Shown in pieces: positions 1 through 64,000 of a stretch of 64,000 bases of DNA. A program made the translations under genes and the position numbers. The notes below the pieces were generated by a model. It did not search any database. It was not told the DNA's origin and was given only the letters and a program-made list of their open reading frames with translations. Origin of the DNA: Flavobacterium sp. 1 (GTDB lineage: Bacteria > Bacteroidota > Bacteroidia > Flavobacteriales > Flavobacteriaceae); assembly GCF_002797935.1 (NCBI RefSeq), contig NZ_PGER01000001.1:3038001-3102000 (forward strand), read 5' to 3'. Within the stretch, counting starts at the first letter, position 1. Each line of letters opens with the position of its first letter.

Positions 1-68
1 GCGGTAAAGTATATTTTAGAGGCGGTGAAAGAAAAGCATTTGAAAAAATACTCACTAAAGACAACTAA
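1..68 (+). CDS. 3' end of an unidentified gene
   Basis: An open frame enters from the left edge and stops at a TAA at 66-68. Only about 21 residues are visible (GKVYFRGGERKAFEKILTKD and one more Asn), too few to recognise. It ends 15 bases before the convergent stop of moeA, a normal spacing. A second frame is also open to 129 but would run into moeA. I prefer the frame that stops at 68. The product is unknown. Confidence 0.4.
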   Translation, partial: GKVYFRGGERKAFEKILTKDN

Positions 69-83
69 AATTCTAAAAACAGC

Positions 84-1253
84 CTACAACAAATACACCT
101 CAACTTTATCCCCTTTTTTCAATTCATAATTTCCATCAGGAACATAAACCAGTCCATTAGCAACAGAAAAAGAATTGAGCATTGATGAATTTTGGTGCGT
201 CAAAATTTCTGCTTCTCCGTTAGTAATATTCGCTTTCAAAAATTGAGACCGTGTATTTCTCACTTCATAATCATGGGCAATAGACAATAAAACCGCTTGC
301 TGATAATTAGCTTCCGCACCAGATAATATTGCCAATGTAGGCAGAACATACACATAAAAACAAGTCAGGCAAGCGGCAGGGTTTCCTGGCAATGCAAAAA
401 CCATCTTGTCTTTTAATTTTCCAGCAAATAAAGGTTTTCCAGGTTTTTGATTTACTTTATAAAATAAAGTTTCCACTTCAAGTTCTTTCAAAGCCCTCGC
501 TACAAAATCATAGTCACCAACCGATATTCCTCCAGAAACCAATACTACATCATTGGCAGTTAAAGCTTCTTGCAATTTATTTCTAGTGTTTTCAAAATCG
601 TCATTGACTTCATATAAAGCAACTGTATCGTAATGAGCATCCATCAATGCCGATTGCAGCATAATTCCGTTGCTCTCATACACTTTCCCATATTCAAGCG
701 ATGTCCCCGGTTTGGACAGCTCATTGCCTGTAACCACAATTCCAACTTTTGGCTTTTGATAAACGCTGACTTTTGTAAAACCAAGTCCTGCCAAAAAACC
801 AATCGCAGCTGCATTCAAAACCTTGCCTTTTTCAAGTGCTAAATCCCCTGTCGAAATTTGTTCGCCAATAGGTCTGATATTCGTTTCGGGAAGTACCAAT
901 TCATCCACTAACAATTGCCTTCCATTAGCCGTAACCTTTTCAATCTGGATCATCGCTTGTGCCGAATCGGGTACTGCTGCTCCCGTAAAAATCTTTACGG
1001 CTTGGCCGGGAAGCAGTTCAACTCTGTGAGAATCTCCCGCTTTCACTTCGCCGATAATTTCATACTGCAAAGCATCATGCAGACATAAAGCATAACCATC
1101 CATCGCCGACTGTCGAAAAGGCGGCATGTTAATTGGCGACGTCAGTGATTGTGCCAAAATATGTTTTCTCGCTTGAAAAAGAGAATACTCTGTTTGTGGC
1201 AATACTGGCAAATTTGCCTGCAATATCGAAAAGGCTTCTTGTACAGAAATCAT
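84..1253 (-). CDS. moeA: Molybdopterin molybdotransferase MoeA
   Basis: MoeA inserts molybdate into adenylylated molybdopterin in the cytoplasm, the last step of molybdenum cofactor synthesis. The 389-residue length is normal for the family. The N-terminus has the expected MPPFRQSAMDGYAL segment. The MoCF-binding domain shows the GGISVGDYDF motif near residue 245 and LPGNPAACLTCF near residue 295, and a short C-terminal beta domain follows. No other mo genes are in view, so the rest of the pathway must lie elsewhere or to the left. Assignment is secure from motifs and length. Confidence 0.95.
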   Translation of the reverse strand: MISVQEAFSILQANLPVLPQTEYSLFQARKHILAQSLTSPINMPPFRQSAMDGYALCLHDALQYEIIGEVKAGDSHRVELLPGQAVKIFTGAAVPDSAQAMIQIEKVTANGRQLLVDELVLPETNIRPIGEQISTGDLALEKGKVLNAAAIGFLAGLGFTKVSVYQKPKVGIVVTGNELSKPGTSLEYGKVYESNGIMLQSALMDAHYDTVALYEVNDDFENTRNKLQEALTANDVVLVSGGISVGDYDFVARALKELEVETLFYKVNQKPGKPLFAGKLKDKMVFALPGNPAACLTCFYVYVLPTLAILSGAEANYQQAVLLSIAHDYEVRNTRSQFLKANITNGEAEILTHQNSSMLNSFSVANGLVYVPDGNYELKKGDKVEVYLL

Positions 1254-1491
1254 GTGCTTGGGATTATATTGATTTTCAAAAATACGATTCGGAAATGATT
1301 ATATGGTAATCATCTGTATAAAACTTAGCAAACATTCATACTTTCTTTTGTTACAAAATTTATGCATCCTGAAACAATACCTTTTGGACATCAATACTAT
1401 TGCCAGCTGACATTTATCCTAAATTAAAGTTAAGCCATTAAACCTTTGTTGGTTAAATCTGTCTTACAAGTACAACTTAAAAAAAATAAAC

Positions 1492-1941
1492 ATGAAAACA
1501 TTAATTATTGCCCTAGTATTTGGTATAGGAGTATCTGGATTTGCACAAGAAATCACCACAGCACCAAACAATCCCAACATGGAAAAAATGACTCCAGAAC
1601 AGCGTCAGGAAAAACAGCTGGCCCGTCTAACAAAGGAATTAACACTGGACGCCAAACAACAGGAAGCCGTAGGCAAAATTTTGGCAGAGAAAAGCGCAAA
1701 AGCGCAAGAAGCAAGAGCGCAAAGAGAAACCCGTAAATCTGGCGGTCAAAAAATGACAGCCGAAGAAAGAGAAGCTTTTAAAACCAAAATGCAGGCTGAA
1801 AAAGCAGATACTGAAGCAAAAATGAAAGCCATCTTATCTGCCGATCAATATAAAAAATGGGGTGAAACAAGAGAAGAGAACAAAGACAAAATGAGAGATA
1901 AAATAAAAGAAAGAAGAGAAGAAAGAAGAGAAGAGATGTAA
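1492..1941 (+). CDS. Secreted Spy/DUF4890-like protein
   Basis: A 149-residue protein with a clear signal peptide (MKTLIIALVFGIGVSGFAQ, cleavage after about residue 19). The mature part is almost wholly charged and helical. It has a TPEQRQEKQLARLTKELTL segment and a later MTAEEREAFKTKM/ILSADQYKKW repeat, the pattern of Spy/LTXXQ-like periplasmic helical proteins (DUF4890 in Bacteroidota). It ends in an Arg/Glu run. A paralogue of the same layout lies at 46386-46916. Periplasmic chaperone or stress roles are known for E. coli Spy; function here is inference. Confidence 0.75.
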   Translation: MKTLIIALVFGIGVSGFAQEITTAPNNPNMEKMTPEQRQEKQLARLTKELTLDAKQQEAVGKILAEKSAKAQEARAQRETRKSGGQKMTAEEREAFKTKMQAEKADTEAKMKAILSADQYKKWGETREENKDKMRDKIKERREERREEM

Positions 1942-1974
1942 AAAATATAATTTCATTTACCCAAATCAAACAGC

Positions 1975-2020
1975 AATTCCGCTAATTAGCACGAATCAAT
2001 TTGTGCTAATTAACGGAATT
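1975..2020. terminator. Long inverted repeat between convergent genes
   Basis: AATTCCG and AATTAGCAC on the left arm pair with GTGCTAATT and CGGAATT on the right, giving about 16 paired bases with one two-base interior loop and a loop of about 10 bases. It lies between the convergent Spy-like gene and hemL, where a bidirectional terminator is expected. The following T-run is short, so termination is inferred from position. Confidence 0.55.
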
Positions 2021-2036
2021 TTATTTAATGGTCTAT

Positions 2037-3323
2037 TTAAAATGCTTTTGAAACTTTATCAATCGCTTGAATTGTAAAATCCAAGTCTTCATAAGTCAAT
2101 GCATCAGTTATAAACCAAGTTTCATAAGCTGATGGCGCGATATAAACTCCTTCGGCTACCAGTCCGTGGAAGAATTTCTTGAAGGTTTCATTGTCTCCCG
2201 CTCCAGCAGATTGAAAATCGGTTACAGGATTGGCATCAAAATGAACTGAAATCATTGAACCAATTCTATTGATTGTAAAAACGACATTGTTTGCTTTCAA
2301 GACTCTTTCGATTCCTGCGCCTAAATAAGCTGTTTTCTCTTCCAGTCTTTTGAAAATTTCACGGTCGCTGTCTAATGCCTGCAGCATCGCCAATCCCGCC
2401 GCCATAGCCAACGGATTCCCGGACAAAGTTCCCGCTTGATAAACTGGCCCCAATGGAGCTAGGTAATTCATAATTTCGGCGCGTGCAGCAAAAGCCCCAA
2501 CAGGCAATCCGCCTCCGATTACTTTTCCGAAACAAACGATATCCGCATTGATATTAAACAGTTCCTGCACACCGCCTCTGGCCAATCTGAAACCAGTCAT
2601 TACTTCATCAAAAATCAGCAGAATTCCGTTTGCGGTACACAACTCGCGCAGACCTTCCAAAAATCCTTTTACCGGTGGAATACATCCCATATTTCCAGCA
2701 ACAGGCTCAACAATTATAGCCGCTATTTCATTTTTATTGGCTTCAATCAAAGTTTTTACGTTTTCCAAATCATTGTATTTGGCAAGCAACGTATCTTTGG
2801 CTGTTCCAGCTGTTACACCAGGACTGTTTGGTGTTCCAAAAGTAACTGCCCCGCTTCCCGCCTGAATCAAAAATGAATCAGAATGACCGTGATAGCAACC
2901 AGCGAACTTGATGATTTTATCTCTTTTGGTGAATCCGCGAGCCAAACGCACCGCACTCATACACGCCTCTGTTCCCGAATTCACAAAACGTATTTTATCA
3001 ATATTCGGAACCATAGAAACGGCAAATGCTGCGATTTGGGTTTCCAATTCGGTTGGCATCCCAAAAGATGTTCCCAACTTCGCTTTTTCAATTACGGCTT
3101 CCACCACAGGTTCATAGGCATGACCTAAAATCATTGGTCCCCATGAATTAATATAATCGATTAATCGGTTTCCGTCCTCGTCATACAAATACGCTCCTTT
3201 TGCACTTTTTACAAATATTGGCGTTCCTCCCACAGCTTTAAAAGCCCTTACCGGCGAATTTACTCCTCCTGGAATCACTTTTTCTGCTTCAGCAAAAAGC
3301 TGACTGCTTCTTTGGTATATCAT
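2037..3323 (-). CDS. hemL: Glutamate-1-semialdehyde 2,1-aminomutase HemL
   Basis: This PLP enzyme converts glutamate-1-semialdehyde to 5-aminolevulinate in the C5 route to haem. Length is 428 residues, typical. Family features seen: [18 protein letters not shown] at the N-terminus, the cofactor-contacting [31 protein letters not shown], and the catalytic-lysine segment [14 protein letters not shown]. It is monocistronic by spacing, with an AT-rich direct repeat just upstream of its start. Assignment is secure. Confidence 0.96.
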
Positions 3324-3329
3324 TACAAT

Positions 3330-3365
3330 TTTAGATTTTAGATTCTTGACTTTAGATTTTAGATT
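3330..3365. repeat. 15-bp direct repeat upstream of hemL
   Basis: TTTAGATTTTAGATT occurs at 3330-3344 and again at 3351-3365, six bases apart, between hemL and the glucosaminidase gene. It is simple AT-rich sequence with no coding potential. Confidence 0.6.
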
Positions 3366-3404
3366 TAGTATTTGACTGAATACTAAAAACCGAACACTGC
3401 CAAC

Positions 3405-4229
3405 TTACTTGACGATCAGCTTCTGTCCTATCGAAAGGGTATTCTCTGTTAAATTATTTTTCTGTTTTAATTCTTCTACGGTTAAATTGAATTTCTTAGA
3501 AACCGAATAGAAAGTATCTCCTTTTTGAATCTCATACAAACCAACTTGGTCAGTACCAAAATCATCTTGTACCAACACTTTCGTTTCTTCTTTTCTGTTG
3601 CTTTTCCCTAAAACTTTAGTATCAAATTCGTGTAAATTATACGTTTCAATATAATTAATTAATTTTTCAGGATATTTTGGGTCGGTAGCATATCCAGCAT
3701 CTTTCAATCCTCTTGCCCAGGCTTCGTAATCCCCTTTTGGCAAAGTAAACAATTTAGCATACCTGTTTTTACCCGTTAAAACCATTGCGTGGTCTTTGTA
3801 CGATTCCGAGGCCTGATTGTATTTTCTAAAACATTCATTTGCAGCATCGTCATCTTTATAAATTTTATCACCTGTCCAATCGTTATGGCATTTGATGCCA
3901 AAATGATTATTGGCATTCATTGCCAAATCACTTTGTCCCGCTCCTGATTCCAAAATTCCTTGTGCCAAAATAATACTTGCGGGAATTCCATACGTTTTCA
4001 TATTGCTCATTGCAACACTATTGTATTGAGCGATATATCCATTAACTATTTCACTGGTCGATATTGTTTTGGAAGAAGACTGAGAAGCTGTTTTACCGCC
4101 ACCTCCATTTTGAATTGGTTTGGAATACTTCCATCCCACCGGTTTTTTTGTGGTTTGAATTGTTAATTTTGAAGAACCGCAACTTATAAGAGTTGCAATC
4201 AGGAGAAATAAAAATATTTTCTTGACCAT
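3405..4229 (-). CDS. Glucosaminidase/LysM lipoprotein
   Basis: A 274-residue peptidoglycan hydrolase. The N-terminus is a lipoprotein signal (LLIATLISC, lipidated Cys at residue 17), followed by a Ser/Gly linker. Residues about 60-190 form a glucosaminidase (FlgJ/LytD-like) domain with SIILAQGILESGAGQSDLA containing the catalytic Glu, then NNHFGIKC and SYKDHAMVL. Residues about 231-274 are one LysM domain (YEIQKGDTFYSVSKKF). It should cleave the glycan strand at N-acetylglucosamine while anchored in a membrane facing the periplasm. It precedes the PLP-enzyme gene's stop by about 30 bases, on the same strand. Confidence 0.9.
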   Translation of the reverse strand: MVKKIFLFLLIATLISCGSSKLTIQTTKKPVGWKYSKPIQNGGGGKTASQSSSKTISTSEIVNGYIAQYNSVAMSNMKTYGIPASIILAQGILESGAGQSDLAMNANNHFGIKCHNDWTGDKIYKDDDAANECFRKYNQASESYKDHAMVLTGKNRYAKLFTLPKGDYEAWARGLKDAGYATDPKYPEKLINYIETYNLHEFDTKVLGKSNRKEETKVLVQDDFGTDQVGLYEIQKGDTFYSVSKKFNLTVEELKQKNNLTENTLSIGQKLIVK

Positions 4230-4258
4230 ATTTTGATAATTGAAATTGATTTTTGCCG

Positions 4259-5149
4259 TTAGACATCAATCAATGTTTTGTTTTTATTTTTCAAAAGCGC
4301 ATTCATTCCCTGAATTCCCTGTAATCCTCCGGTGTGAATCAATAGAATTTTGGCATTATTGGGAAAATAGTTTTTCTGAATTAAATCTATAACGCCAAAA
4401 ACCATCTTTCCAGTATAAACTGGGTCTAATGGCACTTGTGTTTGTTTGTAAAACTGATTTATAAACTGAATCAGATCTTCATCTACCTTTCCGTAGCCTC
4501 CAAAATGATAGTCTGTTATTAATTCCCAATTTTTGCTAGCCGCAAATTTACGAATTTCATCTTTTAAAAAGTCTCCTTTTAAAGCAGGAAATCCCAAAAC
4601 TTTTTGATGTGGCAACGCACTGTTAATAATTCCAGAAATGGTTCCTCCTGTTCCTACAGCACAACATACGTAATCAAACTTTGCATCTTCTTCAGTCAAA
4701 ATTTCTTCGCATCCTTTTATTGCATATTTATTTGTTCCTCCCTCAGGCACTAAATAAAACGAACCAAATTTATCTTTTAGATTTGCGATAAAATCAGGCT
4801 CCGTTTTGAATCGATAAGCTTCTCTAGTCACAAACTCGAAGTGCATGCCGCATTCCTGTGCAAAACTCAAAGTTGGGTTTTCGGCAATTTTATCACCCAA
4901 CTCGTCACCACGGATTACTCCAATGGTTTTGAATCCCTGCTCTTTGCCCGCATAAGCAACTGCCGAAATATGGTTGGAATAAGCTCCGCCAAAAGTGAGA
5001 AGAGTTTCTTGATTCTCTGCCTTTGCCTGAAGCAGATTGTACTTCATTTTCCTGAATTTATTTCCTGATATATAGGAGTGAAGCAAATCTTCCCGCTTTA
5101 TTTCGAGTGTAACTCCATTAGGCAGTTGGTATGTTATTTTCTGGTTCAA
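4259..5149 (-). CDS. PLP enzyme, ACC deaminase/D-cysteine desulfhydrase family
   Basis: A 296-residue fold-type II PLP enzyme. The N-terminal SGNKFRKMKYNL holds the presumed Schiff-base lysine. LLTFGGAYSNHISAVA is the cofactor-phosphate/substrate loop, and AVGTGGTISGII is the Gly-rich loop that grips the PLP phosphate. Members deaminate 1-aminocyclopropane-1-carboxylate or desulfhydrate D-cysteine. The sequence alone does not separate the two, and non-plant bacterial members are more often D-cysteine desulfhydrase-like. It lies just upstream of, and is probably cotranscribed with, the glucosaminidase gene. Confidence 0.85.
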   Translation of the reverse strand: MNQKITYQLPNGVTLEIKREDLLHSYISGNKFRKMKYNLLQAKAENQETLLTFGGAYSNHISAVAYAGKEQGFKTIGVIRGDELGDKIAENPTLSFAQECGMHFEFVTREAYRFKTEPDFIANLKDKFGSFYLVPEGGTNKYAIKGCEEILTEEDAKFDYVCCAVGTGGTISGIINSALPHQKVLGFPALKGDFLKDEIRKFAASKNWELITDYHFGGYGKVDEDLIQFINQFYKQTQVPLDPVYTGKMVFGVIDLIQKNYFPNNAKILLIHTGGLQGIQGMNALLKNKNKTLIDV

Positions 5150-5173
5150 CTCTTATAGATTTATTATTTTATT

Positions 5174-5232
5174 ACCGCTAAGGCGCAAAGGCGCAAATAA
5201 AAATAAACTTAGCGACCTTGCGTCTTTGCGGT
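5174..5232. repeat. Inverted-repeat intergenic element
   Basis: The left arm ACCGCTAAGGCGCAAAGG and the reverse complement of the right arm (ACCGCAAAGACGCAAGG) are near-copies, separated by an AT-rich centre. The same motif can therefore be read inward from both ends. It fills the gap between two minus-strand genes. I recall similar elements in other Flavobacterium intergenic regions but cannot verify this here. Confidence 0.6.
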
Positions 5233-5240
5233 GAAACCTT

Positions 5241-5582
5241 TTATTTCCTGTTTTCTCGTAAATACTTTAAAAAACAAAAAAATCTTCTCGTTTCAAGGTA
5301 TTCCAAATCGAGTTCATTAGCATAAGCTTCTCTTTCAAAACTGATATTTCTATAGGCCAAATTGGCGTTTTTGTACTGCAGCAAACGTACCGCATATTCG
5401 ACAAAATACCAAAGAAAAAAAGGCAAAACGAGCAATTCCATTTGTTGCCTGATGTGTATTTTTTCATGGTTTATCAGTACTTTATTATCAGAATCAAATC
5501 GGTATTTTATAAACACGAAAGGAAAAACAGTCAATCCTCGATATCCTTTCGGAATTAAATATTTGGCAACAATAACAAACAT
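5241..5582 (-). CDS. Small protein with HEKIH motif, function unknown
   Basis: A 113-residue protein. It carries a HEKIHIRQQMELL motif followed by a hydrophobic helix (LLVLPFFLWYFVEYAV) and FEREAYAN. The HExxH plus downstream Glu resembles membrane-associated zinc peptidases of the M48/M56 type, but the protein is far shorter than those families. The last residues are basic. It could be a minimal metallopeptidase-like protein; function is not assigned. It starts 93 bases from the divergent DUF5522 gene. Confidence 0.6.
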   Translation of the reverse strand: MFVIVAKYLIPKGYRGLTVFPFVFIKYRFDSDNKVLINHEKIHIRQQMELLVLPFFLWYFVEYAVRLLQYKNANLAYRNISFEREAYANELDLEYLETRRFFCFLKYLRENRK

Positions 5583-5668
5583 TGATTATAAAATTTATAG
5601 ATTTGTAGAAGCAATTTAGTCCAAAATAAAGAAAAACACAATCGCCTAGTTGCGAATTTCAAGCATAA

Positions 5669-5851
<183 letters not shown>

Positions 5852-6011
5852 TCAGTATTCAGACTGCAGAAGGCATAATTTTGTACAATATTATCTATGG
5901 ACATACTTTCTTTAAAATATAAAATTAAAATCCACAAGTCCTACCATAGGTCGGATATACGGTATCCCTAGTGGGTAATTTCTTTAAATTAAGAAAACCA
6001 TTTTGATTTAC
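5852..6011. other. Gene-free leader upstream of hutU
   Basis: No ORF with coding character. A short inverted region (cctaccataggtcgg with ggtatccctagtggg) lies at about 5940-5975. The structured element at 6012-6132 follows. Confidence 0.4.
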
Positions 6012-6132
6012 GGGATGCGAGAGGGATAGAAACTAGCTACCGAAGTAGCGTGGATAGCCCGACCGCATTAAGGAAAGTGGCCGACTAACCGCAACGACGT
6101 GTAGGCCACTTATCTTAATGGGGTCTCGCCCA
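6012..6132 (+). ncRNA. Structured RNA-like element upstream of hutU
   Basis: The outer arms GGGATGCGAGA and TCTCGCCC can pair. Inside is a GCTAC-CGAA-GTAGC hairpin, then a long hairpin whose arms are CATTAAG...AAGTGGCC and GGCCACTT..CTTAATG. Three nested or adjacent helices plus GGATAGCCCGACC between them make a compact fold of about 120 nt. It ends about 50 bases before hutU. It may be a 5' UTR structure or a dispersed repeat related to the Flavo-1-like elements elsewhere in the window, which share a GTGGA(T/C)AGC-type segment. I do not recognise a named riboswitch in it. Confidence 0.5.
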
Positions 6133-6180
6133 ACTGTTGCTCATTAGAACAATTAATTTTAGATTTTAAAAACAAGAAAA

Positions 6181-8199
6181 ATGACTTTTCAAGAACAAAT
6201 ACAACAAGGAATTCCTTCTATATTACCACAGCCAAAACCGTATGAAACCAACATTAACCACGCGCCGAAACGGAAAGAAATCTTGTCTGACGAAGAGAAA
6301 AAACTGTCGCTACGAAATGCTTTACGCTATTTTGACCCGAAGCACCACGCTGAATTAATCCCTGAATTTCGCAACGAACTAGAGACTTACGGTCGTATTT
6401 ACATGTACCGTTTGCGTCCCGATTATAAAATGTATGCCCGCCCAATCTCGGAATATCCTGGAAAATGCGAGCAGGCCAAAGCCATTATGCTGATGATTCA
6501 GAACAATCTGGATTATGCGGTGGCGCAGCATCCGCACGAATTGATTACATATGGCGGGAACGGTGCGGTTTTCTCGAACTGGGCGCAATATTTGTTGACG
6601 ATGAAATACTTATCGGAAATGACCGATGAGCAAACATTGACGATGTATTCAGGACATCCGATGGGGTTATTTCCTTCTCACAAAGAGGCACCGAGAGTTG
6701 TGGTTACCAACGGAATGGTAATCCCAAACTACTCTCAACCAGACGACTGGGAGCGAATGAATGCTTTGGGAGTTTCCCAATACGGGCAAATGACCGCAGG
6801 AAGCTATATGTACATAGGCCCGCAGGGAATTGTGCATGGAACGACAATCACGGTTTTAAACGGTTTCAGAAAAATAAAACGCAGTCCAAGGGGAGGTTTA
6901 TTTGTGACTTCTGGATTGGGAGGAATGAGTGGAGCACAACCTAAAGCGGGAAATATTGCGGGCTGTATCACGGTTTGTGCCGAGGTAAATGCTAAAATTA
7001 CTCACATTCGTCACAGTCAAGGCTGGATAAATGAAGTAGTTGAAAACATTGATAATTTGGTTAAAAGAGTTGCTTTGGCGAAAGCCAATAACGAAATCAT
7101 TTCTATAGCATACCTCGGAAACGTGGTTGATGTTTGGGAACGATTTGATGAAGAAAACCTTTATATCGATTTGGGTTCCGACCAAACTTCGCTTCACAAT
7201 CCGTGGGCTGGCGGGTATTATCCGGTTGGAATTTCATTTGAGGAAGCCAATGAAATGATGGCCAACAATCCTGATTTATTCAAGGAAAAAGTACAGGAAA
7301 CTTTGCGTCGTCACACAACGGCCATCAACAAACATACGGCCAAAGGAACGTATTTCTTTGATTACGGAAATGCATTTTTACTGGAAGCCTCTCGTGCCGG
7401 TGCCGATATTTTAAAAGAGGAAAACATTGCTCCTCCCTCTCCTTCGGGGAGGGCTGGGGTGGGGATTGATTTCAGATATCCGAGTTATGTGCAGGACATT
7501 ATGGGTCCTATGTGTTTTGATTATGGTTTTGGGCCTTTCCGTTGGGTTTGTACTTCCGGAAAGCCTGAAGATTTAGCCAAAACCGATGCTATTGCCTGTC
7601 ACGTTTTGGAAGAAATGACTAAAACCGCTCCAATAGAAATTCAGCAGCAAATGCAGGATAATATTCAGTGGATAAAAGGTGCACAAGAAAATAAATTGGT
7701 TGTGGGTTCACAAGCCCGAATCCTTTATGCCGATGCCGAAGGCCGTGTAAAAATTGCCGAAGCTTTCAATCAGGCGATTGCCAAAGATGAAATAGGAGCG
7801 GTTGTTTTGGGCCGTGATCATCACGATGTTTCTGGCACGGATTCCCCTTACCGAGAAACTTCCAATATTTATGACGGATCTCGTTTCACGGCTGATATGG
7901 CTATCCAAAACGTGATTGGAGATAGTTTCCGTGGTGCCACCTGGGTTTCCATACACAATGGCGGAGGTGTTGGCTGGGGAGAAGTTATCAACGGTGGTTT
8001 TGGAATGGTACTGGACGGTTCCAAAGAAGCTTCCCGTCGCTTGGCATCAATGCTTTTTTGGGATGTAAATAACGGAATTTCCAGAAGAAGCTGGGCTAGA
8101 AACGAAGGCGCAATTTTTGCCATAAAACGTGCGATGGAAGTCGAACCTTTATTGAAAGTGACACTACCAAATTTAGTAGATGATACATTATTGAATTAA
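6181..8199 (+). CDS. hutU: Urocanate hydratase HutU
   Basis: HutU hydrates urocanate to imidazolonepropionate in histidine breakdown, using tightly bound NAD. At 672 residues it belongs to the longer urocanase type. Seen: YGGNGAVFSNWAQYLLTMKYL, the substrate-region SGHPMGLFPSH, the NAD-binding GLGGMSGAQPKAGNIAGC, and the catalytic-Cys region GPMCFDYGFGPFRWVCTSG. The C-terminus has ATWVSIHNGGGVGWGEVINGG. An in-frame hairpin repeat adds about 12-15 residues near 417-431 (see the separate entry). No other hut genes are nearby. Confidence 0.96.
   Translation: MTFQEQIQQGIPSILPQPKPYETNINHAPKRKEILSDEEKKLSLRNALRYFDPKHHAELIPEFRNELETYGRIYMYRLRPDYKMYARPISEYPGKCEQAKAIMLMIQNNLDYAVAQHPHELITYGGNGAVFSNWAQYLLTMKYLSEMTDEQTLTMYSGHPMGLFPSHKEAPRVVVTNGMVIPNYSQPDDWERMNALGVSQYGQMTAGSYMYIGPQGIVHGTTITVLNGFRKIKRSPRGGLFVTSGLGGMSGAQPKAGNIAGCITVCAEVNAKITHIRHSQGWINEVVENIDNLVKRVALAKANNEIISIAYLGNVVDVWERFDEENLYIDLGSDQTSLHNPWAGGYYPVGISFEEANEMMANNPDLFKEKVQETLRRHTTAINKHTAKGTYFFDYGNAFLLEASRAGADILKEENIAPPSPSGRAGVGIDFRYPSYVQDIMGPMCFDYGFGPFRWVCTSGKPEDLAKTDAIACHVLEEMTKTAPIEIQQQMQDNIQWIKGAQENKLVVGSQARILYADAEGRVKIAEAFNQAIAKDEIGAVVLGRDHHDVSGTDSPYRETSNIYDGSRFTADMAIQNVIGDSFRGATWVSIHNGGGVGWGEVINGGFGMVLDGSKEASRRLASMLFWDVNNGISRRSWARNEGAIFAIKRAMEVEPLLKVTLPNLVDDTLLN
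7430..7466 (+). repeat. GC-rich hairpin element inserted inside hutU
   Basis: A Ctccct/ggggaggg hairpin with a TTCG-type loop, followed by GCTGGGGTGGGG, interrupts the coding sequence. Its GC content is sharply above that of the surroundings. It is translated in frame as APPSPSGRAGVG between the ADILKEEN helix and FRYPSYVQDIMG. The same kind of sequence is known to me as an intergenic repeat in Bacteroidota. Confidence 0.7.
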
Positions 8200-8392
8200 T
8201 TGATTCTTCTTAACTAATAAAAGATTATCCCAGATTACAAAGATTCCTTCTTTAATATTTTTAAAATCTATGCGAATCTATATAATTAGTGGCTAAAAAA
8301 ACTTGAGAAGTCCTATTTTGAAAATTAACACTTATTTGGCTTAATTGGTACGGTTTTTGTATTAAATTTAATTCAACATTAATCATATAAAG

Positions 8393-8935
8393 ATGAAAAC
8401 TATTAAATTCTTACCCCTATTATTACTTTTCATAGTTGCCTCTTGTGACTCCGTACAAGTATATTCTGATTATGATAAATCAGCCGATTTTAAACAATAT
8501 AAAACTTTCGCCTTTTTGAAATCAGGCATTGATAAAGTAGAGATTTCTGATTTGGATAAAAAAAGAATTCTGAACGCTATTGATCAGCAATTGCAAGCCA
8601 AAGGATTTACCAAAAGTGAAAACCCTGATTTATTAGTTAATATTTTTACTAAATCCCGCAAAGAAGTCAGTGTAAACCAATTCAATGCTGGTTGGGGTTA
8701 TGGATGGGGCTATGGCTGGAATCCTTATATGTATGGAGGGCACACAACTGTTAGCTCTACTACTGAAGGCACTTTGTACATTGATCTTATCGATGCCAAA
8801 AAGAAAGAGCTCATTTGGCAAGGTGAAGGTATCGGAACTCTTAGCAAAGAAATGGATAGAAAAGACGAAATCGTTACTAATATAGTGACTAAAATTTTAG
8901 CACAATACCCTCCAGATCTTTCTAAAAAGAAATAG
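8393..8935 (+). CDS. DUF4136 lipoprotein
   Basis: A 180-residue lipoprotein: signal LLLFIVASC with lipidated Cys18, then the DUF4136 start VQVYSDYDKSADFKQYKTFAFL. A repeated GWGYGWGYGWNPYMYGG stretch lies near residues 100-116, and TEGTLYIDLIDAKKKELIWQG is typical of the family's second half. It is probably envelope-located with no known activity. It stands alone between hutU and the ilvA leader. Confidence 0.85.
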   Translation: MKTIKFLPLLLLFIVASCDSVQVYSDYDKSADFKQYKTFAFLKSGIDKVEISDLDKKRILNAIDQQLQAKGFTKSENPDLLVNIFTKSRKEVSVNQFNAGWGYGWGYGWNPYMYGGHTTVSSTTEGTLYIDLIDAKKKELIWQGEGIGTLSKEMDRKDEIVTNIVTKILAQYPPDLSKKK

Positions 8936-8964
8936 ATTATTTTTTTAGTCATTCTAAAAATGAA

Positions 8965-8972
8965 TATATTTG
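8965..8972 (+). promoter_or_regulatory. -7 box of the ilvA leader transcript
   Basis: TATATTTG matches the Bacteroidota -7 consensus TAnnTTTG. It lies 18 bases before the leader-peptide ATG at 8991, so the transcript would start just ahead of the leader. I saw no clean -33 TTG. Confidence 0.55.
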
Positions 8973-8990
8973 CAGACCAAGCAACAAAAA

Positions 8991-9044
8991 ATGAAAAACT
9001 TAATTAACATCATCATTGTCATTATTATAATTATCATTCGATAA
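8991..9044 (+). CDS. Isoleucine-rich leader peptide of ilvA
   Basis: A 17-codon ORF, MKNLINIIIVIIIIIIR, with ten Ile (six consecutive) and one Val. It is followed by a terminator hairpin at 9091-9117 and then ilvA. This is the layout of a translation-coupled transcription attenuator: when charged tRNA-Ile is scarce the ribosome stalls in the Ile run. GAGGT at 9052-9056 could pair with ACCTC at 9093-9097 as an antiterminator. Function is inferred from composition and position. Confidence 0.85.
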   Translation: MKNLINIIIVIIIIIIR

Positions 9045-9090
9045 TTATGGCGAGGTGCTATATAAATAAGTAATCAATATACAATTTATG

Positions 9091-9117
9091 AAACCTCCCA
9101 CATCGGGAGGTTTTTTT
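9091..9117 (+). terminator. Attenuator terminator upstream of ilvA
   Basis: AAACCTCCC (9091-9099) and GGGAGGTTT (9105-9113) form a perfect 9-bp stem with a 5-base loop and a T7 tract. It sits between the Ile leader peptide and ilvA, as expected for an intrinsic attenuator. Confidence 0.88.
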
Positions 9118-9199
9118 ATTTTAGAAAATAGAGAAAACCAATAAACAACAAATTATCGAGTCATTAGAATTTGATTTCGAAAGCAAAACACAAAATAAA

Positions 9200-10443
9200 A
9201 TGGAATTATTTACAGCAATACTACAAGCACAAAAACAATTAGAAAATGTAGTGCCTTCTACTCCTCTGATTGAAAACTTAAATTTATCGGAGGAATTTGA
9301 AGCAACAGTTCTGCTAAAACGTGAAGACCTGCAAATCGTTCGATCCTACAAAATAAGAGGAGCTTATAATAAAATGAGTTCTTTAACGGATGCCGAAAAA
9401 GAAAATGGAATTGTCTGTGCCAGCGCTGGAAATCATGCGCAAGGTGTTGCTTTCTCTTGTCATCTCCTAAAAATAACAGGGAAAATTTACATGCCCAAAA
9501 CTACTCCAAAACAAAAAGTCAAACAAGTACAGCTGTTTGGAAAAAACTACGTAGAAATTGTTTTAACAGGAGATACATTTGACGACGCTTACGCAAAATC
9601 CGTAGCAGATGCTACCGAAAACAACAAAGCTTTCATCCACCCTTTTGATGATTTGGAAGTTATAGCAGGCCAAGGAACTGTTGGATTGGAAATTTTGGAT
9701 ACTTACAAGGAACCTATCGATTATGTATTTGTACCCATTGGTGGCGGCGGACTGGCATCAGGGCTTTCGACCGTATTCAAACAATTGAGTCCAAATACTA
9801 AAATCATAGGAGTAGAACCTCAAGGTGCCCCTTCGATGAAAACCTCAATTGCCAATCACAAGAACACCCCGCTGGACGCTATCGATAAGTTTGTAGATGG
9901 AGCGGCTGTAAAACAAGTGGGCGATCTGACTTTTGATATTTGCCAAAAAAACTTAAGCGACATTATACTCGTTCCCGAAGGAAAAGTGTGCACCACAATA
10001 CTGCGTTTGTACAATGAAGAAGCCATGGTAGTAGAGCCTGCAGGAGCATTAACGATAGCGGCTTTGGATTTTTATAAAGAAGAAATAAAAGGAAAGACAG
10101 TTGTCTGCATTGTTAGTGGCAGCAACAACGACATCGAAAGAACCGCCGAAATAAAAGAACGCTCCTTGCTCTACGAAGGACTGATGCATTATTTTATGAT
10201 TCAGTTTCCGCAGCGTCCAGGTGCTTTAAAGGAATTTGTAAACGACATTTTGGGACCTGATGATGACATTACCTATTTTCAGTTTGCCAAAAGAATAGCC
10301 GCGAGGTAGGATCGATTGTTGTTGGTATAGAATTGAAGAATCCAAATGATATTCATGCCATCAAAACCAATATGGATACTAAAGGATTTGAATACCGTTA
10401 TCTGAATGAAAGACATGACCTATTCACCCAGCTGATAGGATAA
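9200..10443 (+). CDS. ilvA: Threonine dehydratase IlvA (frameshifted near 10303)
   Basis: IlvA deaminates threonine to 2-oxobutyrate, the first step to isoleucine. The PLP-lysine segment is REDLQIVRSYKIRGAYNKM; CASAGNHAQGVAF, the VPIGGGGLASGLST loop and the SGSNND motif follow. The reading frame beginning at 9200 stops at 10307-10309 after YFQFAKRIAAR. The missing regulatory-domain end (GSIVVGIELKNPNDIHAI to DLFTQLIG) continues in the next frame to a TAA at 10441-10443. Adding one C at 10300-10303 (IA-REVGS) restores a 414-residue protein of normal length. This is either a consensus error or a real loss of the C-terminal end. It is controlled by the Ile leader upstream. Confidence 0.92.
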
Positions 10444-10492
10444 ATTAACAATTCCTTTTCTATCGATTTTTTAATTATAGCCTATCTTTGAA

Positions 10493-10500
10493 GGAGATTT
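10493..10500 (+). promoter_or_regulatory. -7 box of the truncated haemoglobin gene
   Basis: TATCTTTG matches TAnnTTTG 15 bases before the ATG at 10515. It is followed at once by AAGGAG, one of the few Shine-Dalgarno-like strings in the window. Confidence 0.55.
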
Positions 10501-10514
10501 TCATATAAAATATC

Positions 10515-10907
10515 ATGACAGACAAAAACATATCAAACATAGAAGACATTAAATTATTAGTCAATACCTTTTACGCAACAGTACAGAAAGACGATTTGAT
10601 TGGTGCCATTTTCAACGAAAAAATAGGTGACCGCTGGCCAGAACATTTAGAGAAAATGTACCGCTTTTGGCAAACAATTTTGCTTGAAGAACACACGTAT
10701 TCCGGAAGTCCTTTTCCGCCTCACAGACAGCTTCCTGTCGAGAAAAAACACTTTAACCGCTGGATGGAAATTTTTACCGAAACAGTGGACAGTTTATTTA
10801 AAGGACCACTTGCCGAAGAAGCCAAACTAAGAGGCCAAAACATGGCCGAAATGTTCAATTACAAAATTGAGTATTTCAGACATGAAGGGAAACATCCGCT
10901 TTTGTAA
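10515..10907 (+). CDS. Group III truncated haemoglobin
   Basis: A 130-residue globin of the TrHb3 class. Seen: LVNTFYATVQKDDLIGAIF at helix B/C, MYRFWQTILLEEHTYSGSPF with the distal region, and HFNRWMEIFTETVD holding the presumed proximal His, then AKLRGQNMAEMF. Group III proteins bind haem and O2 or NO; the physiological role varies. It has its own promoter and a strong terminator and is not in an operon. Confidence 0.9.
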   Translation: MTDKNISNIEDIKLLVNTFYATVQKDDLIGAIFNEKIGDRWPEHLEKMYRFWQTILLEEHTYSGSPFPPHRQLPVEKKHFNRWMEIFTETVDSLFKGPLAEEAKLRGQNMAEMFNYKIEYFRHEGKHPLL

Positions 10908-10930
10908 ATTCTTTTATAATCTAAAGACAG

Positions 10931-10960
10931 AAACCGTAATAGAAATATTGCGGTTTTTTT
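10931..10960 (+). terminator. Intrinsic terminator after the truncated haemoglobin gene
   Basis: AAACCGTAATA and TATTGCGGTTT form a stem with one G-T pair and a GAAA loop, followed by T8. Confidence 0.85.
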
Positions 10961-11037
10961 TATGTTAATAACTTACAATTATTATTCTTGTTAAATATTA
11001 TAAATTAGCAAAACTCAATTTATAAAACTTTATAATA

Positions 11038-12153
11038 ATGTCAAAAGCAGATGCAAGTACTAAAATATTAGGATTTGAATATCAAAAAATGGTTGCTTTG
11101 ATAAAATGTCTGGAAGCAAAAAACAATACTATTATTCACTTAGAATGTTTTGGAGATGTATCAGATGGAGATATATCAACAGAAACAAAACATTCAACTG
11201 ATGAAAATAAAGAATTATATGACTCACACATCGACTTTTGGAAAACTCTGGGAAACATTATAGATAGTCAAGAAGATTTTAAAAATTACAGTACATTTAT
11301 TTTACATACAACTGCAAAAATACGACTTGGTTCAATTTTTGACGGGTGGAATGCATTAACAGATGTAGATAAAGAGGCTAGAGTTCTATCAGTAACCGCC
11401 AATGAAACTATAAGGACATATTGTAATAAAGCTAAGTTCTGTTCTTCAATTGAATTAAAAGCTATCCTTAAACGGTTTAAAATTGAGGACGAACAAAAAA
11501 ATGCAAGAGAATACTATAAAGATATATTAATTGACCATCCAATTATAACAACCTCAGTACCTAAAAATCATATTGAATCTTTCGCGTGTTTTCTATTAGG
11601 TTATATTTCAGAAAAGTTAATAACCTCAAATGATTATATTTGGAAAATTGACAAAAATGAATTCCAAATTGATTTTCAAGTATATTTAAAAAATTTTCTT
11701 ATTGATGATTTAATTTTTCCAAATATAAAAATTGATCAGACAACGATTATTGACAAAGGATATAAATTTACAACTGAACTAAAAAATATAGATTACAATT
11801 CAAAAATTGCATATGCTTTGAATGATTATTTTAGAGCAAATTTAAATCGAATTCAGATTCTTAAAACTAGACAATCACTTTCGCAAGGTTTAGATGATTT
11901 CGATGATGAAATTTTAGAAAAATTCAGTGATTTGAAAATTACTTTTGAAGACAAATTAGGGTTTTCTTTATTTAATGATTATAAAAAAGAATCTAGATTG
12001 TTCTATGATGAGCATCAAGCAAGTATTTCTCTTAAAAAAGATTTATCAGGTGTTAAATCAGATACAATAAAAAGTTATTACCCAAAAGGAAGAACTCATC
12101 ATATAATTGAAGAAAGTACTATTTCTTCTTGGAAATTAAACAAACCAAAATGA
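11038..12153 (+). CDS. ABC-3C-type system, putative nuclease component
   Basis: A 371-residue protein, first gene of a tight three-gene cassette. The N-terminus has GFEYQ (12-16), HLECFGD (Glu36, Asp40) and TETKH (Glu49, Lys51). That spacing fits a PD-(D/E)XK nuclease fold of the Cap4/DUF4297 kind found in ABC-three-component conflict systems. The rest is predicted helical with no motif I recognise. Its TGA overlaps the next ATG. Nuclease activity is inferred from motif and context. The gene is visibly more AT-rich than its neighbours, consistent with transfer. Confidence 0.75.
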   Translation: MSKADASTKILGFEYQKMVALIKCLEAKNNTIIHLECFGDVSDGDISTETKHSTDENKELYDSHIDFWKTLGNIIDSQEDFKNYSTFILHTTAKIRLGSIFDGWNALTDVDKEARVLSVTANETIRTYCNKAKFCSSIELKAILKRFKIEDEQKNAREYYKDILIDHPIITTSVPKNHIESFACFLLGYISEKLITSNDYIWKIDKNEFQIDFQVYLKNFLIDDLIFPNIKIDQTTIIDKGYKFTTELKNIDYNSKIAYALNDYFRANLNRIQILKTRQSLSQGLDDFDDEILEKFSDLKITFEDKLGFSLFNDYKKESRLFYDEHQASISLKKDLSGVKSDTIKSYYPKGRTHHIIEESTISSWKLNKPK

Positions 12154-12629
12154 AATCAAAAGAATTAGAACAATTGATTTTTAATCCGTTTCATACAAGT
12201 AAAATTCTTCATCATTTTCTAACAGGTGTAGATGCAAATAATAAAAATGGAATTAAAACTGAACTTATTGGTATTGTTTTACCTATAATATATAACGATG
12301 TATTAGTAAATAATTCATTATCAACATTAAATGTAAAATCAAATTTTAAATCGTTAATATCAACATATGAATTTAAAGTATTCGCAACTCAAATAAACGA
12401 TGAGATTAAAAATTTCAAAAGTTTAACCAATAATTCCTTGATTATTTTAGCCAATACAAACGATATCATTATAAGTGATTTTATAAAAGTAAAAAACACA
12501 ATTGATTATCATCATGAAAAAGATATTAGCTTAAAGAAAATATATAAAGCTTCCTATAATTTGGGTAGTATTATGGCAAAAGAAAATTATTTATCAATAT
12601 TCCTAAAATTAAAAATAACTGAATTATGA
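12150..12629 (+). CDS. ABC-3C-type system, middle component
   Basis: A protein of about 159 residues starting at ATG 12150, which overlaps the previous stop as ATGA. A longer in-frame start at 12129 exists but is less likely given the coupling. It opens with MKSKELEQLIFNPFHTSKIL and has no recognised catalytic motif. Middle components of ABC-three-component systems are small helical proteins of this size set between the nuclease/effector and the ATPase. Its TGA again overlaps the next ATG. The call rests mainly on context. Confidence 0.7.
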   Translation: MKSKELEQLIFNPFHTSKILHHFLTGVDANNKNGIKTELIGIVLPIIYNDVLVNNSLSTLNVKSNFKSLISTYEFKVFATQINDEIKNFKSLTNNSLIILANTNDIIISDFIKVKNTIDYHHEKDISLKKIYKASYNLGSIMAKENYLSIFLKLKITEL

Positions 12630-14575
12630 ATATCACAATAAAGAAATTAGTCATTTTTAATGATAAAGGACAATCTAGGGATATAGAATTTGAGGAGGGC
12701 CTAAATATAATAACAGGAGATTCAAAAACTGGTAAAAGCGCAATAATTGAAATCATAGATTATTGCCTTTTCTCATCACGCTCAAGTATTCCAAAAGGGA
12801 AAATCACTGATTTTGGAGAATTATTTGTAGTTGTTTTTAAAGTAAATGATTTTTATTTAGCTGTTGGTAGACCTGCACAAAAAACAGGCAATATGAATTA
12901 TTCATATTTGAATATAGAATCCGAATACGACGATTCTTTAAAAAATATGAAAATATCTTATTTTGACAATTTAAGTTTACGCTTAATAAAAAATGACATC
13001 CAAACAGAATTTGAGCAATATATTGGCTTAGCTATTAGTAATTTAAATAGTGACAACGAAGTAAATAAATTAGAAAACAAAGGAAAGCTATCTATCAGAG
13101 ATACTGTTTCGTTCTTATTTCAACATCAAAACTTAATAGCCAATAAACATGCACTATTTTACAGATTTGATGACATAATTAAACGTAAAAGAGTAATAGA
13201 ATCATTACCTGTACTTTTAGGAGCTGTTGATGAAAATTATTACGATTTGATTAGACAAGAAAAAGAAAAGATTAGAGAAATAAAAACAGAAAAAATTATA
13301 GTTGAGAAATTAAAATCATCTAAAGAAAACGAAACTTTCTTTTTAAGAAATTCAATTCAAGTATATTATTCGTTAATAAACAATGTGTTAGATGAAAATT
13401 TAACTTTAATCGATTTAAAAAAAATCGGTATAAATTTACCTATTCCTTCTGAGATATTAAATGATCAATCAAAATTATTCCTAGAAATAAATCGATACGA
13501 AAAAGAGAGAAACCTTAAATACATTGAAAAAGAGATTATTGAAAAAGCATTGACAGACTTATATCAAACAAGTGACGATGGGTATGATTATGCTAAAGAA
13601 TTAGTAAAAATACATTCTCATCAAAAGTATAGTCAAGATTCAAATAATTTAAGTTGTCCAATTTGTGACAGTAAAAATATTTCCATAAATGAAAACATAT
13701 CGATTTTAGAAAATTCAAAAGAGAAATTAATAAATGAGTTGGTTAAATTAGGGACTTTTTCAAATGATAATACCCCTTTAATATCAGAATTAAAATCTAA
13801 TCAAAAGAAAATTGAAAAAGAAATAATTGTTTTAACAAAGAACATTAATATTCTAAGTATAGAAGACAAGGCATTTAATGAAGCTAAAAATAAAAGAGAG
13901 CAAATTATTTATCAAAAAGGAAAAATTGAAAGTTTAATAAAAGCATTTTTAGAAGCAAATAATCAAAAGGGTAACTCAAAAGATTTATTACAATTAGAAG
14001 CTGATTTAAAAGTCATTAAGGCGAATTTGTTAAAATACAATCCAGAAAAATTCAAACAAGATTCAGAAAGTTTTCTAAAAGAAAATATGAATAGAATTTG
14101 TGAAAAATTAGATTTTGAGGAAGAATTAAAACCAATTGATCTAAATTTTAATATTGAAGATTTCAGTTTCTTTCACAAGAATAAGGATGGTAAAATTAGA
14201 CTTGACGAAATGGGAAGTGGGGCTAATTGGTTAGCATCTCACTTGTCAATATTTTTATCTTTTTTACATCTCAATATTAAAAATGAAAAATCTGTAATTC
14301 CTGCATTTCTAATTCTTGATCAACCAAGCCAAGTTTACTTCCCTAGATCATCCAAAAAAGAAGAAATAACCGACGAAGAAGATTTAGAGAAATTTGATGA
14401 TAATATCGACCAAGTAAAAAATATTTTTAAAGTTTTAAATGAAGAAATAGAATTAATAAATACTAAAACAGGAATAAAACCTCAAATTATTGTTTTAGAA
14501 CATGCAAATGATGAAAGTTTTGAAAAGTTTATAATTAAAGATTGGAATAAGTCAAAAGCCCAAGGATTAATATAA
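12626..14575 (+). CDS. DUF3732-type SMC/Rad50-like ATPase of an ABC-3C system
   Basis: A 649-residue ABC ATPase. Walker A is GDSKTGKS at 31-38. A long charged coiled-coil region follows, interrupted by CPIC at 344-347, a Rad50-like zinc-hook position. A signature-like GSGANWLASHLSIFLSF then precedes Walker B LILDQPSQVYFP (Asp565). The LDQPSQVYFP ending is characteristic of DUF3732 ATPases of ABC-three-component systems. It presumably senses DNA or a phage product and controls the nuclease partner. Third gene of the ATGA-coupled operon. Confidence 0.88.
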   Translation: MNITIKKLVIFNDKGQSRDIEFEEGLNIITGDSKTGKSAIIEIIDYCLFSSRSSIPKGKITDFGELFVVVFKVNDFYLAVGRPAQKTGNMNYSYLNIESEYDDSLKNMKISYFDNLSLRLIKNDIQTEFEQYIGLAISNLNSDNEVNKLENKGKLSIRDTVSFLFQHQNLIANKHALFYRFDDIIKRKRVIESLPVLLGAVDENYYDLIRQEKEKIREIKTEKIIVEKLKSSKENETFFLRNSIQVYYSLINNVLDENLTLIDLKKIGINLPIPSEILNDQSKLFLEINRYEKERNLKYIEKEIIEKALTDLYQTSDDGYDYAKELVKIHSHQKYSQDSNNLSCPICDSKNISINENISILENSKEKLINELVKLGTFSNDNTPLISELKSNQKKIEKEIIVLTKNINILSIEDKAFNEAKNKREQIIYQKGKIESLIKAFLEANNQKGNSKDLLQLEADLKVIKANLLKYNPEKFKQDSESFLKENMNRICEKLDFEEELKPIDLNFNIEDFSFFHKNKDGKIRLDEMGSGANWLASHLSIFLSFLHLNIKNEKSVIPAFLILDQPSQVYFPRSSKKEEITDEEDLEKFDDNIDQVKNIFKVLNEEIELINTKTGIKPQIIVLEHANDESFEKFIIKDWNKSKAQGLI

Positions 14576-14708
14576 TACCAATTCCTATGGCCAGATTTAA
14601 ATAGATTACTTTTTTTATACAACCATAAGTAATTTATCTATCACTGGTAATCAATAAATAGTACTCTAAAAAAATCCAATCATAACTTAGAACATTGCGA
14701 AATTGCAT

Positions 14709-15833
14709 TTATTTCAATTTCCCAACGCCAGCATAAGCTGTAACGATACTTTTCACATCATCCGTTTTATTATTTATCGATTTAGAATAGTCGTATGGAA
14801 TAGCCACAGTACAAGTAGCAGGATATTCTTCACGATTGATACAATCCACTTCTTTATTATCAATGCGTTCTGCGCTTCCAGAAATCTTGCTGTTTTTAGA
14901 ATACACAGTGTTTTTGCACTTTTCAAAATAATTTTTCTCAACACGCACGCAAGCATTTACACGTGAATTGACAATGCCACCGTAAATATCGTAAGCATAA
15001 TTATTAAAAATATGTGCTGTTCCTCCTCTATACAACGGCACGCGTTCCTGAATGGTTTTGTAGTAATTGTGGTGGAAAGTTATCTTTCTATCCGAAAACA
15101 AGTCCTTGTCAGAACTGCCGATTAGACTGCACTTATGATGATCGTGAAAATAACACCAAGAAATGGTAATGTAACCGCTGTTGTCTTTTACATCTACTAA
15201 ACCATCGTATAAATCCTGATTTTTTTGCACGTATGGATCTTCTTCGAAAAACTCGCAATGGTCAATCCATATATTGGTGCTAACGCCATAAATTGAAATT
15301 AAATCTCCTGAATTTACTAATATCTGAGGTCTTCCTTCGTCTCCCAATTTGCTGTATATTTTTGGGATGTCTTCTGAGCCGGCAGGAATTGCTTTTCCAA
15401 TGGAAACCAGCGAAAACTTGATATTTTGAATAATAATATTCTTGGCATCCTTAATAGTAAAACCTACACCATCCAAAAAAGCTTTATCACCAATTCCAAT
15501 AATAGTCTTATTGGAAGCCACTTTTATCGAACCAACATAGTCTTTATTTACTATGCTTCCTAAACCTATTATGACACCAGAGACCTTGATTATATACTTA
15601 GTATCTTTCGTTTCGGCATACTTTTTAAGATCGGAAAAAGTGGTTACGGTTACTTCGGTACCTCCAGTTCCTCCAGTAGTCCCGCCGTTTTCGGTTGCGT
15701 AACCCACTAGTGAAAAATCATGTGTTTGCGAATAAGAACATACTGTTACGGCAAATAAAAAGACTATAGAAAGGAATGCATTTGGCATTTTTTTATTCAT
15801 AATTTGGAGAAATTTATACATGTTTTTAATCAA
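14709..15833 (-). CDS. Secreted pectate lyase, PL1-like
   Basis: A 374-residue right-handed beta-helix protein. A signal peptide lies at about 12-36 (NKKMPNAFLSIVFLFAVTV...SYS). The Met at residue 12 (15800) may be the real start, because it gives a normal-length signal. PL1 features: TIIGIGDKAFLDGVGF, WIDHCEFF, DGLVDVKDNSGYITISWCYF, then HHKCSLIGSSD and TFHHNYYKTIQERVPLYRGG, which carries the catalytic-Arg region. It would cleave polygalacturonate by beta-elimination. It is isolated from any polysaccharide utilisation locus in view. Confidence 0.88.
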   Translation of the reverse strand: MIKNMYKFLQIMNKKMPNAFLSIVFLFAVTVCSYSQTHDFSLVGYATENGGTTGGTGGTEVTVTTFSDLKKYAETKDTKYIIKVSGVIIGLGSIVNKDYVGSIKVASNKTIIGIGDKAFLDGVGFTIKDAKNIIIQNIKFSLVSIGKAIPAGSEDIPKIYSKLGDEGRPQILVNSGDLISIYGVSTNIWIDHCEFFEEDPYVQKNQDLYDGLVDVKDNSGYITISWCYFHDHHKCSLIGSSDKDLFSDRKITFHHNYYKTIQERVPLYRGGTAHIFNNYAYDIYGGIVNSRVNACVRVEKNYFEKCKNTVYSKNSKISGSAERIDNKEVDCINREEYPATCTVAIPYDYSKSINNKTDDVKSIVTAYAGVGKLK

Positions 15834-16059
15834 TTATTAATTTTGTGTAATCGATTACAATGAATCAAAAATAGAAATTTTATTGAAACAAAAAATCATT
15901 TTAACATTAATGCTATCATTTTATCACTTTGTGCTAAATTGATGGTACAAACTAATGCTGTGAAAACGTATTTTTTATTTATCCTATTAGACACTTCTTC
16001 GTTAAAGACTGAATGTCTCGCAAATTGTTACTATAAATACGAGGTTATACCATTAGCCC
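15834..16059. other. Divergent intergenic region, pectate lyase side
   Basis: AT-rich DNA between the divergent pectate lyase and hydroxylase genes. A TGTAATCGATTACA palindrome (about 15845-15858) sits just upstream of the lyase gene and could be an operator. Nothing else was identified before the structured repeat at 16060. Confidence 0.4.
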
Positions 16060-16155
16060 TAGCCCAGATTGCTTCGCTCGTGTGCAGTGAAAATCCTTTT
16101 TGTGAAAAATCTATTTTTTACAAAAAGATTGAAACGAATAGCTGGAAATAGCTCC
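16060..16155 (+). ncRNA. Flavo-1-like structured repeat, copy 1
   Basis: Begins TAGCCCAGATT and ends ATAGCTGGAAATAGCTCC. CCCAG can pair with CTGG near the end, and CTTTTTGTGAAAAAT...ACAAAAAG forms the central hairpin. It shares the edge motifs of four other copies in the window. It ends just upstream of the hydroxylase promoter. Confidence 0.6.
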
Positions 16156-16164
16156 TAAAAATTG

Positions 16165-16172
16165 TAATTTTG
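16165..16172 (+). promoter_or_regulatory. -7 box of the aromatic amino acid hydroxylase gene
   Basis: TAATTTTG matches TAnnTTTG, 24 bases before the ATG at 16196. Confidence 0.5.
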
Positions 16173-16195
16173 CAACAAACTATATCGTTTTCGTT

Positions 16196-17959
16196 ATGAA
16201 CACAAAAATAAAAAGCAATCCCTTATTAGACCGATTGCCCAAACATTTAAAACAGTTTATCAAGTCTCAAGATTATAGTGATTACACCCCTATAAATCAA
16301 GCGGTTTGGCGTTATGTGATGCGTAAAAACGTAAATTACCTTTCGAAGGTGGCGCATAGTTCCTATCTGGAAGGTTTAAAAAAAACGGGGATTGAGGTCG
16401 ACAATATTCCGAGCATGTATGGCATGAACCGAATACTCAGCGAAATTGGCTGGGCTGCCGTTGCTGTTGATGGTTTTATTCCGCCGAATGCTTTTATGGA
16501 ATTTCAGGCGTATAATGTTTTAGTCATTGCATCCGACATTCGTCAGCTCGAACATATTGAATATACTCCCGCACCAGATATTATTCATGAAGGCGCCGGT
16601 CACGCTCCTATTATTGCGAATCCTGAATATGCTGAATACCTGCGCCGTTTTGGCGAAATAGGCTGTAAAGCGATTTCATCTCATAAAGATTATGAAATGT
16701 ACGAAGCGATTCGGTTACTGTCTATTTTGAAAGAAGCAGAAGGCACATCGCAAGCTGAAATCGAAAAAGCCGAAAAAGCAGTGGAAGACCTGCAGAATAA
16801 TATGGGAGAATTATCGGAAATGGCGCAAATTCGAAACCTGCATTGGTGGACAGTGGAATACGGCTTGATAGGCACATTGGAAAAACCAAAAATATACGGT
16901 GCAGGTTTATTGTCATCCATTGGCGAAAGCGCTTGGTGCATGACGGACAACGTGAAGAAAATCCCTTATGATTTTTCGGCTGTTCACCAAAATTTTAATA
17001 TTACCAAATTACAACCGCAACTGTATGTTACTCCTGATTTTGCTTACTTGAGTTTGATTCTGGAAGAATTTGCCAATACTATGGCTTTGCGTACAGGTGG
17101 ATTGTCGGGTGTTGAAAAACTAATTCATTCAAAAGCATTGGGAACTGTTGAATTGAGTACTGGTTTACAGATTTCGGGCGTATTTACGAATGTTATTGAA
17201 CATGACGGAAAACCAATCTACTTTCAAACCACAGGTAAAACTGCTTTATCATATCGTGAAAAAGAATTGGTAGGTCACGGAACGAATACGCATCCGGAAG
17301 GTTTTGGAAGCCCAATAGGAAAATTAAAAGGCATCAATTTGGCGATTGAAGATATGAGTCCGAGAGACTTAAAAGCGTATGGTGTTTATGAAGGCCAAAC
17401 CGCTGCTTTGGAATTTGAAGGCGACATCAAAGTCGTTGGAGAGATTGTTACCGGAAAGAGAAATCTACACGGAGAAATCATTTTGATTTGTTTTAAAAAC
17501 TGTACAGTTACACACGGTGACACAGTTCTATTTAAACCAGAATGGGGAAATTATGATATGGCTGTGGGCAAAAAACTGGTTTCAGCTTTTTCTGGTCCTG
17601 CCGATGTGAATAGCTTTGATTTGATTTCGCACGTTCCTTCGAGCAAAACCATTAAGTCCAAACAAACTGCTGAAAGAGATGATCTCGAAGTTTTGTATCA
17701 AACAGTAAGAAGCATTCGGGAATCGAATGACAAGAAGGCTTCATTGAAACCGATTTTTGAAAAACTGCAAAATAATCATCCGAATGACTGGTTGCTTTCG
17801 ATAGAATTGGTTGAACTTTTGAATGCTAGAAATGAAACGAATTTGATACAGCAGATTCTTTTGCATTTAGAAAATCTAAAAAAACAGCGTCCCGAAATCG
17901 AAAAATTAATTTCGAATGGTTTGGAGTTGATTTTTGAGAATCAAGAAACGGCTCATTAA
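16196..17959 (+). CDS. phhA: Aromatic amino acid (phenylalanine 4-) hydroxylase, long form
   Basis: A pterin-dependent, Fe(II) hydroxylase that converts phenylalanine to tyrosine. At 587 residues it is roughly twice the length of the proteobacterial PhhA, matching the long Bacteroidota form. The metal site is DIIHEGAGHAPI (two His) with Glu in PEYAEYLRRFGE, and WWTVEYGLIG lies nearby. The C-terminal part beyond about residue 340 has no domain I can name. It is preceded by a Flavo-1-like repeat and its own -7 box. Confidence 0.88.
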   Translation: MNTKIKSNPLLDRLPKHLKQFIKSQDYSDYTPINQAVWRYVMRKNVNYLSKVAHSSYLEGLKKTGIEVDNIPSMYGMNRILSEIGWAAVAVDGFIPPNAFMEFQAYNVLVIASDIRQLEHIEYTPAPDIIHEGAGHAPIIANPEYAEYLRRFGEIGCKAISSHKDYEMYEAIRLLSILKEAEGTSQAEIEKAEKAVEDLQNNMGELSEMAQIRNLHWWTVEYGLIGTLEKPKIYGAGLLSSIGESAWCMTDNVKKIPYDFSAVHQNFNITKLQPQLYVTPDFAYLSLILEEFANTMALRTGGLSGVEKLIHSKALGTVELSTGLQISGVFTNVIEHDGKPIYFQTTGKTALSYREKELVGHGTNTHPEGFGSPIGKLKGINLAIEDMSPRDLKAYGVYEGQTAALEFEGDIKVVGEIVTGKRNLHGEIILICFKNCTVTHGDTVLFKPEWGNYDMAVGKKLVSAFSGPADVNSFDLISHVPSSKTIKSKQTAERDDLEVLYQTVRSIRESNDKKASLKPIFEKLQNNHPNDWLLSIELVELLNARNETNLIQQILLHLENLKKQRPEIEKLISNGLELIFENQETAH

Positions 17960-18060
17960 AAAAACAGAATGTTATAAACACAGATTCCACAAATTGTTTT
18001 GAGTGAAAAATTGTAGAATCTGTGTATTCTATCTTTAGCAGTAGTAATTCCTTTAGTATG

Positions 18061-18497
18061 TTAATATTCGTCAAAGGATTTTTCGTCCCAAATCTTTTCT
18101 CCAAGATATTTTCTACAAAAATCATAACGTTTTATTATTGCTTTTTCGGGGTTTCTGTTATATTGAAAAATCCATATTTCGTTATCTATAATTTTTATTT
18201 TACGAAATTTTCTATCGTCACAAGCATCATTTGAACAAATTTGAATTGAAGATTTCTTTAAAATTACTTTACCATTAACATCAATTATTCGATCAACAGT
18301 AATTATCTTTTTATGAGGCAATTTCCAAAAATAAATTTTCGGTTACTCTCAATTCTTTCGGTTTTTAATATTACGTTTTGGGCAGAACATTTTCTTTTGT
18401 TTTGGATTGTATCTTCTTTTGATTTCAATTTATTCATACTAATCACGGAAAGCGAGAAGAAACTAAATACGATTGATGTTATAAACGTTGTCCTCAT
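18061..18497 (-). pseudogene. Frameshifted small secreted protein, unknown
   Basis: Two overlapping minus-strand frames make one gene. The upstream frame starts with a signal-like MRTTFITSIVFSFFSLSV. The downstream frame carries KIITVDRIIDVNGKV and CSNDACDDRKFRKIKIIDNEIW to the stop at 18061. Adding one A to the A4 run (T4 on the plus strand at 18336-18339) joins them as RIESNRKIYFWKLPHKKI, a 145-residue protein. No family is recognised. It is either broken or a consensus error. Confidence 0.6.
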
Positions 18498-18583
18498 TCG
18501 ATTCTTCTGATTATTACTGTCAACTATAAAATTTACACAATCAATGAATCTGTGAAAATCTGTGTAATCTGTGTTAACCCCTT

Positions 18584-19213
18584 TTACAGCTTCAAATCCT
18601 GTTGCAGTTCTTTTTCGTTTGAGATTTCTTTACCGTTATATTGCAGTTTCCAGCCCATTGTATTTGTCAGAATTAAAATCTTAGAGAGTTCGCTTATCAA
18701 TCGGTTTTGGGCATTGGATTTCAAGGATGATTTTTCGATTTTCTTGGCTAAATTGGCTTTTACCGATTTGTTGATTTTATTGTAATCATCGCCAGTAAAC
18801 GGATTCATCTGGCTTTGTTCTACGTCATAAAACTTGATGTCCGGGCTTATTTTAATTTCCTCTTTCGGGATGCTTACTATTGTGATGGTTTTATTGGCTT
18901 CGTCAATATCGTATTTCATTTGATGCAGATCATAGGATACGGTAACATCGGCGTTGACAATTATCAATGCTTTTTTCTCGAATGAAAGCATGTCCATCAT
19001 GTATTTCTGCTGGTTTTTATAAGTAACGACTTCGGAAAAATGCCCTTCGGTAACTACCAATTTGCCAACATTCACAATTTGCTGCTGTATTAAATTAGTA
19101 TTGTAGTCTAATGATGAATCATCCCCTTTCTTGAATTCGCAGAATTTGAAAGCCAAAATTATTATGACTACGATTACAGCTGCGACTATTATTCTTTTGA
19201 ACATATTTTGCAT
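18584..19213 (-). CDS. DUF4230 membrane-anchored protein
   Basis: 209 residues. One N-terminal transmembrane helix (IIVAAVIVVIIILAFKF) is followed by a soluble domain with KLVVTEGHFSEVVTYKNQQ and ALIIVNADVTVSYDLHQM, the DUF4230 core. SIPKEEIKISPDIKFYDVEQS follows. Function is unknown; the domain faces either the periplasm or the cytoplasm. It is monocistronic. Confidence 0.8.
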   Translation of the reverse strand: MQNMFKRIIVAAVIVVIIILAFKFCEFKKGDDSSLDYNTNLIQQQIVNVGKLVVTEGHFSEVVTYKNQQKYMMDMLSFEKKALIIVNADVTVSYDLHQMKYDIDEANKTITIVSIPKEEIKISPDIKFYDVEQSQMNPFTGDDYNKINKSVKANLAKKIEKSSLKSNAQNRLISELSKILILTNTMGWKLQYNGKEISNEKELQQDLKL

Positions 19214-19284
19214 TTCATTCTATTATTTTAGCCAAATTAATTCTTTTTTTTAAAATGAAAGCAAAAAAGCTAAATATTGCCTCT

Positions 19285-19361
19285 TAGCCCCGATTGAAAT
19301 GGAAATCCTTATAAGCCGGGGTTCGGCTTATAAGATTGTAACGGAAAGCGGGACGATATTC
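19285..19361 (+). ncRNA. Flavo-1-like structured repeat, copy 2
   Basis: Begins TAGCCCCGATTGAAATGGAA and ends ACGGAAAGCGGGACG. The closing pair is CCCCG/CGGG here, where other copies have CCCAG/CTGG, a compensatory change. The central hairpin is ATAAGCCGGGG-TT-CGGCTTAT-like. It lies in a 216-base gap between DUF4230 and tamL. Confidence 0.65.
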
Positions 19362-19429
19362 ACAAAAAAGCCAAATGTTTCTGCTCCAAAAAATTAATAA
19401 TCGGACTCATGTTAAGGTAAATTATTATT

Positions 19430-21748
19430 TTAAAAAGGATATCCAATAGCAATATTAAGAATCAGATTTTCTTTTCTCCAAGCGCTGTTTCCAAAATCAA
19501 TATCATCGATTACCCATCGGTCATTCTCAGACAACCAAGGTTTCCTTAACGGAAATGCCAAATCTGTCCTTAAGATAAGGAAAGACAAATCAAAACGCAG
19601 ACCAGCTCCAGCACCCACTGCGATTTCTTTCATAAAATCTTTAGAAATTTTGGCTCCCTGCTTATTAGGATCAGCATTCAAAAGCCAAATATTTCCAGCA
19701 TCTACAAACAAAGCTCCTTTGACAATACTAAACAGTTTTGCCCTATACTCTGTACTAAACTCTAATTTTAAATCACCAGATTGGTCTGGCAAATAAGAAG
19801 AATTAGCAGTTTCTGTATTCAAATAACTTCCTGGGCCGAGTGTTCTTGCTCTAAAGGCACGAATACTATTAGTCCCTCCCGATACAAATTGTTTTGATGT
19901 TGGCATAACATTTGAATTTCCATATGGCAATCCAATACCAACAATAATCCGGCTCGCTAATTCAGTTTCTTTTCCAAGTTTTAAATAATGGCGAAAATCA
20001 GTCTTTACTTTTGCATATTGACTAAGCGGCACATTAAATATTTTTATAGTATCCTTTTTCTTGATATTGGCTCCTGTTATTAAACCTGTTATGTTTCCTG
20101 CCAAATCTAATTCTCCATTAAAATAGAATGTATTTTTTTTCCGCTTTTGCATTGTATTCGTATAAGTGTACGAATAGGTTGATCCAAAAATCAATTGCTT
20201 TTCGATAACTTTTCCTAAAGCAGAATCTTCATCAATGTCTTCCTGATACTCCGCTGTTACATTGTTCGGGCTTACATAAGTAATATCCATAACGTTTAAC
20301 TGATGTTCTTTTCTGATACTTTCTTTCCATAAATAGCCAAAAGAAGCATTAAATGAGTTCAAAGAATACAATTGTGTCCTGTTTTGAAATTCATATCGAA
20401 GTGTCGCTTTGGTTCTGGGAACAAATTCACTATTTTCATGAATGTGAAATGGCGTAATAAATCTAGGCCATGTCAAACTGGTTTCAGCTCCTAGCTTATA
20501 GATATTTTTACCATTATTTTCCCCTGAAAGCTGAAAATCGGCACCGCCAAATACAGAAACAGTAAGCAATTCAGCTCCTTTGAATACATTTCTGTTATTC
20601 CAGTTTACATTGATTTCTGAACCAGTATAGCTCGCCGAATTTGTTTTTCCCACAACCTCAACACGAATAAATTTTTTAGGTAAAAGCGTCAGATAATAAT
20701 AGGAATCCAAAGTGTTTTTTAAACTATCCGAAGTCTTGAATTCATTCTTCACAAAACTAAATGTCCCCAAATTCACAAAACGGTTCAGAGTAAGATTATG
20801 ATCTTTTCGATTATAAAAATCTCCTTTTTTAAAAAGTATTGCCCTGTCAAAAACCCTTGGATTAAAAGTGTCAGCAGTGTCAATAATGGTAAAATCATTG
20901 TACTGAACAATATCCTCTTTTTTATATTTGACAGTGTCTTTTGAAACTGCAAAATTAGGATACACCATAATTTTATCAATTTTATAGGCAGTTTTGGCTT
21001 TTTCGGGTGTATCGTCTTTTATTTTTAAATTAATACGAACCTCATAATCCCCCTTTGTGCTGTCTACCTGCGCCAAAATGTAATCTGGGTTAAAATAATA
21101 AAATCCTTTTTCTTTTAATCTGGCATCAATGCGTGCCCGTTCGGCTTTTATAATATCCAGATCGTATGGATTTCCTTCTTTTAATAATGATCTTCGGATC
21201 GTTCTGGCAATTGCTTTTCCTAAAGCGGAAGAATCTTCAGGGAATTTCACCTCTTTTATTTTGTATTGCTTTCTCAACTGAACAATATATTCTGCAGTTG
21301 CTCTTTTATTATTGACAGTAGAATCAGCACTGACTCTGTTTTTAAAATAACCGCGATTTTCTGCAAAATTTCTTAAAACCGCTGCGTTATAATCCAAATC
21401 GACTTTACTGAAAAGCACTGGTTCCTCACCCACTTTATTTCGTAGCCAATACCTAATTCCTTTATCTTTTGTTGGTTTTCCTGCTAAATTGTAAAACCAC
21501 AATTTGGGACGCAAACCTAGTATTGCTTTATTCGGTTTAGGACGCAACAGGCCTTCCATCTCATTTTCCAGTGCTTTTCTTTCTTTCTTTTTCATAGTAG
21601 AATCCTTCACCGTTACAGAACTTCCCGTGTACAGCAAATCGCCTTCCGGCAGATATTTAGTATTACTGCATCCATAAACAAAAAATAAAGACAGCACTAC
21701 AAAATATCTTATATATCTGATTTCCATATCGCTATGTTTTTTGCTCAT
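19430..21748 (-). CDS. tamL: TamL, BamA/Omp85-family outer-membrane lipoprotein
   Basis: A 772-residue Omp85 protein with a lipoprotein signal (VVLSLFFVYGCSNTKYLP), the mark of the Bacteroidota TamL branch of TamA. POTRA-like repeats fill about 60-400 (IKEVKFPEDSSALGKAIA, IDKIMVYPNFA, FIRVEVVGKTNSASYTGS). The C-terminal barrel includes FVSGGTNSIRAFRARTLGPG, the conserved lid-loop/RGF-like region, and ends IAIGYPF with a terminal aromatic. It starts inside the end of tamB by 17 bases, so the two are translationally coupled. Confidence 0.9.
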   Translation of the reverse strand: MSKKHSDMEIRYIRYFVVLSLFFVYGCSNTKYLPEGDLLYTGSSVTVKDSTMKKKERKALENEMEGLLRPKPNKAILGLRPKLWFYNLAGKPTKDKGIRYWLRNKVGEEPVLFSKVDLDYNAAVLRNFAENRGYFKNRVSADSTVNNKRATAEYIVQLRKQYKIKEVKFPEDSSALGKAIARTIRRSLLKEGNPYDLDIIKAERARIDARLKEKGFYYFNPDYILAQVDSTKGDYEVRINLKIKDDTPEKAKTAYKIDKIMVYPNFAVSKDTVKYKKEDIVQYNDFTIIDTADTFNPRVFDRAILFKKGDFYNRKDHNLTLNRFVNLGTFSFVKNEFKTSDSLKNTLDSYYYLTLLPKKFIRVEVVGKTNSASYTGSEINVNWNNRNVFKGAELLTVSVFGGADFQLSGENNGKNIYKLGAETSLTWPRFITPFHIHENSEFVPRTKATLRYEFQNRTQLYSLNSFNASFGYLWKESIRKEHQLNVMDITYVSPNNVTAEYQEDIDEDSALGKVIEKQLIFGSTYSYTYTNTMQKRKKNTFYFNGELDLAGNITGLITGANIKKKDTIKIFNVPLSQYAKVKTDFRHYLKLGKETELASRIIVGIGLPYGNSNVMPTSKQFVSGGTNSIRAFRARTLGPGSYLNTETANSSYLPDQSGDLKLEFSTEYRAKLFSIVKGALFVDAGNIWLLNADPNKQGAKISKDFMKEIAVGAGAGLRFDLSFLILRTDLAFPLRKPWLSENDRWVIDDIDFGNSAWRKENLILNIAIGYPF

Positions 21749-24700
21749 TTCCTTCTATTTGATCTTTTTCTTTCTTTTCCTTTTCTTCTTTTTCTTTCTG
21801 TTTTCTCTTCTCTTTACGAATCTTTTCTTCTTTAATTATTTGTTTTTCGGCTTCGCTTCGATGAAAAAGCTCCTTGAATTTATTATAGCTCATGGTGATA
21901 ACAAAAGCCACTCCAGTCTCTATAACCTGACCTTCAACTGCAACCTGATATTCATTTTTACGATAGGCACGAACCATATATCTTCCGCCTTTTGTAAGCT
22001 GATAATCTAATGAGACGTCGCCGGCAATATTTGTAGTTTCTTCATTGGCACGCTCTTTGCCTTCAACGCCAAAACTGCTTCCTACCGTAACTTTTAATCG
22101 GTCATCAAGCAGTTTTTTGGAAACAGCAACATTCAGATCGGTTCTATTTTCCATTGTTCCCCTAGTGTAGTCTTTTGTTGACTCTAAATCAAAATCAACT
22201 TGAAATCCTGTAATTAATTCTCCAGCAAGATCATTCAATTGTTGAGAAAGTATTTTACTCACACTTTGTCTGGCTAATGATTCAGCACTTGTACCGCCGC
22301 TTTCACTTGCAAATGGATTTTCGCCAACAAAACGATTTAAAAGCAAAAGAGCAAAAACCTGTTTGTTTAATTCTGCTGGCTCTTGTCGAAGCTGTTCCAG
22401 TTTTGCCTGAGAAGCGGATACAATATCTGATGAAACGCCATAATTTCCATCAGGAAGTTTAATATCAAATGTGATTTCAGGTTTTAGCAATTCACCATTC
22501 ATTTTCAATAAAGTCTGAAACGGAATTTTTTGTTTGTAGGTGTTTTTGACCGTAGGACTTACTGCACCCAATTGATTTCCAAGCAAATCGATCGGAGCCG
22601 CATTCACTTTATAAATTGCCGTAATATTCAAAGTTGCCATTGTTGGCTCTCCGTTCCATACAATATAGCTCCCTTTCTGAATATTAAATTTTCTTCGGAT
22701 TGCATTAAAATTCATCTCGTAGGCTCCGTCTGAAACTTCATATTTACCCGTAAGAGTTGTTTTTCCCGAAGGATCGATTCCTCCTGTGAGTTCGGCTTCG
22801 CCTTTCAGGTTAAGATAATCTCCGTTTCCTTTATCGATAATCAATGTAAGTTCTGCTTCTTTAACCAAAGAAATATCAACGCTGACATTCATGCCGATTA
22901 AGTTAGACTGGTTGAGTTTTTTCTCCATTTGAACCGTTTGTTTCAGATACAGATTATCTTCATTTACAAACTCTACAATTCCTTCTCTGTCGGCAATCGA
23001 AGGATCAGACTGTGGTAAAACCACCGTGAATTTAGTTTCCTTATTTATTTTAACATCACCGCCGACAATAGGATTTTCGAGTGTTCCTTTTATTTTTAGT
23101 TTTGTGTCTAAAAATAAATCGCCATAAAACAAATCATTATCAGAAGCTTTAGAATGTATTGCTCTGAAATCATCTGCAATTACTGTCAAATCAAAATTAT
23201 AATTTCTAAAATCCGAAGACTGCATTGTGCCGTTCAAAGCCAATTCATTATCGTTTTCATCATAAAGCGTAAACTTGTCAAACGTAATTATATCGTTGCT
23301 AAAAGTGATTTTTTCATTATCTGTCTTAAAATAAGAATTGAGTTTTGTGATCCTAAAACCACTGTCATTAAAGTTTAATTCACCTGCAACTTTCGGTGTT
23401 GCCACATTTCCTGCAACTTTGAAATTACCTGATAAAAACCCTGTTCCGTCCGTAACATTCCCCATTGAGAATCCTTGAATACTTTTAATATCCAACCTAT
23501 TGACAGCTACATTAAAATCTAAATTGCCATCACTAATTTTGTAATTGCCATTGATATTTACATCGTTCCCTTCGCCGCTCAAAACCACATTTGCTACAAG
23601 CATATCAGCGGTTTTGTTATCGACTTCTATGGCAATATCTCCAACAGGTTCTCCCCTAAAAGCAAAGTCATCTATTTTTATATCCGAAGTAAAAACAGGC
23701 GATGTCATTACGTTTTCAACAACCGCATTTCCGTTGATTAAACCCTGCATCAGCAGTTTGTCTTTCTTGACAATATTCAGAATGGTTTCTATTTTGAAAT
23801 TCAAAAAATCCACTTGAATCGGTGCATTATCCTGAATTCCTTGAGATTGTATTTTAAGTTCGTTACCTGAATTATCTAAGAAAAACTTATTAATATAAAG
23901 CCTTTTATCACCAAACTCAATTGCATTTTCAGGATTAATATTCCATTTATCATAATTAAGCACAAAATTTTCAGAATTAATTTTCAGAATATTTTTAGCA
24001 TCCTGACGAAGAAACTCTCCAGCAATAGCATATTGCTCTTTATCCTTAGTATCTCTTACCTGCAATGCATATGAAAGAATATTATTTTCGACTTTGCCTG
24101 ACAAACTGGTAAACGGAATTTTTAATTCTCCGCTTTCAATTGTTGCTACCGAAATTTGGTATTCCAAAGCATTTTCTTTCGCTTCGATATTAATTTTTCC
24201 GTCAGCGATTGTATTATTGGCATAAACAATTCTCGGAATCGTTCCTTTTATTTCTAAAGAATCAGTTGCATTATTGTATTTTCCAGTAATATTAATTGGT
24301 TCTAGTCCAGTTAATTTAGGCAGTATCTTAAAAAGTATCGGATCATTATCCACCGCAATTGTAAAAGCCAATCGCTGTTCATCGGATTCTCTATTTACTT
24401 TTGGGGTTTTTAAATCAATATATTTCGATAATGATTTTTTTACTGCATCTGTTAATGTGCTTAGTTTATATTTCCCATCAACTTCCGCTTTCAAAAACTG
24501 AAATGATATTTTGATGTTGTTTCTGGTATTATCCGAAAAAGCAATTACACGAACAGAATCCAAAACAATTAATTCTTCCTGCAAAACCTGAATGTTCGAA
24601 AGAAACACTTTTCCATTCAAAAAATCGGGATTACTGTTCGCAATATCCGCATCTACATTTCCCCGCAGTTTCATTGGACCAGCGTGAAGATTCAACTTTT

Positions 24701-26815
24701 CCAAATCCGCAATATCAAGATTTAATTTTAATTGTATTGATGGGTATTTGTCTTTTGTATTTCCATTTGCTGTTAAATCAAAGTTTAGATTTGGGTCTTT
24801 CATTCCAGATTTTACTGCAAAAGATCCGTTTTCAATATTTCCTTTTACAGTCAAATCTCGGTATGCATATCTATTAAATACCGCTTTTTGAACAATTCCG
24901 TCCAATTCTGCCTGAGCAGTTTTTGGATCTAAACCTTTACCTTTTACTTTCGCTTTAAGCGTAATTTTTCCGATGGAATCGTTTTTGATTAATCGCCCTA
25001 AATCAAAATCCTGCAAATAAACCATTGCATCATATTTCTCATTTTCCTTAATTCGCTGATCGAATAAAGCATCGACTTTGGCTTTTCCGAAACTGCTGTT
25101 TAAGGCCAGATTCGTTTTAAAATTTTGAACGGATCCTATAAATTTTCCCTGCAGATTAAACTGAGAAGGCAATTGAATGTTCATCGGAATTGTTCCTGTT
25201 GGCACAAAAGAATACACATCTTTGGAAGTGCTCGACAATTTTTTGATATTCAAATCATAATACGCCTTTTGAGCATTTGGGAGCCCAGTGATTTTTCCTG
25301 ACATTGAAACTTTTGTGTTTCCAATTCCGCTCATTTCGAACAGCGGAATATTCAAATCTTTTATTTTTCCGCTCAAACGGGTATTCAAATACACAGCTGC
25401 GTTTGGGTTGCTTTTAAAAGGATTTATCTTTTGTAAATCAGGTACAAAAAGAAGAATGTCTTTAAATCCAATTTTAGACTGATTTAAATTGGCATCAATC
25501 GTAAGGTTTTCGGTGTTCTTTTTCAAAGCTGCTAACGAAGGATAGCCAACTTTAATTTTATTCTGAAGAAGCGTTTGCGGTGTTCTCAAATACAAATTAT
25601 TTAAATATGCATTTTTAGGTCCATAAAAGAAATCTGTTTTTAAGGACTGAATCTGCAAACCGCTTTTTTCGATTACGGCAAGTGCTTTTATATTTCCTGA
25701 AATAGTGTCATTTCCGTAATATAATTTTTCTGCTTTAAAATCGAATTTATCCAAATCGAGATGACTGTAATCAATACCTTTTGGATTTAGTTTGGATTGC
25801 ATATCATCAAATTGGAAAGCTATATTTTGCAGATTGACATCGTTCAGTTTTACTTTCCATCCCGTTTGCTTGATTGCAGTTGAATCTAAATCGGGAGTTT
25901 TAATTTGTTTGTCTTTGGAACCTAATCTCAGATTTCCTTTTAAATTTTTTAATTCGAAAGAATCAAAATCCAAAAGCTGTTTATTCAAATCAATCTCGTT
26001 AACGGCTAATTCCAGATTACCCAAACGTATCCCCGAATCCAGTTTTGAATCTTTATTGTCATAAGAAACATTAATATTTGATAAACTGATTTTTTTCAAT
26101 TTTAATTTGAAATCTTTTCGTTTCGAAATGGTATCAGTGGTTTTCACAGAAACTTCGGCAATTTTCTCTGCGACATCCTGATTCAAAACCAATTTCAACC
26201 CGTTTAAGTTAATGTTTGGAATGTTGAAATCCATTTTATCTAAATCAAATTTCTTGAATTTAGTGTCAAAATGTGTGAGTTTTACCCGAATATCATTTCC
26301 AGAAAAATCATCTTTAAAATTAAATTTTACATTATCAAGACTTACTTTTACTACTGATATTTTGAAAGGTTCACTATCCGGATCTTTTGGTTCTTTAGAT
26401 TCGAAGGCTTTGATAATATAATCGAAATTGAAAACTCCCTCTTTATTCCTTGAAATATTGGCGCTTACATTTTCTAGAGAAACAGAATTGATTTCAAATT
26501 CGCTAAACATTAAGCTGAATAAATCTACATCAGCTTTTAAACGTTTTCCAGCCAATAAAGTATTTTTTTTTGATCTTCAAAATAAAAACCTTCCAAGACT
26601 ACATCTTTAGGAAATTCAATCGAAATTCGGTTCAGAGAAACTTTAGTTTTAAGCTTTCCATGCAGAAAATCAACTGCTTCATCTTTAGCAAAATTTTGAA
26701 TGAATGGAATCCGAATTAAAATTATAAGGAGAAGCAAAAGAGCTACTGTTGAAGCGACACACCAAAGCAATACACGTAGTGTTTTCTTTAGAAAATGAAT
26801 TTGTTTCGCATTCAT
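21732..26815 (-). CDS. tamB: TamB-like translocation/assembly protein (frameshift at A9 tract)
   Basis: The partner of TamL, bridging inner and outer membranes as a long beta-taco. The N-terminal transmembrane helix (RVLLWCVASTVALLLLLI) and first ~80 residues are in the frame starting at ATG 26815. That frame stops just after a run of nine A (plus strand T9 at 26572-26580). The rest, from NTLLAGKRLKADVDLFSLM to the stop at 21732, is in the next frame. One added A gives 1694 residues. The C-terminal DUF490/TamB domain is clear (GEAELTGGIDPSGKTTLTG, LLLNRFVG), and the tail is a Lys/Glu run. An upstream ATG at 26857 is less likely. Confidence 0.88.
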
Positions 26816-26993
26816 AGGCCGATAAAAACACGTTAAGATTAAACTGCACTGTAACAATTAATTGCCTTAGCAATACAATTTACAAAATTGTAAAAAATAC
26901 ACCCCAACAATTTACATAATTATGCATATTTGTTCTAAAATCTTACTGAACCGTAATTTTTTTCTTTCTTTTATATTTGAAAAAAAATAGGTT

Positions 26994-27947
26994 TTAAAAC
27001 TGTATATGAGGGAATTTTTTTTTTATAAAATTAATCTTCTGATTCAGGTTTGATACGAATTTAAGATGCTGTTCAGAATCAGGATTAAAACTTCGATGGT
27101 TTAGCCCTTTTTGAATTTCTAAAACCTCTTTCATTGTCTGAAAACTATTTTCATCAATACAGCTTTCGCTGAAACGTTCCCAGATATAATCAATAGCTGT
27201 TTGATTTGGATGTAACATGTCTTCGGCATAAAAACGATAATCACGAAGTTCATCCATCATGATTTCGTAGGAAGGAAAGTATTCAGACTGCAGATTGCAG
27301 TTTTCAGATAGCAGATTATGGATTGCCGTAATTAAATGAGATTTACTCCTTTGATTTTCGACAAAACCATCCTTGAGATGGCGTACCGGCGAAACGGTAA
27401 AAATGAATTTACAATTTGGATTTATCGATTGAATCAAATTAATGGTGTTTTCAATATTTTCTTGGATAATTGAAACAGATAGTAATTCTTTATCAAACTG
27501 CTTTTGGGGTACTTTGTGACAATTAGCTACAATAGAATCTTTTTTGATATTACGATACACCCAAGATGTTCCGTAAGTAATAATGACGTGAGTTGCTTTC
27601 TGTAATTGTTTTTTGGTTTCCACCAAAATTTTATTCAGATTTACCAATAATTCCTCTGAACTTGAATGACTTAAATCCGAATGTACCTCAAAACAATGCC
27701 AGCGCTCATTATGAAAAAAAACATCTTGTTCAGTGAATAAAGCATCATTAACCACTCGATCAATAATTCTTTCGATTGAAACCGGATTGAAGATAATTCC
27801 GAATGGATTTGTTTCATTTTGAAATTTAAAATACTGGAATTTGTCTCCCATGTTTTCAACAAAGCAGGAACCCAAAGAGACTATTTTAGAATTGTAGTCT
27901 ATTGGGTATGAGTTTTTAGGAATGGGTATTGGAGTAGTGAATTGCAT
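26994..27947 (-). CDS. GSCFA domain protein
   Basis: 317 residues, starting MQFTTPIPIPKNSYPIDYNS and containing the family-naming VSLGSCFVENMG. NPFGIIFNPVSI and TYGTSWVYRN follow, as in the GSCFA family of SGNH-like esterases. FTVSPVRHLKDGF and DMLHPNQTAIDYIW supply the DxxH-like end of an SGNH active site. The substrate is unknown. A short CAGATAGCAGATT-type repeat is embedded near 27285-27315. Confidence 0.85.
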   Translation of the reverse strand: MQFTTPIPIPKNSYPIDYNSKIVSLGSCFVENMGDKFQYFKFQNETNPFGIIFNPVSIERIIDRVVNDALFTEQDVFFHNERWHCFEVHSDLSHSSSEELLVNLNKILVETKKQLQKATHVIITYGTSWVYRNIKKDSIVANCHKVPQKQFDKELLSVSIIQENIENTINLIQSINPNCKFIFTVSPVRHLKDGFVENQRSKSHLITAIHNLLSENCNLQSEYFPSYEIMMDELRDYRFYAEDMLHPNQTAIDYIWERFSESCIDENSFQTMKEVLEIQKGLNHRSFNPDSEQHLKFVSNLNQKINFIKKKFPHIQF

Positions 27948-27986
27948 CTTTACTATTTCGTGTAAATTTCGACATTTTTTAGCAAT

Positions 27987-28013
27987 AAAAAAACCAGATG
28001 CTTGAACATCCGG
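27987..28013 (-). terminator. Terminator after the 28 kb lipoprotein gene
   Basis: On the minus strand CCGGATG and CATCTGG pair around a 6-base loop, followed by T7. It lies 25 bases past the stop at 28038. Confidence 0.75.
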
Positions 28014-28037
28014 CTCATACTAAAATGAAACTAACAA

Positions 28038-28796
28038 TTAATAAGTGTATTCAGTTATATATTCTATTGTTTTTCCATCACTTCTATAGGATGTCATTTT
28101 TGTAGGATACCCATTATCACCATAAATGTAATTACGGATATAACCAAATGGATTTAATGAACTGCTAGCACTAGTTATATTATTATTTCCAATACCAACC
28201 TCATATAACAATAAGTTATAACCTAAAATATTTTTGAATGGAGCATTTTTATCATCATACTCATAAACGGACTCGTCTTCTTTAACGAGATTTCCATCTT
28301 TGTAATTTAAAATCCCTTGATGCTCTTTTACTTCTATATTTGTTTTAGCATCTACCGAATAAAAAACATAAGTAACCTCATTATCTGAAACATGCGTATA
28401 AACTGTTTTATAAATAAACTGCCCGTTTGGATATTCAGTGGAAAACCCCTTTTTTAATATTCTTGTTTTTAGTTTTCCATTCTCATAAGTATAAGAGATC
28501 TCAGCATATTTAACCTCATTTCCTTTATAATCTATATCAAATTCCACTTGCTTAATTATAAGACTTCCATCATAAGTAAAAACAGTTTTTGAATATTCAT
28601 CTACTGACGTTAAAATTTTATTTCCATCATAAGTTATTACCTCTCTCCTATTATATGATGGAAAATCAGGATAAGTCATAGTTATTGTTTTAGGTAACAC
28701 AAAATTATTGTCTGAATCCGAAGATGAATCATCACTTGAACAAGATGAAATTAGCACTAAAATCAAAGCACTAAAAAGACATGAAATTTTTTTCAT
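28038..28796 (-). CDS. Lipoprotein with YD-type repeats
   Basis: A 252-residue lipoprotein: signal LFSALILVLISSCSSDDSSS, lipidated Cys near residue 19, then an acidic Ser/Asp linker. Short strand repeats follow (VITYDGNKILTSVDEY, VFTYDGSLIIKQVEF, SYTYENGKLKTRIL), like DUF4595/RHS-like beta repeats. It is probably surface or outer-membrane located. There is no enzymatic motif, and the exact family is not certain. Confidence 0.65.
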   Translation of the reverse strand: MKKISCLFSALILVLISSCSSDDSSSDSDNNFVLPKTITMTYPDFPSYNRREVITYDGNKILTSVDEYSKTVFTYDGSLIIKQVEFDIDYKGNEVKYAEISYTYENGKLKTRILKKGFSTEYPNGQFIYKTVYTHVSDNEVTYVFYSVDAKTNIEVKEHQGILNYKDGNLVKEDESVYEYDDKNAPFKNILGYNLLLYEVGIGNNNITSASSSLNPFGYIRNYIYGDNGYPTKMTSYRSDGKTIEYITEYTY

Positions 28797-28881
28797 TTTT
28801 TAATAAATTACGTATTAATATATCCGCAAATATATAAGAAATCATGACTATCAAGCCAAAATATTTTGAATTTATTTTAAC

Positions 28882-28923
28882 AAAAAAAATCCCAAGCGAG
28901 TTAATGACCAACTCACTTGGGAT
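28882..28923 (-). terminator. Terminator after alaS
   Basis: ATCCCAAG-C-GAGTT pairs with AACTC-A-CTTGGGAT, with a C/A mismatch and a 7-base loop. It is followed on the minus strand by a T-run (A-run 28882-28889 on plus). It is about 50 bases after the alaS stop. Confidence 0.85.
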
Positions 28924-28975
28924 ATAATTAACAACCTATTTACTAAAAACAAATAGATTACTTATAATGACTAAA

Positions 28976-31606
28976 CTATTTCACAAACTCAACCGCCTTA
29001 GCCAAAGCCTCAGCAATCCCATCTGCATTTTTTCCTCCTGCGGTAGCGAAAAAAGGCTGTCCTCCTCCTCCACCTTGGATGTATTTCCCTAATTCGCGAA
29101 CCACTTGTCCTGCGTTTAGTTTTCTGTCGGCAACCAATTCTTTGGAGATGTAACAAGACAACATTGGTTTTCCTGCATCGGCAGTTGCCAAAACCAAGAA
29201 TATATTTGTTCCTAATGTTCCTAATTCATAAGCCAAATCTTTGGCTCCTTCCGGACTCAAATCAACCTGCTTGGCAAGAAACTGAATTTTGTTTATCTCT
29301 TGTAATTCTTGAGCCAATTCGCCTTTCATATTTTTGGCTTTATCTTTCAATAAAACTTCCAATTGTTTTTTCAAAGAAGTATTTTCATCTTGAAGCGTTT
29401 GAATCGCTTTTACAGGATCAACAGCGTTTTTCAATACTTCTCTAATCTCATAAAAAGAGAGCAATTGTGATTCAAAAAAGTCTTTAGCCGCATCACTTGT
29501 AATCGCTTCGATACGTCTAATTCCTGCAGCAACAGCTCCTTCAGACGTAATTTTGAAATGCCAAATATCACTCGTATTTGGAACGTGTGTACCACCGCAT
29601 AACTCTACCGAGTCACCAAATTTAATCATACGAACCAAATCACCATATTTCTCTCCAAACAAAGCCATTGCACCTTCTTCAACAGCCTGGTTTTTTGGAA
29701 TCGCTCTTTTTTCTATCAAAGGCAAGCTCTCACGAATTCTAGCATTCACAAAATCTTCCACTTCTTTAATTTCATCATCTGTTACTTTAGAAAAATGAGA
29801 AAAGTCAAAACGCAAAGAAGCAGAACGCACCATCGAACCTTTTTGTTCGATATGAGTTCCCAATATTTTACGCAACCCTTGGTGGAGCAAGTGCGTTGCC
29901 GTATGGTTTGAAGATGTTTTTGCTCTTTGGACTCCATCCACAACAGCCGTAAAACTATCCGTTAAATTATCTGGCAATGATTTAGCAAGATGTATCGTTT
30001 GGTTGTTTTCTTTTTTGGTGTCAATAATATAAATAATATCTCCGTTTTGAGCTTCCAAATATCCCTTATCTCCCGTTTGTCCACCACTTTCACCGTAAAA
30101 AGGCGTCGAATTGAAAACCAACTGATAAATTTCACCATCCTTTACACTGTCCACTCTACGGTATTTCGTGATTCTAACGTTGTGTTTCAATCGGTCATAA
30201 CCCACAAATTCCTGAACATCATCTTCAACCAAAACATTCCAGTCTCCAGCCGTAACTTTAGAAGCCGCACGGGAACGTTCTTTCTGTAATTGCAATTGTT
30301 CCTGAAACCCTTTTTCGTCCAATTCCAATCCTTTTTCAGACAATATCAAAGCCGTTAAATCGATTGGAAAACCATAAGTATCATACAATTCAAATGCTTT
30401 TTTACCATCGATTACAGTACCTGAATTTGTATTAATCACAGCATCCAACAACACTAATCCCTGATCCAAAGTTCTCAAGAAAGAACTTTCCTCTTCCCGA
30501 ATCACATTCGAGCACAACGCTTTTTGCGAACGAATTTCCGGGAAAGAACCGCTCATTTGCGTACTCAAGACTTCTACCAATTTATAGATAAAAGGCTCTT
30601 TGGTATCTAGGAAAGTAAAACCGTAACGTATCGCACGACGCAAAATCCTGCGGATTACATAACCAGCTCCCGTGTTTGATGGCAACTGACCGTCGGCAAT
30701 AGCAAAAGCTACCGCACGCACGTGATCTGCAATTACACGAATTGCAATATTTATTTTTTCCTCAGCTTCGTCTTTTGCTTTGATTGTATATTTAGTTCCC
30801 GTAATCGTTTCGATTTCTCTGATCAGCGGCGTAAAAACATCGGTGTCATAATTTGACTGAACTCCTTGCAAAACCATGCAAAGACGCTCAAATCCCATTC
30901 CTGTATCCACGTGCTGAGCTGGCAATTTCTCTAAAGAACCATCGGCTTTACGATTGAATTCCATAAATACATTGTTCCAAATCTCCACAACATGCGGGTG
31001 ATCGTTATTCACTAAAGATTTACCTGAAACCAAAGCTTTCTCTTCAGCAGGACGAATATCAACGTGAATTTCAGAACAAGGGCCACAAGGTCCTTGGTCG
31101 CCCATTTCCCAGAAATTATCTTTTTTGTTCCCAAGAATAATTCGGTCCTCATCGATTAATGTTTTCCAAATATCCCAAGCCTCTTGGTCAAAAGGCACAT
31201 TCTCCTCTGGGTTTCCCTCAAAAACGGAAACATACAGAATGTCTTTTGGAATTTTATACACTTCCGTCAACAGTTCCCAAGCCCAGTGAATCGCCTCTTT
31301 CTTAAAATAATCGCCAAATGACCAGTTTCCCAGCATCTCAAACATCGTGTGATGGTAGGTGTCAATTCCTACTTCTTCTAAGTCATTATGTTTTCCTGAA
31401 ACACGAAGACATTTTTGTGTGTCGGCAATTCTGTTGCTTTTTGGAGTTCCCAGGCCTAAAAAATATTCTTTAAACTGCGCCATTCCCGAGTTGTTAAACA
31501 TCAAGGTTGGATCATCTTTAAGAACTATTGGAGCCGAAGGAACAATTAAATGTCCTTTGCTCTCGAAAAAATCTAGGAATTGCTTGCGTACGTCTTGTGA
31601 TTTCAT
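28976..31606 (-). CDS. alaS: Alanyl-tRNA synthetase AlaS
   Basis: 876 residues, full length. The N-terminal class II catalytic domain has [37 protein letters not shown] motifs (seen as [12 protein letters not shown] and [13 protein letters not shown]), [15 protein letters not shown] and DTGMGFERL. The editing domain carries [12 protein letters not shown] and CGGTHV (zinc-binding His/Cys). The C-terminal C-Ala domain ends with [14 protein letters not shown]. It charges tRNA-Ala. It is monocistronic, with a terminator at 28882-28923. Confidence 0.97.
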
Positions 31607-31617
31607 TGTAAAATTTA

Positions 31618-31684
31618 AAGATTTAAAAATTTAAAGATGAAAAGATTAATCTGCAGAAATAAAATTTTTAAATTTTTAAATCTT
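31618..31684. repeat. 18-bp perfect inverted repeat upstream of alaS
   Basis: AAGATTTAAAAATTTAAA (31618-31635) is the exact reverse complement of 31667-31684. The arms are pure A/T apart from one G/C. It lies just upstream of the alaS start. Confidence 0.65.
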
Positions 31685-31702
31685 ATAATCCTTCAATCTG
31701 TT

Positions 31703-31846
31703 CTGCCCCAGATAGCAGTGGAAAGCTTCGAGATTTAGAAACTTATTTTTTCTTGAGAAGGCAGAGCGACCAGAGGAAGCTCCTGCCAGCTCATTAGAAA
31801 AAAAAGTTTTCTAAACGAGAACTTGCAACGGATAGCTGGAATAGGC
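31703..31846 (+). ncRNA. Flavo-1-like structured repeat, copy 3
   Basis: Begins GCCCCAGATAGCAGTGGAAA and ends CAACGGATAGCTGGAATAGGC. CCCAG/CTGG close the stem. The centre contains TTTTTTCTTGAGAAGG and TTAGAAAAAAAAGTTTTCTAA pairing segments. It fills much of the divergent region between alaS and the M23 gene. Confidence 0.6.
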
Positions 31847-31950
31847 ACATTATATTTATTATTTAAAAAAAGAGCCGAACATCTGAAACATTTATTAAAT
31901 TTGTTCGACTAACCCTATAACTAATTTGCAAAAATAGGGTATTTTAAAAT

Positions 31951-32928
31951 ATGGCGAAAGTAAAATATTATTACGATTCCGTAAATCTGGCATATAGGAA
32001 AATAAAAATCAGAAAGCGGCGAAAACTTGGCTACGCAATGCTGTTTTTATTATCCTCGGCACTGTTTGGATTTTTGACCTTTATAATATTATTGAATACT
32101 CCCTATTTTGATACGCCAAAAGACCGTTTGCAGGCAAGAGAAATTGAAAATTTAAAATTAAATTACGCCATTTTAAACAAAAAAATGGATCAGGTAGATG
32201 ATGTAATTGAAGATCTTGAAGATAGAGACAATAATTTATACCGCGTTTATTTCAACACGGCTGCCATTCCGGAAGAAGAACGAAAAGCCGGCTATTCCAA
32301 AATAAATCGTTATGCCGCCATGCAGGGCTATGACAATTCAAAATTGGTAACCAGCACCACCGAAAGAGTGGACGCATTGAGCAAAGAACTCGCAATTCAA
32401 TCCAAATCATTGGATGAGATTGTAAAATTGGCCAAAGCAAAGGGCAAACTGCTTTCGGCAATTCCGGCGATACAGCCTGTAAAAAATGAGAATTTAAAAC
32501 GAATGGCTTCCGGTTTCGGCTATCGAACAGACCCATTTACCAAAGCTAGAAAAATGCACGAAGGAATGGATTTTACGGCAAAATCGGGAACACCAATCTA
32601 CGCCACAGGTGATGGAATCGTGGCAAGAGCTGACAATACTGCTTCAGGCTTTGGCAATCACATTGTAATAAGACACGGTTACGGTTACGAAACGCTTTAT
32701 GGTCATTTAAGCAAATACAACTGCCGTCCCGGGAAATCAGTAAAACGAGGAGATGTAATAGGATATGTGGGCAGTACAGGACGTTCCGAAGCGCCACACT
32801 TGCATTACGAAGTACATAAAAACGGAAGAGTAGTCAATCCTCTTAATTTTTATTACGGCAATATTTCTTCGGTAGAATACGTAGCTATTTCGAAAATAGC
32901 TAACCAAGAGAATCAGTCTTTGGATTAG
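31951..32928 (+). CDS. Membrane-anchored M23 family metallopeptidase
   Basis: 325 residues. There is one transmembrane helix at about 26-50 (LGYAMLFLLSSALFGFLTFI), a coiled-coil region at about 65-160, then an M23/LytM domain. Zinc ligands are seen as HEGMD (His203, Asp207) and HLH (283-285). RMASGFGYRTDPFTKARKMH and GYVGSTGRSEAPHLHYEV are typical. It cleaves peptidoglycan cross-links or, if inactive, activates amidases; the intact ligands favour activity. It is followed by a MerR-type gene about 77 bases on. Confidence 0.92.
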   Translation: MAKVKYYYDSVNLAYRKIKIRKRRKLGYAMLFLLSSALFGFLTFIILLNTPYFDTPKDRLQAREIENLKLNYAILNKKMDQVDDVIEDLEDRDNNLYRVYFNTAAIPEEERKAGYSKINRYAAMQGYDNSKLVTSTTERVDALSKELAIQSKSLDEIVKLAKAKGKLLSAIPAIQPVKNENLKRMASGFGYRTDPFTKARKMHEGMDFTAKSGTPIYATGDGIVARADNTASGFGNHIVIRHGYGYETLYGHLSKYNCRPGKSVKRGDVIGYVGSTGRSEAPHLHYEVHKNGRVVNPLNFYYGNISSVEYVAISKIANQENQSLD

Positions 32929-33005
32929 ATTGGCAGTTTTCAGTCACAATCTGAAAGAAATCTAGAAGTAGAAGACATTTTAAAAAAATTATTCAAAATA
33001 AAAAA

Positions 33006-33341
33006 ATGCACATAGAATTATCACCAGATAAAAGATACTACAGCATAGGCGAAGTTGCCAAAGCATTTGACGTAAACGCTTCCCTGATCCGTTTTTGGGA
33101 CAGTGAATTTGACATTCTGAAACCAAAGAAAAATGCAAAAGGAAACCGAATGTTCACTCCTGAAGACATTAAAAATCTACAGCTTATTTATCATTTAGTC
33201 AAAGAAAGAGGATTCACTTTAGAAGGCGCCAAAATCCATTTAAAGGAAGGCCAAAAGAAAACCATGGACAAATTTGAAATTATCAGTAAATTAGAATCTA
33301 TAAAAATGCAGCTGATTAGCATTAAAAATGAATTGCAATGA
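33006..33341 (+). CDS. MerR family transcriptional regulator
   Basis: 111 residues with an N-terminal winged HTH of MerR type: YYSIGEVAKAFDVNASLIRFWDSEFDIL, then NRMFTPEDIKNLQLIYHLVKERGFTLEGAKIHL. The C-terminus is a short dimerisation coiled coil with no effector domain or metal-binding cysteines. The target is unknown. It may be cotranscribed with the M23 peptidase gene. Confidence 0.88.
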   Translation: MHIELSPDKRYYSIGEVAKAFDVNASLIRFWDSEFDILKPKKNAKGNRMFTPEDIKNLQLIYHLVKERGFTLEGAKIHLKEGQKKTMDKFEIISKLESIKMQLISIKNELQ

Positions 33342-33423
33342 CAATTTAAAATGTCAATAATCAATTAAAATAAAAAAAGAAACAATTAAACTTTTAAACA
33401 TTAAACACTTAAATTAAACAGAC

Positions 33424-34005
33424 ATGAGAAGATTTTTGCCATGGATTATCGGAATCGGAGTAATAGTAATAATAGCTTTTTGGGTAATGGGATTAAAAAA
33501 CACTGCATTACGCCACAGTCAAGCGGTTGGTAAGGAATGGGGTAATGTTGATGCTGCCTACCAAAGAAGAAATGACCTTATCGGGAACTTAGTAAATACT
33601 GTAAAAGGAGCTGCTGATTTTGAAAAAAGCACTTTGACAGCTGTTATTGAAGCCAGAGCTAAAGCTACTTCTGTTACCGTTGACCCAACAAACATATCAG
33701 CTGAGCAATTAACTCAGTTTCAACAGGCACAATCTGGAGTATCGTCTTCTTTATCAAGATTATTAGTTAGCGTAGAAAGATACCCAGAACTAAAAGCTAA
33801 TTCTAATTTCTTGAAATTACAAGACGAATTGGCCAGTACAGAAAACCAAATCTTGACTGCCAGAACCCGTTTTAATGAATCTGTTGAAATTTACAATGGT
33901 TACATTCTGGCAATGCCACAAAGCTTTTTCTTAGGAAATTACAAAGAAAAGCCTTTTTTCAAATCTGTTGAAGGTGCAGATAAGCCTGTCGAAGTAAAAT
34001 TCTAA
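33424..34005 (+). CDS. lemA: LemA family protein
   Basis: 193 residues with an N-terminal transmembrane helix (WIIGIGVIVIIAFWVMGL) and the LemA four-helix domain (VGKEWGNVDAAYQRRNDLIGNLVNTVKG, then ELKANSNFLKLQDELASTEN and ARTRFNESVEIYN). LemA proteins sit in the inner membrane with the helices outside; function is poorly known. It is followed by two TPM-domain genes, a recurrent LemA-TPM arrangement. Confidence 0.93.
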   Translation: MRRFLPWIIGIGVIVIIAFWVMGLKNTALRHSQAVGKEWGNVDAAYQRRNDLIGNLVNTVKGAADFEKSTLTAVIEARAKATSVTVDPTNISAEQLTQFQQAQSGVSSSLSRLLVSVERYPELKANSNFLKLQDELASTENQILTARTRFNESVEIYNGYILAMPQSFFLGNYKEKPFFKSVEGADKPVEVKF

Positions 34006-34024
34006 TAAAAGATTTAAAATATTT

Positions 34025-34079
34025 GATTAACGATTTCTGATTTTAGAATGTTTTATTCTGCAATCAAAAATCGTTAATC
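34025..34079. repeat. Perfect 12-bp inverted repeat
   Basis: GATTAACGATTT (34025-34036) is the exact reverse complement of AAATCGTTAATC (34068-34079), lying between lemA and the first TPM gene. It has no T-run to make it a clear terminator, and operon continuity argues against termination. Confidence 0.6.
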
Positions 34080-34103
34080 TTCATTCAAAAATCATCAATC
34101 CAA

Positions 34104-34541
34104 ATGTCAAAAGTAGAAGATTTTTTAAGCAAAGAAGATGAACAGGAAATTGTTGAAGCTATTCGCATAGCCGAAAAAAACACTTCGGGCGAAATTAGAG
34201 TTCATATAGAAAAAACAGCTTCGCTGGATGCCTATGATCGCGCCATGGAAGTTTTTCACGAGTTAAGAATGGATGAAACTCAATTACAAAATGGAGTTTT
34301 AATTTATTTGGCTGTCGAGGACAAAACCTTTGTGATTTGCGGAGACAAAGGCATCAATGATATTGTCACCAATACTTTTTGGGACAGTACCCGTGATGTC
34401 ATGATTGCTCAATTCAAACAAGGGAATTTTAAACAAGGATTAATAGATGGTATTTTGAAAGCCGGAGAAAAACTCAAAGAACATTTCCCATGGCAGGAAG
34501 GCGACACCAACGAATTATCAAACGAAATATCAAAAGGATAA
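34104..34541 (+). CDS. TPM domain protein, soluble
   Basis: 145 residues, no signal peptide or membrane segment. TPM (YgcG/DUF477) domain: IVEAIRIAEKNTSGEIRVHIEK, then GVLIYLAVEDKTFVICGDKGIND and WDSTRDVMIAQFKQGNFKQGLIDGI. It lies between lemA and a membrane-bound TPM gene (3-base gap to the next ATG), so the three are probably one operon. A cytoplasmic location and role are inferred. Confidence 0.85.
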   Translation: MSKVEDFLSKEDEQEIVEAIRIAEKNTSGEIRVHIEKTASLDAYDRAMEVFHELRMDETQLQNGVLIYLAVEDKTFVICGDKGINDIVTNTFWDSTRDVMIAQFKQGNFKQGLIDGILKAGEKLKEHFPWQEGDTNELSNEISKG

Positions 34542-34544
34542 CCA

Positions 34545-35374
34545 ATGAAAATTCCAACAAAGAAAAACTCAAATTCCAAAGGAATTTTACAATCTATCTT
34601 CTTGCTAATTGTGCTTTTTTCAAGCAATTGTATCTTTTCACAATTCACTATTCCAGAAAAACCCAGTTTTCAAACTTCGGTTTATGATTATGCAAATGTT
34701 TTAAGCGCGCAGGAAAAAACACAGCTCGAGGAAAAACTCATCAAATACTCCGATTCTACTACGACTCAAATTGTCGTAATCACTATCGAAAGTCTCAAAA
34801 ATGAAGATGTTAGCCTATTAGCAACTAATTGGGGGCAAAAATGGGGAATTGGCGGCACTGAAAAAAATGATAATGGTGTCATTATCCTTTTAGCTAAAAA
34901 TGAAAGAAAAATTGCCATCAATCCTGGTTACGGTCTTGAAGACCGGTTAACAGCCGGAATTGGCGGAGAAATTATCAGAAATATTATTATCCCAGAGTTT
35001 AAAGGGGCAGTTATTACCAAGGTTTAGACAAAGGAACAGATGCTCTTTTTGATGTTTTTAAGGGTAAATACAAAGGAGAACGCAAACACACCAAAAGTGG
35101 AGGAAGTTTCCCTATTTTTCCAATCATTGTTATTGTTATCATCGTTTTGATATTACTGTCCAAAAACAAAGGAGGCGGTAATTCAGGAAACCGTGGCGGT
35201 GGCGGTCCCAGCCTAATGGATGTTATCCTTCTAAGCAGTCTTGGAAGAGGCATCGGAGGTGGCGGCGGTTTCGGTGGCTCATCTGGAGGAGGCTTTGGAG
35301 GCGGTGGCGGAGGCTTCGGCGGTGGTTTTGGCGGAGGCGGATTCTCTGGCGGTGGCTCGAGCGGAAGTTGGTAA
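34545..35374 (+). CDS. YgcG-like TPM domain membrane protein (frameshifted near 35003)
   Basis: Signal peptide at about 17-35, TPM domain to about 155 (QFTIPEKPSFQTSVYDYANV, NDNGVIILLAKNERKIAINPGYGLEDRLT), then a transmembrane helix (FPIIVIVIIVLILL) and a Gly/Phe-rich tail. The first frame stops at 35027 after FKGAVITKV. The rest (YYQGLDKGTDALFDVFKGKYKG onward) is in the next frame to TAA at 35374. One missing base in AAAGGGG at 35001-35007 restores 276 residues. A proline-rich ORF antisense to the tail is a shadow. Confidence 0.85.
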
Positions 35375-35390
35375 AATACACAAAACACAA

Positions 35391-35419
35391 AGAGAGTTCG
35401 GCAAGGACTCTCTTTTTTT
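35391..35419 (+). terminator. Terminator of the lemA-TPM operon
   Basis: AGAGAGT and ACTCTCT pair around a 9-base loop, followed by T7. It lies 16 bases past the TPM stop. Confidence 0.85.
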
Positions 35420-35616
35420 ACCCCTCAAAATTGGTAACACTGATAACAAGAATTAAACAGATTAGCCGCAGATTTTTATTCATTTATGTAACAAATACTC
35501 AAATTTAACACACGAAAAATAGCGAACTGGCAAGTAAATTAGCCTGATTAATTTATGAGAATTTACAAAATATTCCATCTTTTTTAGAACACAAAAGAAA
35601 AACACACCAAAAAACA

Positions 35617-35624
35617 TAATTTTG
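35617..35624 (+). promoter_or_regulatory. -7 box of the TPR gene
   Basis: TAATTTTG matches TAnnTTTG, 42 bases before the ATG at 35666. Confidence 0.45.
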
Positions 35625-35665
35625 AATTAAATTTGAAACCAATAAATTAACAAAAATTATCACAC

Positions 35666-36442
35666 ATGAAAGCCTGCCTTTTTTTATTTCTCTTTTGTTC
35701 TTACTTTTCGGTTTATTCGCAAGACCTATCCAATATTGACGAAAAAGAAATCCCCAAAGAAATCGAAGATATAGATTCTCTAATCCTTAAAGAGCCAAGT
35801 GCTGATAACTACTATCTTAGAGGCTATTATTATTATCAAATTAAAAATTATTCAAAGGCTATATCTGATTATGACAAGGCAATAGCATTAAACCCGAATA
35901 ATTATAAATTTTATTACAGCAAAGGCAACACAAGCATTAAATTAAAAGATTACAAACAAGCGATAGATAACTATACAAAATGTATCGCTCTAAATAATAA
36001 TTTACAAAAAGCCTACTTTAACAGAGCCTATTCAAAGTCAATGATTAATGATTCTAAAGGGGCAATTGACGACTATTCCAAAAGCATTTCTCTTAATGTC
36101 AAATATCTGCAAGCCTATGAAAACAGAGGAATTCTAAAAAGGAAATTAAACTTACACAAAGAAGCCATTCAAGATTTCGACAAAGTAATCGAAATTAACC
36201 CCAAATTCGTTGAAGCCTATCAAAATAGAGCAATTTCAAAAGCTATACTTAATATGAATGCTACGAGCGATTTTGACCAAGTAGTAAATTTGACCCCAGA
36301 AGATCCAGAAGGATATTACAATAGAGCAATCTACTTTATTAATTTTAAAATCAAAAGAGATTATTGCTCTGACTTAAAAAAAGCAGTTAGCCTTCACTAT
36401 GAACCTTCAATAGAATTATCAGTCAAATATTGTAAAAAATAA
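35666..36442 (+). CDS. Secreted TPR-repeat protein
   Basis: 258 residues. Signal peptide KACLFLFLFCSYFSVYSQ. About six TPR units follow (NYYLRGYYYYQIKNYSKAISDYDKAI and successive KAYFNRAYSK, QAYENRGILKR, EAYQNRAISK), so it is likely a protein-interaction scaffold in the periplasm or outer membrane. No catalytic domain. Single gene with its own -7 box. Confidence 0.85.
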   Translation: MKACLFLFLFCSYFSVYSQDLSNIDEKEIPKEIEDIDSLILKEPSADNYYLRGYYYYQIKNYSKAISDYDKAIALNPNNYKFYYSKGNTSIKLKDYKQAIDNYTKCIALNNNLQKAYFNRAYSKSMINDSKGAIDDYSKSISLNVKYLQAYENRGILKRKLNLHKEAIQDFDKVIEINPKFVEAYQNRAISKAILNMNATSDFDQVVNLTPEDPEGYYNRAIYFINFKIKRDYCSDLKKAVSLHYEPSIELSVKYCKK

Positions 36443-36542
36443 CACAGCACAATAAAGGATAGAGTATTCTAATAGTCCTAAAAGCAAAAATGCTACAATC
36501 GAACTTAGAAAAAACCAATCTTTCTTATGAAAGACAATCCCC

Positions 36543-36620
36543 TAGCCCAGATGGAAACGGCATCCTTTTTCTTTTTCCTTTAAAAAGAAAAAGATATAGT
36601 GGACAGCTGGATAAAGCTCC
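36543..36620 (+). ncRNA. Flavo-1-like structured repeat, copy 4
   Basis: Begins TAGCCCAGATGGAAACGGCA and ends GTGGACAGCTGGATAAAGCTCC-like. The central CTTTTTCTTTTTCC...AAAAAGAAAAAG is a clear hairpin, and CCCAG/CTGG close the stem. It is the most compact copy, in the 330-base gap before the Rrf2 gene. Confidence 0.7.
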
Positions 36621-36700
36621 TTAAAAACTATTGAGCATTACTATTCAGTACTGTGTTAGCTTCTTTGAAAAAATTATATCAAAAAAATTAAAAAAAAGTC

Positions 36701-36708
36701 TATATTTG
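36701..36708 (+). promoter_or_regulatory. -7 box of the Rrf2 gene
   Basis: TATATTTG matches TAnnTTTG, 65 bases before the ATG at 36773, leaving a sizeable 5' UTR. Confidence 0.45.
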
Positions 36709-36772
36709 ACTTTTAAATTTCTTTCCAAAAAGAATTTATCGAATTTTATATCCATTCTAAAAATTATCCAGA

Positions 36773-37186
36773 ATGCTTTCACATAAAACCAAATATGCTC
36801 TTAAAGCACTTCTTTATTTAGCACAACAGGATGAAAACCATATTTCAAGAACTATTGAAATTGCAGAAGGAGCCAATATTCCAAAAAAGTTTTTGGAGCA
36901 GATTCTTTTGGATTTAAAAAGAGGTCATTTTGTAGGGAGCAAACAAGGAAAATATGGCGGTTATTACCTTTTAAAAGACAAAGAAACGATCACTTTGGCC
37001 GATATTCACCGTCTTTTTGATGGTGCAATTGCATTATTACCTTGTGCATCATTAAATTTTTATGAGCGCTGTTCAGATTGTGCAGATGAAGCTGAATGCC
37101 ACCTGCGACACGGATTAATGACGATTCGGGACGAAACTTTGAAAGCCATGCAAGGCATCACAATAGCCTCATTAGTAAAAAAATAA
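36773..37186 (+). CDS. Rrf2 family transcriptional regulator
   Basis: 137 residues. The Rrf2 winged HTH occupies the first half (MLSHKTKYALKALLYLAQQ, then ANIPKKFLEQILLDLKRGHFV and the GKYGGYYL wing). The sensing part has four cysteines: Cys91, Cys100, Cys103 (CSDC) and Cys109 (ECHLRH), enough for an Fe-S cluster as in IscR or for thiol sensing. CymR, a known Rrf2 member, controls cysteine metabolism. It lies just upstream of the Cys-rich leader and transport genes and is the likely local regulator. Confidence 0.88.
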   Translation: MLSHKTKYALKALLYLAQQDENHISRTIEIAEGANIPKKFLEQILLDLKRGHFVGSKQGKYGGYYLLKDKETITLADIHRLFDGAIALLPCASLNFYERCSDCADEAECHLRHGLMTIRDETLKAMQGITIASLVKK

Positions 37187-37227
37187 AAAAATATTTTTAA
37201 AATTACACTAAATTGATAGAATTTATA

Positions 37228-37235
37228 TATTTTTG
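37228..37235 (+). promoter_or_regulatory. -7 box of the Cys-leader/TonB transcript
   Basis: TATTTTTG matches TAnnTTTG, 40 bases ahead of the leader ATG at 37275. The nearest upstream TTG is only 12 bases away, so no standard -33 is claimed. Confidence 0.5.
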
Positions 37236-37274
37236 CGTCAAGTTTAACATGTGACTAAATCAAAATTTAATAAA

Positions 37275-37385
37275 ATGCGAACGAATCAATCCAAAAACAA
37301 AGCTGTCAGGAAAAGCGGCAAAACACTAAATTTTCAAACTTTAGAAAATAACAGTATCAAAATGTGTTGTATGTGCATGTGCTAG
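37275..37385 (+). CDS. Cysteine-rich leader peptide, ends MCCMCMC
   Basis: A 36-codon ORF (ATG 37275, TAG 37383-37385) whose last seven residues are MCCMCMC. Four Cys codons sit just before the stop, an arrangement suited to ribosome stalling when charged tRNA-Cys is low. The preceding part is basic and of no recognisable domain. It lies 54 bases before the TonB receptor. No intrinsic terminator is visible between them, so attenuation would have to act by Rho or by translational coupling. Cysteine sensing is inferred from composition. Confidence 0.75.
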   Translation: MRTNQSKNKAVRKSGKTLNFQTLENNSIKMCCMCMC

Positions 37386-37439
37386 ATTATAAAAAAAATT
37401 TAATTTAAATTCTACCAATTACATATAACATACATAATA

Positions 37440-40010
37440 ATGAGAACTATATTCATAAAATCAATTTCAAGTTTACTGTTATTTTTCGTTTTTTCAGCTT
37501 CATGGGCTCAAAGCCAAATAACAGGAATCGTTACTGACAATCAAAAAAATCCATTGCCAGGTACTAATATCATCATAAAAGGCACTAAGCACAACGCTAT
37601 TTCAGATGCTAATGGAAAATTTAGCATTGACACTCACGAGAAACTTCCTTTTACCCTATTAATACAATACGTAGGCTATACTACAACAGAAATAAAAATC
37701 AACCAGCCAACGGATGCACCCTTAGAAATAAGTTTAATTCCTGAGAATGAAAATGTTTTAATTGAAGTAGTTGTTTCTTCCAGACGCCGTATAGAAAAAG
37801 CACAAGATATTCCTATCGCAGTATCTGTAGTTACTGGTAAACAAGCTGAACAAACAGGAGCTTTCAATGTGAACCGCATAAAAGAATTGGTACCATCTGT
37901 ACAGCTTTATTCTTCAAACCCAAGAAATACAGGGATTAACATTCGAGGTCTTGGATCACCATTCGGTCTAACCAATGACGGTATCGATCCAGGTGTTGGT
38001 TTTTATGTTGACGGTGTATATTATGCCCGTCCTGCAGCAACCACTCTAGATTTTATCGATGTAGAAAGAATTGAAGTATTACGCGGACCTCAAGGAACTT
38101 TGTTTGGTAAAAACACAACTTCAGGTGCTTTTAACATAACTTCCCGCAAACCAAGCTTCACCTCTGGTGCAGACTTCGAAGTGAGTTACGGTAACTATGC
38201 ATATCTTCAGGCTAAGGCTTCTGTTACTGGAGCTTTAAGTAAAAAAGTTGCTGGTAGATTGTCATTATCGGGTACTCAACGTGATGGTATTATCGATAAT
38301 ACTAGAACAGGAAAGCCAACAAACACTCTAAACAATCAAGGTATTAGAGGTCAATTGCTTTTTACTCCAACAGAAAACACAAACATTACGCTAGCAGGAG
38401 ATATCACAACACAGCATAATGATGGATATGCACAAGTAGTTGCTGGTGTTGCTCCAACAAATAGAGTTCCACAACGTCAATTTAACGCAATTATTGCTGA
38501 TTTAAACTACCAACTTCCAAGCTTAAATGCTTTCGATCGTAAAATTGACCATGACACCCCATGGCGTTCGGGACAGGATTTGGGCGGAGGATCACTTAAT
38601 GTGGACACGAAAATTGGAAAAGGAACATTAACCTCAACAACTGCATGGAGATTCTGGACTTGGGATCCGTCAAATGACAGAGATTTTACAGGATTGCAGG
38701 TACTTGCTAAATCGCAAAATCCTTCCAGACAAACTCAATTTACCCAAGAGGTACGTTACGCAGGTCAGATTACATCTAAAATAAGCGGTGTTGCTGGAGT
38801 GTTTTATATTGATCAGACATCAAAAACAAAAGGCACAGAGGAATCCGGTAACGCACAATGGAGATTTTCCCAAGACTCATTTACTCCAGCAAATACTGCA
38901 TTATGGAAAACCCCAGGTCTTTTTGAAGGATATGGAATAAAAACCAATGCTCAAATACATTCAACTAGTGCGGCGGTATTCGGTCAATTAGACTGGGCTG
39001 TAACAGATAAACTGCATGTATTACCAGGTTTAAGATACAACTACGACAAGAAAGATGCAGATTATGACCGTAAAACATACGGAGGTCTTCAAACTACTGA
39101 TCCTGCATTAATAGCGTTGAAAAAGAAAGTTTATACAGATCAAAACTTCTCATCAAATAATGATGATACTGACTTCTCTGGAAATATAACTGTATCATAC
39201 AAAGCATCAGATAAAATCAATGCTTATGGAACTTTTGCAAAAAGCTACAAACCTATTGGAGTGAATGTTGCAGGACTTCCTACTCCGCCTGCGGGACAAA
39301 CTTTAGGTGATCTTGCAACAGTTAAGCCAGAAGATGTTACTCATTATGAATTTGGGGTAAAAACTTCTCCAATTGCAAATTCTATTTTGAACTTAACATA
39401 CTTTAATACAGATATTAAAGATTTCCAAACCAATGTTCAGGCTGCTGAATTGGGCGTTAACCGAGGTTATCTTGCTAATGCTGATGAAGTGCGTGTACAA
39501 GGTGTGGAACTAGATGCCAGTTTTATTCTTAACAAACATTTCAACTTCTACGGAGCCGCAACTTATAGCGACGGTAAGCATGTTAAATTTACAAATGCTC
39601 CTCTTCCTCTTGAAGAAACTGGATCTGCAGTATCATTTAAAGATGTATCAGGTTCTGATTTACCCGGAGTTTCAAAATGGGCCGGAAGTTTAGGCGGTGA
39701 ATATACAAAAGACGCAAAATTCTTTGCTAATATAGGTAAATTCTTTATAGCTCTAGATGGTTATGCTCGCTCAGAATTCTCATCAAGCCCATCAGCTTCT
39801 ACTTATTTAGTAGTTCCTGGCTATGCAATTTTTAATGGCCGTTTAGGATTCCGCGCTTCCGAAGGATTATCTGTTCATTTTTGGGGACGTAACCTTTTAG
39901 ACAAAGATTATTATGAGCAATTATTGCCTGCTGGTGGAAATGCCGGACAATATGCTGGTGTAATAGGAGACCAAAGAACATACGGAATTACACTTCGTTA
40001 CGCTCTTTAA
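37440..40010 (+). CDS. TonB-dependent receptor of the Cys-leader locus
   Basis: 856 residues. Signal peptide (SSLLLFFVFSASWAQ), then a carboxypeptidase-like beta-sandwich (QITGIVTDNQKNPLPGTNIIIKG), a plug (ARPAATTLDFIDVERIEVLRGPQGTLFGK) and a 22-strand barrel to the C-terminal YGITLRYAL. There is no SusD partner, so this is not a SusCD glycan system but a FecA-like small-solute receptor. It is the first structural gene after the Cys-rich leader and probably delivers the importer's ligand across the outer membrane. Confidence 0.93.
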   Translation: MRTIFIKSISSLLLFFVFSASWAQSQITGIVTDNQKNPLPGTNIIIKGTKHNAISDANGKFSIDTHEKLPFTLLIQYVGYTTTEIKINQPTDAPLEISLIPENENVLIEVVVSSRRRIEKAQDIPIAVSVVTGKQAEQTGAFNVNRIKELVPSVQLYSSNPRNTGINIRGLGSPFGLTNDGIDPGVGFYVDGVYYARPAATTLDFIDVERIEVLRGPQGTLFGKNTTSGAFNITSRKPSFTSGADFEVSYGNYAYLQAKASVTGALSKKVAGRLSLSGTQRDGIIDNTRTGKPTNTLNNQGIRGQLLFTPTENTNITLAGDITTQHNDGYAQVVAGVAPTNRVPQRQFNAIIADLNYQLPSLNAFDRKIDHDTPWRSGQDLGGGSLNVDTKIGKGTLTSTTAWRFWTWDPSNDRDFTGLQVLAKSQNPSRQTQFTQEVRYAGQITSKISGVAGVFYIDQTSKTKGTEESGNAQWRFSQDSFTPANTALWKTPGLFEGYGIKTNAQIHSTSAAVFGQLDWAVTDKLHVLPGLRYNYDKKDADYDRKTYGGLQTTDPALIALKKKVYTDQNFSSNNDDTDFSGNITVSYKASDKINAYGTFAKSYKPIGVNVAGLPTPPAGQTLGDLATVKPEDVTHYEFGVKTSPIANSILNLTYFNTDIKDFQTNVQAAELGVNRGYLANADEVRVQGVELDASFILNKHFNFYGAATYSDGKHVKFTNAPLPLEETGSAVSFKDVSGSDLPGVSKWAGSLGGEYTKDAKFFANIGKFFIALDGYARSEFSSSPSASTYLVVPGYAIFNGRLGFRASEGLSVHFWGRNLLDKDYYEQLLPAGGNAGQYAGVIGDQRTYGITLRYAL

Positions 40011-40096
40011 ATTTAAAAAAAAGAAAAAAATTAGCGCATCTTATTATATGCTAACTTTTTACTGTAAGAATAAATTCATCCCATAAAAAAGACAAA

Positions 40097-41044
40097 ATGA
40101 AAGCATACAGAAAGACATTCGCACTCATAATTGCTTTATTAATAGCAAACATAGTTCCCAATAAAATTTCGGCTCAAGATTTATCAGGAAATATAAGCAT
40201 CTCAGGAGCATTTGCCTTATACCCTATTACAGTAAAATGGGCAGAAGAATTCAAAAAAGCACATCCAAATGTAAAAATAGACATTCAAGCTGGAGGTGCC
40301 GGAAAAGGAATTACAGATGTTTTGTCCAAAGTAACCGATATTGGACTGGTATCCAGAGAGCTTAATGCTGCTGAGAACAAAAAAGGTGCTTATGCAATTG
40401 CCGTTACCAAAGATGCTGTAATTCCAACCATAAGCGCAACGAGTCCTTATAAAGCCGTTTTATATAAAAAGGGTGTAAAAAAAGAAGCGTTCAATAACAT
40501 TTTCATTACTGGGAAATACAAAACATGGAATACCCTTGGTTTCAAAAGTGTGGCACCAATACATGTTTATACAAGATCCGATGCCGCTGGAGCTGCCGAA
40601 ACTTGGGCCAGCTATTTTGGTAAAAAACAGGAAGATTTACAAGGAGTTGCTGTGTTTGGCGACCCAGGACTGGCTCAAGCCGTACAAAGAGATCCTTCAG
40701 GATTAGGTTTTAATAATATCGTTTACATATATGATACCAAAACCAACAAACCTACCAATGGGATAGTTCCTGTTCCAATTGATTTAAACAATAACGGAAA
40801 ATTAGATGCCGATGAAAACTTTTACAATGACATTGACCAGTTGATTGCTGCTATTGTTTCTGGTAAATATCCATCGCCTCCAGCTCGAGATCTGTATTTT
40901 GTAACTTCTGGAAAACCAAAGAATGCTGCTGTAAAAGCTTTCATAAAATACATTCTTACAGATGGTCAAAAATTTGTTACGGAAGCTGGATATATTAAAC
41001 TTTCGAAAGAAAAACTGACGAAAGAAATAGGGAAAGTAAAATAA
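40097..41044 (+). CDS. PstS-like periplasmic binding protein with altered ligand loops
   Basis: 315 residues, signal peptide to about residue 26 (VPNKISAQ). Fold segments match PstS-type binding proteins (ITVKWAEEFKKAHPNVKIDIQAGG; TDIGLVSREL). The three phosphate loops differ: the first Ser/Thr loop is SGAFA (36-40), the second is AGGAGKG (65-71) where PstS has GGSGTG-like, and the third is RSDAAGAAETW (160-170) in place of RSDGSGT. The usual phosphate hydrogen-bonding Ser/Thr are largely Ala/Gly/Lys. The ligand is likely another oxyanion, such as sulfate. It is first of the importer genes. Confidence 0.85.
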   Translation: MKAYRKTFALIIALLIANIVPNKISAQDLSGNISISGAFALYPITVKWAEEFKKAHPNVKIDIQAGGAGKGITDVLSKVTDIGLVSRELNAAENKKGAYAIAVTKDAVIPTISATSPYKAVLYKKGVKKEAFNNIFITGKYKTWNTLGFKSVAPIHVYTRSDAAGAAETWASYFGKKQEDLQGVAVFGDPGLAQAVQRDPSGLGFNNIVYIYDTKTNKPTNGIVPVPIDLNNNGKLDADENFYNDIDQLIAAIVSGKYPSPPARDLYFVTSGKPKNAAVKAFIKYILTDGQKFVTEAGYIKLSKEKLTKEIGKVK

Positions 41045-41128
41045 CATTCTTCCAAATAAAACATCCACCCTATGCAGAAACTGAGACTATGAGGAGTTAC
41101 AGTTCTGCTGGGGTGGTTTATTACAATT

Positions 41129-42022
41129 ATGAAAAACATAAGATTACTCAAAGACCGCCTGATCAGTAAAACATTCCTCGCGTTGACTATCCTGTCGATT
41201 TCGACAGTGATATTGATTGGTTTTGGATTGTTCTACAAATCATTACCCATTTTAAACAGTACTTCACTTTATAATTTATTATTTTCCTCAGAATGGAAAC
41301 CTTTCAAAAAAGCCTTCGGGTTTTATCCTTTTATTGTCGGTACGCTTTGGGTAACTGCAATTGCCATTATAATTGCATTACCATTATCAATGTTAACCGC
41401 TATATATCTTTCGGAATATGCCCACATACGAGTACGAAAACTGGTTTTGCCTTTAATTGAATTATTATCCGGAATTCCGCCTGTGCTTTATGGAGTTTGG
41501 GGAGTATTGGTAATTATTCCTTTAATACAAGACCGAATAGCACCGCATTTTATTGAATTCACAACAGGTTATTCTGTACTGGCTGGAGGAATCGTTTTGG
41601 CAATCATGATTTTTCCTCTTATCATAAGCATTGTGATTGAAGTTTTTGACAATGTTCCGCAGGATTTACGGAATGCCTCTTTATCACTGGGAGCTACACA
41701 ATGGCAAACAACTAAAAAGGTTGTTCTTAGAAAGTCATTTGACGGAATTGTAGCCGCTGTTGTGCTTGCCATTTCCAGAGCGTTTGGAGAAACCATTGCT
41801 GTATTGATGGTTTGCGGTAACTTGGCACAAGTACCTCATAGTTTATTCGATTCAGCTTATCCGTTACCGGCACTTATTGCTAATAATTATGGAGAGATGA
41901 TGTCTATTCCTATGTATGATTCAGCATTGATGTTTGCCGCTCTGCTCCTATTCGTCATCATCTTTTTGTTCAATGCGCTGTCGAGAATTATTTTGTATCG
42001 AATCGAAAAAAGAAACACATAA
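41129..42022 (+). CDS. pstC: PstC-like ABC permease
   Basis: 297 residues with about six transmembrane helices. The membrane core has ELLSGIPPVLYGVWGVLVIIPL, and the EAA-loop equivalent is NASLSLGATQWQTTKKVVLRKSFDGI. GETIAVLMVCGN is typical of PstC. It is followed 11 bases later by the second permease. The family name is by homology; the substrate is doubtful (see the binding protein). Confidence 0.88.
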   Translation: MKNIRLLKDRLISKTFLALTILSISTVILIGFGLFYKSLPILNSTSLYNLLFSSEWKPFKKAFGFYPFIVGTLWVTAIAIIIALPLSMLTAIYLSEYAHIRVRKLVLPLIELLSGIPPVLYGVWGVLVIIPLIQDRIAPHFIEFTTGYSVLAGGIVLAIMIFPLIISIVIEVFDNVPQDLRNASLSLGATQWQTTKKVVLRKSFDGIVAAVVLAISRAFGETIAVLMVCGNLAQVPHSLFDSAYPLPALIANNYGEMMSIPMYDSALMFAALLLFVIIFLFNALSRIILYRIEKRNT

Positions 42023-42033
42023 ACACAATCAAA

Positions 42034-42873
42034 ATGAGAAAAACAGAAGAAAATATATTCAAAGTTTTGATGATACTGAGCACTGTTATCATCAGCAGTA
42101 CACTGTTTATGATAGTGTACACCATTTTTTCAAAAGGAATTGGATCTTTGAGCTGGGATATGGTTTCCAAAATTCCCGAAGGCGGTTTCTACATTGGAAA
42201 AGGCGGCGGGATTTTGAACGCAATAGTGGGTTCAATTTACATCACTATAGGCTCTACATTATTGGGATTGCTAATCAGTCTTCCAATTGTGATTTACATA
42301 AACGTTTATGCCAAAAGAAATGCCACATTGGCTACCGTTACGAGATTAAGTTATGACATTCTGTTTGGAATTCCATCGATTGTGTATGGCGCATTTGGAT
42401 TTGCCATTATGGTTTATATGGGACTAAAAACTTCGTTACTGGCAGGAATCATTACAGTAACCTTAATGATAATCCCAATACTGGTTAGAGCCATTGACGA
42501 AGTGGTTCGTGTAGTTCCCGAAGATATGTCTAATGCTGTTTTTGCGTTGGGAGGCACCCGATATGAATCTGCAAAAATCATATTGAGGCAATCCATTCCG
42601 GGAATTGTGACTGCCATACTGCTGTCTTTTGGAAGAGCTATTGGCGATGCTGCATGCGTGCTGTTTACAGCAGGCTTTACCGACAGCATCCCGACTTCAT
42701 TCGACCAGCCTGCAGCTACTTTGCCTCTGTCCATATTTTTTCAATTGAGCAGTCCAATTAAAGAAGTTCAAAATAGAGCTTACGCCGCTGCAGTTATCCT
42801 TACTATTATCGTTTTAGTCATCAACATTGTGGCAAAAATAGCCAGCAAAAATCTTTCAAAAAACAAAATATGA
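42034..42873 (+). CDS. pstA: PstA-like ABC permease
   Basis: 279 residues, six predicted membrane helices. It contains LSYDILFGIPSIVYGAFGFAI and the EAA-like AVFALGGTRYESAKIILRQSIPGIV, with RAIGDAACVLFTAGFTDS near the end of the core. Its TGA overlaps the next gene's ATG (ATGA at 42870), so the ATPase is translationally coupled. Confidence 0.88.
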   Translation: MRKTEENIFKVLMILSTVIISSTLFMIVYTIFSKGIGSLSWDMVSKIPEGGFYIGKGGGILNAIVGSIYITIGSTLLGLLISLPIVIYINVYAKRNATLATVTRLSYDILFGIPSIVYGAFGFAIMVYMGLKTSLLAGIITVTLMIIPILVRAIDEVVRVVPEDMSNAVFALGGTRYESAKIILRQSIPGIVTAILLSFGRAIGDAACVLFTAGFTDSIPTSFDQPAATLPLSIFFQLSSPIKEVQNRAYAAAVILTIIVLVINIVAKIASKNLSKNKI

Positions 42874-43631
42874 TCATTCAGCCACACATAAGTATCCAAA
42901 ATTTAAATGTTCACATTGGTGAAAACCATATTCTAAAGAACATCAATCTTGACATTCCCGACAAGAAAGTGACCTCATTAATTGGTCCGTCGGGCTGCGG
43001 AAAAACAACCCTGCTTAAAACTATGAACCGATTACTAGACCGTCAAAACGATGTTCGCGTGGACGGTAAAGTTTTGGTAGATGGCGAAAACATTTACGAT
43101 CCAAAAGTTGAAGTCACACATATCCGAAAAAAAATGGGTCTGCTTTCGCAAAGACCTTTCCCTTTACCAATGAATATTTATGACAATATTGCTTACGGAC
43201 AACGCATTCACGGAAATAACCGCAAAAAAGAGTTGGACGAAATAGTCGAAAAATACCTTCGCGGCGTGAACCTTTGGGACGAAGTAAAAGACCGATTGAA
43301 ATCGCCTGCTACCCGACTATCGATTGGGCAGCAACAACGATTGTGCTTAGCGAGAGGGCTGGCAATTGAACCGGAAATCATCTTGGGAGACGAACCTACA
43401 TCGGCACTGGATCCTATTTCGACTCAAGCCATTGAGGAATTATTTATGGAATTAAAAGATAAATACACGATTGTTTTGGTTACACACATTTTGCGTCAAG
43501 CTCGAAGAGTCTCCGATTATATTGGTTTTGTTTACATGGGAGAAATCATAGAATTTGGTCCTACCGAAGAAGTGCTTTTGAACCCAAAAGAAAAACTGAC
43601 GCAAGATTATGTAAAAGGCTTTTTGGTTTAG
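42870..43631 (+). CDS. pstB: PstB-like ABC ATPase
   Basis: 253 residues. Walker A is GPSGCGKT (39-46), the Q-loop is LLSQRPFPLP, and Walker B is ILGDEPTSALD (Asp174-Glu175). The ABC signature reads LSIGQQQR (150-157), with Ile where PstB and most ABC proteins have Gly (LSGGQ). It energises the two permeases upstream. No phoU follows, unlike the standard Pst operon. Confidence 0.9.
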   Translation: MIIQPHISIQNLNVHIGENHILKNINLDIPDKKVTSLIGPSGCGKTTLLKTMNRLLDRQNDVRVDGKVLVDGENIYDPKVEVTHIRKKMGLLSQRPFPLPMNIYDNIAYGQRIHGNNRKKELDEIVEKYLRGVNLWDEVKDRLKSPATRLSIGQQQRLCLARGLAIEPEIILGDEPTSALDPISTQAIEELFMELKDKYTIVLVTHILRQARRVSDYIGFVYMGEIIEFGPTEEVLLNPKEKLTQDYVKGFLV

Positions 43632-43670
43632 CGATAAAAAATAAATTCTATATAAGTTATAGAGTTTATG

Positions 43671-43678
43671 TACATTTG
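43671..43678 (+). promoter_or_regulatory. Possible internal -7 box before DUF2490
   Basis: TACATTTG matches TAnnTTTG, 21 bases before the ATG at 43699, so the downstream two genes might also be transcribed separately. Confidence 0.4.
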
Positions 43679-43698
43679 CCGAAAATTTAAACTGCCTT

Positions 43699-44454
43699 AT
43701 GAAAACCATCAGAATCTTATGTCTTTTGCTAGTGTGCTTTGTTTCCAAAGCTCAAACAGAAAAAAATATAGATCATCAAAGTTTACTTTGGACACGCTAT
43801 TACAACCAATTGACCTTAAACAGCAAATGGTCTATACATACTGAATTTGACAATCGGGTTTTTATAAGTCCTTCTGAGGAAAATTTATTTCTGATACGAA
43901 TGCACGGACGATATAAAATCAATGAAAAAATTGACTTGGGTGCCGGAGTTTCATATTTTTCTGTAGCCACCCAAGTTCCTGAAAATACTAATGATTTTAG
44001 GACGCCGGAATACAGGATACAACAGGATATCTCTTGTAAACAGGAATTTGGAAGTTTCACCTTAAATCATCGGTTTCAGGCAGAGGAACGATTTATACAC
44101 AACGCTAATAAAGAGGAGTTACTTTCGGGAACAACTTTCTATTGGAGATTCAGATACCGCCTTCAAGGGGAATATTCCTGTTGGAAAAAGGAAAAACAAT
44201 ACCTGAAAGCTATCGTTTATGATGAATTGATGATTAACGCAGGTGAAAAAATTGTTTATAACACTTTTGACCAAAACAGAATTTACGCCGCTTTACAATA
44301 CGGTATCAATAAAAATATTGCATTAGAATTGGGCTACTTAAACAGTTTCCAGCAACGTGCGAACGGTATTGATTATTTTGACAGAGATATTATCAGGTTT
44401 ACCTTTTTTCATAAAATAAAACTAAAAGAAAAACACAAAGAGCTGTCTAATTAA
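43699..44454 (+). CDS. DUF2490 outer-membrane protein
   Basis: 251 residues. Signal peptide RILCLLLVCFVSKAQ, then a DUF2490 beta-barrel pattern (WTRYYNQLTLNSKWSIHTEFDNRVF, then KIDLGAGVSYFSV, FRYRLQGEYS and the NIALELGYLNSFQQRANG end). It is probably a small outer-membrane barrel. It lies between the importer and the ChrA-type gene. Confidence 0.8.
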   Translation: MKTIRILCLLLVCFVSKAQTEKNIDHQSLLWTRYYNQLTLNSKWSIHTEFDNRVFISPSEENLFLIRMHGRYKINEKIDLGAGVSYFSVATQVPENTNDFRTPEYRIQQDISCKQEFGSFTLNHRFQAEERFIHNANKEELLSGTTFYWRFRYRLQGEYSCWKKEKQYLKAIVYDELMINAGEKIVYNTFDQNRIYAALQYGINKNIALELGYLNSFQQRANGIDYFDRDIIRFTFFHKIKLKEKHKELSN

Positions 44455-44522
44455 GCTGACCTGTTCCGTTTTTTATTAGTTTCTTTTATGAAAAAAAGCA
44501 TCATTTTTTAACTAGAAACAAA

Positions 44523-45698
44523 ATGAATATAAATACAGAAAAGGAAAATTATACATTACTTGATTTAGTAAAATATTTTCTCAAACTTGGCACAATAGGC
44601 TTTGGCGGTCCTGTAGCATTAGTTGGTTATATGCACCGCGATTTAGTTGAGAACAAAAAATGGATTAACGATTCCGATTTTAAAGAAGGATTGGCGTTGT
44701 CTCAATTAGCACCTGGTCCTTTAGCCGCACAGTTAGGAATTTATATTGGATTTGTACACTTTGGTATTTTAGGAGCCACATTATCAGGTTTAGCATTTGT
44801 ACTTCCTTCCTTTTTAATGGTCATTTCGTTAGGTATTGCCTATCAGGCTTATGGTGGCCTGCCATGGATGCAAGCTATTTTTTATGGAATAAGTGCCGCC
44901 GTTATTGGCATAATTGCTTTGAGTTCCTATAAACTTACTGCCAAATCGATCAGTAAATTTGAAATTCCAGCCATAAAAAGCAATTGGTTACTTTGGATAT
45001 TTTACATCTCAGCGACCATTCTTACTGCTGTAACACAACAAGAAGAATTGTTACTGTTTGTTGCTTTAGGTTTCATTTATATGATTGTAAAAGCACCGCC
45101 AGAATGGATCAAACGCCCTAAAACAGCTTCCTTCTTTTTACTTACTACGGCTAGTTTCACAACTATTGACCTTGGAAAATTAGGAGATCTTGCTTGGTTT
45201 TTTATCAAAGCCGGGGCTTTTGTTTTTGGAAGCGGTCTAGCCATTGTACCCTTTTTACATACAGGAGTTGTCAATGAACACCATTGGCTAACCGAAAATC
45301 AATTTGTAGATGCTGTAGCTGTAGCCATGATTACTCCTGGTCCTGTAGTAATTACTGTAGGTTTCATTGGTTATTTAGTAGCTGGATTTACTGGAGCAAC
45401 TGTGGCTGCGCTAGGAGTTTTTCTTCCCTGCTATTTATTTACTGTTATTCCTGCTCCTTATTTCAAAAAGATTTCCCAGAACAAAAGTATCAAAGCGTTT
45501 GTGGATGGAATAACTGCAGGTGTAATTGGAGCTTTGGTCGGTGCTGTAATCGTAATTGCCTTGCGGACTATTATTGATATTCCCACAGCAATGATTGCTA
45601 TAGGTACTGCTTTAGTATTAATTTATTCGAAAAAACTACAGGAACCTCATATTATTGTTATTGCAGCGGTTTTAGGAGTTTTACTCAAACTGTTATAA
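44523..45698 (+). CDS. chrA: ChrA-type chromate/oxyanion transporter
   Basis: 391 residues with two tandem CHR domains and about ten membrane helices. The signature LGTIGFGGPVALVGYMHRDL opens the first domain, with LALSQLAPGPLAAQLGIYIG close after. The second has AGAFVFGSGLAIVPFLHTGVV and AMITPGPVVITVGFIGYLVAG. Known members export chromate, and the fold handles sulfate-like anions. Its place next to a Cys-leader-controlled importer suggests sulfate-related transport or protection, by inference. Confidence 0.9.
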   Translation: MNINTEKENYTLLDLVKYFLKLGTIGFGGPVALVGYMHRDLVENKKWINDSDFKEGLALSQLAPGPLAAQLGIYIGFVHFGILGATLSGLAFVLPSFLMVISLGIAYQAYGGLPWMQAIFYGISAAVIGIIALSSYKLTAKSISKFEIPAIKSNWLLWIFYISATILTAVTQQEELLLFVALGFIYMIVKAPPEWIKRPKTASFFLLTTASFTTIDLGKLGDLAWFFIKAGAFVFGSGLAIVPFLHTGVVNEHHWLTENQFVDAVAVAMITPGPVVITVGFIGYLVAGFTGATVAALGVFLPCYLFTVIPAPYFKKISQNKSIKAFVDGITAGVIGALVGAVIVIALRTIIDIPTAMIAIGTALVLIYSKKLQEPHIIVIAAVLGVLLKLL

Positions 45699-46055
45699 TT
45701 CACATAAAAGCAAAACTCAAAATGTCAGAGAGTTTTAGAATATTGGATAAACGAAGGATATGCGGTGCAATCTTGAGTTACGCCACTTTTCAAAATTTAA
45801 ATCCATTAAAAAACTAATACTTTTTGCATTATGCATCATACAAAAAAAACACTTTTCATGATGCCAATTTTAATTACTGTTTTTCCTATTATAACTTCAC
45901 GATATACACTTCAAAGTTTACAAAACATACCATTTTTATAAAAAAAGTAATCTTAAATTAGTTTTGTCAAATTATTTAAATTTTAAGAATTCATTAATTA
46001 TGAATTAACTAAATTTTGCACAAACAATATGTAACTTTATAGTAAATAGAAAGTT
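45699..46055. other. Gene-free stretch after chrA
   Basis: No convincing gene. Two tiny ATG ORFs exist, at 45722-45817 (31 residues) and 45831-45941 (36 residues), without domain content. I treat both as chance. The DNA is AT-rich with no terminator I can defend. Confidence 0.4.
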
Positions 46056-46250
46056 ATGAAAAATTTCCCCGTCAAATTGGTGTGGTTTTCCACAATCTAT
46101 GTCATGGTTTTTACAGCGATATATCAAGCAAATCTATTTCTGTTTCTTCCAGTCATAATGTCAATGTATCTTTTAGGTTTGGGTGCGGCTCTCTTTATGG
46201 TTTTCACCGCTTTTTATGAAGAGGAACACAAAACCCCAAAAAAAAATTAA
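46056..46250 (+). CDS. Small two-helix membrane protein
   Basis: 64 residues with two hydrophobic stretches (LVWFSTIYVMVFTAIYQ and FLFLPVIMSMYLLGLGAALFMV) and a charged C-terminus (EEEHKTPKKN). It is not a family I recognise. Length and helix pattern fit a small inner-membrane protein. It is followed by a shared terminator at 46325-46363. Confidence 0.6.
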   Translation: MKNFPVKLVWFSTIYVMVFTAIYQANLFLFLPVIMSMYLLGLGAALFMVFTAFYEEEHKTPKKN

Positions 46251-46324
46251 GCGTTAAGATGAAAATCATTCTAAAAAATGTTTTTCGGAGCAATCAAACA
46301 CATTTCAAAGCACATTAGACAAAG

Positions 46325-46363
46325 AAAAGTCCCAAACATAAGATTATGCTTGGGACTTTTTTT
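46325..46363. terminator. Bidirectional terminator
   Basis: AAAAGTCCCAA (46325-46335) is the reverse complement of TTGGGACTTTT (46350-46360), followed by more T on the right and preceded by A on the left. It lies between the convergent small-membrane-protein gene and the Spy-like gene. Confidence 0.85.
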
Positions 46364-46385
46364 GCCTAAACTAGTATGATTAGAA

Positions 46386-46916
46386 TTAGTTTTCCTCTCT
46401 ATTTCCTCCATTATCTCCAGTGCCACCATTATCTCTGTTCCCCCAATTTCCTCTAGACTCTCTCATTTTTTCCATATTGGCTTTTTCGAGGTCTTTCATT
46501 TTTTTAAACTGCTCCGGAGTTAAAATTGCTTTTAATTTATCATTTGTTGCTTTTCTATCTTCTTGTCTTTTCGCTCTAAAAGCGTCTCTTTCTTCGGCAG
46601 ACATCTCTCTCGGATTATTTCCCATTCGTTCTGCTCTTAAGGCTTCCTGTTTAGCATTTTGCTCTGCGAGAATCGGTTTTATTTGCTCCTGCTGTTGAGG
46701 ATTTAGGGTTAATTCAGTCGTAAGTTTATCTAACTGAGCTTGGCTTCTTTGTTCTGGAGTTTGCTTTTCTCTTTTTGGCTTACCAGATTTTTCCTCTGGC
46801 TTAGTTTGCTCTTGGGCAAAAGAAGAAGCATTAATAACTAACAATACCGCTAAGATTAATTTTTTACTCACAATTTTAAAATTGCTTTTTGAGCATTCGT
46901 GAATCGGTGATTTCAT
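46386..46916 (-). CDS. Secreted Spy/DUF4890-like protein, second paralogue
   Basis: 176 residues. The signal peptide is preceded by an unusually long polar N-terminus (MKSPIHECSKSNFKI); cleavage would follow SSFAQ near residue 35, so a later start is possible. The mature part has QTPEQRSQAQLDKLTTELTL, MSAEERDAFRAKR and ILTPEQFKKMKDL, matching the 1492-1941 protein. It ends in a Gly/Asn-rich tail. It lies 118 bases downstream of, and on the same strand as, the OMP barrel gene. Confidence 0.75.
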   Translation of the reverse strand: MKSPIHECSKSNFKIVSKKLILAVLLVINASSFAQEQTKPEEKSGKPKREKQTPEQRSQAQLDKLTTELTLNPQQQEQIKPILAEQNAKQEALRAERMGNNPREMSAEERDAFRAKRQEDRKATNDKLKAILTPEQFKKMKDLEKANMEKMRESRGNWGNRDNGGTGDNGGNREEN

Positions 46917-47034
46917 ATTTATTTGTTTTTAAGATTAAAACTATAGGACTATTTTGTTTTTAAAAGGTTTAATCAATAATTCCTTAAGTTTTTGCCAAAA
47001 AACTGATTTAGATACAATAAGCGATATCATAAAA

Positions 47035-49824
47035 TTAATCCATATTATCTCTATCTCTTCTGAAACCACCGCTATTACCACCTGGAGAACGTCTTTCTCT
47101 TGGTCCGCCGAAACTTCCAATTTTATACGTTAAGGAAAACATTGCATATCTTTTTAAAACCGTATTTTCTTCATCACGAATTGTTGTTGCAGATATTGTT
47201 CTGGCTGCACTTTGGTTTTGATTTAAAACATCATAGACTTTTACTTTTAAAGTCATTTTCTTTTGAAAAAATCCATAAGACAAACTGGTATTCCATAAAT
47301 AAAAATCTTTTTTGAAATCACCTGAAATATTCGAATTGTAATTATATCCAAAATCATTTCCGAAAATCCAGTTTTTAGGCCAATAATTAGTAGTTTGTAT
47401 GTTTATTCTATGCACCACATTTGAGCTGGCTTTTATTGACGAATTACTGTATGTTGATTCGCTATAAGACAGACCATAAGAAGGCGTCACAGTAAGCAGC
47501 TCACCATAATCATAGGAAAGATAAACACCAGGTGAAATCCCTAATGATTTTGCACTGTATAAAACACTATTGGTGTATTTTTTATCCAAAGAATAGCTGC
47601 CATTCAGACGCAAACCATATCGTATAACATGAGCATCTCTTTTTATACTTTGTCCCCAGTTTCCTCCAACACTAGTACTATAGGTTCCAGTAACGTTTTG
47701 ATAGGTAGTTGTTCTCTTTCCAGAGATCACATCATAAATAGAAGAAGCAACCACTGCACTATCAAAAAAATTCCCAGTTGCAAACAAGTTATACCCAGAA
47801 CGAGTACGCACATCAAAATTTCTATAATTAATATTTACACTATTAACTTTGTTTAAATTCAATTCTGGATTTCCTACTACTGTATTCAAAGGATTTGCCA
47901 AATTCGCTACAGGCATTAATTGAGTTGCAGAAGGAAGGCTGCTTGAATAATTATATCTAAAAGTAATGAATTTTGATTTTTCAAACTTGTACCTAATTTG
48001 TGCATTGCCATAAGGCAGTACATATTGTTGATTCAAATCGGTGCCTTTATTCAGATATAATGAATGATTATCATAGTCAACAATAGAAGTTTTGGAACTC
48101 AAAGTAAAAGTAAAATTGTTTTTTTCGAAAGTAAGTCCCGCTTTTGGCGTAATCGAATTTTGTCTTGAGGTGATGTAATTCGTTTGCTGATTATTTAAGA
48201 TAGAATAGGATTGAGTAGCATTATCATAATCATAGGTTTTAGCATCATTTACCTCACTATCCCATTCCAGTTCTGTACCAAAACGAATTCGCAATGAGTC
48301 AGTTATAGGTTCTGTAAATTCAATTTCGGTTGAATAAGAGTCAGCGTTATTATTGCTTTTTCCATTTTGATGCCGTTCGTCATTCGGCCTGCTGCCTTGT
48401 TTAAAAACAGTTATAGACTCATTTATTGCATCCGAATCACTATTGGAATTATTATTACTGAAAACAAAACTCAGGTTACGGGCTTTTCTTTCAAAAGCTT
48501 TATTAAAGTTTATAGTATTCCCAAAATTAGTAGATGAATTTTCTTTATATGAAGTCCCGTTACTTTCATTTAAAGATATCCCATCTTGATCCGTAGCAAC
48601 ACTAGAAGATTCTGAGTTACTATTGGTACGGGATTTACTGATGTTTGGCGTAACAACAAGTCTCGTTGTTGGATCTATTTTATATTCAAACTCAAAATTT
48701 GCCTTATTTTCTGTGCTTTCATTTCTCGTTTTTGAATTCGAATCGGTAAAATTAGTACTCGTAGAAGATAAAAATTCGGTTTGCTTGGATTTAGATTGAT
48801 TTTCATTAATCGTATTCTTAAAATCATAACCTGCCGTTGTGTTAAAAACTTTCGCCCACTCATCAGAATAATTAAAACTAACCATATTAGTTGTTGTAAT
48901 CCCTTTTCCTGATGCTGTAGATCTAGTTGCTTGTTTGCTATTTCTACCGCCACCCATATTATCAAATACTTCGTCCATGGCAAAACCAGTCGAATTGATA
49001 TTATTGGCTGAACCCAGCGCACTTATTTTTTGTTTATTATTAAAATAGTTCAATATAAAACTATTTTCATAACGGTCATCGGAACCATATCCCCCCATTA
49101 CTTTTCCAAAATATCCCTTATTTTTCTTTTCATCGATAGTAAAATTGATACTGGCATCATCTGAACTGGCTTCTTGTTTAGAAAGCTCTTCTTTTTTAGT
49201 TTTAAAATCAGAAACCTGAACTTTATTAATCATGTCGGCTGGCATGTTTTTTAGCAATATAGTGCCATCTTTCCCAAAAAAAGATTTTCCATTAACTAAA
49301 AACTGAGTCACTTCTTTTCCGTTTGCGGTAACCTTCCCATCAGTATCTACCTCAACTCCTGGCAATTGCTTCAATAAAACTTCTACAGTAGCATCGGGAC
49401 GCACTTTATAAGAAGCCGCATTAAACTCTAAAGTATCTTTTTTTACACGAATGGGCGGTGCATCATTTTTTATAACAACCTCTTTTAATGCAGTTTCGTT
49501 TTGCGATAAGTATAATTTCCCAAAATCCTTATTTTCCAAAAGTTTATTCTGCTCCTCAGTATATGTCTGATAGCCCATAAAATTTATCTTTAAGAAAACA
49601 GATTTATCGTATTTTTTAGTGTTGATTTTAAAAACTCCATTTTTATCAGTAGTTGTATAATCGATAACTGTAGAATCTTTGACATTAGAAAAATAAACCA
49701 TAGCCGACTCTAGTGGCTTTTGAGTATTAATATCATAGACTGTTCCTTTGATAACAATATTGTTTTGAGCATTAGCGGCAAAAAAGAATAGTACAAACAG
49801 TAAAGAAGCGTAAATTTTAGACAT
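47035..49824 (-). CDS. Outer-membrane beta-barrel protein (OMP_b-brl_3 type)
   Basis: 929 residues. Signal peptide (YASLLFVLFFFAANAQ), carboxypeptidase-like domain (IVIKGTVYDINTQKPLESAMVYF), a plug-like region (YKVRPDATVEVLLKQLPGVEVD, NGKSFFGKDGTILLKNMPADMI), then a long barrel without classical TonB-receptor Arg/Pro plug motifs. It ends with a Gly/Arg-rich tail (RRSPGGNSGGFRRDRDNMD), an unusual polar end for a barrel. It is probably an outer-membrane transporter of unknown substrate, possibly cotranscribed with the Spy-like gene. Confidence 0.85.
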   Translation of the reverse strand: MSKIYASLLFVLFFFAANAQNNIVIKGTVYDINTQKPLESAMVYFSNVKDSTVIDYTTTDKNGVFKINTKKYDKSVFLKINFMGYQTYTEEQNKLLENKDFGKLYLSQNETALKEVVIKNDAPPIRVKKDTLEFNAASYKVRPDATVEVLLKQLPGVEVDTDGKVTANGKEVTQFLVNGKSFFGKDGTILLKNMPADMINKVQVSDFKTKKEELSKQEASSDDASINFTIDEKKNKGYFGKVMGGYGSDDRYENSFILNYFNNKQKISALGSANNINSTGFAMDEVFDNMGGGRNSKQATRSTASGKGITTTNMVSFNYSDEWAKVFNTTAGYDFKNTINENQSKSKQTEFLSSTSTNFTDSNSKTRNESTENKANFEFEYKIDPTTRLVVTPNISKSRTNSNSESSSVATDQDGISLNESNGTSYKENSSTNFGNTINFNKAFERKARNLSFVFSNNNSNSDSDAINESITVFKQGSRPNDERHQNGKSNNNADSYSTEIEFTEPITDSLRIRFGTELEWDSEVNDAKTYDYDNATQSYSILNNQQTNYITSRQNSITPKAGLTFEKNNFTFTLSSKTSIVDYDNHSLYLNKGTDLNQQYVLPYGNAQIRYKFEKSKFITFRYNYSSSLPSATQLMPVANLANPLNTVVGNPELNLNKVNSVNINYRNFDVRTRSGYNLFATGNFFDSAVVASSIYDVISGKRTTTYQNVTGTYSTSVGGNWGQSIKRDAHVIRYGLRLNGSYSLDKKYTNSVLYSAKSLGISPGVYLSYDYGELLTVTPSYGLSYSESTYSNSSIKASSNVVHRINIQTTNYWPKNWIFGNDFGYNYNSNISGDFKKDFYLWNTSLSYGFFQKKMTLKVKVYDVLNQNQSAARTISATTIRDEENTVLKRYAMFSLTYKIGSFGGPRERRSPGGNSGGFRRDRDNMD

Positions 49825-49962
49825 AGTGCTTTTATATTATACAATATGACTAAGACTTCGAACTTTACAAAAGGTTTAATTGTGATTTAAACATTTATTT
49901 AACAAATCTTTTATTTGAGAAATAAACATCAAGAAACAAGGCATTAATACGCGCATAAAAGC

Positions 49963-49990
49963 AAAAAAAATCCCGATTGCTCGGGATTTT
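49963..49990 (-). terminator. Intrinsic terminator after der
   Basis: On the minus strand AAAATCCCGA-GCAA-TCGGGATTTT pairs perfectly and is followed by T8 (A-run at 49963-49970 on plus). It lies directly beyond the der stop. Confidence 0.88.
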
Positions 49991-49994
49991 AATT

Positions 49995-51305
49995 TTATTT
50001 CTCTCTAATATAAATATCTATTGGCACTCCTGAGAAGTCCCAGTTTTCTCTAATTTTATTTTCAAGGTAACGTTTGTAAGGCTCCTTAACATATTGTGGC
50101 ATATTAGCAAAAAACACAAACTGAGGCGTTGGTGTCGGCAACTGCATACAATATTTAATTTTTACATATTTTCCTTTGGTTGCTGGCGGTGGATAGGCTT
50201 CAATCACTTTCAACATGAATTCGTTGAATTTTGAAGTCGGTATACGTTGTTGTCTGTTTTCATAAACTTGAACCGTAGCTTCCAATGCTTTCAACAAACG
50301 CTGTTTAGTCAATGCCGAAACAAAAAGAATAGGCACATCTGTAAATGGCATTAATTCCTTTTTGATTTTCTCTTCGTAATCACGGGTTGACATGGTGTCT
50401 TTTTCAACCAAATCCCATTTGTTTACCAAGATAACAACTCCTTTTCTATTTTTTTCAGCCAACCAAAAAATACTTTGGTCCTGTCCTTCAAATCCGCGAG
50501 TAGCATCGATCACCAAAATACAAATATCGGCATGCTCAATCGCACGAACCGAACGCATTACGGAGTAAAACTCTAAATCTTCTTTCACTTTCGCTTTACG
50601 ACGAATACCCGCCGTATCAACCAAGTTAAATTCGAAACCAAAACGGTCGAATTTTGTATCAATAGCATCACGGGTAGTTCCCGCAATGTCCGTAACCATA
50701 AAACGTTCTTTACCAATCAATGCGTTGATAAAACTAGACTTCCCTGCATTAGGACGACCTACAACTGCAAAACGCGGCAAAACCACTTCTTCTTGAACCG
50801 GTAATGGTTTTTCTGGAAAAGCATCAATCAATGCATCCAATAAATCCCCTGTTCCACTACCTGAAATACTTGCAAATGTGAAATATTCACCTAAACCAAG
50901 GTTATAAAACTCAAGAGCGTCTTTTTCACGCATGGCATTGTCCACCTTGTTTACCGCCAATAAAACAGGCTTAGTCACTTTACGCAGCAAACGGGCAACA
51001 ACATCATCCATCGGAGTAATTCCCTCCTCAACATCTACCACAAATATAATAACATCGGCTTCATCGATAGCTAATTCTACTTGTTTACGGATTTCGCCTT
51101 CAAAAACATCATCCGATCCACGAATATATCCTCCCGTATCAATCACAGAAAACTCTTTTCCGTTCCACTCGCTTTTACCATAGTTTCTATCTCTGGTAAC
51201 CCCAGAAACCGAATCTACAATAGCTTCTCTTCTTTGTATCAGCCTATTAAAAAGGGTTGATTTCCCTACATTAGGTCTTCCTACTATCGCAACAATATTG
51301 TTCAT
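49995..51305 (-). CDS. der: Ribosome biogenesis GTPase Der
   Basis: 436 residues with two tandem G domains: [14 protein letters not shown] and [14 protein letters not shown] for the P-loops, NKVDN and NKWD for the G4 motifs, and DTGGY and DTAGI for G3. A KH-like C-terminal domain follows ([17 protein letters not shown]). Der is required for 50S subunit maturation. It has a promoter with -7 box CAAAGGTA at 51360-51367. Confidence 0.97.
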
Positions 51306-51359
51306 AATATAAATTCAAATATTTATTTCTCCCGAATACTGCTTTCCAGTTTCGGGTTG

Positions 51360-51367
51360 CAAAGGTA
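51360..51367 (-). promoter_or_regulatory. -7 box of the der promoter
   Basis: On the minus strand TACCTTTG matches TAnnTTTG, with a TTG about 20 bases upstream at the -33 position. It lies 55 bases ahead of the der ATG. Confidence 0.7.
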
Positions 51368-51445
51368 GTGTTTAAATGCATGAATATCAATTTTTTTGGT
51401 ATATTAGCCACAGCTTGTTCCCTTAACCAATTCATTTCTAAAATT

Positions 51446-51943
51446 ATGGATGCCAATAATGAGATTCGTCTGCGCTTGCGCTTCTACAAAGAAATCGATC
51501 TGAACATCGATTCCCTGCGTCAAAAATTCATCCATTTTACCACTACAAAATCTCCAGATTACATTTTAAAAATAAAAGAATACCACATTTGGATTAACAT
51601 CAAAGGTCCAAAAAAAGCCTATTGGTCACCGCATCTGCATCTCGAAATGGAATCCAAAGGCGAAAACCAAACCCACATTCGCGGTTTATTTGGACCCGAT
51701 CCTGGTTTATGGACTTTTTTCATGTTTCTTCATTTTATAATAGCAGGAACGTTTATCATTTTTTGCGGTATCACCTACTCCGACTATGTTTTAAAAAAAT
51801 CCACAACAGGCGATTTTGTCGTGATGTCAATGATGGTTTTTGCTTGGTTTCTGCTCTACGTCATCGCCAAACAAATCCGAAGCAACGGCGAAAAACAAAT
51901 GAACGATATCGAAAAGGTGTTTTTAGAAATCATAGAATCTTAA
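51446..51943 (+). CDS. Small membrane protein of unknown function
   Basis: 165 residues from ATG 51446. A longer frame begins at 51368 but would overlap the der promoter, and its extension has no natural start sequence. The N-terminal half is soluble (DANNEIRLRLRFYKEIDLNIDSLRQKF, then HLHLEMESKGENQTHIRGLFGPDPGLW). Two membrane helices follow (FMFLHFIIAGTFIIFCGITY and FVVMSMMVFAWFLLYVIA). No family recognised. Confidence 0.65.
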   Translation: MDANNEIRLRLRFYKEIDLNIDSLRQKFIHFTTTKSPDYILKIKEYHIWINIKGPKKAYWSPHLHLEMESKGENQTHIRGLFGPDPGLWTFFMFLHFIIAGTFIIFCGITYSDYVLKKSTTGDFVVMSMMVFAWFLLYVIAKQIRSNGEKQMNDIEKVFLEIIES

Positions 51944-51956
51944 GTATATAGTGACA

Positions 51957-52052
51957 AGTGATTAGTAATTGGTCATTAGCTAATAGTCTAAAACTAATAG
52001 TACTATTTTTTATTTCCCAAGGCTAATTACTAAGAGCTAATTACTAATCACT
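51957..52052. repeat. 14-bp inverted repeat in the der-era interval
   Basis: AGTGATTAGTAATT (51957-51970) is the exact reverse complement of 52039-52052. An additional internal repeat (ATTAGCTAAT with its own near-copies) fills the centre. It is AT-rich, with no terminator character. Confidence 0.6.
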
Positions 52053-52066
52053 ACAAGTTTAAGAAG

Positions 52067-52205
52067 CCAATCCAGCTCTCCATTACAACTCCTCGCTCAA
52101 AAAGGAGTTGTTCCAATGCGCTTGCAGGAGCTTCTTGCAGTCGCTCAGCAACCACAGGAACAACAGCCTTTTTTCACTGCGGGGTTTTCATTTCGATCTG
52201 GGCTA
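52067..52205 (-). ncRNA. Flavo-1-like structured repeat, copy 5 (minus strand)
   Basis: Read on the minus strand it begins TAGCCCAGATCGAAATGAAA and ends GTAATGGAGAGCTGGATTGG. CCCAG/CTGG close the stem. The middle has hairpins based on GGAACAACTCC...GGAGTTGT and AGGCTGTTGTTCC. It lies between two terminator-like structures downstream of era. Confidence 0.6.
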
Positions 52206-52210
52206 AAAAA

Positions 52211-52243
52211 AATCAGCATTAGAGAAAAACTCTAATACTGATT
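52211..52243 (-). terminator. Terminator after era
   Basis: AATCAG-C-ATTAGAG pairs with CTCTAAT-A-CTGATT. On the minus strand it is followed by T from the plus-strand A8 at about 52205-52212. Confidence 0.75.
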
Positions 52244-52264
52244 AAACTATTTTTTCAAACGTAC

Positions 52265-52284
52265 GGACAGGTCGCGACCTGTCC
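52265..52284. repeat. 20-bp perfect palindrome touching the era stop codon
   Basis: GGACAGGTCGCGACCTGTCC is its own reverse complement and abuts the last base of era (stop at 52285). It is GC-rich in an AT-rich setting. Confidence 0.7.
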
Positions 52285-53166
52285 CTATTGATTATACCCA
52301 AACCGCTTCAGCATATTCGCGTTGCTCCTCCAATTTTTATTCACTTTAACAACCAATTCAATGTGTATTTGCTTTCCAAAGAATTTCTCTAAATCTACAC
52401 GGGCATCCATACCCACTTTTTTCAAAGCAGCACCTTTATGACCGATGACGATTCCTTTTTGAGTCTCGCGTTCCACCATAATCAAAGAACGGATGCGGAT
52501 AATGTTTTCGTCTTCGAAGAATTCTTCTGTTACGATTTCAACTGCGTATGGAATTTCTTTGCTGTAATTCAATAATATTTTTTCGCGGATTGTTTCGTTA
52601 ACAAAGAAACGCTCTGGTTTATCCGTTAATTGGTCTTTTGGATAATAAGCAGGCGATTCAGGCAACAGCGAAATAATCCTTTGAAAAACTTCGGGAACAT
52701 TAAAATTCTGCAAAGCTGATATTGGATAAATTTCTGCATTAGGTACTTTGGCAGTCCAAAAAGCCACTTGCTCTTCCAACTGCGCTTGATTTGAATTGTC
52801 AATTTTATTCAACAACAGCAAAACCGGAATTTTAGAATGGATAATTTTATTAAAAAAAGCTTCATCTTTCAATTCCTGCTCTCCAATCTCCACCATATAG
52901 ATTAAAACATCAGCATCTTCAAACGCAGATTTCACAAAATTCATCATCGATTCCTGCATTTCGTAAGCCGGTTTGATGATTCCAGGCGTATCCGACAAGA
53001 TCATTTGAAAATCTTCTCCATTTACAATTCCAAGAATCCTATGACGAGTTGTTTGCGCTTTAGACGTAATAATTGATAATCTTTCACCAACAAAGGCGTT
53101 CATTAGCGTTGATTTCCCAACGTTTGGATTCCCTATGATGTTTACAAAACCTGCTTTATGTGACAT
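52285..53166 (-). CDS. era: GTPase Era
   Basis: 293 residues. G domain: [20 protein letters not shown] (G3), NKIDNS (G4). C-terminal KH domain: VIGHKGAALKKVGMDARVDLEKFFGKQIHIELVVKV. Era binds 16S rRNA in 30S assembly. Its -7 box (plus CAAAGGTA, 53187-53194) is just upstream. Confidence 0.97.
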   Translation of the reverse strand: MSHKAGFVNIIGNPNVGKSTLMNAFVGERLSIITSKAQTTRHRILGIVNGEDFQMILSDTPGIIKPAYEMQESMMNFVKSAFEDADVLIYMVEIGEQELKDEAFFNKIIHSKIPVLLLLNKIDNSNQAQLEEQVAFWTAKVPNAEIYPISALQNFNVPEVFQRIISLLPESPAYYPKDQLTDKPERFFVNETIREKILLNYSKEIPYAVEIVTEEFFEDENIIRIRSLIMVERETQKGIVIGHKGAALKKVGMDARVDLEKFFGKQIHIELVVKVNKNWRSNANMLKRFGYNQ

Positions 53167-53186
53167 TTCTACTATAATTTATTGCG

Positions 53187-53194
53187 CAAAGGTA
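53187..53194 (-). promoter_or_regulatory. -7 box of the era promoter
   Basis: On the minus strand TACCTTTG matches TAnnTTTG 21 bases from the era ATG. The -33 region is less clear. Confidence 0.6.
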
Positions 53195-53241
53195 GTCATA
53201 TCAAGTCAATAGATAAAATAAAACATTTTTTTAAGTTTTCA

Positions 53242-53271
53242 TTGGATTTATCAAAATTCAGCGTATCTTTG
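53242..53271 (+). promoter_or_regulatory. Promoter of the initiator tRNA pair
   Basis: TTG at 53242-53244 and TATCTTTG at 53264-53271 are separated by 19 bases, the standard Bacteroidota -33/-7 arrangement. The transcript would start just ahead of the first tRNA at 53284. Confidence 0.85.
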
Positions 53272-53283
53272 CACCCGAAACAA

Positions 53284-53356
53284 CGCGGGATAGAGCAGTA
53301 GGCAGCTCGTCGGGCTCATAACCCGAAGGTCACAGGTTCGAGTCCTGTTCCCGCTA
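53284..53356 (+). tRNA. Initiator tRNA-fMet (CAT), copy 1
   Basis: 73 nt without encoded CCA. CGCGGGA and TCCCGCT form the acceptor with an unpaired C1-T72. The anticodon stem TCGGG/CCCGA contains the three G-C pairs typical of initiators around CTCATAA, and the T-arm is ACAGG-TTCGAGT-CCTGT. The missing 1-72 pair and GGG/CCC stem mark an initiator rather than an elongator. Confidence 0.93.
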
Positions 53357-53391
53357 CTAAGGTAGCCTTATTGAGATTACAAAACGCACAT

Positions 53392-53464
53392 CGCGGGATA
53401 GAGCAGTAGGCAGCTCGTCGGGCTCATAACCCGAAGGTCACAGGTTCGAGTCCTGTTCCCGCTA
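53392..53464 (+). tRNA. Initiator tRNA-fMet (CAT), copy 2
   Basis: Identical to copy 1 over all 73 nt, 35 bases downstream, and probably on the same transcript. Its 3' end plus terminator is duplicated at 57568-57611. Confidence 0.93.
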
Positions 53465-53587
53465 CTAAGAAAAAAAGCTTCAGAGAAATCTGGAGCTTTT
53501 TTCGTTTATATGGATTTACAAAACAATGCCTGATTCAGATTGCGTGTGCGAAGGTGACATTCGCACAGCTTTTCATAAGAACACTTC
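53456..53587. repeat. Left copy of the tRNA-3'-end/terminator repeat
   Basis: TTCCCGCTACTA at 53456-53467 (end of tRNA-fMet copy 2), the terminator at 53475-53502, and ACATTCGC/AGAACACTTC at 53557 and 53578. The same elements in the same order occur at 57568-57798 on the far side of the helicase gene, an arrangement like attL/attR. Confidence 0.65.
53473..53502 (+). terminator. Terminator of the tRNA-fMet pair
   Basis: AAGCTTCAGA and TCTGGAGCTT pair (one T-G) around a 4-base GAAA loop, followed by T6. It lies just after the second tRNA. Confidence 0.85.
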
Positions 53588-53771
53588 GAAGAGATTGATT
53601 ACCTTCAAAACTCGCTCCTAGTTGGACAACTATCAATTTTTTTATTAATACGATTAATATATATTTGCTTAGGATAAAACAAGCATTTCATATCTGAGGA
53701 ATCGAACATACTTGCTTAAATATTTTATCCATACAAAAACAACTGCTTTTTTAAAACATTATCAATACAAT

Positions 53772-56700
53772 ATGAGGATATACACAGAGCGATTATCACA
53801 AATAATTAAAGATAAAAACCATTGGTCTGACTTAAAAATTGAATTATCTAAATATAATATTGATAATAGAGATGAAAAACTAAAAGACACTTCAGCAGGG
53901 AAAATTTTTGAAGTTTTTGCAAAATACTACTTTCTAACTGCGCCAGAATTTGATGGCCTTTATACAGATATATGGTTATATCACGAAATACCATTAAAAA
54001 CAAAAGAAGCTTTAGATTTAGGAACTGTTGAGTATGGCATTGATTTATTATTAAAAACTATTAATAACAAGTATGTAGCCGTACAATGCAAATTTAAGAA
54101 CGATGAAACTAGCAGATTAAACTGGTCTGCTGATAAAATTGCTAACTTATTTGCTTATTGCCCAAAAGCGGATAGTTATATTTTATTTTCAAATTGTGCT
54201 TCACTAGACAACGTGTCATCATCTAGAACAAACAATTTCACATTTTACAATATTGGCCATTTATTAGAAATTGAACAAAATACGTTTGAGAACATTTTAA
54301 TAAAATTGAATGATAGCAAACCAAAAGACAAAGTCTATCTTCTTCCAAAACCCCATCAACAAAAGGCAATTGATGAATGCGTGCAATGGTTTACGGAAGG
54401 AGAGGAGTCAAGAGGACAACTGATATTACCTTGTGGAGCAGGCAAAACACTTACTTCATTATGGATTAAGGAAGAGCTAAAAAGTCAAAAAACTCTAATA
54501 TTAGTACCTTCTCTTGCATTATTAAGGCAAATCAAAAATGAATGGTCAAAACAGAGAAAAACAATATATGAATATTTATGTGTTTGTTCAGAAACTGATA
54601 TTGATGGAGATAATCAAGATTCAATTCTTACTCACACATATGAAATTGGTGGTAATGTAACTACAAATCCAGAAGACATAAATCTTTTTTTGAGTCTTGG
54701 TTTAGGAGAAAAAGTGATTTTTTCCACATATCAATCATTACCTGTAATTGTTGAATCACTGAAAAATACTGAAATAAATTTTGACTTTGTTTTTTGCGAT
54801 GAGGCACATAAAACCGCAGGAATAAGTAAAGGTGTTTTTGGCATAATCCATGATAATACTAAAATACCTGCTAAGAAGCGACTGTATGCAACCGCAACTC
54901 CTAGAATAGTAAAAGAGTCTTTAAAAAAGAAATTGGGAGATGATTTGAAATACACTCACGATATGAATGACCCAAAAACATTTGGAGAAGAGTTCTTTCG
55001 TATGTCTTTCAAAGATGCAATTGACCAAGATATACTTGTTGACTATAAAATTATTGCAATTGGAGTGAATGACAAGCAATTATCTAGTTATTTAAACGAA
55101 AGAAGATACGTTAACAACAATATTTCAATAGATGAGGTAGCAAATAATTATGCACTTGATTTTGTAATGTCGAAATACTCGGCCAATCATGCTTTGACTT
55201 TTCATTCTAGAGTAAATCTAGCCAAAGACTTTTCATTAAGACACTCAAAGCTTTTTGAAACAACAAATTCATTTTCAGTAGATGGAACTCAAGCTACGAG
55301 TATAAGAAATCAAATTTTACATGAATTTAAGAGCTCTAATAAAGCGATAATTTCAAATGCCAGATGTCTGACGGAAGGTGTTGATGTACCTACTATTGAT
55401 TTAGTATATTTCTCCGACCCAAAAAACTCAAAAGTTGATATAATTCAAGCTGTTGGACGAGCTTTGAGAAAAAAAGAAGGAAAGAAACAAGGCTATATTG
55501 TTGTTCCAATTTATCATACAAATCATGGTGAAGTTGAAAATTCAATCAGTGAAGGCTCTTTTAAAAATTTATTACAAGTAATCCGTTCATTGTGTGAACA
55601 AGATGAACGGCTACAAGACGAAATAAACTCAATTGCTTTTGGTAAAGGAAAAAAAGGTTCAAAAAGAATAGACATTCTTTCTTCTTTTGACGAAGAAATT
55701 GAAACTTTAAATCTTATCGGATTTGAACAAAATTTGAGAGAATCTTTATTTGACCAAATAATTTATAAAACTTCAAATAATTGGGATATTTGGTTTTTAG
55801 AATTAAAAACTCATTTAGAATTAAATAATGATTATCCTTCTAAAAATGAAAATGCCAATTTATATGCATGGGTGGCACAACAGCGAAATAGAAAAAACAG
55901 CAATACCTTAAAATTGGAAGAACTTAGAAAGCTAAATTCAATAAATTTTGCGTGGGATATAGTAAGATGGAAATGGTATAAAATGTTTGAAGTTTTTAAA
56001 TCTTATGCGGAAGTCAACGAATTTTCACCCCATAAAGACTTTGATAATCCTGATTTAGTAAATTGGTATAAGATTCAACTTGGGTATTTAAATGATAAAA
56101 AATATATAACTAACGAACAACTAATAAAATTCCAAAATATAAATTCTAAATTTTTAGGTTCAGGAAGCAAAAAAAAGTGGGTTGCTTTATATGAAGATTT
56201 GGTTAAATGGAGAAGTATAAATTCAGATAGATGGCCACAATATCAAAGAGATGATAAAGATTCCTATGAGAGTAAACTTAGTGTTTTCTGTCAAACAATT
56301 AGAAAACGATTTAGAGAAAATGATTTAGAAGATTATTGGTACGACAAATTTACCGAACTCGGATTTAACTTTGAAGGAAAAGCTGACACCTGGACCGATT
56401 ATTTTTTTAAAATAAAAAACCTTCTTCAAACTCGTACTTCAATTTCCATTGATGATATTGGTCAAAATGAATATACTTGGATATATCGTCATAGAAAAGA
56501 TTTTAGTGAAGGAAAATTAACAGAATATCAATGTCAAAAAATAAAAGAACTATCTCTTGATAGATTTTTTGAAACTTGGGAGCAGAGTTTTGAGAAAATA
56601 AAAAAATGGCAAATAGAGAATCTAAAATTACCAACAAGAAACAGTAATAAAGATTTACATAGTTGGCTTAATTCTCAAAGGTCGAAATATAAAAATGGGA

Positions 56701-57434
56701 CTCTGTCAGAAGAACAAATTATAAGTCTTCAATCAATTGGATATTATTTAGAAGGAAAGGGTAATCAAGATAAAGAGGACAGATGGTTAGAAATGTTTAA
56801 TAATCTAGTAGATTTCAAAAAAAAGAATTCAAATGATTGGCCAAAATTTGGGTCAGATGGTTTAGAAGCTCAATTATACAATTGGTGTCAAGCTAACAGA
56901 CAAGCACAAGCTGGCACTCATTCGGGAGGCAGAAGAAAAGAATTGGAGCAATGGAAAGTAATCAAACTTGATGAACTTAATTTTCATTGGGCAAAGGCTG
57001 ATATAAACAACAGAGATTGGGAAATCAACTTTGAAAAATTCATTGAACATCTTGATTCGGATGGAAATTTTACGCTTCCTTCTATGGTTAATGGAGAAAT
57101 AAACCTACTATATCGATGGTTTACTAATCAGCGAGTCTCTTTCCAAAAAAACAAAATGCCTAGTGATAGAATCCAAAAGTTTAAAGAGGTAGGGGTTTCA
57201 TTTGAAGAATCTGAGAATTTAACTAAAAGAGATGGTTATTCAAAATGGGCTAAAAACATAAATAAAATAGCTAAATTCATTGAGACAAATGGACACTATC
57301 CAAAAGCAGGGACAGACACATTACAAGCGAATTTATATCAATCTTTAGCAAGAACGAAACGAGCTTTTAATGAAACCAAACTATCCGAAGAACAAATTGC
57401 ATTACTAAGAGAACTAAATATAAAGATTGATTAA
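53772..57434 (+). CDS. Mrr-like nuclease plus SF2 helicase with about eight HA repeats
   Basis: About 1220 residues from ATG 53772 (an upstream ATG at 53712 is possible). The N-terminus has a PD-(D/E)XK site: GID (Asp91) and QCK (105-107). Then an SF2 helicase: Walker A PCGAGKT (Lys225), DEAH (343-346), YATATPRI, and motif VI QAVGRALRKK from residue 559. From about residue 660 to the end, about eight W-rich helicase-associated units follow, each near NLYAWVAQQRNR, DLHSWLNSQRSK or LYNWCQANRQAQ. It is likely an anti-phage or genome-defence enzyme acting on DNA. Flanked by a duplicated tRNA end; no integrase or methylase is nearby. Confidence 0.85.
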   Translation: MRIYTERLSQIIKDKNHWSDLKIELSKYNIDNRDEKLKDTSAGKIFEVFAKYYFLTAPEFDGLYTDIWLYHEIPLKTKEALDLGTVEYGIDLLLKTINNKYVAVQCKFKNDETSRLNWSADKIANLFAYCPKADSYILFSNCASLDNVSSSRTNNFTFYNIGHLLEIEQNTFENILIKLNDSKPKDKVYLLPKPHQQKAIDECVQWFTEGEESRGQLILPCGAGKTLTSLWIKEELKSQKTLILVPSLALLRQIKNEWSKQRKTIYEYLCVCSETDIDGDNQDSILTHTYEIGGNVTTNPEDINLFLSLGLGEKVIFSTYQSLPVIVESLKNTEINFDFVFCDEAHKTAGISKGVFGIIHDNTKIPAKKRLYATATPRIVKESLKKKLGDDLKYTHDMNDPKTFGEEFFRMSFKDAIDQDILVDYKIIAIGVNDKQLSSYLNERRYVNNNISIDEVANNYALDFVMSKYSANHALTFHSRVNLAKDFSLRHSKLFETTNSFSVDGTQATSIRNQILHEFKSSNKAIISNARCLTEGVDVPTIDLVYFSDPKNSKVDIIQAVGRALRKKEGKKQGYIVVPIYHTNHGEVENSISEGSFKNLLQVIRSLCEQDERLQDEINSIAFGKGKKGSKRIDILSSFDEEIETLNLIGFEQNLRESLFDQIIYKTSNNWDIWFLELKTHLELNNDYPSKNENANLYAWVAQQRNRKNSNTLKLEELRKLNSINFAWDIVRWKWYKMFEVFKSYAEVNEFSPHKDFDNPDLVNWYKIQLGYLNDKKYITNEQLIKFQNINSKFLGSGSKKKWVALYEDLVKWRSINSDRWPQYQRDDKDSYESKLSVFCQTIRKRFRENDLEDYWYDKFTELGFNFEGKADTWTDYFFKIKNLLQTRTSISIDDIGQNEYTWIYRHRKDFSEGKLTEYQCQKIKELSLDRFFETWEQSFEKIKKWQIENLKLPTRNSNKDLHSWLNSQRSKYKNGTLSEEQIISLQSIGYYLEGKGNQDKEDRWLEMFNNLVDFKKKNSNDWPKFGSDGLEAQLYNWCQANRQAQAGTHSGGRRKELEQWKVIKLDELNFHWAKADINNRDWEINFEKFIEHLDSDGNFTLPSMVNGEINLLYRWFTNQRVSFQKNKMPSDRIQKFKEVGVSFEESENLTKRDGYSKWAKNINKIAKFIETNGHYPKAGTDTLQANLYQSLARTKRAFNETKLSEEQIALLRELNIKID

Positions 57435-57567
57435 GAGAATGGAATAGTTCTTTAACTCTTCTATAAAAATTTCGAAAATTTAATTTCATCGGGGATATTA
57501 ACTTAGTAATCGCAAGCACAAACAACCTTATAAAAATCATCAATAAACACGTTAGATTTTTCAAGAC
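57435..57567. other. Short gap after the helicase gene
   Basis: AT-rich with no gene identified. It ends at the duplicated tRNA fragment. Confidence 0.4.
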
Positions 57568-57798
57568 TTCCCGCTACTAGAAAAGCTTCAGAGAAATCTG
57601 GAGCTTTTTTTGTTTTATAAATTTATAGTTTTGCCATTCCGTAGAATGATCCATCTTTACAAGGAACTCAATTCTGTAAATCAAAATCATTCTACAAAGC
57701 GTTAAAAATCAGGAGACTTTTATAAAATTTACAATTTTAAAAGAACATCAAAAAATTGCGCAAAGTCAGATACATTCGCCTTTTCTTTAGAACACTTC
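57568..57798. repeat. Right copy of the tRNA-3'-end/terminator repeat
   Basis: TTCCCGCTACTA (57568-57579), then AAGCTTCAGAGAAATCTGG leading into GAGCTTTTTTT (57583-57611), then ACATTCGC (57772) and AGAACACTTC (57789). The first 12 bases match the tRNA 3' end with no tRNA body before them. A third weaker CTGGAGCTTTTTTT follows. Confidence 0.65.
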
Positions 57799-58179
57799 TG
57801 GAACTGGAGCTTTTTTTATTATAAATCGCTACTACTTCCTTATAAAAAAAACATCTAATCATCTATTTCCAAGCATATTTTTCCACTCCGCAAATAAATA
57901 AAACAAAAAATGCATCCGCTTGTTTAATTATTTTAATCATTTATAATTTTAGGCAGTAAAATTGTATTTAATTTTTATATGTATTGATTATTAATGTATT
58001 AACTTTACATATAGATATAATTGAGTGAGGAATTTAAAGCAACAGTCACCCCAGAACTTACTTTTAATTTTTAGATTATTTCTCTGATACTACCTACTTT
58101 ATTAGTGACAGGCAATTAACAAACAACACATATCGGAAAATTAAAGAAGATGATTTAGTAACATTTTAAATGAATCGTT
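57799..58179. other. AT-rich gene-free stretch
   Basis: No ORF with coding character and no recognised element. It separates the tRNA-fMet island from the next genes. Confidence 0.4.
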
Positions 58180-58635
58180 ATGAAAAAATTACTATTACTA
58201 ATGATTTTAATAACATCACAAGCAAACTCACAATCAAAAAGAGAACAATATGCAAAAGATAATGACAACTATTACCCAGGCAGTCAAGTCAGTTTAATTG
58301 CATCACCCAGCTCTTATGAGATAGGGGTTTCATATACTGATATCCTAACGTATGGAGCTTCGTTTGAAAGAACTCAATTTGATATAGTGAATGATGAAAA
58401 ATCATTTTATGCAATATATGGCTCATTAGGAGGAGAGTTTAAAAGGGTTACAGTAACAGTAAAAATTGGCGGCAGCAGCTTAAAACAAATGTATGCTGAA
58501 AACACAACAATTCAGCTTGCCTATGGAGGAGCAATAGAAGTAAGAATTACACCAAACATAGGAGTTATTGTTGGCGCTGATAATGTAGTAGATACTTTTT
58601 TATACGGATTATGCTATCATTTTGGTGCAAAATAA
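58180..58635 (+). CDS. Small secreted protein, possible barrel, unknown
   Basis: 151 residues, signal peptide KKLLLLMILITSQANSQ. The mature part alternates polar and hydrophobic residues (SQVSLIASPSSYEIGVSYTDIL, YGSLGGEFKRVTVTVKIGGSS, IQLAYGGAIEVRITPNIGVIVGAD) and ends LYGLCYHFGAK, consistent with a small 8-strand outer-membrane barrel. No family recognised. Confidence 0.65.
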   Translation: MKKLLLLMILITSQANSQSKREQYAKDNDNYYPGSQVSLIASPSSYEIGVSYTDILTYGASFERTQFDIVNDEKSFYAIYGSLGGEFKRVTVTVKIGGSSLKQMYAENTTIQLAYGGAIEVRITPNIGVIVGADNVVDTFLYGLCYHFGAK

Positions 58636-58680
58636 AAACAAAGAATTCTTTATAAAACATATAAATCGGCAACTTATAAA

Positions 58681-58706
58681 CCTCTAAATAATCTAGAGGC
58701 TTTTTT
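58681..58706 (+). terminator. Terminator after the small secreted gene
   Basis: CCTCTA and TAGAGG pair around a loop of about 7 bases, followed by C then T6. It is about 45 bases beyond the stop. Confidence 0.8.
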
Positions 58707-58976
58707 AATTTTAAAAAATATACGAATTTATTTATAATAATTAAATTATTAACATTATCATATTACTAAGATCCAGTTTTTATTTGTAACTTAAACAACA
58801 TTTTTTATTACTGAATAACAGCTAATTAGCACTTAATTATATCTCACTTTCACCTAATAAAAAAGCAAAAGTGTGAATATTATAACTTTTTAGAAAAGTA
58901 ATATAACGACCGCTATTACATAAAAAATGATCTTTATAATTATTACTAAAAACCTAAAATTCTGGAAGTAAAAATC
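58707..58976. other. AT-rich gap before the GH130 gene
   Basis: No gene or repeat identified. It presumably holds the promoter of the GH130-GT4 pair, but I could not pick a clear -7 box. Confidence 0.35.
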
Positions 58977-60017
58977 ATGATAGAAGTAAAAAAACATGGA
59001 ATAATACTTCAGGAAACCCAGCTGGATTTTGAAAATGGAGGCGTCATGAATCCGGCCGCCATTAGAGAAGGAGATTTTGTTCACATGTTTTACAGGGCAG
59101 TAAGCAAAGAAAATCATTCGAGCATTGGATACTGCAAATTAATGGGGCCGTTGGAAATCGAAGAAAGGATGAAAACACCATTACTTTCTCCAGAATTTGA
59201 TTATGAAAGCCACGGAATGGAAGATCCAAGAATAGTAAAAATCGAAGATTTATATTATCTGACCTATACAGCCTATGACGGCATAAATGCATTGGGAGCA
59301 CTAGCAACTTCTACCGATTTAATAAATTTTAAAAAAAGAGGAATCATCGTTCCTCAAATTGAATATGAAGAGTTTGATGATTTAGCAGACACAAATGACG
59401 TACTGGAAGAAAAATATTACCGCTACAATCAGCACAATACTATTATTGAAAAAAAAGGAATAAAAACGATGCTTTGGGATAAGGACATTATTTTTTTTCC
59501 AAGAAAAATCAACGGTAAGTTCTGTTTTCTGCATCGCATCAAACCTGAAATACAAATGGTAATTGGATTTGAATCATTAGAGGATTTAACCGAAGAGTTT
59601 TGGCGGAATTATTTAATCAATTTCAAGAACAGCATATTATTTAAGCCAAATCATGATCATGAAATAAGCTATGTTGGAGGCGGCTGTCCGCCAATAGAAA
59701 CTGAATTGGGCTGGCTTATCATTTATCATGGCGTTCACGGCTCGACAAGCAGCTACATTTATTCAGCATGTGCGGCGCTGTTTGACATAGAAAACCCTCA
59801 TATTGAAATTGCCAGGCTACCCTATCCTTTGTTTAAACCAGAAGAAAGCTGGGAATTAAAAGGTGAAGTAAATAATGTCTGCTTTCCGACTGGCGCTGTA
59901 GTTTTTGACGATATTCTATATGTCTACTATGGTGCTGCAGATGAAAAAATTGGATGTGCATCAATGAGTTTATCCAATTTGCTAAAGGAATTAATTTTAT
60001 TTAAAAAAATAAATTGA
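58977..60017 (+). CDS. GH130-like beta-mannoside phosphorylase/glycosidase
   Basis: 346 residues. GH130 five-bladed propeller features: NGGVMNPAAIREGDFVHMFYRAVSKEN near the N-terminus, then GMEDPRIVKIEDLYYLTYTAYDG, whose Asp is the expected proton donor. GGGCPPIETELGWLIIYHGV and FPTGAVVFDDILYVYYGAADEKIG complete the pattern. GH130 enzymes phosphorolyse beta-1,4- or 1,2-mannosides. I recall such proteins being mislabelled as Cry7Aa toxins. It is followed 35 bases on by a GT4 gene, probably one operon. Confidence 0.85.
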   Translation: MIEVKKHGIILQETQLDFENGGVMNPAAIREGDFVHMFYRAVSKENHSSIGYCKLMGPLEIEERMKTPLLSPEFDYESHGMEDPRIVKIEDLYYLTYTAYDGINALGALATSTDLINFKKRGIIVPQIEYEEFDDLADTNDVLEEKYYRYNQHNTIIEKKGIKTMLWDKDIIFFPRKINGKFCFLHRIKPEIQMVIGFESLEDLTEEFWRNYLINFKNSILFKPNHDHEISYVGGGCPPIETELGWLIIYHGVHGSTSSYIYSACAALFDIENPHIEIARLPYPLFKPEESWELKGEVNNVCFPTGAVVFDDILYVYYGAADEKIGCASMSLSNLLKELILFKKIN

Positions 60018-60052
60018 AGAAATATATACACCAATAAAAAAACTATACACCA

Positions 60053-62443
60053 ATGAAAAACATCCATTTATTTTCGACGAAAAAAGAACTCATGAGCGGT
60101 TCTAACAATATAGCAGATTTTCAAAAAAAAGAAATCAAGTTACCTGAAATTTTATGTATTACCACTTTTCCGCCACGGGAATGTGGCATTGCAACCTATT
60201 CTCAAGATTTAGTTTTGGCACTAAATAAGCAATTTAAAAAATCATTTGACATAAAAATTGCTGCTTTAGAACTTCAAAATGAAAAGCATGCCTATGCTGA
60301 TGATATATATGCCGTTTTGGAAACAGATAATCAAAATTCTTATTCGGAATTAGCTAAAAATGTCAATAGAAATAAAGCTATAGAAATAGTCTTGATTCAG
60401 CATGAATTTGGCCTGTTTAGAGGAAATGAAGAAGATTTTATTTCATTTTTAAAATTAATTAATAAACCTGTCATTGTTGTTTTTCATACCGTTTTGCCTC
60501 GACCGGACGAAAAATTCAGATCACATATTCAAGAAATCAATAATATGGTTAATGCCTTTATTGTAATGACCAATAATTCAGCACGATTATTAGAAACTGA
60601 TTATGATATTTCGCAGGATAAAATCACGGTAATTCCACATGGTACGCATTTAGTAGAACACGGAGATAAAAAAGTCCTTAAAGAAAAATATAATTTATCC
60701 GGACGAAAAATCATTTCGACTTTTGGACTGCTGAGCTCCGGAAAATGTATTGAAACTACTTTAGATGCTTTGCAAAGCATTGTCAAAAAAGAGCCAGATG
60801 TATTATTTCTTATTATCGGAAAGACTCACCCTAGCGTTGTGAGACATGAAGGAGAAAAATACCGAAATTTTCTGAAAGAGAAAATCGAAGACCTGCAGTT
60901 AGAGAATAATGTAAAATTTGTCGATGAATATTTACCGTTAAAATCACTACTGGAATACCTGCAGTTAACAGATATTTATCTTTTTACTTCCAAAGACAGA
61001 AATCAAGCAGTAAGCGGTACTTTTTCCTATGCGATAAGCTGTGGCTGTCCGATTATTTCTACTCCAATTCCGCATGCTGTCGAAGTATTGAAAGAAGGAA
61101 CTGGAATTATCGTTGATTTTGAAAACCCTGAGCAATTGGCTAAACAAGTTATCCGTTTATTAAGTGATGAGCAACTGCGCAAAAAAATTGCCTCAAACGG
61201 CATTCATAAATTGGCTCCAACGGTTTGGGAAAACTCAGCTCTTGCTCATGCGATGCTGTTTAAAAAAACAGCTGCTAAAAAAATGCCTCTGCATTATAGA
61301 ATTCCTGAAATCAATCTTAATCATTTCAAAAAACTGACAACTTCATTTGGAATGATTCAGTTTTCCATAATCAATCAGCCAGATTTGGAATCGGGTTATA
61401 CAATCGATGACAATGCGCGGGCTTTGGTGGCAATGTGCCAGCATTTTGAATTGACAAATGATACAGCCGATTTACCATACATTACTCAATATTTTAATTT
61501 TATAAAATTCTGTCTGCAGCCAGACGGTTATTTTTTAAATTATGTTGACACCGATAAAAAATTCACCAAACAAAACAGTGAAAACCTTGCAGATGCAAAC
61601 GGAAGAGCCATTTGGGCATTGGGCTACTTAATTTCTATCAGAGATTTACTGCCGGCAGATTTAAAAGAAAAAGCGGTCTCACTGATGCAGAAAGCATTAA
61701 TAAACGCAACTAAAATTCATTCTACCAGAGCAATGGCTTTTATTATAAAAGGAGTCTATTACAGCAATTTGAAAAATAATACAGCACAAAATATTTCTCT
61801 GATAAAACACTTAGCCAACAAGCTCGTGCAGATGTACAAGCATGAATCAAAAGAAGACTGGCTGTGGTACGAGAACTATCTAACGTATGCCAACAGCATT
61901 CTGCCCGAAGCTATGCTCTGTGCTTATTTAGCTACTGGTGAACACAGTTATAAAGTAATTGCAAAAACATCTTTTGATTTTTTACTGTCAAAAATTTACA
62001 CCAGCAGCAACATAAAAGTCATTTCAAACAAAGGCTGGCTCATCAATGGAAAAGAACCGAAAGAAAAACCAATAGGCGGCGAACAGCCGATAGATGTAGC
62101 TTACACTATACTTGCTCTCAATAAATTCTACAATGTTTTCCGAGATAAAGAATATTTAGAAAAAATGGAAATAGGTTTCAGCTGGTTTTTAGGCAACAAT
62201 CATCTGCATCAGATCATCTACAACCCTTGTACAGGAGGCTGTTATGACGGTCTGGAGGAAGATTACATCAATCTGAATCAGGGAGCAGAATCTACAGTAA
62301 GCTATCTAATGGCAAGGCTTGTGATGCAAAAACATTTGAACAGTAAAACCAAAAAAAACAAAGAGAGTGCCATTCATTCACAAACAAACAAATTGAAAAC
62401 CGGCATCAAAATCAACAATAACATACCATATATAAGAGCCTGA
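60053..62443 (+). CDS. GT4 glycosyltransferase with C-terminal helical domain
   Basis: 796 residues. The N-terminal half (about 30-405) is GT4: FPPRECGIATYSQDLVLAL, IQHEFGLFRGNEEDFI, then STFGLLSSGKCIETTLDAL and SGTFSYAISCGCPIISTPIPHAVEVL with the catalytic Glu region, and IIVDFENPEQLAKQVIRLL. The C-terminal half (about 430-790) looks like an alpha-helical barrel (YTIDDNARALVAMCQHFELT, DANGRAIWALGYLISIRDL, GAESTVSYLMARL). The fusion suggests a two-domain glycan enzyme acting with the adjacent GH130 protein; substrate unknown. Confidence 0.85.
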   Translation: MKNIHLFSTKKELMSGSNNIADFQKKEIKLPEILCITTFPPRECGIATYSQDLVLALNKQFKKSFDIKIAALELQNEKHAYADDIYAVLETDNQNSYSELAKNVNRNKAIEIVLIQHEFGLFRGNEEDFISFLKLINKPVIVVFHTVLPRPDEKFRSHIQEINNMVNAFIVMTNNSARLLETDYDISQDKITVIPHGTHLVEHGDKKVLKEKYNLSGRKIISTFGLLSSGKCIETTLDALQSIVKKEPDVLFLIIGKTHPSVVRHEGEKYRNFLKEKIEDLQLENNVKFVDEYLPLKSLLEYLQLTDIYLFTSKDRNQAVSGTFSYAISCGCPIISTPIPHAVEVLKEGTGIIVDFENPEQLAKQVIRLLSDEQLRKKIASNGIHKLAPTVWENSALAHAMLFKKTAAKKMPLHYRIPEINLNHFKKLTTSFGMIQFSIINQPDLESGYTIDDNARALVAMCQHFELTNDTADLPYITQYFNFIKFCLQPDGYFLNYVDTDKKFTKQNSENLADANGRAIWALGYLISIRDLLPADLKEKAVSLMQKALINATKIHSTRAMAFIIKGVYYSNLKNNTAQNISLIKHLANKLVQMYKHESKEDWLWYENYLTYANSILPEAMLCAYLATGEHSYKVIAKTSFDFLLSKIYTSSNIKVISNKGWLINGKEPKEKPIGGEQPIDVAYTILALNKFYNVFRDKEYLEKMEIGFSWFLGNNHLHQIIYNPCTGGCYDGLEEDYINLNQGAESTVSYLMARLVMQKHLNSKTKKNKESAIHSQTNKLKTGIKINNNIPYIRA

Positions 62444-62665
62444 TGACATGTAATTATATAACTTTTTCCAAAAATTGTATAAGGAATTAACAACTGTTTT
62501 TGTAGAAATTTACTTTATAGAAATTAATAAAATAATGGGGGTTATTGATATTTAATTTCTAAAATAATCAATGTTGTTTAGTCAAGAGAAGAAGTAACTC
62601 ACCATAAATATTTTTTTGGTCCTAACAAATGGCATTGATATTTTTTTTAATTCTAACAGTATAGT

Positions 62666-63139
62666 ATGATACCAAAAATAGGACTAACAGAAGATCATCT
62701 GCAAAAAGCAAACAGCCTTCTTTCTGTTGTATTATCAGATGAAATGACCTTGTATGTCAAAACCAGAAAGTTTCATTGGAATGTGGCAGGCGAAAGTTTC
62801 ATGGAACTTCATAAATTATTTGAAGAACAATATGCTGAACTCGAACAGACAATAGATTTGGTTGCAGAACGCATTGGCAAATTAGGAGGGAAAACAATTG
62901 GGACTATGAACGAGTTTATAAAGCTTTCCCGAATTAAAGAAAACCCAAACAAATATCCAAATCAAAAAGGCATGCTTGCAGAATTATTGGCCGATCATGA
63001 AACTCTGATAAGTGAACTGCGGAAAGACATAGACCTGTCTGCTGAGGATAACCACGATGCAGGTACAGCAGATTTACTGACAGAAGTATTACAGCAGCAC
63101 GAAACTGCTGCATGGATTCTCAGAAGATATTTAGCTTAG
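62666..63139 (+). CDS. dps: Dps family ferritin-like protein
   Basis: 157 residues with the Dps ferroxidase pattern: KTRKFHWNVAGESFMELHKLF and EEQYAELEQTIDLVAERIGKLGG. A dodecameric iron-storing, DNA-protecting protein by homology. There is no long basic N-terminal tail, so DNA binding is uncertain. Single gene, with a terminator at 63183-63212. Confidence 0.92.
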   Translation: MIPKIGLTEDHLQKANSLLSVVLSDEMTLYVKTRKFHWNVAGESFMELHKLFEEQYAELEQTIDLVAERIGKLGGKTIGTMNEFIKLSRIKENPNKYPNQKGMLAELLADHETLISELRKDIDLSAEDNHDAGTADLLTEVLQQHETAAWILRRYLA

Positions 63140-63182
63140 TCATTTTTAGTTAAAAGTTAGTTGTAGTTTTTTTTTTGCTTTA

Positions 63183-63212
63183 AAAAGGCTGTCTTAAAGG
63201 ACAGTCTTTTTT
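63183..63212 (+). terminator. Terminator after dps
   Basis: AAAGGCTGTC and GGACAGTCTTT pair (one G-T) around a short A-rich loop, followed by T-rich sequence. Confidence 0.8.
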
Positions 63213-63389
63213 ATTGTAAAAGCTTTCGAAAATGCAACTAATTAAGGTGTGAATGATGCAGCTTATTACTAAAGTTCTATAAAACAATTGAGCCATAACA
63301 GTCTTAATTTTACACTGGCCACCGATCTGATTATAAGTGTTTTCACTAATTAATTTAACTGTTTCTGGAATATATAAAACTATACTATT

Positions 63390-64000
63390 TTGACAACGTA
63401 CCTAAAAAATATCTTTGAAGAAACGGGCAATATTTCCCTCTTTATACTCAGGTTTTTCAAAGAACTTTTCAAACCTGTTTTTCAATTTAGGGAATTTATC
63501 AGACAGTGCTTTGCTGTTGGATATAAAACACTGCCGTTAATCACGATCACAGGATTTATAATGGGATTAGTGCTTACGCTGCAGTCACGTCCAACATTAT
63601 TAAAGTTTGGAGCCGAATCTTGGCTGCCAAGCATGGTTTCATTGTCTTTGATCAGAGAAATAGCACCCGTAATCACTGCCTTGATTTGTGCTGGAAAAAT
63701 AGCTTCAGGAATTGGAGCTGAATTGGGTTCGATGAAAGTGACCGAGCAGATAGATGCTATGGAAGTTTCGGCAATTAATCCCTATAAATATTTAGTGGTT
63801 ACCCGAATTGTGGCGACAACATTAATGATTCCCATTTTAACGCTATATGCTGATTTTATTGGGATTGTGGGAGGCTACATTGGTTATAATATTCACGGAA
63901 ATATAAGCCTGTATCTCTATTTCACCGAAATGATTGAAAGTGTTAGATACATCGACATATTTCCTGCCACTATCAAAACATATTTCTTTGGTTTCTTCAT
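63390..64000 (+). CDS. mlaE: MlaE-family ABC permease, 5' part
   Basis: The open frame from about TTG 63390 runs off the right edge. No ATG is available upstream in frame (stop at 63351), so a TTG start or an internal ATG must be used. Seen: GFIMGLVLTLQSRPTLLKFGAE, then LIREIAPVITALICAGKIASGIGAELGSMKVTEQIDAMEVSAINPY and IVATTLMIPILTLYADFIGI, the MlaE core with several membrane helices. It is the permease for phospholipid traffic between membranes. The ATPase partner would lie to the right. Confidence 0.9.
   Translation, partial: MTTYLKNIFEETGNISLFILRFFKELFKPVFQFREFIRQCFAVGYKTLPLITITGFIMGLVLTLQSRPTLLKFGAESWLPSMVSLSLIREIAPVITALICAGKIASGIGAELGSMKVTEQIDAMEVSAINPYKYLVVTRIVATTLMIPILTLYADFIGIVGGYIGYNIHGNISLYLYFTEMIESVRYIDIFPATIKTYFFGFF

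What the first reader, a model, noticed from the sequence alone, without database searches (positions are those of the whole stretch)
36773..45698. Candidate cysteine-regulated oxyanion (sulfate-like) uptake locus
An Rrf2 regulator with four cysteines, a leader peptide ending MCCMCMC, a TonB receptor with no SusD, a PstSCAB-like importer, a DUF2490 outer-membrane protein and a ChrA-type transporter are consecutive on one strand. No phoU is present. The leader and the Rrf2 family point to cysteine/sulfur control rather than phosphate, and ChrA handles sulfate analogues. The combination, with a TonB receptor dedicated to an inorganic-anion-type ABC importer, is not one I know as a described system.
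Basis: partly seen in the sequence, partly recalled or inferred. Interest (0 to 1): 0.78.

Follow-up and report, generated by a model that had tools for sequence, protein, structure and literature searches.

The report
Cysteine-controlled sulfate uptake operon, mislabelled phosphate
A bacterium of the Flavobacterium kind carries a gene block whose importer is labelled a phosphate transporter but most likely brings in sulfate, and a tiny cysteine-rich peptide at its front appears to switch it on when cysteine runs short; if so, the label of a protein family found across its phylum needs correcting.

Summary
In detail: Rrf2 regulator, 36-codon leader ending MCCMCMC, TonB receptor, PstSCAB-like importer, DUF2490 and ChrA lie in one direction at 36773-45698. 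The sulfur reading rests on five lines. (1) 18 of 88 related importer loci carry sulfur-assimilation genes in the stretch read, 11 of them cysH/D/N or sulfite reductase; none carries phoU. (2) Four Ser/Thr positions of PstS aligned at the anion site are Ala in every readable member. (3) The genome has a separate PstSCAB-PhoU operon and a cys cluster without transporter. (4) Among 96 TonB-type Flavobacterium genomes a TauE/SafE gene is found in 0 of 7 with the importer and 70 of 89 without. (5) Cys-tailed leaders precede the outer-membrane gene in 19 of 79 loci versus 0 of 353 control genes, and in 30 of 30 TonB-type loci read; two tandem Met/Cys leaders with terminators precede metY in the same genome. 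Substrate, Rrf2 signal and leader mechanism are inferred, not measured.

The parts
36773..37186 (+). Rrf2-family regulator, 137 aa, four conserved Cys (PCASLNFYERCSDCADEAEC)
   Evidence: PF02082 116.8 bits; Cys kept in 39 of 39 Rrf2; a paralogue heads the own cys cluster
37205..37223 (+). operator-like site ACACTAAATTGATAGAATT (inverted repeat of TTCTA-N9-TAGAA type in relatives)
   Evidence: ATAGAATT columns at 90% or more in 30 aligned loci; the consensus pattern has 2 mismatches here and 1 at its best genome match, upstream of metY
37228..37235 (+). TATTTTTG, fits the Bacteroidota -7 consensus TAnnTTTG (consensus recalled, not from a call)
   Evidence: similar sequence at this place in most of 30 aligned loci
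37275..37385 (+). leader peptide ORF, 36 aa, ends MCCMCMC
   Evidence: same-position leaders in 30 of 30 TonB-type loci read
37362..37382 (+). run of seven Met/Cys codons, proposed regulatory codons and 5' arm of an RNA helix
37410..37434 (+). conserved segment TTCTACCAATTACATATAACATACA, proposed 3' arm that hides the TonB-receptor start; possibly a second operator
   Evidence: strongly conserved in relatives; pairs with the Cys codons in 32 of 33 folds
37440..40010 (+). TonB-dependent receptor with CarboxypepD_reg domain, no SusD partner
   Evidence: PF00593, PF07715, PF13715
40097..41044 (+). substrate-binding protein, PstS-like (PF12849), Ala at four aligned Ser/Thr ligand positions
41129..42022 (+). 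PstC-like permease
   Evidence: TIGR02138 275 bits, over cut-off
42034..42873 (+). PstA-like permease
   Evidence: TIGR00974 201 bits, over cut-off
42870..43631 (+). PstB-like ATPase
   Evidence: TIGR00972 347 bits, just over cut-off
43699..44454 (+). DUF2490 protein, predicted membrane beta-barrel
   Evidence: PF10677; 11 strands, mean pLDDT 79; the 50 PDB matches listed are mainly membrane beta-barrels, with low TM-scores
44523..45698 (+). ChrA/CHR-family transporter
   Evidence: TIGR00937 393 bits

Best explanation
The block is a sulfur-starvation operon. Outer-membrane entry is by the TonB receptor and the DUF2490 barrel; the PstS-like protein binds sulfate (or a close sulfur oxyanion) in a site that has lost most Ser/Thr phosphate ligands; PstC/A/B-like subunits pump it in; the ChrA-type protein is an accessory anion transporter. 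Control is double: an Rrf2 regulator at a site by the promoter, and a leader peptide whose Met/Cys codon run stalls ribosomes when charged Cys-tRNA is short. In the TonB-type loci the codon run can pair with the segment just before the receptor start; a stalled ribosome would break that pairing and free the start (translational attenuation). Shown: gene content, context, residue swaps, leader conservation, pairing potential. Inferred: substrate, stalling, Rrf2 binding and its signal, roles of ChrA, DUF2490 and the receptor.
For: Importer with cysH/cysD/cysN/sulfite reductase in 11 of 88 loci, any of 14 marker sequences (11 kinds of sulfur gene) in 18 of 88, in at least five arrangements; phoU 0 of 88. 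Ala at four columns that are Ser/Thr in the own-genome PstS and in 4gd5: 86 of 86, 86 of 86, 89 of 89, 89 of 89 readable sequences (only these two PstS were compared). Own genome has a Pst-PhoU operon elsewhere and a cys cluster without transporter (PhoU by eye). TauE/SafE gene: 0 of 7 importer-bearing versus 70 of 89 importer-less TonB-type genomes, p 5.5e-5. Leader with 3 or more Cys in its last 7 residues: 19 of 79 loci, 0 of 353 control genes, 2 of 1580 mononucleotide shuffles; Cys-tailed leader (2 or more Cys in last 8) in 30 of 30 TonB-type loci read. Codon run pairs with the receptor upstream segment (6 or more pairs) in 32 of 33, mean z -2.56; blocking it raises start-region accessibility 0.32 to 0.73. 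Same genome: two tandem Met/Cys leaders, each followed by a terminator hairpin with T run, before metY, with the best operator match 436 bases upstream of its start.
Against: 70 of 88 loci show none of the markers in the stretch fetched, some being short contigs. Genus-wide (299 genomes) avoidance of importer and TauE/SafE is only p 0.027-0.049 and no test is corrected for kinship; G561 has both, and Mucilaginibacter loci carry the importer with a siroheme-synthase/TauE fusion. A fifth Ser column of PstS (164) is still Ser in 15 of 89 (Cys in 24). 25 of 79 loci have no ORF with Cys in its tail, and porin-type Flavobacterium leaders have one or two Cys, ending MCPRA. 7 of 33 folds have z above -1.5, L026 has no cross pairs. 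The 3' arm resembles the upstream operator. The operator pattern is loose: 155 matches at 3 mismatches versus 100 reversed; six further 2-mismatch sites, four inside genes. The binding-protein model was poor (pLDDT 63). PhoR-like kinases match in 5 and a PhoB-like regulator in 1 of 88 loci (large paralogous families).
Confidence: 0.77

Rival explanations
1. The importer is a second phosphate (Pst) system, as annotated.
For: PstC, PstA and PstB models score over cut-off; the named solved relatives are mostly phosphate-binding proteins; most database names shown say phosphate; Porin_O_P is named phosphate-selective.
Against: PstS models miss cut-off by far; four Ser/Thr ligand columns are Ala throughout; no phoU in 88 loci, sulfur genes in 18; a Pst-PhoU operon exists elsewhere in the genome.
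Confidence: 0.05
2. The importer takes another sulfur compound or oxyanion (thiosulfate, sulfite, sulfonate, sulfate ester, molybdate), with the same cysteine control.
For: Context shows sulfur, not the exact ion; a TonB receptor is odd for small sulfate; the ChrA family is named for chromate.
Against: Operons shared with cysD/cysN, the sulfate-activating step, favour sulfate. Genes for use of sulfonates or sulfate esters were not searched for, so this is not excluded.
Confidence: 0.13
3. The Cys-rich tail senses a metal such as copper, as in Cys-motif leaders before TonB receptors of other bacteria (recalled), rather than Cys-tRNA.
For: Leader stands before a TonB receptor; Cys motifs can bind metals.
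Against: Tails vary from MCCMCMC to CCCCCCC and mix in Met, sulfur genes are found in some of these operons, and metY in the same genome has Met/Cys leaders with terminators.
Confidence: 0.06
4. The conserved segment before the TonB-receptor start is a second Rrf2 operator, and the leader acts otherwise or not at all.
For: L127 shows the same 14 bases AAACTCTACTAATT upstream and downstream.
Against: The part that departs from the operator is largely the part complementary to the Cys codons; leader conserved in 30 of 30 loci read.
Confidence: 0.2

Closest known systems
PstSCAB phosphate importer (TIGR02138, TIGR00974, TIGR00972, TIGR02136)
   Same: Subunit make-up and sequence family; PstC/A/B-like parts score over the curated cut-offs
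   Different: Binding protein below cut-off with Ala at four ligand columns, no PhoU found nearby, sulfur-gene context in 18 of 88, cysteine-type leader
SulT sulfate ABC importer (Sbp/CysP-CysUWA)
   Same: Proposed job: ABC import of sulfate for assimilation
   Different: Different branch: CysT, CysW and sulfate-permease models 33-53 bits against cut-offs of 240-329
CysP of the PiT family (B. subtilis)
   Same: A phosphate-transporter family turned to sulfate with loss of conserved residues (PMC5840216, passages read)
   Different: PiT is a one-protein symporter; here it is an ABC system
TauE/SafE (TSUP) sulfate uptake transporter (PMC11535334, passages read)
   Same: Candidate sulfate importer; a TauE-family gene sits in the cys cluster of 10 of 15 importer-less Flavobacterium genomes read
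   Different: Unrelated single protein
Mycobacterial Cys-tailed uORFs before sulfur genes (PMC4633059, passages read)
   Same: Short upstream ORF with a Cys cluster at its C-terminus, before cysA2 and other genes
   Different: Other phylum, leaderless mRNAs; here Met and Cys mixed, a 5' UTR, start-site pairing or terminators
Leader-peptide attenuation in Flavobacterium psychrophilum (PMC9723704, passages read)
   Same: Attenuation clues before amino-acid biosynthesis operons in a flavobacterium
   Different: The passages seen name no Cys leader and no sulfur uptake locus

Membership tests
PstSCAB phosphate importer | PstS-type binding protein with Ser/Thr phosphate ligands | tested here: not met
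   Ala at the columns of S38, S40, S68, T166 in all readable members; column 164 Ala/Cys/Ser; TIGR02136 116 bits of 206.6, TIGR00975 70 of 205. That these columns are ligands is recalled
PstSCAB phosphate importer | PstC, PstA, PstB family permeases and ATPase | tested here: met
   over cut-off for all three
PstSCAB phosphate importer | phoU / phosphate-regulon neighbours | tested here: not met
   0 of 88 loci with phoU, one BLAST reference; PhoU-like gene by eye at the other operon of this genome
SulT sulfate ABC importer | CysT/CysW/Sbp family membership | tested here: not met
   CysT and CysW hits far below cut-off; no Sbp model among the hits of the binding protein
Sulfate importer (function) | genomic linkage to sulfate assimilation | tested here: met
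   11 of 88 loci with cysH/D/N or sulfite reductase; the window's own locus is not linked
Sulfate importer (function) | binds and transports sulfate | not testable with these tools
   needs protein or growth assays
Cysteine attenuator leader | short ORF with regulatory Cys codons at its end, conserved upstream of the operon | tested here: met
Cysteine attenuator leader | alternative RNA structure controlled by stalling | tested here: inconclusive
   pairing in 32 of 33, but the 3' arm is nearly invariant and operator-like; no T-run terminator here, unlike metY
CymR-type cysteine regulator | NCBIfam CymR equivalog score | tested here: not met
   54 bits of 195
SusCD nutrient importer | SusD partner next to the TonB receptor | tested here: not met
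   no SusD gene in the block

The most novel reading that the evidence does not exclude
A sulfate ABC importer family that arose inside the Pst phosphate family of Bacteroidota by replacing at least four of five aligned Ser/Thr anion-site residues with Ala, standing beside SulT, SulP, CysP, DASS and TSUP/CysZ; it uses exchangeable outer-membrane gates (Porin_O_P, alginate-export-like barrel, DUF2490 or a TonB receptor) and is switched on by cysteine-starvation leaders that act on translation at this locus and on transcription at metY. A TonB receptor for a sulfur source and DUF2490 as an anion porin would both be new roles as far as I know.
Probability: 0.55. Interest if true: 0.8.

Novelty: new variant of a known kind. 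Interest (0 to 1): 0.68.

Why it matters
Of the 120 best matches to the binding protein that were listed, most of those with a name are called phosphate (PstS) proteins. If this clade moves sulfate, some phosphate-uptake inferences from Bacteroidota genomes are wrong and a missing step of their sulfate assimilation is filled. It would be a second example, beside CysP in PiT, of a phosphate family turned to sulfate with loss of conserved residues. It also offers test cases of cysteine-sensing leaders in Bacteroidota, where translation starts without strong Shine-Dalgarno sites (recalled).

Tried and rejected
Phosphate reading: rejected as main reading for the reasons given under rivals. Riboswitch: Rfam gave only sub-threshold hits at window 37150-37500 and around the own cys leader; the whole window gave three Flavo-1 RNAs and two tRNAs. 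SulP as the sulfate importer of this genome: two SulP genes exist, one beside a carbonic-anhydrase-like gene by eye, no cys genes seen by eye in the 14 kb read around each; role left open. Covariation proof of the leader helix: alignment A1 of 15 of 34 segments was made, but the 3' arm is nearly invariant, so no pair count was run. The structure model of the binding protein was too poor to use. The DUF2490 fold search supports a membrane barrel only (three hits at E 0.001 or less, TM-scores low). Literature: ten searches; in the listings shown I saw no paper on a PstSCAB-like sulfate importer or a Cys leader in Bacteroidota; several lists were cut and the library lacks most subscription journals, so absence is weak.

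Sampling limits: loci L016-L095 are the best 80 of 118. Duplicates are in the 88: L106 and L023 share contig length 51050, L108 and L080 share 319676, L064 and L074 have equal leaders; L148 and L017 share 431804. Counts were not thinned. My note says the cys-cluster element is in 20 of 20; recounted by eye it is in 19 of 20 plus the own genome.
Full report
What is there. The window lies in a 5.35 Mb single-contig genome; its nearest named relatives are Flavobacterium. The block 36773-45698 holds, all on +, an Rrf2 regulator, a leader ORF, a TonB receptor, a PstS-PstC-PstA-PstB-like importer, a DUF2490 protein and a ChrA-type transporter. The permeases and ATPase score over the Pst cut-offs, the binding protein far below (TIGR02136 116 of 206.6 bits).

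Not the phosphate system. The same genome has a separate operon with a response regulator, a kinase-like protein, a porin-like protein, PstS, PstC, PstA, PstB and a PhoU-like protein (L101; named by eye, PstS also by PF12849). Its PstS keeps Ser/Thr at four columns where the block's protein and its relatives (88 sequences plus the window) have Ala: columns 38 and 40 (86 of 86 readable, 3 gaps) and 68 and 166 (89 of 89); at a fifth, 164, the relatives have Ala 50, Cys 24, Ser 15. Only this PstS and 4gd5 were compared, and that these columns are phosphate ligands is recalled knowledge of PstS.

Sulfur neighbourhood. The best 80 of 118 related loci in named records plus 8 from a draw of 296 genomes of the same phylum, of which 9, the own one included, had the protein at E 1e-30, were annotated by script. 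phoU: 0 of 88, with one BLAST reference. cysH, cysD, cysN or sulfite reductase: 11 of 88. Any of 14 marker sequences (11 kinds of sulfur gene): 18 of 88, on the importer's strand except in L113, where the cys operon is divergent. Arrangements differ: cysD-H-N after the ATPase (L039, L051), cysH-D-N after it (L058, L060), sulfite reductase to cysN before the porin (L054, L066), to cysH only (L076, L077, L082), L040 and L113. Example proteins were checked with Pfam. A cys cluster of some 7 kb in a 4-5 Mb genome would fall within 10 kb of a random gene in under 1% of cases (my estimate, not a call), so about one of 88 is expected. The other 70 loci show none, some being short contigs.

Outer-membrane slot. 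The gene before the binding protein is Porin_O_P-like in 55 of 88, alginate-export-like in 12, TonB receptor in 7, DUF2490 in 3, with 11 at edges or unassigned (by BLAST to references typed). DUF2490 models as an 11-strand protein (mean pLDDT 79) and its listed PDB matches are mainly membrane barrels, at low TM-scores. So DUF2490, TonB receptor and porins look like exchangeable gates.

History in Flavobacterium. The first 200 residues of the TonB receptor match in 96 of 299 genus genomes. In 30 of 30 loci read (the top 30 of 96, own included) a 137-aa Rrf2 and a Cys-tailed leader precede it. In 20 genomes that I chose and read further, 5 have the importer, 7 ChrA and 17 DUF2490 at the site; the 15 without the importer gave no match at E 1e-30, and 13 of them have DUF2490. 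The receptor is thus not dedicated to the importer. Porin-type Flavobacterium loci show the same two GTPase genes downstream (by eye).

Another candidate sulfate transporter is missing where the importer is present. The cys cluster of the 21 genomes runs, with small variations, Rrf2-cysH-cysD-cysN-sulfite reductase-cobA. A 300-aa TauE/SafE protein lies before cysH in 10 of 15 importer-less genomes and in 0 of 6 with the importer, own included. Genus-wide, of 299: 17 importer-bearing, 80 with this protein at 70% identity or more, 1 with both, p 0.049; at the looser cut 92, p 0.027; within the 96 TonB-type genomes 0 of 7 versus 70 of 89, p 5.5e-5. These tests ignore kinship. A second TauE/SafE gene (260 aa) lies beside the cluster in some genomes, importer-bearing G546 among them. 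A TauE-family sulfate importer has been shown by complementation elsewhere (PMC11535334, passages). Nineteen TonB-type genomes have neither importer nor the 300-aa protein; of the five whose receptor locus I read, G385 and G441 carry ChrA there, while G429, G469 and G491 do not, and G429 has the 260-aa gene. So ChrA as an importer is a hint only.

Leader. An ORF of 10-60 codons with 3 or more Cys in its last 7 residues lies within 320 bases upstream of the first outer-membrane gene in 19 of 79 loci with full upstream sequence, 0 of 353 control genes in the same loci, and 2 of 1580 mononucleotide shuffles (Fisher p 1.4e-15 against the control genes; duplicates kept). With 2 or more Cys it is 36 of 79 against 11 of 353. 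Mucilaginibacter tails are mostly CCC-type, up to CCCCCCC; TonB-type tails are MCCMCMC, MMCMCW and the like. In porin-type Flavobacterium the ORF ends MCPRA with one or two Cys, coded inside a small hairpin, which I cannot explain fully. In 25 of 79 loci no ORF has Cys in its tail.

Leader mechanism. For 33 of 34 TonB-type segments (one not parsed) the codon run was folded with the region up to the receptor start: 6 or more pairs join it to the last 50 bases in 32 of 33, mean z -2.56, z below -1.5 in 26. In the window, blocking 37362-37400 as a stalled ribosome would raises the mean unpaired probability of 37412-37443 from 0.32 to 0.73. I see no T-run terminator before the receptor. This fits translational attenuation, but the 3' arm is nearly invariant, so covariation cannot prove it, and it resembles the operator upstream.

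Regulon link. An operator-like site lies at the promoter in the 30 aligned loci. Its consensus, searched in the own genome, has its best match (1 mismatch; the own site has 2) between a metK-like gene and an O-acetylhomoserine-sulfhydrylase-like gene (PF01053; metK and metY by eye). The pattern is loose: six further 2-mismatch sites, four inside genes, and 155 matches at 3 mismatches against 100 reversed. Between that site and metY lie two tandem ORFs, MKLLIKDMCCNMWKISAES and MKAIGNKMMICCMMCMCIPICYCQK, each followed by a terminator hairpin with T run (-11.7 and -17.5 kcal/mol) and each ending in a copy of the terminator's 3' arm, an attenuator layout; the alternative pairing forms in the fold for the first and only by letters for the second. 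The own cys cluster has its own Rrf2 and an element with a similar CTASTAA half, seen in 19 of 20 relatives by eye. Two of the three MCMC-coding sites in the genome are these leaders.

Judgement. Sulfur/cysteine control of the locus is very likely; sulfate as the importer's ligand is likely; the Rrf2 signal and the roles of ChrA, DUF2490 and the TonB receptor are inference. PMC5840216 speaks of five major sulfate-transporter families and the passages that I saw name no Pst-type one. My searches showed no description of this system, within an open-access library only.

Noticed in passing
window 11038-14575: Three-gene low-GC cassette: LmuA-like, LmuC/MC3 and LmuB/DUF3732 ATPase, i.e. a Lamassu / ABC-three-component type defence system.
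   Followed up: partly
window 53712-57434: 1240-aa restriction-type helicase with Helicase-associated domains and an Mrr-like domain, just after two tRNA-Met genes at 53284-53465; a candidate tRNA-side insertion.
   Followed up: partly
window 36540-36617, 19282-19359, 16057-16152: Three Flavo-1 RNAs; the first lies just upstream of the Rrf2 gene.
   Followed up: no
L186 1593-1937 (own genome about 4702733-4703077): Two tandem Met/Cys leader peptides with terminators before metY, and a SAM-II riboswitch hit on the other strand on the metK side.
   Followed up: partly
L100 about 8200-8240, and L166-L185: Conserved element of the form AATCTACTAAnCCGATAGGGTAATRGATTT between Rrf2 and the next gene of the cys cluster, 19 of 20 relatives by eye; no Rfam family reached threshold.
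   Followed up: partly
L019-L031, upstream of the porin: Leader ORFs of porin-type Flavobacterium end MCPRA, coded inside a TGTGCCCNNGGGCATA hairpin whose loop bases vary.
   Followed up: partly
L049, L087: A peroxiredoxin-like gene sits between the binding-protein and PstC-like genes (by eye); L050 and L078 have an ORF of similar size there.
   Followed up: no
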